Source: Clostridia bacterium (GTDB lineage: Bacteria; Bacillota; Clostridia; Oscillospirales; Acutalibacteraceae). Taken from it: 36,944 nt of DNA. Location of the stretch: positions 1 to 36,944 of the forward strand of contig JAFWYP010000044.1 of NCBI GenBank assembly GCA_017517665.1, given 5' to 3'. The translations under genes and the position numbers were made by a program. Positions 1 through 36,944 of this stretch are shown piece after piece. Numbering within the stretch: the stretch's first letter is position 1; each line of letters starts with the position of its first letter. The notes below the pieces were generated by a model, which ran no database searches, was not told the DNA's origin, and was given only the letters and a program-made list of their open reading frames with translations.

Positions 1-1018
1 CAACTTCAATAAGAGCAGTTGCCTGACCTCTGCCTATACCCTTTGTTTCTCTGGTGATGCAGATTGAACCGCCGCCGATACCGACCTTTACGAAGTCTGC
101 GCCTGCCTTTGCAAGGAAGAGGAAGCCTTCACGGTCAACAACGTTACCTGCACCGATTTTAACTGAATCGCCGTACTTTTCACGAACAAAAGCAAGAGTC
201 TGCTCCTGCCATACTGTATAACCTTCGGATGAGTCTATGCAAAGAACATCTGCACCAGCTTCAACAAGCGCAGGAATTCTCTTTTCATAGTCAAGAGTGT
301 TTACACCTGCACCTACAATATAGCTCTTATTTGCATCAAGAAGCTCCTGAGGATTTTCCTTATGCTGTGAATAGTCCTTACGGAATACAAAATAAAGAAG
401 TTTTCCGTCTTTATCAATAATGGGAAGTGAATTAAGCTTGTTTTCCCAGATAATATCGTTTGCTTCCTTGAGTGTTGTTGTTTCGGGGGCAGTTACAAGC
501 TTTTCAAAGGGAGTCATGAAATCGGCAACAAGAGTATCAGCGCTCATTCTGCTTACTCTGTAATCTCTGCCGGTAACAACGCCGAGAAGCTTGCCGTTGG
601 AAGTTCCGTCTTCGGTAACAGCCATTGTGCTGTGACCTGTCTGCTCATAGAGGTCAAGAACTTCAGCAAGAGTTGAATCAGGCTTGAGGTTTGAATCACT
701 TACAACAAAACCTGCCTTATAACCTTTAACCTTGGCAACCATTGCCGCTTCATCTTCAATGCTCTGTGAACCGTAGATAAATGAAACGCCGCCTTCTTTA
801 GCAAGCGCTATAGCCATTGTATCATTGGAAACAGACTGCATGATAGCGGAAACAAGGGGGATGTTAAGACTGATAGGGCATTCTTCTTCGCCCTTTCTGT
901 ACTTAACAAGGGGGGTTCTGAGATTTACGTTTGCGGGGATGCATTCCCTTGATGTGTAGCCCGGAATGAGAAGATACTCACTGAAAGTTCTTGAGGGCTC
1001 CTGACAATAAATTGCCAT
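1..1018 (-). CDS. guaB: IMP dehydrogenase, C-terminus beyond window
   Basis: Oxidises IMP to XMP with NAD+, the committed step of guanine nucleotide synthesis, in the cytosol. The first 339 residues are present. The barrel start contains the [11 protein letters not shown] strand, a pair of CBS domains spans about residues 95-215, barrel strands such as [12 protein letters not shown] follow, and the catalytic loop [12 protein letters not shown] places the nucleophile at Cys320. Most bacterial enzymes have GIGPGSICTTR here. The [12 protein letters not shown]...KGIGRGQAT version is the one I recall from Tritrichomonas foetus IMPDH, and the N-terminus ([18 protein letters not shown]) also resembles that enzyme. 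The start is ATG at 1018 with GGAGTG 7 bases upstream. It is separated from the pyrophosphatase gene by its own promoter. The 3' end is cut by the window edge. Confidence 0.95.
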
Positions 1019-1071
1019 CGTTATCACTCCTTATATAAAAGTTAATTGTAAACAAAAAATTAAATTACATT

Positions 1072-1100
1072 ATTTTATAACACAAAACAGAAAATGTCAA
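1072..1100 (-). promoter_or_regulatory. sigma-A-type promoter for guaB
   Basis: On the minus strand TTGACA (1095-1100), a 17-base spacer and TAAAAT (1072-1077) lie about 54 bases before the guaB ATG. The leader is too short and plain to hold a purine riboswitch. Confidence 0.6.
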
Positions 1101-1104
1101 TATT

Positions 1105-1638
1105 TTATCGGCAAAATTCCGAAATATAATTGCTGATGCTTTTTTCAATTATTTCTATCGCCTTATCACGGTTCTGAACCTCATCAACAACTGTTTCCTT
1201 ATCCTCAAGATTTTTATAAACCTTGAAGAAATGCTTCATTTCATCAAAAACATGCTTGGGAAGCTCGGAGATATCTTTATAACCGTTGTAGTTCGGGTCA
1301 TTAAACGGAATTGAAATAATTTTTTCATCAAGCTTACCGCTGTCCTTCATGGTAATAACACCTATGGGATAGCAGCGCACAAGAGTCATGGGATCAATTT
1401 TTTCACTGCAGATTACAACAACGTCAAGAGGGTCAAGATCATCGCCGTAAGTTCTGGGGATAAAACCGTAGTTAGCGGGATAATGAGTTGAAGTATAAAG
1501 AATTCTGTCGAGCATAAGAACACCGGTTTCCTTATCAAGCTCATATTTCTTTTTACTGCCTTTTGTAATTTCGATAACCGCCATGAAATCCGTGGGGGTT
1601 ATTCTTTTGGGGTTTATATCATGCCATATATTACCCAT
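1105..1638 (-). CDS. ppa: family I inorganic pyrophosphatase
   Basis: Hydrolyses pyrophosphate to phosphate in the cytosol and so pulls nucleotide and polymer synthesis forward. The family I signature DLDPLDVVV is present with its metal-binding aspartates, along with YPANYGFIPRTYGDD and the C-terminal helix region, and the length (177 residues) is normal for the family. I start it at ATG 1638 because GGAAGGTG sits just upstream of that codon. An in-frame ATG at 1653 abuts the previous stop codon, lacks a ribosome binding site, and its codons make up the Shine-Dalgarno of the second ATG. It is the last gene of the pdxY-thyA-dfr-zinc ribbon-TPM operon. No clear terminator is visible before guaB. 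Confidence 0.93.
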   Translation of the reverse strand: MGNIWHDINPKRITPTDFMAVIEITKGSKKKYELDKETGVLMLDRILYTSTHYPANYGFIPRTYGDDLDPLDVVVICSEKIDPMTLVRCYPIGVITMKDSGKLDEKIISIPFNDPNYNGYKDISELPKHVFDEMKHFFKVYKNLEDKETVVDEVQNRDKAIEIIEKSISNYISEFCR

Positions 1639-1653
1639 TTTTTCACCTTCCAT

Positions 1654-2535
1654 TTAAAATTTTCTGCCTGCTCCACTGTGCCTTACACCGCCGGATGAAA
1701 GGTGAACGGAAACTCTTCCGCCTCCACCTCCGCCGCCGTGTCTGTGATGGTTGTTATTATTATTTTTCGGAATCTTTGTTGTAATCACATTCTTACTGAT
1801 TACATTATCATTTGAAGCGGTAAGCTCAAGAGAAATATCATCTGCGTTGAATTCATCGCCCTTACCGATATTCTTATAACTGCTTTTAACAGCAAAAACG
1901 GTTATTCCGCCTGCAACAAGACCGACAACAATATATATCAGAATATGCAACAAGCTGAAATCATTTTTAGCATCCGTATAATCGTTATAATAGTATTCTT
2001 CCTCATAATCTCCGCCATAAGTCGGAACGAACCCGCCGTATTCATAATATGAAGAACCGTCATCGGATTCAGCCGAAAGCTTTTCTGCACTATATATCAT
2101 TGTAATTATGCAGTCGGCATATTCCCCTTCAGTAACATAAAAATATCCGCTGTCAACTATTTTGTTAAGCTCGTAATCCGAATATTCGTCAATGCACAAA
2201 CCTGCGCACGAGACATAAATTTCACGGTTATCCATGTCAATAAGGAAAAGAATACCGTTTTCGGACCATCCGCTGCTGAAAATCAGACTGTCATAATAAT
2301 CATCGGCAAATTCCATTGCAGACTTACCCATAGCATCTTCGGTTGTAACAACAGCAACGGAAAACTCTGTTGAATTTGCAAACTCATATGCCGCCTCATC
2401 AACACGTTCTGTTTCTTCTTCACTGAAAAGAGAGGCTCTGTCATCAATCATGACATCAAATGTATACGCATACGAACAAACTGAAAACAAAAACAAAAAC
2501 AAAAGAGCCAATATGATTGCAGAAATTCTTTTCAT
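1654..2535 (-). CDS. TPM-domain membrane protein with Gly/His-rich tail
   Basis: A signal peptide (MKRISAIILALLFLFLFSVCSYA) is followed by a TPM domain (TLP18.3/Psb32/MOLO-1 type, about residues 30-160) with DRASLFSEEE near its start and WSENGILFLIDMDNREIYVS in the core. An acidic, tyrosine-rich linker comes next, then one membrane segment (about 200-220) and a low-complexity Asn/His then Gly tail ending GGVRHSGAGRKF. Such tails are common in bacterial TPM proteins. The function is unclear; a role in membrane protein maintenance or phosphatase-like activity has been proposed for the family. The start is ATG 2535 after GGAGGTGATTTTCTG. It overlaps the stop of the zinc-ribbon gene (TGATG), so the two are translationally coupled. 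Confidence 0.85.
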   Translation of the reverse strand: MKRISAIILALLFLFLFSVCSYAYTFDVMIDDRASLFSEEETERVDEAAYEFANSTEFSVAVVTTEDAMGKSAMEFADDYYDSLIFSSGWSENGILFLIDMDNREIYVSCAGLCIDEYSDYELNKIVDSGYFYVTEGEYADCIITMIYSAEKLSAESDDGSSYYEYGGFVPTYGGDYEEEYYYNDYTDAKNDFSLLHILIYIVVGLVAGGITVFAVKSSYKNIGKGDEFNADDISLELTASNDNVISKNVITTKIPKNNNNNHHRHGGGGGGGRVSVHLSSGGVRHSGAGRKF

Positions 2536-3587
2536 CAGAAAATCACCTCCGCCAAAGTCAGCAAAACCGTCGATGCAGCTGCAACAGCGGCAAAAAGACC
2601 GCCAAGTTTTTTTTTGCAAACAGGCATTTCTCCATATACCGAACCTGTCTGACCGTTAAGAGCATAAATATAATTTTTGCCGTTATGCTTATAGTTCAAA
2701 ACCCACACGGGAAGAAGATTATATTTCCATGTGAATTCTCCCAAATTAATCTGTGAATTCTTAACATTTACACCTGCATAATTAATTGTTGATTTAAGCT
2801 TTTCCGCAGAAAAAGCTTTTATATCGTTTGCCGCATGCTGATAAATATCACTCGATTCAACATCTCTCTTTTCGGCAAAATATCCCGAAAGATACGACAT
2901 TGAGAAAGGAACAAAATCAGCAGAATTAAAAGGACATACATATTTCATGAGGTCTCTGTCTTTGCTTTTGAGTGCCGCCTCGGGCATATTGAGAACCTTC
3001 ATTCTGCCCTGCCTGAAATGCCCCATAACAGTTGTTTCGGTATATTTCAAATCTCCGACAATCCAAGACTTAATCTGACGTGAGGTTGCATTAAGAGAAC
3101 CGTTTGCATCGCAGTCAATATACCAATACGGAAAATAAACACCTTTTATCTCTTCAAGTCGGGAATCCGAAATAAAATTCTTTGGCAAAAACTTCTTTTT
3201 ACCGCAAAGCTCTTTGAATTTATTAATCGCTCCCTTCTTATCAATTTTGAAGGGAATAATAAAATCAGGTTTTAATTCTCCGCTGAGTCTGCCTGAAAGC
3301 ACAACGGGATTTGAGCAATAGTAACAGGTTGTTGCGGCAGTTGTTTCATCCGTAACAATCTGCGCACCGCAGCTCGGGCAGGAATAAAGAAGGGCATTTT
3401 CAAGCTCTTCCCTCTTTTCTTCGGTTTCGGGTGAATGATTTTTGAGTGTCTCATCTTTTTTAAAGAAATCCTCTTCCTTGAAAACAGAATCGCAGTATTC
3501 GCATATAAAATCCTGCTTTTCAGCATCAAATTTAAGCCCTGCACCGCAGGCGGGACATTTATACTGAACAGCTTCCAACTCTGTCAC
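2535..3587 (-). CDS. zinc-ribbon protein with C-terminal membrane anchor
   Basis: Two zinc-ribbon-like knuckle pairs are visible at the N-terminus (CPACG...CEYC, then CPSCG...CYYC). About 200 residues follow with the pattern of the bacterial TFIIB-type zinc-ribbon family (IPFKIDKKGA, GVYFPYWYIDCD, LLPVWVLNYKHNGKNYIYALNGQTG), and a single hydrophobic segment lies near the C-terminus. The biochemical role is unknown. Proteins of this type are often encoded beside TPM or SPFH-domain proteins, and here the stop overlaps the TPM start. The annotated start is GTG 3587, but the AGGGG Shine-Dalgarno is only one base away from it. TTG at 3578 is a better-spaced alternative and would remove three residues. 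Confidence 0.75.
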   Translation of the reverse strand: MTELEAVQYKCPACGAGLKFDAEKQDFICEYCDSVFKEEDFFKKDETLKNHSPETEEKREELENALLYSCPSCGAQIVTDETTAATTCYYCSNPVVLSGRLSGELKPDFIIPFKIDKKGAINKFKELCGKKKFLPKNFISDSRLEEIKGVYFPYWYIDCDANGSLNATSRQIKSWIVGDLKYTETTVMGHFRQGRMKVLNMPEAALKSKDRDLMKYVCPFNSADFVPFSMSYLSGYFAEKRDVESSDIYQHAANDIKAFSAEKLKSTINYAGVNVKNSQINLGEFTWKYNLLPVWVLNYKHNGKNYIYALNGQTGSVYGEMPVCKKKLGGLFAAVAAASTVLLTLAEVIF

Positions 3588-3614
3588 ACCCCTTTTTCCA
3601 AAATATTGTTTTAA

Positions 3615-4100
3615 TTATTTTCTGTAGATTGTAAATCTGAATTCAACACCGTTATGTTCAAGTTTTTCGCCACTGTCGGTAAGCACCCAGCCTTCGGCTT
3701 CGTCAAGATTCGGGAAAAATCTGTCCGCATCCTTTTCGGTTTCAACCTTTGTTACATATGCTGTATCGCAATAAGGCAAAAGCTGTTCGTAAACCTTTGA
3801 ACCGCCGATAACATAAACGGTGTTTGTATCATATCTTTCAAGCTGTTCAAAAAGCTCATCAAGAGAATGACAAACAATAACATTTTCTGCTGACCATTCG
3901 CGGTCGGTTGTGAGAACAATATTCACCCTGTTTGGAAGTGCCTTCTGACTGGGGAAAGTGAGAAACGTTGTTTTGCCCATTACAACAACATTGCCTGTTG
4001 TTTTTTCTTTAAAAAATTTCATATCCGCGGGAATATGGTTGAGCAATTTATCGCCGATACCTATCCCCCAGTTTTTATCAACATTAACGATTGTTTTCAT
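3615..4100 (-). CDS. folA: dihydrofolate reductase
   Basis: Reduces dihydrofolate to tetrahydrofolate with NADPH and recycles the folate oxidised by thymidylate synthase, whose gene is directly upstream. The 161 residues carry the family pattern. An N-terminal strand leads into WGIGIGDKLLNHIPADMKFFKEKT (split here by the substrate loop), then VVMGKTTF for the NADPH site and VYVIGGSKVYEQLLP for the second cofactor motif. The start is ATG 4100 with GAGGG upstream. It lies 26 bases after thyA and 27 bases before the zinc-ribbon gene, inside one operon. Confidence 0.93.
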   Translation of the reverse strand: MKTIVNVDKNWGIGIGDKLLNHIPADMKFFKEKTTGNVVVMGKTTFLTFPSQKALPNRVNIVLTTDREWSAENVIVCHSLDELFEQLERYDTNTVYVIGGSKVYEQLLPYCDTAYVTKVETEKDADRFFPNLDEAEGWVLTDSGEKLEHNGVEFRFTIYRK

Positions 4101-4126
4101 AATACCCTCTTAATACAAAAATGTTA

Positions 4127-4957
4127 TCAGATTGCAACGGGAATTTTCTCGCTGAAATCATGGAATTTATAATTTACAAAGGAAAAGCTGTCCTTTGTAA
4201 ACTGATAGAAATCGGTTATGCTTTTATCCATCACAAATTCGGGAGCATCATAAGGCTCACGGCTGATAAGCTCCTCAATAATGGGAATATGTCTGTCATA
4301 GATGTGTGCATCGGCAATAACATGAACGAACTCACCGACCTCAAGACCGCTGACTTGCGCAAACATATGAACAAGAGCCGCATACTGCGCAACATTCCAT
4401 GCATTTGCGGCAAGCATATCCTGCGAACGCTGATTGAGAATTGCATTGAGCTTATTGCCTGATGTATTGAAAGTCATTGAATATGCACAAGGATAAAGAG
4501 CCATTTCGCTCAAATCCTGATGAACATAGATATTCGTAAGAATTCTTCTGCTTTGAGGATTATGTTTAAGGTCATAAAGCACTCTGTCAACCTGGTCCAT
4601 ATCACCTTCTTTATAATGATGTTTAACACCGAGCTGATAGCCGTACGCTTTACCGATTGAGCCGTTTTCGTCTGCCCATGAATCCCATACATGACTGCCG
4701 AGATCGGCAATATTGTTTGATTTTTTCTGCCATATCCAAAGGATTTCGTCAACGGCGCTCTTGATAAATGTCTTTCTGATTGTCTGTGCGGGGAATTCCT
4801 TGCTCAGGTCATATCTGTTGACAACACCGAATTTTTTGACGGTGTGGGCAGGTGTGCCGTCTTCCCATCTGGGACGGACATCAAGCTCAGTATCCCAAAA
4901 ACCGTTCTGAATAATATCCTTGCAAGTATCAATAAAAACTTTATCCGCAAAACTCAT
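4127..4957 (-). CDS. thyA: thymidylate synthase
   Basis: Methylates dUMP to dTMP using methylene-tetrahydrofolate and yields dihydrofolate, which the next gene product reduces. Visible motifs are PRWEDGTP..T.KKFG near the N-terminus, ELIWIW-like DEILWIWQKKSN, a nucleophile at Cys157 in LYPCAYS, QRSQDMLAANAWNVAQYA for dUMP binding, and HIYDRH. The residue after the catalytic Cys is Ala instead of the His found in the E. coli enzyme. I start at ATG 4957 because GGAGG lies 8 bases upstream. A TTG at 4972 in frame would place the Shine-Dalgarno inside the gene. One base separates it from the pdxY-like stop. Confidence 0.94.
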   Translation of the reverse strand: MSFADKVFIDTCKDIIQNGFWDTELDVRPRWEDGTPAHTVKKFGVVNRYDLSKEFPAQTIRKTFIKSAVDEILWIWQKKSNNIADLGSHVWDSWADENGSIGKAYGYQLGVKHHYKEGDMDQVDRVLYDLKHNPQSRRILTNIYVHQDLSEMALYPCAYSMTFNTSGNKLNAILNQRSQDMLAANAWNVAQYAALVHMFAQVSGLEVGEFVHVIADAHIYDRHIPIIEELISREPYDAPEFVMDKSITDFYQFTKDSFSFVNYKFHDFSEKIPVAI

Positions 4958-4958
4958 G

Positions 4959-5813
4959 TCAAAATCCTCCAAGTCTTTTTATATAATCAGCAATACCCTG
5001 CTCAAAATTGACTCCGAATCGTGTATCTGTTCCCGCTTCGTATGTTCTTTTTATTGCAAAATTGGTAAATTCAAGGGCAATTTCCGCACTTTCGGAGATT
5101 GATTTTCCGTTGAGATATGCACCCGTCAGCGCAGATGCAAATAAATCGCCTGTTCCGTAATAAATTCCGGGATATTTCTTTGAAAAGCTGTAAAAAATCT
5201 CATCTGCATCACGGCAATACACCGCGCACCCGAGTTCATACTCATTGAACGCAACGCCTGTAAGCACAACCATTTCAGGTCCGAGCAAAGATAAACGCTT
5301 TAAAATATCTTCAATATAATCTTTGCTGTACGGAGGTTCATGATATTCTTCATCAAGAAGAAATGCCGCTTCGGTAATATTCGGAACAATAATATCCGCT
5401 TTTCTGCAAAGAAGCGTCATTTCTTTTGCAAACTCTTTGTCAAAGGTAGCATACATTTTTCCGCCGTCTGCCATCGCAGGGTCAACAATAACAACGGTTT
5501 TATCCGTTCTGAACATATCTATAAAATCGCAGACAATATCCACCTGCTCAATTGAGCCTAAGAATCCGCTGTAAATACCGTCAAATGTTATTCCGAGGCT
5601 TTTCCAATGCAAAGCAAAAGGTGTTAAATCGGTTGTTAAATCGCGATAAGTATAACCGTTTATGTTGCCCGTGTGTGTCGAAAGAACGGCGGTCGGCATT
5701 GCAGCGGTTTCGATTCCTGCAGCAGAAATAACCGGTATGGCAGCTGTCAGCGAACATTTTCCTATTCCTGATATATCATGTATAGCCGCAACACGCTTTT
5801 GATTATTCAACAA
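4959..5813 (-). CDS. pdxY: pyridoxal/pyridoxamine kinase, PfkB superfamily
   Basis: Phosphorylates pyridoxal, pyridoxamine or pyridoxine with ATP in B6 salvage. PdxY/PdxK-like features are the N-terminal HDISGIGKCSL, PTAVLSTHTG, a DGIYSGFLGS strand, VIVDPAMADGGK, PNITEA and the catalytic GTGDLFAS motif near the C-terminus. The length of 284 residues is normal. The start is TTG 5813, supported by GGAGG 7 bases upstream; no better ATG exists. It is the first gene of the operon, with a promoter at 5846-5874, and continues directly into thyA. The symbol is by family; which B6 vitamer it prefers cannot be read from sequence. Confidence 0.88.
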   Translation of the reverse strand: MLNNQKRVAAIHDISGIGKCSLTAAIPVISAAGIETAAMPTAVLSTHTGNINGYTYRDLTTDLTPFALHWKSLGITFDGIYSGFLGSIEQVDIVCDFIDMFRTDKTVVIVDPAMADGGKMYATFDKEFAKEMTLLCRKADIIVPNITEAAFLLDEEYHEPPYSKDYIEDILKRLSLLGPEMVVLTGVAFNEYELGCAVYCRDADEIFYSFSKKYPGIYYGTGDLFASALTGAYLNGKSISESAEIALEFTNFAIKRTYEAGTDTRFGVNFEQGIADYIKRLGGF

Positions 5814-5845
5814 CTCACCGCCTCCGAATAAAATTATACATATTA

Positions 5846-5874
5846 ATTATACTCCATATAATAATTCTTTTCAA
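5846..5874 (-). promoter_or_regulatory. promoter of the pdxY-thyA-dfr operon
   Basis: On the minus strand TTGAAA (5869-5874), a 17-base spacer and TATAAT (5846-5851) lie 33 bases before the TTG start at 5813. Confidence 0.65.
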
Positions 5875-5907
5875 CCTCAAAATTTTAACGTTTACATAAA
5901 AAAATAC

Positions 5908-5936
5908 TTTACAATGTGTTAAAAAAATGGTAACAT
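5908..5936 (+). promoter_or_regulatory. possible promoter of the ceramidase-like gene
   Basis: TTTACA (5908-5913), a 17-base spacer and TAACAT (5931-5936) precede the gene by 39 bases and are divergent from the pdxY promoter. The -10 is weak (4 of 6). Confidence 0.4.
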
Positions 5937-5975
5937 ATGATAAATAATTATATTTTTTCAGAAGGAGAAATCATC

Positions 5976-7724
5976 ATGAAAAAAACAAGCATGAAAATCG
6001 TCAGCATTATTCTTGCGTTTTCTCTCATCTTCGGCGGTTCATCAGTAACAAGCTACGCTGCCGCAGATTTCACAAAAACGCTTGAAAACTTCGGTCTTTC
6101 AATCGTTGAAACAATCTTCACCACTCTTGTCGGTGCAATCAACTTCATTGTTCCCGACAGCCCGAAATTCATTCAGGTAAAAGACAGAGTTATCGAAAAC
6201 TTCTACGAAGGCACAGAAACATGGGAAAAAGAAGCAAAGGCTGACGCACAGTGGAAGCTCGGCTATGCAAAAGCTTCTCTCGTTCCCTCAGACTGGGAAA
6301 CAAAAGATTATTATCTCGGCGGTTTCATCGATCCCAACAACGGCATGGTAAACAAGGTTGAAGAAATCATTGACGATATGCAGGCAAGAGTTATCGCGGT
6401 TGAAGACGGCTCAGGCAGAGGCGTTGCTCTCTTTGCAAATATTGACTGCATCGGTTTCTCAAACGGCGATATCAAGGAAATCCGCAAACGTGTTGAATCT
6501 ATGAATCTCGGCGTTAAGTTCAACAGCATCAATGTTTCATCAACACATACCCACAGCTGCATCGATACACAGGGTCTCTGGACAAATCTTTTCCCCAAGC
6601 TCTTCAAGAACCTTGCTCTCTCCTACATTCCTTTCGTTGAAAAGGAAAGAGGCGCAGATGCCGAATATATGGAATTCATTTATGAAACAGTTGCAAACGC
6701 AATGAAAAAAGCTGTTGAAACAATGGTTCCCGGCACAATGACATATGCAGTAAAAGAAATCAACCCCGAATACTTCAACAACAAGAACAGAAGCCAGTCA
6801 ACATCACTTATTGATGACCTTGCACGCTTTGTTTTCACTCCCGATAATAAATCACTCAAGCCCACAATGATAGTTAACATTGCTGCTCATCCCGACGTTG
6901 CAGGTCTTCCCGTTGACGATGTTGATAACGGCAGAGACCTTTCAGGCGACTATATCTACTATCTTGGCAAAAAGCTTGAAGAAAAAGGCTATAACTTCAT
7001 GTTCTTCAACGGCGCTATCGCAGGTATCTATGAAGGCAGAGGCCCTGCAGGCGACGGCGTTCCTACAAAGCGCAGATATGAAGAAACTCTCCGCTACGGC
7101 GAAGAAATGGCTTATCTTGCACTCAACCTCACAAACGACGTTGACACTATCAAAGCTAATTTGACAGAAGCAGAAAAGACAAAGATTGAAAAAGGAAAGG
7201 CAATCGGCGGCGACAGCTACACTCTCTGGTATGAAGGCTGGACTCCCGTTGAAGAAAAGGTTCTTGAACCCAACCTCAACATTATCATCAAGGAAGTTAA
7301 GATTAAGGTTACAAATCCCCTTATTCAGCTTGTTGGTAAGCTCAACCTCGTTAACTACACAGTTTGCAAGGAAGGCTTCAGCTACTACATCTTCGCAGAA
7401 ATCGGTTACATGGAAATGGGCGGCGTTAAGGTTGCATTCATGCCCGGTGAAATTGTTCAGGACCTTATCTGCGGCGGCGGTTCTCTCACAGCAGACGGTT
7501 CATTCACAGGCAAGGACTTCGGTTACAAAACTGTTTATGAGCTCTTCGGTGAAGACACAATCTGCTTCGGTCTTATGAATGACGCTATCGGTTATGTTGT
7601 TCCCGATAACGACTATTCAATGGCTCTCCTTGGCGACCACTATCAGGAAATGATTTCTCTCGGTGAAGAAGCAGGCTCAACAATCTTGAAGGGCATGGCT
7701 GAAATCGCAGAAGAAGTTAAATAA
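5976..7724 (+). CDS. secreted neutral/alkaline ceramidase-like hydrolase
   Basis: A signal peptide (about residues 1-28, ending SYAA) precedes a domain resembling the N-terminal domain of neutral/alkaline non-lysosomal ceramidases, amidases that cut ceramide to sphingoid base and fatty acid. Supporting segments are WKLGYAKASLVP at the domain start, GRGVALFANIDCIG, the metal/active-site stretch INVSSTHTHS, NIAAHPDVAG, RDLSGDY and MPGEIVQD. The C-terminal immunoglobulin-like domain of classical enzymes is not obvious. I start at ATG 5976 (AGAAGGAG 8 bases upstream), not the in-frame ATG 5937, because only this start gives a proper signal peptide and ribosome binding site. It is a single-gene unit with a promoter before it and a terminator after. 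Ceramide as the substrate is inferred from the family only. Confidence 0.75.
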   Translation: MKKTSMKIVSIILAFSLIFGGSSVTSYAAADFTKTLENFGLSIVETIFTTLVGAINFIVPDSPKFIQVKDRVIENFYEGTETWEKEAKADAQWKLGYAKASLVPSDWETKDYYLGGFIDPNNGMVNKVEEIIDDMQARVIAVEDGSGRGVALFANIDCIGFSNGDIKEIRKRVESMNLGVKFNSINVSSTHTHSCIDTQGLWTNLFPKLFKNLALSYIPFVEKERGADAEYMEFIYETVANAMKKAVETMVPGTMTYAVKEINPEYFNNKNRSQSTSLIDDLARFVFTPDNKSLKPTMIVNIAAHPDVAGLPVDDVDNGRDLSGDYIYYLGKKLEEKGYNFMFFNGAIAGIYEGRGPAGDGVPTKRRYEETLRYGEEMAYLALNLTNDVDTIKANLTEAEKTKIEKGKAIGGDSYTLWYEGWTPVEEKVLEPNLNIIIKEVKIKVTNPLIQLVGKLNLVNYTVCKEGFSYYIFAEIGYMEMGGVKVAFMPGEIVQDLICGGGSLTADGSFTGKDFGYKTVYELFGEDTICFGLMNDAIGYVVPDNDYSMALLGDHYQEMISLGEEAGSTILKGMAEIAEEVK

Positions 7725-7738
7725 TCAAGCATTATTTT

Positions 7739-7773
7739 TACGGCTGTCTGAAAAAGGCAGCCGTAGTTTTTTT
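7739..7773 (+). terminator. intrinsic terminator after ceramidase-like gene
   Basis: An 8-bp perfect stem TACGGCTG / CAGCCGTA (7739-7746 and 7758-7765) with an 11-base loop is followed by GTTTTTTT, 14 bases after the stop codon. Confidence 0.9.
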
Positions 7774-7783
7774 GATTTTGATA

Positions 7784-7812
7784 TTGTATTTATCAAAGTA
7801 AAGTGTTAAAAT
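7784..7812 (+). promoter_or_regulatory. possible azlC promoter
   Basis: TTGTAT (7784-7789), a 17-base spacer and TAAAAT (7807-7812) lie 32 bases before the azlC ATG. The -35 is poor. Confidence 0.35.
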
Positions 7813-7844
7813 AACCCTCACAGCAAATAAAAAGGATGTTATAA

Positions 7845-8555
7845 ATGCAAAAACCGTTTATAAAAGGTCTGTCGCACGGAATACCGATTTGCCTCGGATA
7901 TTTTTCCGTTTCATTTGGCTTTGGAATTCTTGCCGTTAAATCGGGATTGCAGGCTATTGACGCAATTTTGATTTCACTTACAAATCTCACTTCTGCCGGT
8001 CAGGCGGCAGGTGTCGGAATAATTGCAGCCGCAGGTACTCTGCTTGAAATGGCTGTTACACAGTTTGTTATAAATCTGAGATATTCGCTCATGGGGCTTA
8101 CACTCTCTCAAAAGCTTTCCGATAAATTCACAACAGTTCACAGGCTTATAGCCTCGTTCGGAATAACGGATGAAATATTTGCCGTTGCTGTATCGCAGAA
8201 AGAAAAGCTTGTGCCGACTTATATGTACGGTCTGATAATGATTTCAGCATCCGGCTGGGTCAGCGGCACAGCTCTGGGCGCAGTTGCGGGGCTTGCTCTC
8301 CCCGCTTCATTAACCGCCGCAATGGGAATTCTGCTTTACGGAATGTTCATTGCAATTATTGTTCCTGCCGCAAAAAAATGCAAAAAAGATTTGATTGTTA
8401 TTCTTCTTGCTGCCATATTCAGCGCAATATTCAAATATTTTCTCCCCAGTGTTTCATTCGGATTTGCAATCATAATCAGCGCAATTCTTGCCGCCGTTAT
8501 CGGTGCACTTCTTTTCCCGATTAATCTTGCGGAAGCGGAGGGTGAAAGCAAATGA
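7845..8555 (+). CDS. azlC: AzlC-family branched-chain amino acid exporter, large subunit
   Basis: A polytopic membrane protein with about seven hydrophobic segments. It opens with the family's GIPICLGYFSVSFGFGILA and has TSAGQAAGV, the NLRYSLMGL motif, TDEIFAVA and the SASGWVSGTALGA segment. AzlC with AzlD forms a two-component exporter for branched-chain amino acids and analogues in Bacillus. The length (236 residues) is normal. The start is ATG 7845 with AAAGGATG upstream. Its stop overlaps the azlD start (ATGA), so the pair is translationally coupled. The exact substrate here is unknown. Confidence 0.9.
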   Translation: MQKPFIKGLSHGIPICLGYFSVSFGFGILAVKSGLQAIDAILISLTNLTSAGQAAGVGIIAAAGTLLEMAVTQFVINLRYSLMGLTLSQKLSDKFTTVHRLIASFGITDEIFAVAVSQKEKLVPTYMYGLIMISASGWVSGTALGAVAGLALPASLTAAMGILLYGMFIAIIVPAAKKCKKDLIVILLAAIFSAIFKYFLPSVSFGFAIIISAILAAVIGALLFPINLAEAEGESK

Positions 8556-8851
8556 CAATGTTACTTTATATTGCTGTTATGGCAGGTGTTACATATCTTA
8601 TCCGCATGATTCCTTTCACTCTTTTCAGGAAAAAAATCAAATCAAGATTCATTCAGAGCGTTCTTTACTATATCCCGTATGCTGTACTCAGCGCCATGAC
8701 ATTTCCCGCGATTTTCTATTCAACGGACAACACCGTTACCGCTGTTGTAGGTACTGTTATCGCGATAATTCTTGCATATTTCAAATTACCGCTTACAGTT
8801 GTAGCAATAGCTGCTTGTGCGACGGCATTCCTGACAGGATTTATAATTTAA
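8552..8851 (+). CDS. azlD: AzlD-family transporter small subunit
   Basis: A 99-residue protein with three or four membrane segments matching AzlD: VTYLIRMIPFTLFRKK at the N-terminus, then LYYIPYAVLSAMTFPAIFY, and VTAVVGTVIAIILAYFKL. It partners AzlC in the export complex and shares a 4-base overlap with azlC. No Shine-Dalgarno-independent start issue arises. The gene is the last of the unit; the following 350 bases hold no intact gene. Confidence 0.9.
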   Translation: MTMLLYIAVMAGVTYLIRMIPFTLFRKKIKSRFIQSVLYYIPYAVLSAMTFPAIFYSTDNTVTAVVGTVIAIILAYFKLPLTVVAIAACATAFLTGFII

Positions 8852-9077
8852 TCTAAAAAATGAATTGACCCGGTAAAAAGCACCCTCCTATTGTAGAATT
8901 AAGACATCTGCCATAGGAGGAATTTTTATGTCTGAAGTAACGTATTAAAGAAGAAAAGCAAAAATCTGTATGATAGCGCAATGGTCGAAAAAATCTCTAT
9001 TTTCAAAACCGGATGTTCACATCCTCATAAATGAATAAACACACTTTTATAACCACGATAGAAATCATCAAAAAACG
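8852..9077. other. gene-free stretch with decayed mobile-element-like sequence
   Basis: No intact gene lies between azlD and the terminator of trxB. The interval contains an inverted repeat CCTCCTAT / ATAGGAGG (8884-8891 and 8913-8920) whose right arm is the Shine-Dalgarno of an ATG at 8928. That frame reads only MSEVTY before a TAA, then stays open as RRKAKICMIAQWSKKS before drifting to further stops. A well-formed ribosome binding site on a frame killed after six codons looks like the start of an inactivated transposase or other element gene. I cannot assign a family. Confidence 0.35.
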
Positions 9078-9109
9078 AAACTGACTCCGCTAAAAAACGA
9101 AGTCAGTTT
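9072..9109 (-). terminator. intrinsic terminator of trxB
   Basis: Arms AAACTGACT (9078-9086) and AGTCAGTTT (9101-9109) form a 9-bp stem. Read on the minus strand it is followed by CGTTTTTTG. It lies 92 bases after the trxB stop and also faces the plus-strand azl unit. Confidence 0.75.
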
Positions 9110-9200
9110 ACTGCTAAAAATTCAATTTCACCTGCCAAAGAGATTCTTTGGTACTGTCCGAACAATCGGGATCGGTTCTCTTTACGGCAGGGGATATATT

Positions 9201-10109
9201 TTATTTTGAATCAATATATCTGCAGGCTGCAAGAGCTGCAACAGAGCCGTCTGCAGCTGCGGTGGTTATCTGTCTTATCTGTTTTTTGCGGCAGTCACCT
9301 GCAACAAAAACACCTTCTGTTTTTGTAAGACAGCTTTCATCGGAATCAATATATCCCCATTCATCAAGACCTGCAATTTCTTCAAAAATCTTGTTATTGG
9401 GAATAAGTCCGATTGCAACGAAAAGCCCGTTGACCTCAAGCTCACTTTCAGAACCGTCATCTTCCTTGCGAAGAGTAAGACTTTCAAGTGTGCCTTCACC
9501 GTTAAGCGAAGAAATAACAGTTCCCATTATAAACTCAACATTATCCTTTTCCCTGAGCTTTTCAACAAGTCTTGCTTCGCCCGTGAAATAATCAAGATTC
9601 TGGATAACATAGACTTTTTCGCATCCTTCGGAAAGAAGAACAGCCTCCTGCAAAGCGGAGTTGCCGCCGCCGAGAACAGCTACGGTCTGTCCCTTGAAGA
9701 AAGCACCGTCACAAACAGCACAGTAGGAAATGCCCTCACCGACAAGTTCATTTTCGTTGGGAAGTCCTGTCTGTCTGTGCTTTACACCAGTTGCAATGAT
9801 AACAGCCTTTGCTTCATGCTCGCCGTCCTCGGTTATAACAGTTTTGGTATCACCGTTATCGCGGATTGCGGTAACAGTTTCCATTTCAATATCCGCACCT
9901 TGACTGATAACCTGGTCAACAAGCTTATCTGCAAATTCATTGCCGCTCATTTTGGCAAATCCGGGATAATTTTCAATCTGCGGTGAAAAAGTTATCTGAC
10001 CGCCAAAGGTCGCTTTTTCAAGAACGAGAACCGATTTATCTGCACGCAGTGCATAGAGCGCTGCGGTTAATCCCGCAGGCCCTGCACCGATAACAATTAT
10101 ATCATACAT
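9201..10109 (-). CDS. trxB: thioredoxin-reductase-type flavoprotein
   Basis: Reduces a thioredoxin-like disulfide using FAD and the redox pair Cys130/Cys133 (SYCAVCDGAFF). FAD sites are GAGPAG (residues 8-13), IATGVKHR and the C-terminal VFVAGDCRKKQIRQITTAAADG. The pyridine nucleotide Rossmann motif GGGNSA (147-152) is present. The HRRxxxR element that holds the NADPH 2'-phosphate in typical enzymes is replaced by VIQNLDYFTGEAR (about 168-180). This suggests NADH use, a different donor such as ferredoxin, or relaxed specificity. It sits 27 bases after nrdD, whose product carries a fused CPNC redoxin domain and is the obvious candidate substrate. Start ATG 10109 after AAGGTG. Confidence 0.88.
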   Translation of the reverse strand: MYDIIVIGAGPAGLTAALYALRADKSVLVLEKATFGGQITFSPQIENYPGFAKMSGNEFADKLVDQVISQGADIEMETVTAIRDNGDTKTVITEDGEHEAKAVIIATGVKHRQTGLPNENELVGEGISYCAVCDGAFFKGQTVAVLGGGNSALQEAVLLSEGCEKVYVIQNLDYFTGEARLVEKLREKDNVEFIMGTVISSLNGEGTLESLTLRKEDDGSESELEVNGLFVAIGLIPNNKIFEEIAGLDEWGYIDSDESCLTKTEGVFVAGDCRKKQIRQITTAAADGSVAALAACRYIDSK

Positions 10110-10136
10110 TATAATGTCACCTTATATTGTCACATT

Positions 10137-12527
10137 TTATACAGCTGCACCCTTTGCAGCTTCAATGAATTTTTTAATCTCGGGAACGCCCGCATACTTA
10201 ACGGCCTCACCGTTTGAAACAACAACGAGTGTGGGTGCCTGCTTAACGCCGAGCTGCATTGCAAGAGCTTCGTTTTCATATGCCATGAGTTCCTGAACTG
10301 CGATATCAGCCTTTGCAAGGAGAGAAAGAGCGACCTTGCAGTTGGGGCATGTTGCTGTTTTGAAGAGATAGATACCGTCTGCAAGTCCGCAGCCAAAATC
10401 ATCAAAATCATCGAGGTTTGCCTTCAATGCAGAAGCTAATTTCTTATGCTTTGAGATATCGGAAGCTGCAATATTATATACCTTGCGTTCCTTATATTCC
10501 TGTGACTTACCGTCATTCCAGTTCTGAACAGGTCTGTAGTAACCTGTGATACGGCTGTAAACCTCTGTTGTTTCACCGCATTCGGGGCAGGTATAAACCT
10601 CGCCTGCAATATAGCCGTGGTTCTTACATACGGAATATGTGGGTGAAAGAGTATAATAGGGAAGCTTATAGTTTTCCGCAATCTTTCTTACAAGATTTGC
10701 TGCAGCTTTCCAGTCGGGAAGCTTTTCGCCGAGGAATGCATGGAAAACAGTACCCGATGTGTAAAGAGTCTGAAGTTCATCCTGAATATCAAGAGCTTCA
10801 AAGATATCCTCTGTGTAACCAACGGGAAGATGTGAGCTGTTGGTATAGTAAGGAGTTTCTTCGGAAGCTGTGATAATGCCGGGATAACGCTTAACGTCAT
10901 GCTTTGCAAGACGGTAAGATGTTGATTCTGCGGGAGTTGCTTCAAGGTTGTAGAGATCGCCGTATTCTTCCTGATAGTCGGAAAGGCGTTCTCTCATGTG
11001 ATTAAGAACATCTTGTGCGAACTTCTGGGTCTTTTCGTTTGTCATATCTGCACGAAGCCAGTTTGCATTGAGACCTACTTCGTTCATACCGACAAGACCG
11101 ATTGTTGAGAAATGATTATTGAATGTTCCGAGATATCTCTTTGTGTAGGGATAGAGACCTTCTTCAAGAAGCTTTGTGATGATTGTACGCTTGATTTTGA
11201 GTGAACGGGCAGCGATATCCATCATCTTATCAAGTCTTCTGTAAAAATCGGCTTCACTTTCTGCAAGATAAGCGATTCTGGGAAGGTTGATTGTTACAAC
11301 ACCGACTGAACCTGTGCTTTCACCGCTTCCGAAGAAACCGCCGCTCTTCTTACGGAGTTCACGAAGGTCAAGGCGGAGACGGCAGCACATTGAACGGACA
11401 TCGCTGGGTTCCATGTCGCTGTTGACATAGTTTGAGAAATAGGGAGTGCCGTATTTTGAAGTCATTTCAAAGAGAAGCTTGTTGTTCTCTGTTTCTGACC
11501 AGTCAAAGTCTGCTGTGATTGAATATGTGGGAATGGGATACTGGAATCCTCTGCCGTTAGCATCGCCTTCAATCATGATTTCGATGAAAGCTTTGTTGAT
11601 CATATCCATTTCGGCTTTGCAATCTTTATATTTGAAATCCATTTCCTTGCCGCCTACGATAGCGTTCTGCTCTGCAAGGTCAGCAGGAACTGTCCAGTCA
11701 AGTGTGATGTTTGAGAAGGGAGCCTGTGTACCCCAACGGCTGGGTGTATTTACGCCGAAAACGAACGACTCAATGCACTTCTTGACCTGCTCATAGGTGA
11801 GGTTATCAACCTTAACGAAAGGAGCAAGATAGGTGTCGAATGAAGAAAATGCCTGAGCACCTGCCCATTCATTCTGCATAATTCCGAGGAAGTTAACCAT
11901 CTGATTACAAAGAGTTGCAAGGTGGCTTGCAGGTGCGGAAGTAATCTTACCTGTTACGCCGCCGAGACCTTCCTGAATAAGCTGTCTGAGCGACCAGCCT
12001 GCACAGTAACCTGTAAGCATTGAAAGGTCGTGAAGGTGGATATCAGCGTTTCTGTGTGCGTTGGCAATTTCGTCATCATAGATTTCTGAAAGCCAGTAGT
12101 TAGCTGTGATTGCACCGGAGTTGCTGAGGATAAGACCGCCTACGGAATAAGTAACTGTTGAGTTTTCCTTAACTCTCCAGTCAGTAACGTTAACATAGCT
12201 GTTTACAAGCTCTTTATAGTCAAGAATTGTTGATTTGAGGTTACGGAGTTTTTCGCGCTGTCTGCGGTAAAGAATATATGCCTTTGCGATATCGGCATAC
12301 CCTGCCTGAATAAGAACAGACTCAACGCTGTCCTGAATATCCTCAACAGCAATAACGTTGTTGTGGATTTTGGGTTCGAAGTCTGCTGTTACTTTGAGAG
12401 CGAGGAAATCAATTGTTGAGGGGTGATACTGCTTCTCCTGGGATTCAAATGCCTTTTTGATAGCTTCTGCGATTTTGGTAATGTTGAATTCTGCGGTTTT
12501 GCCGTCTCTTTTGATTACCTGATACAT
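10137..12527 (-). CDS. nrdD: anaerobic ribonucleoside-triphosphate reductase with C-terminal redoxin domain
   Basis: Class III ribonucleotide reductase: makes dNTPs from NTPs under anaerobiosis with a glycyl radical installed by NrdG. Order of parts: N-terminal ATP-cone (YQVIKRDGKTAEFN, about 1-90), ten-stranded barrel with NADIHLHDLSMLTGYCAGW and SMCCRLRLD, zinc site with C634, C647 and C650 (CPECG), and a glycyl radical at Gly662 in RITGYYRPVQNWN. After an acidic linker (DDFDDFG) comes an extra domain from about residue 718 with CPNC (727-730) and a cis-proline motif APTL (Pro765), i.e. a thioredoxin/glutaredoxin-like fold. At 796 residues it is longer than NrdD without this domain. Start ATG 12527. 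It has its own promoter with NrdR-like boxes. Confidence 0.93.
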   Translation of the reverse strand: MYQVIKRDGKTAEFNITKIAEAIKKAFESQEKQYHPSTIDFLALKVTADFEPKIHNNVIAVEDIQDSVESVLIQAGYADIAKAYILYRRQREKLRNLKSTILDYKELVNSYVNVTDWRVKENSTVTYSVGGLILSNSGAITANYWLSEIYDDEIANAHRNADIHLHDLSMLTGYCAGWSLRQLIQEGLGGVTGKITSAPASHLATLCNQMVNFLGIMQNEWAGAQAFSSFDTYLAPFVKVDNLTYEQVKKCIESFVFGVNTPSRWGTQAPFSNITLDWTVPADLAEQNAIVGGKEMDFKYKDCKAEMDMINKAFIEIMIEGDANGRGFQYPIPTYSITADFDWSETENNKLLFEMTSKYGTPYFSNYVNSDMEPSDVRSMCCRLRLDLRELRKKSGGFFGSGESTGSVGVVTINLPRIAYLAESEADFYRRLDKMMDIAARSLKIKRTIITKLLEEGLYPYTKRYLGTFNNHFSTIGLVGMNEVGLNANWLRADMTNEKTQKFAQDVLNHMRERLSDYQEEYGDLYNLEATPAESTSYRLAKHDVKRYPGIITASEETPYYTNSSHLPVGYTEDIFEALDIQDELQTLYTSGTVFHAFLGEKLPDWKAAANLVRKIAENYKLPYYTLSPTYSVCKNHGYIAGEVYTCPECGETTEVYSRITGYYRPVQNWNDGKSQEYKERKVYNIAASDISKHKKLASALKANLDDFDDFGCGLADGIYLFKTATCPNCKVALSLLAKADIAVQELMAYENEALAMQLGVKQAPTLVVVSNGEAVKYAGVPEIKKFIEAAKGAAV

Positions 12528-12570
12528 ACCGTCTTTCCTTTCATTTTTATATATTAACTAAAATTAAAAC

Positions 12571-12586
12571 CTACTATATGTTGTGC
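12571..12586 (-). promoter_or_regulatory. weak NrdR-box-like site downstream of the nrdD promoter
   Basis: CTACTATATGTTGTGC matches the recalled NrdR consensus ACACTATATATTGTGT at 12 of 16 positions. It lies just downstream of the predicted transcription start, 70 bases from the box at 12641. Confidence 0.35.
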
Positions 12587-12605
12587 CTGTACGGCAACGA
12601 TTAAG

Positions 12606-12634
12606 ATATTATCAAATAAATATTGTTCTGTCAA
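12606..12634 (-). promoter_or_regulatory. strong sigma-A-type promoter for nrdD
   Basis: On the minus strand TTGACA (12629-12634), exactly 17 bases, then TAATAT (12606-12611). The transcription start is expected near 12599, giving a leader of about 70 bases to the nrdD ATG at 12527. Confidence 0.8.
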
Positions 12635-12640
12635 TGGGTT

Positions 12641-12697
12641 TTACAAGATATTGTGTTGATATTTTCAAGTTTGTGGAAACTGCACTATATATGCAGT
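12641..12697 (-). promoter_or_regulatory. pair of NrdR-box-like operators upstream of nrdD
   Basis: Two 16-base motifs resemble the NrdR consensus ACACTATATATTGTGT: TTACAAGATATTGTGT (12641-12656, about 13 of 16) and GCACTATATATGCAGT (12682-12697, 12 of 16). Their starts are 41 bases apart, one of the two usual NrdR spacings (about 31 or 41). The first begins 7 bases upstream of the -35. They fit repression of nrdD when dATP/ATP levels are high. The nrdR gene is not in this window. Confidence 0.6.
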
Positions 12698-12714
12698 ATT
12701 ATTTGTCTATTTTT

Positions 12715-13407
12715 TCATACTCCCCTGATTTCGCACTCATCTACATATTGAAGCATGATTTTTCTCATCCGTTCCATTTCTTCTTTTGGAACAGCGGACA
12801 TACCGAAACCGATTAATTCACCCGAATCAATAAACCCCTGAAGAAAATGGCGTTTTGCACCTTTTATCATTTCACCGAGACTGTTCATGCCGAAAACGCT
12901 GTGGAATTCACGGACAATTGTTGTTCTGAATTCATAATCAACCTTACCTTCAAGGAGAAAAGCAATGCTTTCTTTTATTTTGGAGATATCGTATCCGCTT
13001 ATTCCGACGGTTTCCGCATAAAGCTCGGGTGAATTCTTGATATCCATTGCAACATAGTCAACAAGACCTTTTTCGACAAGACTGCGGAGTTTTTCAGGAA
13101 ATGTTCCGTTGGTGTCAAGTTTAACCGAATAACCAAGGTCTTTGACACGGCTTATGAAATCTTCGATATCTTTCTGAAGAAGCGGCTCACCGCCCGTTAT
13201 TGCAACGCCGTCGAGAACACCGACTCTTTTTTTGAGAAATGCAAATATTTCTTCATCGGAATACTCACTCTGCTTTTCGGGATTGATTACCAGACGCGAG
13301 TTATGACAGAACGGGCATCTCAGATTGCACCCTGCGGTAAATATTGTGCAAGCCATTTTTCCGGGATAATCGAGAAGCGTCAGTTTTTGTAAGCCTTGAA
13401 TGTTCAT
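12715..13407 (-). CDS. nrdG: anaerobic ribonucleotide reductase activating protein (radical SAM)
   Basis: Radical SAM enzyme that uses SAM and a 4Fe-4S cluster to generate the glycyl radical on NrdD, encoded just downstream. The cluster cysteines are C27, C31 and C34 in AGCNLRCPFCHNS. ITGGEPLLQ, DTNGT and VAMDIKN follow as in other activases. At 230 residues it belongs to the longer clostridial-type NrdG rather than the roughly 155-residue E. coli type. I start at ATG 13407, 8 bases after AAAGGG. A GTG at 13416 in frame would use the Shine-Dalgarno itself as coding sequence. Upstream is a promoter overlapped by an NrdR-like box, and 187 bases with a second promoter separate it from nrdD. Confidence 0.93.
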   Translation of the reverse strand: MNIQGLQKLTLLDYPGKMACTIFTAGCNLRCPFCHNSRLVINPEKQSEYSDEEIFAFLKKRVGVLDGVAITGGEPLLQKDIEDFISRVKDLGYSVKLDTNGTFPEKLRSLVEKGLVDYVAMDIKNSPELYAETVGISGYDISKIKESIAFLLEGKVDYEFRTTIVREFHSVFGMNSLGEMIKGAKRHFLQGFIDSGELIGFGMSAVPKEEMERMRKIMLQYVDECEIRGV

Positions 13408-13461
13408 GATAATCACCCTTTCTCAAGTTAGCTAGTTGCGGTTAATCGGCGGTGTATGTCT

Positions 13462-13490
13462 ATAATAACACAAGATGTTGTGTTTTGCAA
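13462..13490 (-). promoter_or_regulatory. nrdG promoter
   Basis: On the minus strand TTGCAA (13485-13490), a 17-base spacer and TATTAT (13462-13467). The whole spacer is occupied by the NrdR-like box at 13468-13483, so a bound repressor would block polymerase. Confidence 0.6.
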
Positions 13491-13515
13491 TACCTAAAAC
13501 CACAAAATTTTGATA
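13468..13515 (-). promoter_or_regulatory. pair of NrdR-box-like operators at nrdG
   Basis: ACACAAGATGTTGTGT (13468-13483, nearly palindromic; about 14 of 16 to consensus on the minus strand) lies inside the nrdG promoter spacer. A weaker copy CCACAAAATTTTGATA (13500-13515, 11 of 16) starts 32 bases away, the other usual NrdR spacing. Confidence 0.6.
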
Positions 13516-13532
13516 TTTTTTAAATTTTCCGT

Positions 13533-13564
13533 AAAAAAAAGACGGCAACCCGAAGATTGCCGTC
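13533..13564 (-). terminator. intrinsic terminator after the GtrA-like gene
   Basis: A perfect 8-bp stem GACGGCAA / TTGCCGTC (13541-13548 and 13557-13564) is followed on the minus strand by TTTTTTTT, 16 bases past the stop at 13580. It isolates nrdG from the upstream gene. Confidence 0.92.
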
Positions 13565-13579
13565 CAATAATATGTACTA

Positions 13580-14131
13580 TTATTTGCTTTCCTTCTTCTT
13601 GCGGAAGAGAATTGCCTGAACGGGGAAGAATGCAATAAACTGGAAGAACATGCAGCCGAATGTTGAAACATTGTTTGCAAGGTTAACAGACCAGTTCCAA
13701 TTGAGGAAGAGAGTATTGAGTGTGGGTGCGAGCCATGCCGAGAAAAGAAGGATGATAACGGTGCAAACAAAATAAATGGGAAGAGTGATTGCGATATTTG
13801 CACTTGAGTTGAAAGTCTTTTCTCTGTTGATAAAGAAAGCAACTATCTGAGCAACAACATTTGAAACATTGAATGCGATGCAGTAGCCAAGACCGCCGAG
13901 AATAACAGCTCCTGTTGCAGGGTCTGTGTTAACAGGATAATTGAAAACAGGAACACCGTTAATAACGAGTTTAACAAATTCCTGATCAAAAAGATCCTTA
14001 ACTGCAGGAATCAAAGGAATGAGGTTAACCAATGCAAGCTGAACAACGCAAGCACCGAGGCTTACAATGATAAACTTGACAAAAATCCAGAGTTTGGCAA
14101 GGAAACCGCCATTGTTATTTGTTTTTTCCAT
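13580..14131 (-). CDS. GtrA-like four-helix membrane protein
   Basis: A 183-residue membrane protein with four hydrophobic segments: LWIFVKFIIVSLGACVVQL, a segment around GGLGYCIAFNVSNVVAQIVA, IAITLPIYFVCTVIILLFS, and a last one around FQFIAFFPVQAILF. It ends in the basic FRKKKESK. The layout and the FINREKTF loop are like GtrA family proteins, thought to move lipid-linked sugars across membranes, so the call is by resemblance only. I start at ATG 14131 because GGAG lies 8 bases upstream; the in-frame ATG at 14149 has no such site. It is a single gene with its own promoter and terminator. Confidence 0.65.
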   Translation of the reverse strand: MEKTNNNGGFLAKLWIFVKFIIVSLGACVVQLALVNLIPLIPAVKDLFDQEFVKLVINGVPVFNYPVNTDPATGAVILGGLGYCIAFNVSNVVAQIVAFFINREKTFNSSANIAITLPIYFVCTVIILLFSAWLAPTLNTLFLNWNWSVNLANNVSTFGCMFFQFIAFFPVQAILFRKKKESK

Positions 14132-14163
14132 AATATTATCTCCTAACATTATAAATTCAATGT

Positions 14164-14193
14164 ATTATATCATATAAACATAATAATTGGCAA
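14164..14193 (-). promoter_or_regulatory. promoter of the GtrA-like gene
   Basis: On the minus strand TTGCCA (14188-14193), an 18-base spacer and TATAAT (14164-14169) with an upstream TG (extended -10). Confidence 0.6.
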
Positions 14194-14224
14194 GCCAAAA
14201 AATGACATTATTTTTTGTGCATAA

Positions 14225-15526
14225 TTACTCAACGGTATTGAGAACCAAAGGTTTAAACTCAGTTTTTTCATTTCCGAATTTCAAAGATGATAAAAATCGT
14301 TGTCCGGCACTTTCAAATAAAGAATCGTTGTTTGCATACAAAACAGCAATTACATCGCCCTTTTCGGCGTGATCTCCTGTTTTTTTACGGAGAACAATTC
14401 CGGCAGATGAATCAATAACATCCTCTTTTTTCATTCTGCCTGCGCCGAGTGAAGCACATACCGAACCGATACCTGCGGTATCCATGTGAACGATATAACC
14501 ATTTTCAGGCATAATTACATTATATATAAACTTTGCAGAAGGGAATAAATCGGTATTTCTTATATATTCCTCATTACCGCCCTGAAGGGAAACCATCTCA
14601 CAAAGCTTTTCAAACGCAGAACCGTCATTTATTTTTGTCATTGCAATTCCTTTGCATTCTTCAAAAGTTCCTTTGCCTGCGAGCTCAAGCAATTTTGCCG
14701 AAAGAGAAACGGAAATCTCGGTTAAATCATGAGGTCCGTTACCTTTAAGGGTTTCAACCGCTTCGATTATTTCAAGTGAATTGCCGATGTTATGTCCGAG
14801 AGGAACATCCATATCTGTAATTAAAGCCGCAATTTTTCTGCCCGCACCCTTACCGATTTCAACCATCTTTTCGGCAAGAACGGTTGCAGATTTTTCGTCC
14901 TTCATAAATGCCCCGCTTCCGCATTTGACATCAAGAACTATGCATTCGGCACCGCCTGCAAGCTTTTTGCTCATGATACTTGAAGCAATAAGAGAAACAT
15001 TATCCACAGTAGCCGTAACATCTCGAAGAGCATAGAGCTTTTTATCTGCAGGACAGAGTTTGCCTGACTGACCCGTGACGCAAATTCCGCATTCGTTTAC
15101 AATTGATATAAATTCATCAGAATCAAGAAAAGTTCCGAATCCGGGTATTGACTCAAGCTTATCGACAGTACCGCCCGTATGACCGAGTCCTCTGCCACTC
15201 ATTTTTGCAATTTTGATTCCGCACGAAGCAACAACAGGTGCAACAATAAGAGTTGTTTTATCTCCCACACCGCCCGTTGAATGCTTGTCGCCCGTAATTC
15301 CGTTTATTGCGGACAAATCAGCCATATCGCCCGAGCGAGCCATTGCATTAGTCAAATCAAGAGTTTCTCTTTCGGTGAGTCCGTTGAAGCAGATTGCCAT
15401 AAGAAGTGCCGAAAGCTGATAATCGGGAACACTTCCGTCGGCAGCCGAGAAAGCAAAATATTCAATTTCCTCTTTTGAAAGCTCAAATCCGTCGCGTTTT
15501 TTGCGGATAATATCAACAAAATTCAT
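14225..15526 (-). CDS. pdp: pyrimidine-nucleoside (thymidine) phosphorylase
   Basis: Splits thymidine, deoxyuridine or uridine with phosphate into base and (deoxy)ribose 1-phosphate. The family signature SGRGLGHTGGTVDKLESIPG is present, with KHSTGGVGDKTTL for phosphate binding, KKLAGGAECIVLDVKCGSGAFM and DMDVPLGHNIGNSLE. The C-terminal domain ends at residue 433, the usual length. I start at ATG 15526 (GTGAGG 7 bases upstream); an upstream in-frame TTG would overlap the cdd gene. It is the last gene of the salvage operon, one base after cdd. Pyrimidine-nucleoside phosphorylase (pdp) and thymidine phosphorylase (deoA) are hard to separate; Gram-positive context favours pdp. Confidence 0.93.
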   Translation of the reverse strand: MNFVDIIRKKRDGFELSKEEIEYFAFSAADGSVPDYQLSALLMAICFNGLTERETLDLTNAMARSGDMADLSAINGITGDKHSTGGVGDKTTLIVAPVVASCGIKIAKMSGRGLGHTGGTVDKLESIPGFGTFLDSDEFISIVNECGICVTGQSGKLCPADKKLYALRDVTATVDNVSLIASSIMSKKLAGGAECIVLDVKCGSGAFMKDEKSATVLAEKMVEIGKGAGRKIAALITDMDVPLGHNIGNSLEIIEAVETLKGNGPHDLTEISVSLSAKLLELAGKGTFEECKGIAMTKINDGSAFEKLCEMVSLQGGNEEYIRNTDLFPSAKFIYNVIMPENGYIVHMDTAGIGSVCASLGAGRMKKEDVIDSSAGIVLRKKTGDHAEKGDVIAVLYANNDSLFESAGQRFLSSLKFGNEKTEFKPLVLNTVE

Positions 15527-15527
15527 G

Positions 15528-15938
15528 TTATACCTCACGTTTGTCAAATGATAAGGGCAGAATTTCAGACAAAGTCAATATTTTAAAATCATCAGGATTT
15601 TTTGCAATAATTATTTCAAAATCAGCCGAACAAAATTCTTTCATAACCTGTCTGCAAACTCCGCAGGGAGGGCAATAATTTGAAGGTGTATCTTCCAATG
15701 AAGCACCGCCGACAACCGCTATTTTCTCAAATTCCCTTTTCCCCTCAGAAACAGCCTTAAAAAATGCCGTTCTTTCCGCACAGTTAGTCGGTGAAAAAGC
15801 AGAATTCTCAATGTTACACCCCGTATAAACCGAGCCGTCTTTGCAAAGAAGCGCCGCACCGACTGAAAAATCCGAATAAGGAGAATACGCCATTTTTCTC
15901 GCTTCAAGAGCAAGCTTTATAAGTTCACGGTTTGTCAT
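15528..15938 (-). CDS. cdd: cytidine deaminase
   Basis: Deaminates cytidine and deoxycytidine to uridine forms that Pdp can then cleave. The zinc/catalytic motifs are NCAERTAFF (Cys and Glu) and PCGVCRQVM (two Cys), the tetrameric cytidine deaminase pattern, with YSPYSDFSVGAAL and GCNIENSAF for nucleoside binding. 136 residues is normal. The start ATG 15938 overlaps the deoD stop (ATGA), and the stop is one base before the pdp start. Confidence 0.95.
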   Translation of the reverse strand: MTNRELIKLALEARKMAYSPYSDFSVGAALLCKDGSVYTGCNIENSAFSPTNCAERTAFFKAVSEGKREFEKIAVVGGASLEDTPSNYCPPCGVCRQVMKEFCSADFEIIIAKNPDDFKILTLSEILPLSFDKREV

Positions 15939-16651
15939 TCTGCTGCCTCCAGAGCAATTTCAATCATCTTGTTGAAGGTCTGTTCTCTTTCAAGCGCAGT
16001 GCATTCTTCTCCGCCCGTAAGCGGACAATCGGAAATTGTGCATATTGCAAGTGCTTTCTTCCCTGCCCTTGCGGCATTCATATAAAGTGCCGCACTTTCC
16101 ATTTCAACGGCAAGAACACCCATCTTCTGCCAATCTGCAAGGCTGTTTGAATCATCATAAAACGTATCGGAAGAAAGAAGATTGCCGATAAAAGGTTTTA
16201 CACCGAGCTTTTCAGCCGCTTCAACGGCATTGCATAAAGTTTCAAAATCCGCAACGGGAGCAAAATCACCGGGAAGATTGAACTGCTTTGCATATGAAGA
16301 ATTTGTGCATGAACCCATACCGATAACAACATCTCGAAGATGCAAATCGGGGCTTATTGCACCTGCAGAACCTACACGGATAATGGTATCTACATCATAA
16401 AAGTTAAAAAGTTCATAGGAATAAATACCGATTGACGGAATTCCCATTCCCGATGCCATAACGGAAATTTTTTTACCTTTATAATAGCCCGTATATCCCT
16501 GAACACCTCTTGTGTTGTTTACAAGAACGGCATTTTCAAGGAAGTTTTCGGCAATATATTTTGCTCTCAAAGGGTCGCCGGGCATAAGAACTGTTTTTGC
16601 AAATGCCTCTTTTTCCGTTGCCGCAATATGCGGTGTGGGTAATTTACTCAT
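15935..16651 (-). CDS. deoD: purine-nucleoside phosphorylase, DeoD type
   Basis: Phosphorolysis of purine (deoxy)nucleosides to base and (deoxy)ribose 1-phosphate. Hexameric-type motifs are VLMPGDPLRAKYIAE, the phosphate-site GSAGAI, MGMG-like ASGMGIPSIGIYSYEL, VVIGMGSCTNSS and VEMESAALY for ribose binding. The active-site Asp is in ISDCPLTGGEE. 238 residues. It follows deoC by 14 bases and overlaps cdd by four. Confidence 0.95.
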   Translation of the reverse strand: MSKLPTPHIAATEKEAFAKTVLMPGDPLRAKYIAENFLENAVLVNNTRGVQGYTGYYKGKKISVMASGMGIPSIGIYSYELFNFYDVDTIIRVGSAGAISPDLHLRDVVIGMGSCTNSSYAKQFNLPGDFAPVADFETLCNAVEAAEKLGVKPFIGNLLSSDTFYDDSNSLADWQKMGVLAVEMESAALYMNAARAGKKALAICTISDCPLTGGEECTALEREQTFNKMIEIALEAAE

Positions 16652-16665
16652 AACTATCCCCTCTC

Positions 16666-17331
16666 TTAATATCCTGATACCTCTTGATTTTTCACAAGCT
16701 TAACAATAGCACTTGTTCCGAGTCTTTCACAGCCGAGATTAAGATAATCCTCCGCATCATCAAATGAACGGATACCGCCAGCCGCTTTCATCTTTACATT
16801 TTCGCCGATATTTGCGGCAAAAAGAGCAATATCTTCTCTTGTTGCACCGCCTTTTGAAAATCCGGTTGAAGTTTTGATGAAATCGGCACCCGATTCTGTT
16901 ACAACACGGCACATTTCTTTTTTCTCATCATCGGTAAGCAGGCAGGTTTCAATGATAACCTTTAATATTTTACCGCTGCAAGCCGATTTTACTTCTTTTA
17001 TTTCATTTAATATATCCTCAAATCTGCCGTCTTTTGCCCAGCCGACATTGATAACCATATCAATTTCATCCGCACCGTTTTCAACGGCATTCTTTGCTTC
17101 AAAAGCTTTGACGGCACTGGTTGAATAGCCGTTTGGGAATCCTATAACAGTGCATATTGCAAGCTTGCCCTCAACATATTCTGCCGCCTGTTTGACATAT
17201 GAAGCAGGAATGCAGACACTTGCGGTTTTATATTTCAAGCCGTCATCACAAATCTGTTTTATATCATCCCATGTTGCATCAACCGCAAGAAGAGTATGGT
17301 CACAATGAGAAAGTATGTTGTTAATATCCAT
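16666..17331 (-). CDS. deoC: deoxyribose-phosphate aldolase
   Basis: Cleaves 2-deoxyribose 5-phosphate into acetaldehyde and glyceraldehyde 3-phosphate, linking deoxynucleoside salvage to glycolysis. The (beta/alpha)8 family motifs are CDHTLL at the N-terminus, [20 protein letters not shown] with the catalytic region lysine, [14 protein letters not shown] (Schiff-base Lys) and KAAGGIRS. I start at ATG 17331 after GAGGTGAATATA; a farther in-frame start at 17361 would overlap the HAD gene. 221 residues, usual length. No separate phosphopentomutase gene is visible in the operon. Confidence 0.95.
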
Positions 17332-17341
17332 TATATTCACC

Positions 17342-18157
17342 TCATAAAACGTATTTTTCAATCATCCTGGCTACACCATCGTCGGCATTTGACGGAGCAG
17401 AAAAGCGTGCGCTTTTTTTGCATATCTCATCGCCGTTTTCCATCGCGAATGAGTAATACGCATATTCAAGCATTGTTGCATCATTTGAAGCATCGCCGAA
17501 GGTCATCGCTTCATCGGAAGATAATCCGAGAATATCGCAAAGTCCGCCGAGTGCCGTTCCTTTATCAGAGCCCTGTGCCGTTGCGGAAACAACTCCCGCA
17601 AGTGCCGATGCAAGAAAAAGTCCTTTTGATTCAAAAAAATCAAAAATCACTTTTTTATCCTCTTCGTTTGAATAAAAAACATCTATAAGTTCTGCACCCA
17701 TTCCCTTTGTATCTTCCGCAAGATTATCACACAGAATAAGCTTTGATGCAAAATCTTCAAGAAAAACGGAAGGCAAATCAAGATTTTCAAAAAACGCGTC
17801 AGCACCCTTCTGGGCATAGATATTACCGTCTATATATACATTATAATATACAGGCAACGTATTCAGAAGCGCAACCGCTTCTGCGGTTATTTCGGGCGAA
17901 ACAAGGTTTGTGTAAATAAAAATATTATTGTTTCTGTCATAAACAGATGCACCGTTTGAACATATTACATAATCTGCAAACGGAATCTGCTCTGTTACTC
18001 CGCTTGTAAAATTGAGCGCCCTTCCGGTTGCAATTGATATTTTAATCCCTTTTTCATGCGCCGACATCAACGCCTTTTTCGTTCTTTCCGTAACCGTAAG
18101 ATGATCCGGCGCCATAAGAGTACCGTCAAGATCGGTTGCAATTATTTTTACCGACAT
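17342..18157 (-). CDS. Cof-type HAD-superfamily phosphatase
   Basis: Haloacid dehalogenase superfamily phosphatase, class IIB (Cof/YidA type). Motif I is [10 protein letters not shown] (nucleophile Asp and acid/base Asp), motif II is ISIATGR, the type IIB cap lies between, with the basic GSDKGTAL helix as motif III, and motif IV is [13 protein letters not shown]. 271 residues. The substrate cannot be read; members dephosphorylate sugar phosphates, flavin nucleotides and others. As the first gene of the deoC-deoD-cdd-pdp operon it might act on a phosphorylated salvage intermediate, which is inference. Start ATG 18157 with GAAGGAG upstream. Confidence 0.88.
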
Positions 18158-18191
18158 TGTTTTTCTCCTTCTGTATCCTTTGATATTATAC

Positions 18192-18221
18192 AGTATATCA
18201 TTCCGTATATTCCCATGTCAA
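18192..18221 (-). promoter_or_regulatory. promoter of the nucleoside-salvage operon
   Basis: On the minus strand TTGACA (18216-18221), an 18-base spacer and TATACT (18192-18197), 34 bases before the HAD start. A second TTGACA lies further upstream but has no matching -10. Confidence 0.6.
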
Positions 18222-18305
18222 GAAACACAAAAACATTGTCAAAAAATTAAACGATGCATAGTATGTAACAGAGGATATCCTCAATAATCGAAAGGACTGA
18301 TTGAA

Positions 18306-18524
18306 ATGACCGAATACAGCGGATACAAATACCCGCAGCGACAGTATCAGAAGCGTGAATACTGCCCCGTCACAATCACTCCTCTGCCCGCAAACCCCGT
18401 TGCCGCAATGCTGTATGTGCCCATGCAGATTGATACAACAATGTTTGACGAAATGAAGGCTTTTGAATGCGGAACACTGTTTCCCGTTCTAAACAAGCCT
18501 TTTGCAGGGAAGTGCTGCCGATGA
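18306..18524 (+). CDS. cotJA: spore coat-associated protein CotJA
   Basis: A 72-residue protein of the CotJA family: a short proline-containing N-terminal half, then the conserved block MLYVPMQ...FDEMKAFECGTLFPVL..PF. In Bacillus subtilis cotJABC is a mother-cell operon making a spore coat component, and clostridia have the same gene order. The start is ATG 18306 with AAAGGA 9 bases upstream. A CATAGTAT at 18257-18264 resembles a sigma-E -10 element, but I see no convincing -35. The stop overlaps the cotJB ATG (ATGA). Confidence 0.88.
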   Translation: MTEYSGYKYPQRQYQKREYCPVTITPLPANPVAAMLYVPMQIDTTMFDEMKAFECGTLFPVLNKPFAGKCCR

Positions 18525-18772
18525 ACAACAGAGAAGCAATGCTCAAGAAATTAAATGCAGCGCAATTTACGCTTTGGGAAATCCACCTTTATCTTGATAC
18601 TCATCCCTGGGATTTACAGATGGTGGAGCATTATCACAAATGTCACTCAAAATATAAGCTTATAAAGGCTGAATTTGAGGAAAAATACTGTCCTCTCACC
18701 ACAAAAAAAGCACAGGGTGCAGAATGGCTTAAAGGTCCGTGGCCCTGGGAATTTCAGGAGTGTGATTGCTGA
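18521..18772 (+). CDS. cotJB: spore coat protein CotJB
   Basis: 83 residues with the CotJB pattern: LKKLNAAQFTLWEIHLYLDTHPWD near the N-terminus, a central helix around YHKCHSKYKLIKAEFEEKY and the tail PWPWEFQECDC. It acts with CotJA and CotJC in the coat. The start at ATG 18521 overlaps the cotJA stop; an upstream in-frame ATG at 18467 would lie within cotJA and is disfavoured. Its TGA overlaps the cotJC start (TGATG), so the three genes were one translational unit before the insertion. Confidence 0.9.
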   Translation: MNNREAMLKKLNAAQFTLWEIHLYLDTHPWDLQMVEHYHKCHSKYKLIKAEFEEKYCPLTTKKAQGAEWLKGPWPWEFQECDC

Positions 18773-18984
18773 TGTTTGTCTATGAAAAAAAATTACAGTT
18801 TCCCGTTAAAATTAAGAACCCCAATCCGAAATATGCTCAAATCATTATTTCTCAATACGGCGGTCCCGACGGTGAATTGGGTGCATCATTAAGATATTTA
18901 AGTCAGCGATTTGCAATGCCTTACGATGAGCTTAAAGGCTTGCTTACCGACATCGGTACATCAGTTGTACTATGGTCTCTTTGA
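18772..18984 (+). pseudogene. cotJC: cotJC, N-terminal part interrupted by a recombinase element
   Basis: The frame opens as a CotJC (manganese catalase family coat protein): MFVYEKKLQFPVKI, IISQYGGPDGELGASLRYLSQ and KGLLTDIGT. After codon 63 (18960) the family sequence, which should continue with the ferritin-like helix EELAHLEM, stops. It is replaced by seven unrelated codons and a TGA at 18984. The breakpoint is at GGTACA, immediately beside the 3' end of a serine recombinase gene on the other strand. The intact family protein is about 190 residues. The remaining two thirds are not in this window, so the gene is either split by an element whose other end is outside or truly deleted. Confidence 0.85.
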
Positions 18985-20639
18985 ACATTTTCGTCCTCAT
19001 TCTTGGACATATTTTTGAGATATTGTTCAGCTTTCGGATAAGAAGAAGAACCTGCCGCCGTTGCAACGGAAGATAATGCAAATTTCCATTTAAACGGCAG
19101 CAGGTTTAATTTTACTGTTATTATATTGTCTTTTGATACAGTCATCGACTCAAGTATCTGTTTTATGAACTCATCATTGTTCTCTCCCAAAGTGAGTATT
19201 GCTTTTGCATACGCAACGCACTCGTCGATTATTTCATCCTTCTTCTCACGGTCAAGTGTGTTGGCAACACAGCTCTGAAGCTCGGTTTTAAGGCTTTCGA
19301 TTTCTCCGTCAAGCTGAACGGACATTTCTTTGAATTCTTCTCTTGTTATGCACTTGTCGAGATACAAATCCACAAGTGCTTTTCTGCGTTCGGTTTTCTT
19401 GTCGAACTGCTCTTTTTTATGCTCAAAATCATTGTTGTCGCTTTGCAAAAACACCTCTTCAAGCTGTTTTTTAAACAATAAAAGGAATCTGCTTTTATCG
19501 GCGGTCATCGTTTCGATAACGCTTGTCATAATGTTTTTCAGGTCATCGTGAGCAATATGGTCTATCGAGCAGCCGACTTCTTTGCCTGTCACGGAATCAA
19601 TATGCTTTGTTTTTCCGTTTTGCCTGCGGTTATAGCATTGCCAGTATTTGAAATAATTACCGCTTCTCAACTTTTTATTATGAAACACAAAGCTTGAACC
19701 GCATTCCTCGCAGGTGATTTTACCCGAGAAACAATAACGGTTGCCGAGCTTTTTCTTTTGTTCATCACTCGGAGAACGGCGTTCAAGCTCCTTTTGAGTC
19801 AGCTCAAAAAGCTCACGGCTGATAATCGGTTCGTGGTGGTCACGGATAATAACAAACTCTTCTTCTCCTCGGTTGAGCACCTTTTCGTGGGTTAAATAGT
19901 TCGGAGTCAGGGTCTTTTTCTGCACCAAATCACCGCAGTATTTTTCGTTGCGAAGTGTGCGGAGAATTACTGTGTTAGTCCAGTTTTTGTTGGTGAAGGT
20001 TGGTATTCCTTCCTCTTTCAGTTCTCTTGCTATGGTGCAGGTGCCTTTGCGCTCGATTGTGTACTTATGAAAAATCTTACGGACTATTTCCGCACCTTCG
20101 GGATTTATGTAAATCTTGCCGTCACGCACATCATAGCCAATCATACTCTTACCGAAAACAACGCCTTGCTCCATTCTGCGTTTCTGTCCCCATTTAACAC
20201 GTTCGGAAGTCTTACGGCTTTCCTCCTGTGCGATTGAAGCCATAATCGTTAATCGAAGCTCTGCATCGGGGTCAAGGGTAAAAAGATTATCGTTTGCAAA
20301 GATTACACCAATACCGTATTCCTTGAGCTTTCGGGTGTAATAAATGCTGTCGAGAGTGTTACGGGCAAAACGGCTGATTTCCTTGGTGATGATTAGGTCA
20401 TATTTCTTAAGCTGGGCATCAACCATCATTCGGTTGAATGCCTTTCTCTTTTTGGTGCTTGTACCCGTGATTCCCTCATCAACATAAATATCATAAAGCT
20501 CCCACATCGGATTTCTTTCGATATATTCCTTGAAATAACTCTGCTGACTTGCAAGGGAGTTTGCTTGGTCGTTGCTGTCGGTTGAAACACGGCAATACGC
20601 AGCAACCTTTAATATTCTGTCAGTCTGAAACCTTGTCAT
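18921..20639 (-). CDS. large serine recombinase
   Basis: Site-specific DNA integrase/excisionase of the large serine family. An N-terminal resolvase domain has the nucleophile Ser19 in AYCRVSTD, followed by DLIITKEISRFARNTLD and MASIAQEESRKTSERVKWG. Then comes a recombinase domain (GYDVRDGKIYINPEGAEIVRKIF...), a zinc ribbon (CEECGSSFVFH...CYN...CSIDH, about 335-380), a coiled-coil stretch (about 400-470) and a C-terminal tail. 572 residues. The start is ATG 20639 with GGAGG upstream. The last 12 residues (VPMSVSKPLSSS) are encoded antisense to cotJC, so the C-terminus is created by integration. It runs convergently into truncated cotJC, the arrangement expected for an element inserted there. 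Confidence 0.93.
   Translation of the reverse strand: MTRFQTDRILKVAAYCRVSTDSNDQANSLASQQSYFKEYIERNPMWELYDIYVDEGITGTSTKKRKAFNRMMVDAQLKKYDLIITKEISRFARNTLDSIYYTRKLKEYGIGVIFANDNLFTLDPDAELRLTIMASIAQEESRKTSERVKWGQKRRMEQGVVFGKSMIGYDVRDGKIYINPEGAEIVRKIFHKYTIERKGTCTIARELKEEGIPTFTNKNWTNTVILRTLRNEKYCGDLVQKKTLTPNYLTHEKVLNRGEEEFVIIRDHHEPIISRELFELTQKELERRSPSDEQKKKLGNRYCFSGKITCEECGSSFVFHNKKLRSGNYFKYWQCYNRRQNGKTKHIDSVTGKEVGCSIDHIAHDDLKNIMTSVIETMTADKSRFLLLFKKQLEEVFLQSDNNDFEHKKEQFDKKTERRKALVDLYLDKCITREEFKEMSVQLDGEIESLKTELQSCVANTLDREKKDEIIDECVAYAKAILTLGENNDEFIKQILESMTVSKDNIITVKLNLLPFKWKFALSSVATAAGSSSYPKAEQYLKNMSKNEDENVQRDHSTTDVPMSVSKPLSSS
18950..18977. mobile_element. junction of the recombinase element in cotJC (attachment site half)
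   Basis: CotJC homology ends at GGTACA (18955-18960). Beyond it GTACA TCAGT TGTAC forms a 5-bp inverted repeat around a 5-base centre (18956-18970). This is where an att core for the adjacent serine recombinase should lie. The exact crossover cannot be set without the other junction. Confidence 0.6.
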
Positions 20640-20660
20640 ATCGACACCTCCTTAATAGTA

Positions 20661-20678
20661 GGTAAATGTATATTTACC
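20661..20678. promoter_or_regulatory. inverted repeat upstream of the recombinase
   Basis: GGTAAAT GTAT ATTTACC is a perfect 7-bp inverted repeat 22 bases before the recombinase ATG, next to its ribosome binding site. It could be an operator or a recombinase-related site. Confidence 0.4.
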
Positions 20679-20994
20679 GTCCACATAGTGCCATGGTAAC
20701 CGATGTATATCAAGTTATACTTTTGAAAATAGCAATTATTATGGTTTTGAAAGGCACATTTCCGCCACAGCATCGTTGAAAACCTTTGAAATAGCCTCGT
20801 ATTCCTGCAGATTTTCGCCTTGCTGTGACAAAAATCTGCACTTTCAAAACTGCTTTGCATCTGAAATGCAATAGATTGCGTGCAGTCGGGCATTTCTTCG
20901 ATGCAGACATACGACGTATGTCAAAGAGAAAAATGTTCGAACGTGCGTGATATATTGTATTTCAGACATATGGATTGCTGTTTTCAAAAGTATT
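20679..20994. other. non-coding stretch within the element
   Basis: No credible gene is present; the open frames here have no ribosome binding site or recognisable protein. It contains the 17-base inverted repeat GACATACG A CGTATGTC (20906-20922). It may be decayed element sequence. Confidence 0.4.
20906..20922. repeat. 17-base inverted repeat
   Basis: GACATACG and CGTATGTC flank a single central base. No T-run follows, so it is more like a protein-binding site than a terminator. Confidence 0.4.
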
Positions 20995-21177
20995 CTACCA
21001 AATATTCAGGTTGATATTCTCCAGATATCTGACCTGTTCTTCGGTCAGTTTTCCCGCTTGGTAGAGGGATTGACACAAAGCATTCACAACGATTTTATCG
21101 AATTCTTCCTGCTCGTGTTTGTTTAGTTGTATTTCGGGCTTTTCAATCATTATGTATTGCTTCTTTTTCCGCGCCAA
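20995..21177 (-). CDS. small protein typical of serine-recombinase elements
   Basis: A 60-residue charged protein with a basic start (MARKKKQY) and a C-terminal helical hairpin-like stretch LCQSLYQAGKLTEEQVRYLENIN, similar in feel to short SHOCT-like proteins encoded near element recombinases. The function is unknown. I start at TTG 21177, 8 bases after GGAGG. The in-frame GTG at 21186 falls directly on the Shine-Dalgarno. It precedes the recombinase by 355 bases on the same strand. Confidence 0.5.
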   Translation of the reverse strand: MARKKKQYIMIEKPEIQLNKHEQEEFDKIVVNALCQSLYQAGKLTEEQVRYLENINLNIW

Positions 21178-21225
21178 TCCCTCCACCTCCTTTAGATTTT
21201 ATTCTTTTGCGGGATTAAATATAAC

Positions 21226-21744
21226 TTATTTGATTCCAAGGGTTTTGACCGCTTCGGGACGGATGAGTTTACCGTCAACACGCTGGAATGTAAGATATCC
21301 GATCATGCCTTCATCCGCATATTTTTCGGAAAGACGCTTTATGTTTCGCTTACCTCTTTCGGCTATCCAGAAATAGCTGAAATCGCCGAAAAGAATGGGC
21401 TTACTGCCGGATTCAATCACACCGAGTTGAGTTGTTGTATACACCGGTTTCCCGAGGAATAAATTCGGCTTACCCGTCACTTTATCCCAAAGATAAAATC
21501 CACTATGGGTTTTGAACTTTTTAAGCTCTGAACATGCCTCTTCGGACATAAGCCATACCGCATTATTTCTGTAGGGAATCTTTAAAGAATAGTAAAGGTC
21601 AATGACATCATCAAAAGAAATTACACCTTTATTTTCAGAAGTTACACCAACCTGAGCCTGATGAATAATTCCGAGGGGCTTGTGTTTTCCGTTACCCTTA
21701 AAAAATGCCTCTTCCTCTTTTCTTTTCATTTTGATAGCAAACAA
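21226..21744 (-). pseudogene. HK97-type phage major capsid protein, C-terminal fragment
   Basis: The frame contains the C-terminal half of an HK97-fold major capsid protein: KRKEEEAFFKGNGKHKPLGI, FDDVIDLYYSLKIPYRNNAVWLMS, LFLGKPVYTT, FGDFSYFWIAERG and QRVDGKLIRPEAVKTLG at the end. The N-terminal scaffolding/delta region and first half of the capsid domain, roughly 200 or more residues, are absent. Upstream the frame runs into a different small gene. No portal, protease or terminase genes are near. This is a prophage remnant, not a working capsid gene. Confidence 0.75.
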
Positions 21745-21833
21745 ATGAGCTTTTTGATGCGTGCGTTACCTCCGATGGAATGCTCCATCGGTATTATGTT
21801 GCCGTACCACAGTTCTTCAAGTATATTTTTCAT
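21726..21833 (-). pseudogene. small phage/element gene truncated at the capsid fragment
   Basis: A good Shine-Dalgarno (GGAGATGAGTCG) leads into ATG 21833 and a 35-codon frame starting MKNILEELWYGNI. This resembles the start of the short DUF6809-type proteins found in phage and conjugative elements of Clostridia, which are usually near 90 residues. It ends at a TGA inside the capsid fragment, so a deletion seems to have joined the two genes at about 21,726-21,750. Confidence 0.45.
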
Positions 21834-22002
21834 CGACTCATCTCCTTTGCAGTGTGTATATATCACTCTGTTTCGGAGAAAAGTCAAGATAGGCAAGATA
21901 ATTGTTTTTATGAAAACAAATTAATAAAATCAGTTGCTGAGGATTTCTCGACAACTGATGCTGATACCCAAACAGTAAAAACTAAATCGTTATAAAAAAC
22001 AG
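21834..22002 (+). other. gene remnant region between element genes
   Basis: No intact gene. On the plus strand a frame reads ENKLIKSVAEDFSTTDAD...KTKSL and stops at 21995, directly before a hairpin. This looks like the 3' tail of a lost plus-strand gene, but I cannot identify it. Confidence 0.3.
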
Positions 22003-22034
22003 AAGGCTTGCCCGATAAGGTAAGCCTTTATTTC
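22003..22034. terminator. bidirectional hairpin terminator
   Basis: AAGGCTTGCC (22003-22012) pairs with GGTAAGCCTT (22019-22028) with one G-U. It is followed by TATTTC on the plus strand and by CTGTTTTTT on the minus strand. Confidence 0.6.
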
Positions 22035-22167
22035 TACGGTAAAAAAACAAACGATTATGAGTCTATTATTATTTAAAGATGAGGATTTTGATCTATTGCA
22101 TATCAAACCAACCTTTTATAATATAAATCCACCATAATTATTATTTGAAAGAAATACAATAAGAAAA

Positions 22168-22192
22168 TGCGGTTGCCACAATAGCAACCGCA
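22168..22192 (-). terminator. intrinsic terminator of the DUF4314 gene pair
   Basis: A perfect 9-bp stem TGCGGTTGC / GCAACCGCA with a 7-base loop is followed on the minus strand by TTTTCTTATT. It begins 18 bases after the stop at 22211. Confidence 0.8.
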
Positions 22193-22210
22193 GATGTAAA
22201 TATGTATAAT

Positions 22211-22435
22211 TTATTTTATTCTTTTTACGATATCCTTCCCGTAAACCACACCGAGAAATAAACCGCAATCCCAGTTTATGTGGATGGTGCCCATATCATC
22301 AACGAACCTGACCGTTCCTTTGTCGCCGGCAGTGAGACTTGTGTATGAGTCATCCATATTCACAAGCTCGACTCTTGTCCCGGCCGGATACTTCTCACGC
22401 AGCATTGTGAGCGTTTCTTTTGATATTGTTTTCAT
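22211..22435 (-). CDS. DUF4314-type small protein
   Basis: 74 residues: LREKYPAGTRVELVNMDD then GDKGTVRFVDDMGTIHINWDCG and LGVVYGKDIVKRI. This is the pattern of the DUF4314 family, a small beta-rich protein commonly carried on conjugative elements and prophages of Firmicutes; its role is unknown. Its ATG overlaps the stop of the next gene upstream (ATGA), so the two are co-translated, and a terminator follows. It is one of the few intact cargo genes in this mobile patch. Confidence 0.75.
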   Translation of the reverse strand: MKTISKETLTMLREKYPAGTRVELVNMDDSYTSLTAGDKGTVRFVDDMGTIHINWDCGLFLGVVYGKDIVKRIK

Positions 22436-22794
22436 CTTCTCACCATCCTTATTGCTTTTGAAACAGTCCTCTCGTTTGTTGTCAAATCGATGTAGGTTTC
22501 CTTTGCATCCGTTATGCCAGCCATTGTAAAGCCGTACTTGTCGAATGCTGCAAGAATTGTGATGAGGTCGCTGAAATTGCTTGAAATTGAAAACTCGTTG
22601 ATTTTGTAATAATTCAGGTTTTCGACTATACCTTCAATGTCACGCTCCCAAATAACATCATAAAAGTTTATCAGGTCATTTCCTGCTTCAAGGCTGTGTT
22701 TGTATGCCCAGAACAACCTTATATTGATGTTTTCTTCTGTTGAATTTGCTCTTTCTGCAATCACTTTTTCAATTGCTGGAATTGGTGTTTTCAT
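22432..22794 (-). CDS. conserved element-borne protein of unknown function
   Basis: 120 residues, no membrane segment, mixed alpha/beta look: IPAIEKVIAERANSTEENIN, FWAYKHSLEAGNDLINFYDVIWE, ELITILAAFDKYGFTMAGITD-like centre and an ending ERTVSKAIRMVRR. I associate such proteins, paired with DUF4314 genes, with integrative elements, but I cannot name a function. Start ATG 22794 after a GGGGG run 7 to 8 bases upstream. It is coupled to the DUF4314 gene by a 4-base overlap. Confidence 0.65.
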   Translation of the reverse strand: MKTPIPAIEKVIAERANSTEENINIRLFWAYKHSLEAGNDLINFYDVIWERDIEGIVENLNYYKINEFSISSNFSDLITILAAFDKYGFTMAGITDAKETYIDLTTNERTVSKAIRMVRR

Positions 22795-22899
22795 AGTAAC
22801 ATCCCCCTTGTTTTTAGTAGTGACATATTAACTCTGAAAACGCATATTATCCAGTTAATTATGAGCATATAAAGCACAAATATTTATGATAATCAAAAT

Positions 22900-23745
22900 T
22901 TATTGTGAATTACCACAATTTTCCTTGCCGCGATTGCTCCTGAATTTTGAAGGGGACATTCCGCAAAGGGATTTGAACCAGGAGGAAAAATACTGTTGGT
23001 CAGAAAAAGACATTTTTTTGGCAATTTCAGAAAAGGAGTATTTTGTGTTTATCAGATACAGCTTAACTGTTTCCAGTTTTTTTGCGGTGTAATACTGGTA
23101 AGGTGTAATATCAAATTTTTCGGAAAACTTGTTAATTATATGATTTTTTGAGTAACCGAATTTTTTGCACATATCATCAAGCGAAAAGTTTTGCATTATC
23201 TGAGAGTCAAGATATTCTTTCATTAAATAGGCAAGGTCTTTATTTTCGTTTGATGCATAATTACGCAGGGCAATAATCAGTTTTATAACTTCGGGTGTCA
23301 TTTCATCGACAAAAAGAGAATAATTATCGCCGTATACTTTTTTAGCTTTTTCATATATTTCCCCGAAAAGCTCTTCAAACTCACAGTTGTGAAAGACATA
23401 ATCGTGACCGGGCAAATACTGATTAAGCAATATTTCGGCTAACTCTCCGGTTATAGTTATAAAGAATTTATGAAGCGTACTGTTTCTTGCATTGTAATAC
23501 TTATGATTGGTGCCCTTTCTTAATAAGAAAACATCTTTGGGACCAAGATAATACTTTTGACCGTTGTTTTCGAAAACTCCGTTTCCGCTGACAACGAACT
23601 CAATTGCAGTAATTTCTGAAGAGGTTCTTTCAAAAAAGCAATTTTCACTCCAGAAGCTCTCCCCCACAGCGGTAATGTTAAGAGGATTATTATCGTTCAT
23701 GTGAGAATAGTATTCGCAAACATTTTCATATTGTTTCAGATTCAA
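22900..23745 (-). CDS. AraC-family transcriptional regulator
   Basis: An N-terminal cupin-like sensing domain (about residues 25-110, with VSGNGVFENNGQKYYLGPKDVFLLRKGTNH split across its strands) is followed by a C-terminal double helix-turn-helix. The first is NFSLDDMCKKFGYSKNHIINKFSEKF and the second is YSFSEIAKKMSFSDQQYFSSWFK, ending CGMSPSKFR, the classical AraC/XylS signature. It probably senses a sugar or glycan fragment and controls the divergent operon starting at 24,076. I place the start at TTG 23745, 7 bases after AGGAG; a TTG at 23763 in frame is less likely. Its own promoter overlaps one of the palindromes in the shared intergenic region. Confidence 0.9.
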   Translation of the reverse strand: MNLKQYENVCEYYSHMNDNNPLNITAVGESFWSENCFFERTSSEITAIEFVVSGNGVFENNGQKYYLGPKDVFLLRKGTNHKYYNARNSTLHKFFITITGELAEILLNQYLPGHDYVFHNCEFEELFGEIYEKAKKVYGDNYSLFVDEMTPEVIKLIIALRNYASNENKDLAYLMKEYLDSQIMQNFSLDDMCKKFGYSKNHIINKFSEKFDITPYQYYTAKKLETVKLYLINTKYSFSEIAKKMSFSDQQYFSSWFKSLCGMSPSKFRSNRGKENCGNSQ

Positions 23746-23785
23746 AAAAGACACTCCTGTCAATTGTTATAACATCTGTAATTAG

Positions 23786-23799
23786 TGTGATAATTCATA
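23786..23799. promoter_or_regulatory. operator-like palindrome at araC transcription start
   Basis: TGTGA TAAT TCATA is a one-mismatch copy of the two palindromes at 23948-23986. It lies over the expected start of the regulator transcript, a place suited to autorepression. Confidence 0.4.
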
Positions 23800-23947
23800 A
23801 TTTGATTGTATCATTGTTCGTCGAGATATACAATAAAAAATTGAAAAAAGCTTGAAATGATTTAATGTTTTTGTGATTTTTTTTTATAATCAGAATGTAT
23901 TTATGATTGTTTTTGTGAATTTCGCAAACATCACCTCGGTAACTGAT

Positions 23948-23986
23948 ATTTGTGATAATTCACAAATATTGCTGTGATTTATCACA
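23948..23986. promoter_or_regulatory. two tandem palindromic operators before the catabolic operon
   Basis: ATTTGTGATAATTCACAAAT (23948-23967; 8-bp arms) and TGTGATTTATCACA (23973-23986; 5-bp arms) share the form TGTGA-N4-TCACA. Their centres are 22 bases apart, about two helical turns, and the second abuts a possible -35. Confidence 0.6.
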
Positions 23987-24075
23987 TTGTAACTTTATAT
24001 AAAATATGCTAATCTAAAAATATATAATTATAATTTAAAATATATCAGCAACGATCTTGTTAAGGAGTGAGTAAA

Positions 24076-24999
24076 ATGAAAACATGGCAAAAGGCAACCT
24101 TTATAATTGTGCTTGTGGCATTTATCATCGCATCCGTTACCATTTCATTCATTTCAATGGCCAGAGCTCCGTTTGAATATGAATATCAGACGGCTCTTGA
24201 AAGCGAATACTCTGTTGAAGGCTGGGTACTTTTTGGCTTTAACGGAAACAACTCCACCAAAGAAGTACATATTGACTATGTCCGTGATGAAAATGGCAAT
24301 AATCCCGATACCTCAAAGCCTGTTACGGCGGTAGGCAAATTCACTATGAATACCGATGAATATGTTGAGGTTATTCATATCGGCAAAGATGTTGAGTACA
24401 TAGATGAAACCTCGTTCTTCTACTGCAAAGAACTCAAATCAATAGAAGTTGACGAGGCGAATGAATATTACACTTCCGTTGACGGTGTTCTTTACACAAA
24501 GGATATGAAAAAGCTTATGGTCTATCCTATCAAGAAGGTAGAAACTTCATATACAATTCCCGAAGGTGTTGAAAGAATAGGTGCGTGTGCGTTTTATAAA
24601 AATGAAACACTTACAGAAGTTAATATACCCTCAACGCTTAAAGAAATCGGTGATATGGCATTCTTTAAGTGTGAAAAGATATCTCTTGTTACACTTCCTG
24701 ACGGACTTGAAAAAATCGGTTCTGATGCATTCAGCTATTGTCAGGGCATGACACCTGTTATGTATATTCCCGATTCAGTTAAGGAAATAGGCAGTTTTGC
24801 ATTCTATTCCTGTTCAAATCTTAAAGAGTTTTACATGGGAGCGCAAAGCGAAGAGCAAATAACATTCGGTGACACGTGGCTTCCCAAAAACATTAAAAAG
24901 GTTGTTATTAACGTTGCCCCGAAGGAACAATACGGCAAAACCCGTGATGATGCAAACCAAAGAATAAATGAACTTATTGCGGAAGGAGGAGAAAAATAA
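24076..24999 (+). CDS. membrane-anchored BspA-type leucine-rich repeat protein
   Basis: An N-terminal hydrophobic segment (about residues 8-30) directs export and probably anchors the protein. The rest holds BspA/Treponema-type LRR_5 repeats with the pattern IPEGVERIGACAFYKNETLTEVNIP, IPSTLKEIGDMAFFKC, LPDGLEKIGSDAFSYC and IPDSVKEIGSFAFYSC. Such proteins bind host or polymer surfaces, and here it might present the substrate near the transporter. I start at ATG 24076, 8 bases after GGAG, and not at the in-frame GTG 24067. It is the first gene of the operon; its TAA overlaps the transporter ATG (TAATG). Confidence 0.85.
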   Translation: MKTWQKATFIIVLVAFIIASVTISFISMARAPFEYEYQTALESEYSVEGWVLFGFNGNNSTKEVHIDYVRDENGNNPDTSKPVTAVGKFTMNTDEYVEVIHIGKDVEYIDETSFFYCKELKSIEVDEANEYYTSVDGVLYTKDMKKLMVYPIKKVETSYTIPEGVERIGACAFYKNETLTEVNIPSTLKEIGDMAFFKCEKISLVTLPDGLEKIGSDAFSYCQGMTPVMYIPDSVKEIGSFAFYSCSNLKEFYMGAQSEEQITFGDTWLPKNIKKVVINVAPKEQYGKTRDDANQRINELIAEGGEK

Positions 25000-26786
25000 T
25001 GGCAAAATCCGAAAGCAAAGAGAAAATGAATATCTTTCAGGAAATGAAAAAATATTGGAACACTCCTGCTGAAGGAAAACACGTTCCGTATAAAGAATAT
25101 TTCTCAATTTTTGCCGCAGTCGGCGGTGATTACACCCTGAATTATCTCAAGAGCTTCCTTACCTTCGGTACGGGTTGTTATCTGATTGCATATTATTATG
25201 AAATTCCTCTTCTCACATTCAGTGCGATAAACGTATTTTTTATTGCCACAACATATTTCTGGAATCTCCTGTCTATGGGTGTTGATGCCAACTTAGGTTT
25301 TCTTCCCCCAAAAATTGAACGGAAATATAATGCAGTGTATCTGACATTTGCGGTTTTAGGTTTACTGATGCTTATATTTGATTTTTCTTTTATTCTTCCC
25401 GACAGCATTGCAAGCATCATCGATACCCGTTGGAAGGGCATCAACAGCTTCAACATTTTCAAAATCTTCGGTGCACATTTTCTCACAAACGGCTGGAGCG
25501 GATTCAGAAATATTCTTATCAGAAAAAAACTCCTCAAAAAGCTCGGCAGATACAAAATTTTCGCATATGCAAATGTTATTCAATGCCTCATTGTTGTTGT
25601 GCTTATTTGTACTCTTCCGCTTTACGAGCTTCCGCTTACAGACAGAGTGTGGACTCTTTATCTTCTTTTCCAGCTTTACACAATATTCAACTATGTCGGC
25701 TTTACACAGTCTGTTGCAGATAACATCAGCCCCAACCCGCAGGAAAGACTGTATGTACGTTCATTCCCTGTCAAAATCAGCCATTTTGTTCAGAATATAG
25801 TAAACGTTATCCTTCCGACACTCGCAGGCGTAATGTTCCTTGACGGCATCAAGGATATCGGAACTTTCAGATATCTTATACCCATCTTTTTTGTTGTTTC
25901 ATCGGGAGTTATGTTCATAGGACTTCGCAAAATCAAGGAAAGAATTCCGATGCCTCCCATCGAAAACAGGGAATATCTCTCGTTCTGGCACTGTGTTTCA
26001 GGTGTTTTCAAAAACAAATATCTCTGGATTGATCAGATTGCAACCTTGCTCGATTCGCTCGGCAACGGCATGCTTAACATGAAAACAATCCTTCTTATTT
26101 ATACCTGGCGCGAAACCGGACTTATCTTCTCGCTTTGTGAAATACTTTATAAAGTTTCAGGCAATCCCGGAGAATTTCTTGCTCCGTGGATAAGAAAGAG
26201 ATTCCAGTTCAAGCAGCTTATCATTTTTAAATATGTCATCTGCGCAATCAGAAACGGGGTGTATATCCTTGCTATTCTTTTCCTTGGCAACACACATATT
26301 CTTTGCGGCGTTGCAATCTATATTGCAATGTTCTTAAGCAATGTTCTTGAATCTGCAGTTTCGATTGCACAGAAGGATACCAAAATCAGAATCACCGATT
26401 ATCAGATGTATATTTCAGGCGAAAGACTTGAAGAATACCAAAAAATCATCACTTGGTTTACAACACCCATCACAACCCTCGTTTCTCTCATTATTCCGCT
26501 TATGTTCTACCGTGTAGGCTTTACATCTGACTGGGATGTGCTTTATATGAGTGATGTAAGAGTTCAGTGTATGCTTATCGGTCTTGGCTTTGACCTTGTG
26601 GGATATGTGCTGATGACGCTCCCGTATCTGTTTATGTGGGATTTCACGGACGAAAAGCACGCCCACGTTATGGATGTTCTAAAACAAAGAGCAGAAGCAG
26701 GAAAAGCCGCAGCAGAAGGTACTCCGTACAATTTACAGGATGCAGCGGTTAATGCAGAGGCTGCGGTTGTTTCACAGAACGAATGA
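24999..26786 (+). CDS. GPH/MFS-type sugar or glycoside symporter
   Basis: A 595-residue polytopic protein with about twelve hydrophobic segments. The order and spacing are like the glycoside-pentoside-hexuronide:cation symporters of the major facilitator superfamily: GGDYTLNYLKSFLTFGTGCYLIAYYY in the first helix pair, LGRYKIFAYANV, and LLDSLGNGMLNMKTILLIYTWRETG after the central loop. It is longer than the usual 450 or so residues because of an N-terminal charged extension and an Ala-rich C-terminal tail (EAGKAAAEG...). It probably imports the glycan-derived product processed by the neighbouring enzymes; the substrate is unknown. Translationally coupled to the LRR gene. Confidence 0.78.
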   Translation: MAKSESKEKMNIFQEMKKYWNTPAEGKHVPYKEYFSIFAAVGGDYTLNYLKSFLTFGTGCYLIAYYYEIPLLTFSAINVFFIATTYFWNLLSMGVDANLGFLPPKIERKYNAVYLTFAVLGLLMLIFDFSFILPDSIASIIDTRWKGINSFNIFKIFGAHFLTNGWSGFRNILIRKKLLKKLGRYKIFAYANVIQCLIVVVLICTLPLYELPLTDRVWTLYLLFQLYTIFNYVGFTQSVADNISPNPQERLYVRSFPVKISHFVQNIVNVILPTLAGVMFLDGIKDIGTFRYLIPIFFVVSSGVMFIGLRKIKERIPMPPIENREYLSFWHCVSGVFKNKYLWIDQIATLLDSLGNGMLNMKTILLIYTWRETGLIFSLCEILYKVSGNPGEFLAPWIRKRFQFKQLIIFKYVICAIRNGVYILAILFLGNTHILCGVAIYIAMFLSNVLESAVSIAQKDTKIRITDYQMYISGERLEEYQKIITWFTTPITTLVSLIIPLMFYRVGFTSDWDVLYMSDVRVQCMLIGLGFDLVGYVLMTLPYLFMWDFTDEKHAHVMDVLKQRAEAGKAAAEGTPYNLQDAAVNAEAAVVSQNE

Positions 26787-26808
26787 CAATATGTTCTGAG
26801 GTGATTAT

Positions 26809-27750
26809 ATGAAATTTATAAATGTCTTACAGAATAAGAGTGTATATGCAGACGGCATCCACGATGATACAAAAGCTTTGCAGGCTTGCATTGATGAACT
26901 GAAGGATGGCGGAACAGTTTATTTTCCCGACGGTACATATCTCGTTTCTGCTGCCCTTATTTTCTATTCGTATCAGCATCTGAAGCTTTCGGACAATGCA
27001 ATCATTCTGAGAAGCGATAAAAGCGAACCGCTGACAAGATATCTTCTTGCTTCCTATTCCGAACCTGAATGGGGAGCTTATGAAGGTACTCACGATGTTG
27101 TTATTTCAGGCGGTATTTTTGACGGCAACAAAAATCTTGATGAATGTATTACCCTTGTAAACACAGTTCATTGCAGCAATATAACCATTGAAAACTGCAG
27201 TTTCCGTCATTGTGCTCATTGGCATTATATTGAAATTAACGGAACAGAGAACACAACAGTTCAAAACTGTATTTTTGACGGTCCCTCATACACATTCAAG
27301 ACAGATATCCTTTTCAACGAGCAGATTCAGCTTGATATGTCAAGGCACGGCTCATACGGTCCCGTTTACAATTGCGACGGAACGCTGATAGATTTCAAAT
27401 CCGATGATACGGTTTGCCGTAATATTACCATAAGAAACAATATTTTCAAATGTGACGGCTTCCCGGGAGTTGGTCATCACGGCGATATTGACCATCACAA
27501 TATTCTTATTGAAAACAACATATTTGACGGTCCTTCAGGCAGAATCGGCAAAAGCAGAGGCTACATTTTCTTCAGACCTATGGTTTACGACCTCACAGTC
27601 AGAAACAATGCATTTCTTGCTCCCGAAGAAACCGATTCACCGAGCTACGGCATAATCCACGAAAATGATGACCCTTCTGCTCTGAAAACGGAAAATAACC
27701 TCTTTATCGGCAGAATCGATAAAGAGATCATTAAGGGGATGAAAGAATGA
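26809..27750 (+). CDS. cytosolic right-handed beta-helix protein (pectate-lyase-3-like)
   Basis: 313 residues without a signal peptide. The N-terminus DGIHDDTKALQACIDEL, followed by GGTVYFPDGTYLVS, is the Pectate_lyase_3 / GH28-like opening. Then come repeated N-x-x-I-x-N-x-x-F coils (ITIENCSF, TTVQNCIFDG, ITIRNNIFKCDG, ILIENNIFDGPSG, LTVRNNAF) that build a right-handed parallel beta-helix. Proteins of this fold cleave or epimerise glycans. A cytosolic location suggests action on the imported oligosaccharide. It lies 22 bases after the transporter and overlaps the PHP gene by four bases. Confidence 0.82.
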   Translation: MKFINVLQNKSVYADGIHDDTKALQACIDELKDGGTVYFPDGTYLVSAALIFYSYQHLKLSDNAIILRSDKSEPLTRYLLASYSEPEWGAYEGTHDVVISGGIFDGNKNLDECITLVNTVHCSNITIENCSFRHCAHWHYIEINGTENTTVQNCIFDGPSYTFKTDILFNEQIQLDMSRHGSYGPVYNCDGTLIDFKSDDTVCRNITIRNNIFKCDGFPGVGHHGDIDHHNILIENNIFDGPSGRIGKSRGYIFFRPMVYDLTVRNNAFLAPEETDSPSYGIIHENDDPSALKTENNLFIGRIDKEIIKGMKE

Positions 27751-28742
27751 GTTGCAAAGGATACAAGTGGTATTCGGGCGTTCCTCATTGCCACACGGTT
27801 GCATCCGACGGCGGTCTGACATTGGAACAGGTTATTGAAAAAGCCAAGAAAAGTAAAATTGATTTCCTTATAATCACGGACCATAATGTTAACTGCAAGG
27901 AGTTCCCCGATGTTGACGGACTCACCCTTATTTACGGTGCCGAGTTGACAAAACACGGCGGTCACTGTAATATGTGGGGCGTTAAAGATGTTATTGATAA
28001 AGAGGATTATGACACCTGCGAAACCTACGAGGATTTTTTAAGGGTTAAGACAAAGGCAGAAGAGCGCGGAGCGGTAATCTGTATGAACCATCCTCATTGC
28101 AAGCAATGCCCGTGGAGATGGGAAATGAAAGCTGAAGATGTGGATGTTCTCGAGGTATGGAACGCACCGACACACTTTGATAATCTCGAATGCACCGAAT
28201 GGTGGCATGAGCAGTTGAGAAACGGACACAAGCTGCCCGTTGTCGGCGGCAGCGATTATCACAGAGATTATGTTGTCACCAATCTTTTAACCTGGCCCGT
28301 TACTTATGTTTATGCAAAATCAAACTCTCCCGAAGATATTTTAGATGCTATCATTAAAGGTCGCACCACAATATGCTTTGATGTCGGCACAACATTTATT
28401 GATATTGTCAGCGGCGATTCCGTGCTTGGCGATACTGTTACACTTACCGATGAAACAAGTGTTACAATCAATGTTAAAAAACTTCGCAGAAAACATAAAC
28501 TGATTGTTTTTGACCGTGACGGCGAATGCTTCTCATACACGGCAAAAAAGACAGAAGATTATTCTGTTACTCTGCCTGTGAAAAAAGAAGGTTTTATGTG
28601 TGCTCATGATGTTTTTGAACCCGGATTCATATACAGTAAAATCCACGATGTTGCAATCGCATCCAGAATTCCCGAACAAAAGGGAATGGATTTACCTCCC
28701 TTGATTTTTGCTCAGAGCGGTGCAATATATTTTGAAAAATAA
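27747..28742 (+). CDS. PHP-domain (CehA/McbA-like) metallohydrolase
   Basis: 331 residues. Metal-binding motifs of the PHP family are VPHCHTVASDG (His14, His16), IITDHN, a glutamate in YGAELT, MNHPHC and GGSDYHRD, in the order found in PHP phosphoesterases. A C-terminal beta-rich part (from about 230) resembles the extra domain of CehA/McbA-type hydrolases. These enzymes cut phosphoesters or carbamates/amides; a phosphoester role would suit the three phosphatase-type genes next to it. The ATG overlaps the beta-helix stop (ATGA). Confidence 0.85.
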   Translation: MSCKGYKWYSGVPHCHTVASDGGLTLEQVIEKAKKSKIDFLIITDHNVNCKEFPDVDGLTLIYGAELTKHGGHCNMWGVKDVIDKEDYDTCETYEDFLRVKTKAEERGAVICMNHPHCKQCPWRWEMKAEDVDVLEVWNAPTHFDNLECTEWWHEQLRNGHKLPVVGGSDYHRDYVVTNLLTWPVTYVYAKSNSPEDILDAIIKGRTTICFDVGTTFIDIVSGDSVLGDTVTLTDETSVTINVKKLRRKHKLIVFDRDGECFSYTAKKTEDYSVTLPVKKEGFMCAHDVFEPGFIYSKIHDVAIASRIPEQKGMDLPPLIFAQSGAIYFEK

Positions 28743-28773
28743 AAAGTCAGTTCAATCTTTTGGAGGTACTGAA

Positions 28774-29760
28774 ATGAAAAACAAGAAAAAAGTCATACTT
28801 ATTGCTGTTTCTGTTATGCTTGTTCTCGGAAATATCGCAGGCGCTTTTGCATTGTATTTCACAAGATATCATAAAGACGAAAATGACACAGAAGAATTAT
28901 ACAGACAGAATGTTGCTTCCGTCGGCTACGAAAACACAGTTGAGACCGCATATCCGTTTACCGATGTTTACGGTATCATAAACGAACATTTCAGATCCGA
29001 ACTACCCGAAGGCAAAACCGAAAAGAAGGTTGCCGTTATCGGTTATGACGGCTGCCGCGCAGATATAGTTGCAGAAAAACAGGATAACGGTGCAATCAAC
29101 TATCTGCTTAACAACGGCGCTTCAATAAATCTCACATACTGCGGCGGCGTGAATTATCCTGCCAAAAACACTCAGGCAACTTCAACTGCTCCCGGCTGGT
29201 GCTCAATGCTTACGGGTGTGTGGTCTGATGTGCACGGAATAACCGGCAACGGAATAACAAAAACGGTTGAGCCCAAAATGCTTATGACAACCCTTGTTGA
29301 AGAGGGCATTATTGACAACGCCGCTTTCATCACAAAGTGGAAAGGTCACTTCACAAACAGCGACTCAACATATAAAGATGAAAAAGCCTATTGCGAGGAA
29401 AACAACATCGATATTGATTTCAATCTTCGCAAGAATAAAGCAGATATTCACACAGGTGCCATGGAAGAAATAACAAGCACGGATTGTGCTGATTTTGTGT
29501 TTATTATTTATGAAAACACAGATTCGGCAGGTCATGATTTCGGATTTACGTTCAATAACCCCGTTTATAAAGACGGATTCAGAACCGAAGATAATTACGG
29601 CTACGAAGTAATCAAAGCCATCGAAGCAAGAGAAACTTATGAAACGGAAGATTGGCTCATTATCGTCACTTCGGACCACGGCGGAATCGGCACAGGTCAT
29701 GGCGGACCGAGCATTCAGGAAAGAATGAACTTTGTTGTTATGAACAAGAAATGGGACTGA
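28774..29760 (+). CDS. membrane-anchored alkaline-phosphatase-superfamily phosphodiesterase
   Basis: An N-terminal anchor (about residues 6-28) exposes a catalytic domain outside the cell. Superfamily motifs are VIGYDGCR (Asp92), the nucleophile region STAPGWCSMLTG (Thr138 likely), GVWSDVHGI, YENTDSAGHDFGF (Asp and His ligands), TSDHGG and GHGG. This is the layout of type I phosphodiesterase/nucleotide pyrophosphatase (NPP-like) enzymes. I start at ATG 28774 after TGGAGGTACTGAA; the longer frame from 28708 overlaps the PHP gene and has no anchor at its start. 328 residues. A weak terminator follows. Confidence 0.82.
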   Translation: MKNKKKVILIAVSVMLVLGNIAGAFALYFTRYHKDENDTEELYRQNVASVGYENTVETAYPFTDVYGIINEHFRSELPEGKTEKKVAVIGYDGCRADIVAEKQDNGAINYLLNNGASINLTYCGGVNYPAKNTQATSTAPGWCSMLTGVWSDVHGITGNGITKTVEPKMLMTTLVEEGIIDNAAFITKWKGHFTNSDSTYKDEKAYCEENNIDIDFNLRKNKADIHTGAMEEITSTDCADFVFIIYENTDSAGHDFGFTFNNPVYKDGFRTEDNYGYEVIKAIEARETYETEDWLIIVTSDHGGIGTGHGGPSIQERMNFVVMNKKWD

Positions 29761-29769
29761 TACAAATCG

Positions 29770-29798
29770 GAACCTCCCTGACATAATCCGGGAGGTTC
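29770..29798 (+). terminator. hairpin after the first phosphodiesterase gene
   Basis: A 9-bp stem GAACCTCCC / GGGAGGTTC with an 11-base loop is followed by TTCCTTTG. The U-run is weak, so it may only reduce transcription into the next gene. Confidence 0.55.
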
Positions 29799-29840
29799 TT
29801 CCTTTGATGCAACTTTTATAAAGATACGGGAGAAATGACC

Positions 29841-30755
29841 ATGTCAAGAAAATACTCACATGTAATAGTTATAGGCGTTGACGGTGCAGGCAGTTGGTTC
29901 AAAGATGCCGACACACCGAACTTTGACAAAATATTTGAAAACGGTGCAATCACATACAAAGCCCTTTCTTCAAAACCTACCATAAGTGCAGAGTGCTGGG
30001 GTTCAATGCTCATCGGTGTCGGTCCCGAAATTCACGGGCTTACAAACAGCATAGTTTCTTCTGTTCCCTATGATGTGAATTCTCCGTTCCCTTCACTTTT
30101 CAGAAGAATCAGAGAAGCATATCCCGATGCAGTTCTCGGTTCATATTGTGACTGGAATCCCATCACCTACGGTATAGTTGAAAACAATATCGGTGTTTCC
30201 CACGCCACGGCACACGATACCGAGCTGACACCGATTGTCTGTGATTATATCCGTGAAAACAAACCCGACTTTTTGTTCGTTCACTTTGACAGCATTGACG
30301 GTGCAGGACATTCAACGGGTTACGGACTTCCTGCTTTTATCGAGCGTATTCACGAGGTTGATAAGCTTATCGGAGATGTTTACTCTGCAGTTAAAAATGC
30401 CGGAATGCTTGAAGATACAATTTTTATTGTTATTGCCGACCACGGCGGCACCAATGATGAAAACTGCAAGGGTAGTCACGGCGGATGGACAGATGAAGAA
30501 AAATATGTAACCTTTGCCGCAACAGGCAAAGGAATAAACAAAACCGAAATAGAAGAAATGAATATCCGTGACCTTGCCGCCATTGTGCTTTACGCTATGG
30601 GAATTAAGGCTCCCGAATTTGATGAAAACGGCTGGACATCGCAAATTCCCGAAGGTCTGTTTGCTGATTATGACGGAGAATACCGTGATATTTCTCATCT
30701 CACGGGTGCGGCACCGAGGATTTCGAAAACTCATCACGAATCCGAGCTTGTTTAA
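29841..30755 (+). CDS. cytosolic alkaline-phosphatase-superfamily phosphodiesterase
   Basis: A paralogue of the preceding enzyme without signal or anchor, 304 residues. Motifs are VIGVDGAG (Asp14), TISAECWGSMLIG where Ser49 aligns with the Thr nucleophile of the neighbour, HFDSIDGAGHSTGYG, IADHGG and GSHGG. It would finish inside the cell what the anchored enzyme begins outside, or act on an imported phosphorylated sugar; this is inference. I start at the second ATG, 29841, because GGGAG is 8 bases before it but only 2 bases before the first ATG at 29835. Confidence 0.8.
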   Translation: MSRKYSHVIVIGVDGAGSWFKDADTPNFDKIFENGAITYKALSSKPTISAECWGSMLIGVGPEIHGLTNSIVSSVPYDVNSPFPSLFRRIREAYPDAVLGSYCDWNPITYGIVENNIGVSHATAHDTELTPIVCDYIRENKPDFLFVHFDSIDGAGHSTGYGLPAFIERIHEVDKLIGDVYSAVKNAGMLEDTIFIVIADHGGTNDENCKGSHGGWTDEEKYVTFAATGKGINKTEIEEMNIRDLAAIVLYAMGIKAPEFDENGWTSQIPEGLFADYDGEYRDISHLTGAAPRISKTHHESELV

Positions 30756-30773
30756 GGAGAAACAAATTTCATT

Positions 30774-31592
30774 ATGCTGAAAATAAAGAAAACCACAATA
30801 AAAATAGGTCTCGAAAAACCGCTGAAAATTCTTCACATGACAGACTCACATCTCCCGTTTTATTGTGACAGTGACTCTGAGAATATGATAAGACAGGGAA
30901 AAAAACGAAACGAGAAAAGAAGTGTACGAAATCTCAACAAGCTGATAAAGTACGGTGAAAAGAATTGCGATCTGATTGTTCATACCGGAGATCTTATCGA
31001 CTACATATCAAAGCCTTGCGTTGAATTCGCAAAGGATTTTTTAAAGCGGGATAAGTTTCTTTTCGTTGCAGGCAATCACGAATATGCAAAATACGACGGC
31101 ATAAAAGAGGATATGGCTTACCGTCTTAACAGTTTGGAAGAAATCGGCGGATATCCTGTTAATATATTCTTTAATTCTCATATCATCGGCGGTGTTAACT
31201 TTGTCGGAATAGACGACGCTTATCATCAGGTGGAATATGAACAGCTTGAAATGCTTAAAGAGGAAGTAAAGAAAGGGTATCCCATCATTCTTTTTATGCA
31301 TGCTCCTCTATATGAAAATGAGCTTTATAAGAAGAGTTATGAATTCTGGAACGGTGAAATATGCCTGCTTGGCTCTGACTCAGATGTTCACCCCGAGGTC
31401 AAAGGTGATATAGCAGAGCCCACAGAAGCTTCAAAGGCATTTTACGAATATGTTACCGGTGAACCTGTAATTAAGGCTGTGCTTGCAGGGCATCTGCATT
31501 TTGCTTTTGAAAGCATACTGCCCGGTGGTACGATGCAATATGTAACAAACCGTGGTGACAGAGGAAGCGCAAGAGAGATAACAATATTATAA
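30774..31592 (+). CDS. cytosolic calcineurin-like metallophosphoesterase
   Basis: 272 residues with every metal-binding motif of the family: MTDSH (Asp24, His26), HTGDLID (Asp73), AGNHE (Asn101, His102), FMHAPL and AGHLHF. Calcineurin-like phosphoesterases hydrolyse phosphomono- or diesters with two metal ions. No signal peptide is present. It follows the second alkaline-phosphatase-type gene by 18 bases. The GGAG at 30,754-30,757 is 14 or so bases from the ATG, farther than usual, but no better start is seen. It ends the run of tightly spaced plus-strand genes. Confidence 0.85.
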   Translation: MLKIKKTTIKIGLEKPLKILHMTDSHLPFYCDSDSENMIRQGKKRNEKRSVRNLNKLIKYGEKNCDLIVHTGDLIDYISKPCVEFAKDFLKRDKFLFVAGNHEYAKYDGIKEDMAYRLNSLEEIGGYPVNIFFNSHIIGGVNFVGIDDAYHQVEYEQLEMLKEEVKKGYPIILFMHAPLYENELYKKSYEFWNGEICLLGSDSDVHPEVKGDIAEPTEASKAFYEYVTGEPVIKAVLAGHLHFAFESILPGGTMQYVTNRGDRGSAREITIL

Positions 31593-31603
31593 AAAGAAAC
31601 AAT

Positions 31604-31632
31604 CAGGCGCAACAATATATCTGTTGCGTCTG
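31604..31632 (+). terminator. hairpin after the catabolic operon
   Basis: CAGGCGCAACA (31604-31614) pairs with TGTTGCGTCTG (31622-31632) through 11 bp with one G-U and a 7-base loop. No T-run follows, so it may be an mRNA 3'-end stabiliser or attenuator rather than a full terminator. Confidence 0.5.
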
Positions 31633-31668
31633 AAGTATATAATAACACACATCAGGAGGTTTTGCACT

Positions 31669-31719
31669 ATGTTTTTTCAGAATGCTTTGCATTTGAGAGA
31701 AAAGTTCAGTTGTTTTTAA
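31669..31719 (+). CDS. possible 16-codon small ORF with strong ribosome binding site
   Basis: AGGAGG is 9 bases before ATG 31669, and the frame MFFQNALHLREKFSCF ends at TAA 31719. It lies between the operon-end hairpin and the promoter of the secreted phosphoesterase. It could be a leader peptide, an antimicrobial-like or regulatory peptide, or the ruin of a longer gene; nothing decides between them. Confidence 0.3.
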   Translation: MFFQNALHLREKFSCF

Positions 31720-31738
31720 TCAAAGCGTGTGATATAAT
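31710..31738 (+). promoter_or_regulatory. promoter of the secreted metallophosphoesterase gene
   Basis: A perfect TATAAT (31733-31738) with an upstream TG (extended -10) and a 17-base spacer to TTGTTT (31710-31715). The transcription start is expected near 31,745. Confidence 0.6.
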
Positions 31739-31810
31739 TAACTCAACAAATAATAATTTGTGGAGGCTACAGTCTGACTTTATGAATTATACAAACAAGG
31801 AGAACACCAA

Positions 31811-33115
31811 ATGAGCATAATATCAAAATTAATAAGTTCCATTGTTGCCGCATTTACTTTTTGGGCATCTCTTATAACCACATCCGTTTCGGCACCTGTT
31901 CCTGAAATCAAGCAGGATGATTTCGTTCCAGTTATGCGTTTTGTTGCTTCAAGCGACACCCATATACAAACTCTCGGCGATACGGGCAGCAAAAGACTTA
32001 CTGCCATGATAAAATCGGCTTACACCATAAGTGAAGCTGATGAGGATTATAAAAATTTAGATGCAGTGGTGATTTCGGGTGATATCACCGATAACGGCTT
32101 ATTAGGGTCATTTTTTGCATATGCAGGAATAACGAATAATGAAATCCGTGAAGGCACAGAATGTCTGGCGGTAGTAGCAAAATCTCATGACAGCTATACA
32201 TTTTCAAACAACAGTCTTAAAGTTTTTACAGGAATAACCGGTCAGGAAACTGATTTTCACAGAGTTATCGGCGGTTTTCATTTTATCGGTATCTCCCGTT
32301 CCGAAACACTTAAGCATTACACCGAAGAACAGGTAAAATGGCTTGATGAAAACATTGCCGACGCAGTTGAAGCTGACCCCGAAAAGCCTGTTTTTGTTTT
32401 TCAGCACGAGCACGTAAAAGATACTGTTTACGGCAGCAGCGAAACCGACGGTTGGGGGCTGGATGTTTTCACCGACGTGCTTTCAAAGTATCCTCAGGTG
32501 GTGCATATTTCAGGACATTCCCATTTTCCCGCAAATGACCCCAGAGCAGTATGGCAAGGAGAATTCACAGCTATAAATGACGGAGGACTTGCTTATTTCG
32601 AACTTGCTGTTGACGGCAAAAACGGACAGTTCCCCGAGGATAAAGACAGAATGTCTCAGGCTCTCATTGTTGAAGTTGATGCCAACAACAGGGTTCTTGT
32701 GAAAGTTCTTGATGTTGAAGCGGGAAAGATTATGAGGGAGTTCCTCATTGACAACGTAACCGAAGAAAACAAGGTCAGATATTCATTTGAAACAAGAAAA
32801 GAAGATGCTTCTGCTCCGATTTTCTCCGAAAGTGCAGAACTCCATTATGAAAAAAAGGGGTTAAAGCACTACATAACCGTACCTCAGGCAACTGTAAGCG
32901 AAGACAACGAGGTCTTTATTTACAGAATTTATGTTATCAATCAAAACGGTAAAACAGTCCATGAAGATTGGGCATTTTCTCAGTATTTCTTCTCCGACAT
33001 GCCTGACAGCATAACCTTTGACGGTTTTGTTACATTAAACACAAACTTTACCGTAAAAGTTTGTGCCGAAGACGTATGGGGAAACACAAGCGATTATCTG
33101 GAGATAAAGGTTTAA
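31811..33115 (+). CDS. secreted metallophosphoesterase with altered GNH motif
   Basis: 434 residues. A signal peptide (about 1-28, ending TSVSA) leads to a calcineurin-like domain: SSDTH (Asp49, His51), ISGDITDN (Asp91), FQHEH (199-201) and SGHSHFP (236-238). The third motif, normally GNH(D/E), reads AKSHDSY (123-129), so the metal-bridging Asn is replaced by Ser125 while His126 stays. From about residue 320 a beta-sandwich-like C-terminal region follows. The start is ATG 31811 after GGAG. Activity may be reduced or altered. It has its own promoter and is probably co-regulated with the locus. Confidence 0.82.
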   Translation: MSIISKLISSIVAAFTFWASLITTSVSAPVPEIKQDDFVPVMRFVASSDTHIQTLGDTGSKRLTAMIKSAYTISEADEDYKNLDAVVISGDITDNGLLGSFFAYAGITNNEIREGTECLAVVAKSHDSYTFSNNSLKVFTGITGQETDFHRVIGGFHFIGISRSETLKHYTEEQVKWLDENIADAVEADPEKPVFVFQHEHVKDTVYGSSETDGWGLDVFTDVLSKYPQVVHISGHSHFPANDPRAVWQGEFTAINDGGLAYFELAVDGKNGQFPEDKDRMSQALIVEVDANNRVLVKVLDVEAGKIMREFLIDNVTEENKVRYSFETRKEDASAPIFSESAELHYEKKGLKHYITVPQATVSEDNEVFIYRIYVINQNGKTVHEDWAFSQYFFSDMPDSITFDGFVTLNTNFTVKVCAEDVWGNTSDYLEIKV

Positions 33116-33187
33116 AATCCGTCAAATTAACGGCATTACAAAAATACAACTACTGCATCAAATCATATCACACTCAAAAAAACACTG

Positions 33188-33229
33188 AACCACCTCTTAT
33201 CTATGCTTTCTGCATCGATTGAGGTGGTT
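33188..33229. terminator. bidirectional hairpin between convergent genes
   Basis: AACCACCTC (33188-33196) pairs with GAGGTGGTT (33221-33229) across a 24-base loop. On the minus strand it is followed within five bases by TTTTTTT, so it mainly serves the gene ending at 33,248; the plus side has a short T-run. Confidence 0.65.
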
Positions 33230-33247
33230 TCGCATTATATATTACTG

Positions 33248-35479
33248 TTATTGATTTCTCATATACAACTTTCCAAAGAATGCAATTAATCTGTAAAAAG
33301 GCTGCAGAATGCCGTAAATCCATTCGCTTTTATCGAGCTCATTAAGTTTTATGTTTTCAATTACAGGATGCTCGCAATATGCCATATCAACAGACTGGCT
33401 GGTATATGATTTGAACCTTGTGCCGTTTTCAATTGAATAGAAATAATATCCCTGCTGCCCGTCGGAGGTTGAACGCATGAAATTAAGGAAAGTGATTTCA
33501 CCGCCCGACATAATAAGGGCAGGCTCTGTTTTTGATGAACCATCGTGACCTGTATTAACAAATACGGCATTGCTGTCAACCGAATTCAAAAAGGATTTTC
33601 CGCCGTAAATAAACGTGTTGAACACGGTAACTCCGTTGCAGGAATTGAGCCTGATATAATCAGTATGAATTCTTGTGATGGGAATAAAAACATATTCGAA
33701 AAGTTTATCTTCTGTCAGACGGGGTATGCCGAGCTTTGCATAGCCGTTTCTCGGCAGAGTGTTTGCATTTTGCAGGCAGCCCTCAATAAAAGTATTATCG
33801 CAACCGGTTAAATCAAACATTGATTCATAGCAGCAACCAATAACCTTTTTGATAAATGCTCTGTCTGAATTTACGAGCTTTATTCCACAGCTTGCAAGGG
33901 TTAATGCACAGTTGATAATATATACATCATCATATTCGCTGTAGATAACGGGGGTGGTTTTCATATATTTTCCGCTGTCATCAACGGGATTGTTGAGAGG
34001 ATAATCAACTCTGATTCCGCTGATGCCCGAAGCATTGCCGCCTAACGTAATAAGCGGTTTATCCGATGCACCGAACCCGTAATATGAAAGAATGAGAGTT
34101 CCGCTGCTGTTCTCCCTCTGACAACGGGTTGCAACAGATGATGAGCCTCTGAATTCAACACCTTCAGGAACAGTTACGGGGTTTTCAAAACGGTAAAGAC
34201 CTGCAGGCAGATAAACTATTCCGCCTGTTTCTGCCGCTTCATTCAGCTTATTCTGTACTGCAACAGATGCATCGGTTTTGCCCGTTTTATCCGCTGATAC
34301 AACATACAAAATCTCGGCAGGTTTTGAGTGCTTATGCTCATAATCGGGAGTATATCCGCTTGTATCCGCATTGTAGATACGGATATTTTTGCCCTTGATT
34401 CTGCCTTCGGTTTTAACGTTTGTCAGAATCATTGCGTTTTCACCGGGGTCATATATTGCACATTCGCTGCCTTCTATAACACCGTTGCTTATACCCGTAC
34501 CCCAGGAATATTTTCTTGAAATTATGTTGCCTTCGGGAATATAAATGCCGTAATCGCAATCAGTTATGTAAAAATCTGTAAATTCGCCGCTGAAGGTGTA
34601 TCGAGTGCCTTCTTTGACAAACATTCCGTAAAGCATATCGGAAATTCTGACATCGGCAAATTCGGGCCATTCGAGGTCGCCTATTACAAGACCGCAGCCG
34701 TTTTTGCGTGTGTATTCATCAAGCTTCTGCCTTTCGGGAGCATTAAACTCCTCGCCCGCTCCGCACCAATATTCGTTTGATATATAAAGAGTTTTAACGG
34801 TATCAACATCGGCTGAATTATGAGCATTCAGGCCCTGATAAAGACAGGTGCCTTTTACGTTTTCAACCGTCAGCATTTCGTGGCACTCATAAATACCGTT
34901 TTCGCATTCAGCACTCGCACCGATTCCTCTGTAGGAATTTATAAGAGTGCAGTTCTTGATTGTTGAGAGCATATAATCGCCGTTACCGACCACATAAAAG
35001 GTGAACGGATAAGGCTTTACATTATCAATGCTTTGGTTGGGATACCAGACGGTAAGACCCACTGCACCTGCACTTGCACCGACAGTAAATAAAGCGGGAT
35101 TCATTGCATCTCTGCTTTCAACATCGGCAATGATTATTGTTCCGTAGTCATCACCGACATCGGGGTCCTGATAATCACCCATCAGCGTTACAAACTGGCG
35201 GATATAAATATTGCCCGTTACTCTGTATCTGCCTGCAGGAAGCCAGACAGTACCGCCACCGTTTAATGCACAGTTATCAATAGCCTGCTGAATAATCGCA
35301 GTAACATCACTCTCACCGCTTGAATCGGCATCAATAACAATATCAGCTATTACGACCTCATCCGTCGGATACACGGTTTCGATAATCTGCGGTGTATATA
35401 CTTCACCAATCGCAAAACACGGAACAACCGTGTTAAATGCAATTATAACGCAAAGCAACGAAGAAAACAGTTTTTTCAT
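33248..35479 (-). CDS. secreted two-module right-handed beta-helix protein
   Basis: 743 residues with a signal peptide (MKKLFSSLLCVIIAFN...CFA). It has two similar modules of the pectate-lyase-3 / GH55-like type. Module one begins at about 55 (DVTAIIQQAIDNCALNGGGTVWLPAGRYRV) and module two at about 400 (VAVQNKLNEAAETGGIVYLPAGLYRF); each is followed by beta-helix coils and FRG/MGD turns. Twin modules are known in exo-beta-glucanase and phage tail-spike type proteins. No catalytic residues can be assigned with confidence. Start ATG 35479 with GGAG 8 bases upstream; consensus promoter before it. It probably attacks or binds an extracellular glycan. Confidence 0.8.
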   Translation of the reverse strand: MKKLFSSLLCVIIAFNTVVPCFAIGEVYTPQIIETVYPTDEVVIADIVIDADSSGESDVTAIIQQAIDNCALNGGGTVWLPAGRYRVTGNIYIRQFVTLMGDYQDPDVGDDYGTIIIADVESRDAMNPALFTVGASAGAVGLTVWYPNQSIDNVKPYPFTFYVVGNGDYMLSTIKNCTLINSYRGIGASAECENGIYECHEMLTVENVKGTCLYQGLNAHNSADVDTVKTLYISNEYWCGAGEEFNAPERQKLDEYTRKNGCGLVIGDLEWPEFADVRISDMLYGMFVKEGTRYTFSGEFTDFYITDCDYGIYIPEGNIISRKYSWGTGISNGVIEGSECAIYDPGENAMILTNVKTEGRIKGKNIRIYNADTSGYTPDYEHKHSKPAEILYVVSADKTGKTDASVAVQNKLNEAAETGGIVYLPAGLYRFENPVTVPEGVEFRGSSSVATRCQRENSSGTLILSYYGFGASDKPLITLGGNASGISGIRVDYPLNNPVDDSGKYMKTTPVIYSEYDDVYIINCALTLASCGIKLVNSDRAFIKKVIGCCYESMFDLTGCDNTFIEGCLQNANTLPRNGYAKLGIPRLTEDKLFEYVFIPITRIHTDYIRLNSCNGVTVFNTFIYGGKSFLNSVDSNAVFVNTGHDGSSKTEPALIMSGGEITFLNFMRSTSDGQQGYYFYSIENGTRFKSYTSQSVDMAYCEHPVIENIKLNELDKSEWIYGILQPFYRLIAFFGKLYMRNQ

Positions 35480-35521
35480 CTTATCAGCTCCGATTTGTTA
35501 ATAAAAAGATATGATGCAATA

Positions 35522-35550
35522 ATTATAATTCTCTTTCAAGATTATGTCAA
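35522..35550 (-). promoter_or_regulatory. consensus promoter of the two-module beta-helix gene
   Basis: On the minus strand a perfect TTGACA (35545-35550), a 17-base spacer and a perfect TATAAT (35522-35527), 43 bases before the ATG. Confidence 0.85.
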
Positions 35551-35578
35551 ACATACTGTAGAATTTTATAATCATATA

Positions 35579-35587
35579 TGATATAAT
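35579..35587 (+). promoter_or_regulatory. extended -10 promoter of the last gene
   Basis: TGATATAAT is an extended -10 (TG-N-TATAAT) about 72 bases before the ATG at 35659; no good -35 is visible. Confidence 0.5.
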
Positions 35588-35658
35588 ATCAAAAAATATT
35601 GCGAGGTAAATGCTGTTTAGTATTTTAAAATATCCGTTTAATTTATGGAGGTATTGTG

Positions 35659-36944
35659 ATGAAAAAGCTTTTATCGGTAATTCTTACTGTTATAATTACC
35701 CTGAACGTAACTCCGTTTGTGTTTGCTGCAGGAACGACTTACTATATCGACAGCATATCGGGTGATGACGAAAACACGGGCTTATCCGAAACCTCTGCCT
35801 GGAAAACCGTTGATAACATAGCCTCTTTAATACTTGAAGCAGGTGATAAAATTCTGTTCAGAGCAGGCGGCGACTATGACTGCGCTGTTACGCTCACCTG
35901 CTCGGGTACTCAGGATAATCCCATTGTCATTTCATCCTACGGTAAAGGCGAAAAGCCGCACCTCAACACCGATGAAAGAAATGCGGTTATGAAGCTTTTT
36001 GACTGCTCCTACATAACCGTTTCGGGCTTTGAAATCACGGCGCACAACGGCGGCGGCATCTGGGTTGACGGAGTTACGAAAGAATCAAAGGGTGTCAGAA
36101 TAGAGAACTGCGAATTTCACGATATGCAGAATTATAAGGTAACTTGCCGTGATAATTATACCGAAGGTCCGATTTCGGGCAGAGCCGCAATTGTTATCAA
36201 GCGTTATGGAGGCTCGCCTTATCCCGTCAACGATTTTCAGGCGGTGAACTGCAAAATATACGATGTCGGCAACGGTATATTCTTCACTGGTTCACAGGAT
36301 CTGAACAAAAATGCACTTGTAAAGAACTGCGAATTTTACAATATGGACGGTGAAGCGGTTGTCCTTGAAGGCTGCGACGGTGCTTTGGTAACGCATTGCC
36401 GTGCAATTGACTGCTGCCAGGGAGTCGGTCTTGATGAAAACGGAGAAATTCTGTATTTTACCGCCGCAATGTGGACTCACTATTCTTCAAACTGCACTTT
36501 CAGCTACTGCGAAATAGCAGGTCAAAAAAATTACGGTGACGGAATGACTGTGGATTTTGACCACGGCTCATACAACTGCACATACGAATACATTTATTCT
36601 CATGATAATATGCGCTTTATGTGCAACAATCCTGCTAAAGGCGGCAACAGAGGTAACACGGTAAGATACTGTCTGTCCGTTAATGACAATCATGGCAGAA
36701 ACAAAATAGGCGTATCCGACGGCGAATGGAATTTCAGTTTTTACAACAATACCATAATCAATTCGTCGGAATTCCAGATGACTCAGATTTATGATTCGCT
36801 TTTTGCAAACAATATTATAGTTTTTAAAGACGGGCATAAGTTTTATCATATGAATGAAGAAGCAAAAACCTGGAACAATGTGTTTGCAAATAACTGTTAC
36901 TACAACACTTTTAATCCTTCATTTGATAAAGACGCCTTAAACAC
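35659..36944 (+). CDS. secreted right-handed beta-helix protein, C-terminus beyond window
   Basis: At least 428 residues, open to the window edge. A signal peptide (MKKLLSVILTVIITLN...VFA) is followed by YYIDSISGDDENTGLSETSAW, the opening typical of secreted beta-helix polysaccharide lyases and similar hydrolases. Coils such as VRIENCEFHDM, VNCKIYDVGNGIFF, VKNCEFYNMDGEAVVLEG and FYNNTIINSSEF follow. GDGMTVDFDHG is a possible active-site neighbourhood, unproved. The start ATG 35659 has GGAGG 7 to 8 bases upstream. It is divergent from the two-module beta-helix gene and shares a 179-base intergenic region with it. Confidence 0.8.
   Translation, partial: MKKLLSVILTVIITLNVTPFVFAAGTTYYIDSISGDDENTGLSETSAWKTVDNIASLILEAGDKILFRAGGDYDCAVTLTCSGTQDNPIVISSYGKGEKPHLNTDERNAVMKLFDCSYITVSGFEITAHNGGGIWVDGVTKESKGVRIENCEFHDMQNYKVTCRDNYTEGPISGRAAIVIKRYGGSPYPVNDFQAVNCKIYDVGNGIFFTGSQDLNKNALVKNCEFYNMDGEAVVLEGCDGALVTHCRAIDCCQGVGLDENGEILYFTAAMWTHYSSNCTFSYCEIAGQKNYGDGMTVDFDHGSYNCTYEYIYSHDNMRFMCNNPAKGGNRGNTVRYCLSVNDNHGRNKIGVSDGEWNFSFYNNTIINSSEFQMTQIYDSLFANNIIVFKDGHKFYHMNEEAKTWNNVFANNCYYNTFNPSFDKDALN

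Follow-up and report, generated by a model that had tools for sequence, protein, structure and literature searches.

Several intervening elements inside sporulation genes have been described, namely skin, SP-beta, vfbin, gin and yin. The skin element in sigK of Bacillus subtilis and Clostridioides difficile carries a large serine recombinase (LSR) inside a mother-cell sporulation gene (PMC5025042), and in C. difficile a recombination directionality factor (RDF) acts in this system (PMC5025042, PMC5595907). In B. subtilis, the mobile element SP-beta lies in the spore-envelope gene spsM and is excised during sporulation, which rebuilds the gene (PMC4191935), and its RDF is under sporulation control (PMC5595907). 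The gin element in gerE of B. cereus is a non-phage serine-recombinase element in a small mother-cell gene, whose rejoining is precise; it has three recombinases, of which GirC acts with GirX, and it is described at one site in some strains of B. cereus and B. toyonensis (PMC5595907). The prophage-like yin element in yabG of C. botulinum has its recombinase beside the 5' half of the sporulation gene, together with a small putative RDF and a possible sporulation-type promoter, and its account describes it as unique to one strain (PMC10747680). Prophage phi027 of C. difficile R20291 is integrated beside a CotJC-like gene, but that 678 bp gene is treated in the report as a bacterial gene downstream of the right attachment site (attR) and not as one half of a split gene (PMC11222575).

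In this work, we analyzed a window of 36,944 nucleotides, which is the whole stretch of DNA studied, from a Clostridia bacterium (genome G000), in which an LSR-bearing element lies inside the coat gene cotJC. Unlike in the skin system, the host sigK is unbroken, the cotJC elements move between species, and separate LSR families hit three sites. Whereas SP-beta is an active phage, the element in the window has only a capsid remnant, and in contrast to gin and yin, the cotJC elements occur at three sites across the order and in other families.

The interrupted cotJC gene and its recombinase

The left part of the locus contains the following features (positions are those of the window).

18306 to 18524, plus strand: cotJA, an open reading frame (ORF) with homologues at the same place in relatives
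18521 to 18772, plus strand: cotJB, an ORF whose start was put at the ATG after cotJA, with homologues in relatives
18772 to 18960, plus strand: 5' part of cotJC, codons 1 to 63, by PF05067 profile match
18955 to 18960, plus strand: core of the left attachment site (attL), GGTACA, found by aligning the N and C pieces codon by codon
18961 to 18984, plus strand: element arm of attL and 7 foreign codons of the truncated cotJC, by comparison with genomes G036, G035 and G002
18921 to 20639, minus strand: LSR, 572 amino acids (PF00239, PF07508, PF13408; PHROG 95, integrase)
20995 to 21177, minus strand: 60-amino-acid ORF directly upstream of the LSR, candidate RDF by its conserved position
21196 to 21225, minus strand: GTTATATT-14-AATAAAAT, a sigma-E-like promoter by match to the general sigma-E consensus, ahead of the small ORF

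An earlier sequence-only reading held that cotJABC is intact up to codon 63 of cotJC and is followed there by an LSR gene on the opposite strand, which is confirmed by the ORFs and the PF05067 match. That reading let the LSR gene begin at the break; the gene does adjoin the break, but the end that faces it is the 3' end and not the start. Residues 1 to 63 of cotJC cover PF05067 positions 1 to 64 (E 1.1e-19; 2.4e-18 in the search of the host's own genome), and codons 1 to 64 are 97% identical to the intact cotJC of G020 and G022. The family sequence ends at GGTACA, and the cotJC frame closes 7 foreign residues further on, at 18984. Host DNA runs through the GG of codon 62, and the bases beyond probably come from the att arm of the element; TCAGTTGTACTATGG adjoins the core identically in G036, G035 and G002. 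The GG is common to both ends in the 20 unshifted pairings of halves cut at this site (site B, see below), two of which share one 3' piece of G063. We dropped the idea of a palindromic core permitting both orientations, because only GG is common to all 20 pairings and GG is not palindromic.

The LSR is of the phiC31/SpoIVCA type, with the Resolvase (PF00239), Recombinase (PF07508) and zinc ribbon (PF13408) domains all above cut-off. Its reading frame is intact and extends 34 bases beyond the core, antisense into cotJC. The 60-amino-acid ORF upstream had no Pfam or PHROG match and no meaningful NCBIfam match, and 90 of 103 recombinase loci have a related small ORF preceding the LSR, so that this conserved ORF is a candidate RDF. 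Over 29 non-redundant loci out of 40, with start codons that were picked automatically and are clearly incorrect for several of these loci, the sigma-E-like score exceeded that of all 200 permuted matrices. The promoter test is weak, since the region upstream of cotJA, intended as a positive control, reached p<0.05 in only 16% of 98 loci (a redundant set).

The body and the predicted right end of the element

To the right of the promoter match, the window continues as follows.

21226 to 21744, minus strand: remaining 3' part of a major capsid gene of HK97 type (PF05065 positions 103 to 278 of 280, E 4.6e-43; PHROG 10, major head protein)
22432 to 22794, minus strand: phage-type ORF with no assigned function (PHROG 21141, E 4.8e-36)
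22900 to 33115, no single strand: probable cargo by Pfam, placed within the element from the right-end match to G063
33187 to 33230, plus strand: terminator-like hairpin (3 mismatches, 0 expected in shuffles)
33248 to 35479, minus strand: right-end gene A, pectate-lyase-like, 743 amino acids (PF12708), 94% identical to G063:C4 237-2456
35656 to 36944, plus strand: right-end gene B, ended by the contig end, 96% identical to G063:C4 2637-4202

The capsid remnant is 60% identical to a gene of the G036 element, where the homologue has 364 amino acids and which also contains a primase-like gene (labelled from reading the sequence). Among the window ORFs searched against Pfam or PHROGs, all from the assembled sequence, this 172-amino-acid remnant is the sole structural gene, and the complete structural and packaging genes of a temperate phage or capsid-bearing satellite were not found. 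By Pfam, the cargo stretch encodes an AraC regulator, a BspA-type LRR protein, an MFS sugar transporter and a pectate-lyase-like protein, as well as two phosphodiesterases, two metallophosphoesterases and a PHP protein (under the Pfam cut-off).

The hairpin is nearly identical to one located just before attR in G063, G002 and G022. In G063, the homologue of gene B is followed by attR and the cotJC 3' part, with the core at L110:4348, equivalent to about window position 37370. Because the last two genes of the window match the genes before attR in G063, attR is predicted about 0.4 kb beyond the contig end, and the element would then measure about 18.4 kb. The size of at least 18 kb proposed from the sequence alone thus stands, provided that the right part of the window belongs to the element, as the match to G063 suggests. 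In G033, which has an intact cotJC, the gene A/B pair is located 3.4 kb downstream of that gene, and attR is absent.

The host genome and its close relatives

Searches of the host's own assembly, which is 88.7% complete, found no cotJC 3' half, attR or right arm. The sequence-only reading would have taken the lack of any 3' half in the complete genome as a refutation of its proposal; none is present in the assembly, but this counts only partly, as the assembly is incomplete and the contig stops about 0.4 kb short of the place of attR in G063. The host carries SpoIIGA, sigma-E and the unbroken sigma-K gene. SigE (340 bits) and SigK (292.6 bits) each score above one NCBIfam cut-off and below another, and SpoIIGA, which adjoins SigE, scores 151.6 bits, under its cut-off of 209.55. 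By gene content, the host is a predicted spore former.

The same junction and LSR occur in G036, G063, G002, G035 and G062, and both cotJC halves are present, on separate contigs, in G002, G062 and G063. An uninterrupted cotJC in relatives, as had been anticipated, was found, for example in G020 and G022, and the 3' half has the expected form, as sister genomes carry attR and EELxHLEM preceded by GGTAC. Extra copies of attR and the 3' half are present in G002, G020 and G022. We considered whether exact overlaps of 141 bases of G032:C39 and G002:C90 with G032:C46 prove that excised and integrated forms coexist, and dropped this reading because the 5' half does not fork and a duplicated 3' half explains the overlaps equally well.

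Between species of the genus, the synonymous difference of the LSR is 0.21 (4 loci) versus 0.80 for the host gene (6 loci), and some of the most closely related pairs elsewhere also show lower divergence in the LSR than in the host gene. The element therefore moves between hosts and is not a fixed relic of the skin kind. It also means that the LSR has been in its hosts for a shorter time than the species have been separate, so that intact halves may reflect only recent insertion. The median dN/dS of split loci was 0.038 for N halves and 0.029 for C halves, similar to the values at the corresponding codons where the gene is intact (0.041 and 0.038). We do not use these values as proof of selection after insertion, because the LSR divergence places most of the host divergence before the insertion.

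Recurrent splitting of cotJC across the order

More than one-third of the matching genomes of the order (128 of 333) had no full-length-scoring cotJC match, some of them perhaps because the gene was ended by a contig end. We picked 80 split-looking genomes from these 128, whose best match was weaker than about 1e-45; the pick was not a random sample, as it favoured at least two matches and good quality and left out, for example, G154 (7.2e-44, single match). Among the matches listed for these 80 genomes, the cuts in cotJC fall repeatedly at three places, sites A, B and C, at about codons 32, 62 and 136. Halves on the same contig were collinear at 31 of 33 junctions, 2.3 to 52 kb apart, the exceptions being G220 and G147. 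When the halves are aligned codon by codon, codon phase and core are common to both, so the halves fit in frame in these relatives. The cotJC elements (2.3 to 52 kb) are far smaller than SP-beta.

In G259, one cotJC is divided by three insertions into four pieces, which are open and in order and span about 69 kb. Among 160 cotJC pieces (90 from the named and 70 from the fetched loci), every boundary was a gene end or one of sites A, B and C, as expected if no piece has a frameshift or stop. This count replaces an earlier one, the lack of stops in codons 1 to 62 of 62 named N-halves, which was dropped because an uninterrupted match across those codons had been the criterion for choosing the 62. 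For the split in G059, whose contigs contain 2.6 kb and 0.16 kb of the element, no recombinase was found in these stretches, and G058 had only a weak partial recombinase match at a contig end. Elements shorter than 5.2 kb made up 15 of the 36 with both ends in one stretch; judged by reading and not by family search, these short elements contain the LSR and few other genes.

Recombinase families and their target

For 77 of the 80 best-matching LSR relatives from named genomes, the fetched stretch contains a cotJC piece, within 200 bases of the LSR in 71 cases and at 2.4 to 8.6 kb in 6. The set includes L162-L164 and L192, on the same contigs as G036, G063, G002 and G320, and both G036 and G320 were members of the LSR query alignment. 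The three misses (L207, L220 and L234) have flanking DNA without a cotJC match. Given this proximity and the recurrence of the junction elsewhere in the genus and the order, the junction in the window is not a chance one. A separate LSR family occupies the third site, with cotJC in 28 of 30 cases, or in 22 of 24 without the six query-alignment members; one of the two misses, L346 (G341), does have cotJC pieces on its contig, beyond the part that was fetched. Third-site LSRs showed no sigma-E enrichment, as 101 of 200 permutations attained the score. Split cotJC loci were also found in other families, such as Lachnospiraceae and Pelotomaculum. Cultured carriers include Parablautia muri D42-62, Roseburia sp. 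1XD42-69, Dorea sp. 5-2 and bacterium D16-51, the last of which has insertions at both site A and site B.

Discussion

The recurrence of cuts at set places suggests that cotJC is rejoined as spores form, and mobile elements probably use the gene as a dedicated landing site from which they are excised in the mother cell, a reading supported by the conserved small ORF behind sigma-E-like promoters. The explanation that we favour, and consider reasonably likely as a whole, is that an element of about 18 kb sits at attL in cotJC and that excision at the sporulation stage rejoins the gene. Its attB would be the codons beside a cotJC metal ligand, and the element would encode the LSR, a small conserved partner as candidate RDF, the decayed phage capsid gene, and cargo for carbohydrates and phosphoesters. 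In growing cells, cotJC would remain split. In the sporulating mother cell, RNA polymerase with sigma-E would probably transcribe the small gene and the LSR, whose products may then recombine attL with attR, releasing the element as a circle and rejoining cotJC in frame. The germ line would keep the element, because the mother cell dies.

Conserved active-site codons of a dispensable gene could also serve as a harmless landing pad without programmed excision, with cotJC off in carriers, recent insertions and fast turnover. The low divergence of the LSR relative to the host gene, which makes many insertions young, fits this account, as do the 128 of 333 genomes of the order without a full-length-scoring match, the 28 of 45 genomes of the genus without any cotJC match at E 0.001, the missing sigma-E signal of third-site LSRs, and a report that C. 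difficile cotCB/cotD mutants showed only reduced catalase activity (PMC11222575). We nevertheless consider it unlikely, though worth serious attention, since 0 of 160 pieces were broken away from the three sites, up to three elements share one gene with open and ordered pieces (G259), and sigma-E-like promoters precede the candidate RDF. That the elements are ordinary prophages or satellites with normal stress-induced excision, the rejoining of cotJC being a side effect unlinked to sporulation, is suggested by the capsid and primase-like genes of the G036 element, by the PHROG matches, and by LSR relatives in 581 phage records. The latter are all below 60% identity, and among the 80 best-matching LSR contigs from IMG/VR a cotJC piece turns up on only 6 (weakly on one of these), versus 77 of 80 in genomes. 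Together with the 15 of 36 elements below 5.2 kb, this makes such an account rather improbable. The attP pattern had 0 matches in viral contigs, and no excised form was seen there.

For the window copy itself, the 3' half may have been deleted from G000 at the right end, so that rejoining would be impossible here even if possible elsewhere. The lack of a 3' half, attR and right arm in the assembly is what such a dead copy would leave, the truncated capsid gene would indicate decay, and the extra copies in G002, G020 and G022 would indicate that the locus rearranges. Still, the contig ends within gene B, just before the place of attR in G063, and the assembly is incomplete, so that a simple assembly break accounts for the absence and we hold deletion to be very unlikely.

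Beyond this locus, sporulation-stage excision may be a general feature of gut Clostridia, a proposition for which we see roughly even chances. Here, cotJC would commonly exist in pieces that are assembled at the DNA level, with separate LSR families each owning one site beside a metal ligand of this catalase-like coat protein (near E35, E65 and E136), and with up to three elements per gene, all removed in the mother cell at every sporulation; the terminal cell line would be a safe harbour. Previously known sporulation intervening elements concerned single genes in few species, whereas one coat gene here is an apparent recurrent target across an order and other families, with three fixed sites and dedicated recombinase families. 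The locus family also provides two large sets of recombinases whose att sites can be inferred, as well as a small protein that is their candidate partner, all of which can be tested in cultured isolates. If excision is programmed, some cotJC genes annotated as broken would not be, and what have been case studies would become a general strategy by which mobile elements shelter in genes required solely by a cell that is about to die.

Structure of the split cotJC locus

It is certain that cotJC is split in the window and that an att site lies at the split. The features concerned are as follows.

18306-18984, + strand: cotJA and cotJB, followed by the 5' portion of cotJC (open reading frames)
18921-20639, - strand: complete large serine recombinase (LSR) of 572 amino acids (open reading frame and domain search)
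20995-21177, - strand: 60-amino-acid open reading frame behind the LSR, a candidate recombination directionality factor (RDF)
21226-21744, - strand: truncated HK97-type capsid gene (profile match)

The match to the cotJC family profile PF05067 covers codons 1-63 and the family sequence ends at GGTACA (18955-18960, + strand), after which the truncated frame adds seven foreign residues and stops; in the sequence-only reading, too, the gene was intact up to codon 63. The same reading had an LSR gene begin at the break on the opposite strand; a complete LSR is indeed there, but its 3' end, not its start, faces cotJC, and its frame crosses the core and continues for 34 bases in cotJC. Past the capsid remnant, a PHROG open reading frame is followed by carbohydrate and phosphoester genes as far as the contig end.

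The LSR frame crosses the core in 59 of the 76 loci where the LSR adjoins the left element end, attL (window 18921-18963 and 58 others). The C-terminal tail of these LSRs is encoded by antisense DNA of the host cotJC and would change on excision; the tail frames vary between groups, so the crossing may be incidental.

The missing 3' half and the predicted right end

The source assembly G000 (88.7% complete, in 68 contigs, with the window as positions 1-36944 of C47) was searched for the cotJC 3' half, the pattern of the right element end (attR) and right-arm DNA, and none was found, so that the distal cotJC, already reported as absent from the window, was not found on the genome's other contigs either. 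Among the 45 genomes of the genus, 17 match PF05067; three (G002, G062, G063) hold both halves on separate contigs, and in four (G000, G035, G036, G061) one piece stops at codon 64 and the 3' half of that gene is unmatched, G036 additionally carrying a full-length paralogue. The right end, consisting of a hairpin, the right arm and GTAGGTAC or a near variant, followed by EELxHLEM, occurs in G063, G062, G002 and G022, and the EELAHLEM-type 3' part that had been predicted thus has its counterpart in relatives; G036 (contig C32) and G020 (C24) have partial right arms.

The last two genes of the window share 94% and 96% identity with the pair directly before the right end of G063, and the two stretches align nearly without gaps over 3.7 kb at 93%. 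Carried over from G063, the core would be expected near position 37370, about 0.4 kb beyond the contig end, which would make the element about 18.4 kb long; no single contig spans it. In G033, where cotJC is intact, the same pair is found downstream of it, followed by other DNA without attR; therefore, the pair can occur outside an element of this kind as well. The earlier estimate of more than 18 kb agrees with the length derived from G063, provided that the right part of the window belongs to the element.

Several arrangements of right ends were also observed. The 66-base right-arm match of G036 (C32 108074-108139, 94%) is on a contig without a cotJC match; the 5' half and recombinase of this genome are on C11. 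An intact cotJC with a right end 6-15 kb downstream and cargo genes between is present on G022:C24 (fetched locus L035, 1287-1907 and 16961-17404), where the right end has a second 3' half, and on G020:C24, where it is degenerate. G002 (C46/C5/C90/C60) holds three attR/3'-half copies and one more partial right end; duplicated right ends seem to build up at the cotJC locus. On G032:C39, G032:C46 and G002:C90 (L048, L047, L069), the 5'-half contig and the element right-end contig each share exactly 141 bases with the 3'-half contig, from the core on; the assembly forks at the att core, among contigs binned in two genomes.

Three insertion sites across the order

PF05067 matches 333 of 394 genomes of the order, and by our reading 128 of these lack a cotJC scoring at full length, some of which contig ends may explain. 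Eighty of the 128, picked non-randomly for at least two matches and for quality, were searched again for pieces. Internal piece ends fall into clusters at 33-48, 63-80 and 150-161 of the profile, and internal starts at 12-30, 48-66 and 143-149. This defines three sites: A at codon ~32, B at codon 62 (the one used in the window) and C at codon ~136. Of the 33 same-contig junctions, 31, in 26 genomes, are collinear on one strand, with pieces 2.3-52 kb apart; the others are G220 (opposite strands) and G147 (wrong order), and 36 more junctions have their pieces on different contigs. Two elements share one cotJC in G077, G210 and G346, and three in G259. An LSR lies in or beside the element in every split of the examined set; apart from that set, G058 shows only a weak, partial match, and none was found in the little element sequence present on the contigs of G059.

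Codon alignment of the halves gave a core common to both sides and an equal codon phase, the GG of codon 62 being the only bases common to all 20 unshifted site-B pairings. Three further pairs (G377, G312, G259) show an offset of one to three codons; their LSR is more distant and is placed at the 3' side or inside.

In the one-contig genome G147 the halves (C1 198620 and 873266) are 675 kb apart on one strand; excising a short element would not by itself account for this rearrangement. In G061, of the window's genus, pieces 1-33 and 26-64 lie ~36 kb apart on one strand (C14 13178 and 49539), followed by a site-B LSR; sites A and B are probably both in use there.

Recombinase families dedicated to cotJC

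A site-B LSR profile, built from 16 aligned members, found 463 relatives in named genomes. A cotJC piece was present in the fetched stretch for 77 of the best 80, two of which are alignment members, and within 200 bases of the LSR in 71. These carriers include Oscillospiraceae, Lachnospiraceae, Pelotomaculum and others, with the isolates Dorea sp. 5-2, Roseburia sp. 1XD42-69, Parablautia muri D42-62 and bacterium D16-51, and Intestinibacillus massiliensis, whose piece is 7.8 kb away; in viral contigs only six of the best 80 relatives had a piece, one of them weak. Site-C LSRs are a separate family, ~60% identical to the first member, matched at E 1e-130 in 50 of 394 genomes, with a cotJC piece in 28 of the best 30 loci (22 of 24 without alignment members). 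It is nearly certain that the window element belongs to a family of cotJC-specific LSR elements. In an alignment to Mn catalases of solved structure, among which KatB Alr3090 matched best, the sites adjoin residues aligned with E35, E65/H68 and E136, the metal ligands.

In G049 (L034 7977-10181) the site-B LSR frame runs on into a DNA alkylation repair-like protein, labelled by reading the sequence, unlike G164, where the two genes are separate. The closest element, in G036 (L043 4096-12496), retains more of the capsid gene and also has, as read from the sequence, a D5/primase-like gene along with small HTH genes, because of which the lineage may derive from a capsid-bearing phage satellite.

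Probable programmed excision, or possibly a dispensable landing pad

A ~60-amino-acid open reading frame lies directly upstream of the LSR on the same strand in 90 of 103 partly redundant site-B loci (iterated profile search). Searches of Pfam, NCBIfam and PHROGs gave no informative match for it, and its position and size suggest a candidate RDF. With a hand-written sigma-E matrix and automatic start codons, wrong in several loci, the best sigma-E-like scores upstream of it had a mean of 12.19 in 29 non-redundant loci. The 200 permuted matrices gave 11.16 (sd 0.22) and none reached 12.19; reversed and complementary sequence gave 11.34 and 11.20. Of 98 regions before cotJA, the intended positive control, only 16% reached p<0.05, and site-C LSRs gave no sigma-E signal (101 of 200 permutations reached their score). 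The host genome codes for SpoIIGA and SigE, and its SigK gene is unbroken. The RDFs of SP-beta and C. difficile skin are described as being under sporulation sigma factor control (PMC5595907), and for yin a small putative RDF is reported, preceded by what may be a SigK promoter (PMC10747680); by this precedent, LSR and RDF would act in the mother cell.

All 90 cotJC pieces of the named loci and all 70 of the fetched loci are bounded by gene ends or the bins of sites A, B and C, with no end elsewhere; a stop or frameshift inside a piece would appear as an extra break, hence the pieces are whole, and dN/dS of split halves is as low as in intact genes. However, a dispensable cotJC would serve such elements equally well as a landing pad, and a passage on C. 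difficile cotCB and cotD mutants (PMC11222575) permits this reading. Because the synonymous difference is 0.21 for the LSR (four carriers of the genus) against 0.80 for the host gene (six), with the LSR likewise less diverged in some of the closest pairs elsewhere, the elements move between species and many insertions are young, which also fits a landing pad and rules out whole halves as sole proof of rejoining. No excised form was seen in a search of viral contigs for an attP pattern. On balance, programmed excision in the mother cell is likely, though not certain.

Relation to known elements

In open-access full text, no paper pairs cotJC with 'intervening element'. As far as titles and the beginnings of abstracts tell, no split cotJC appears in the open-access literature on cotJC with prophage, integrase or recombinase, nor under broader topics or Mn catalase as integration site; phage phi027 is reported to adjoin a cotJC homologue (PMC11222575). 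Intervening elements in sporulation genes are an already known kind of element; what looks new is the choice of target gene, its three insertion sites, the stacking of several elements in it and the breadth of the phenomenon.
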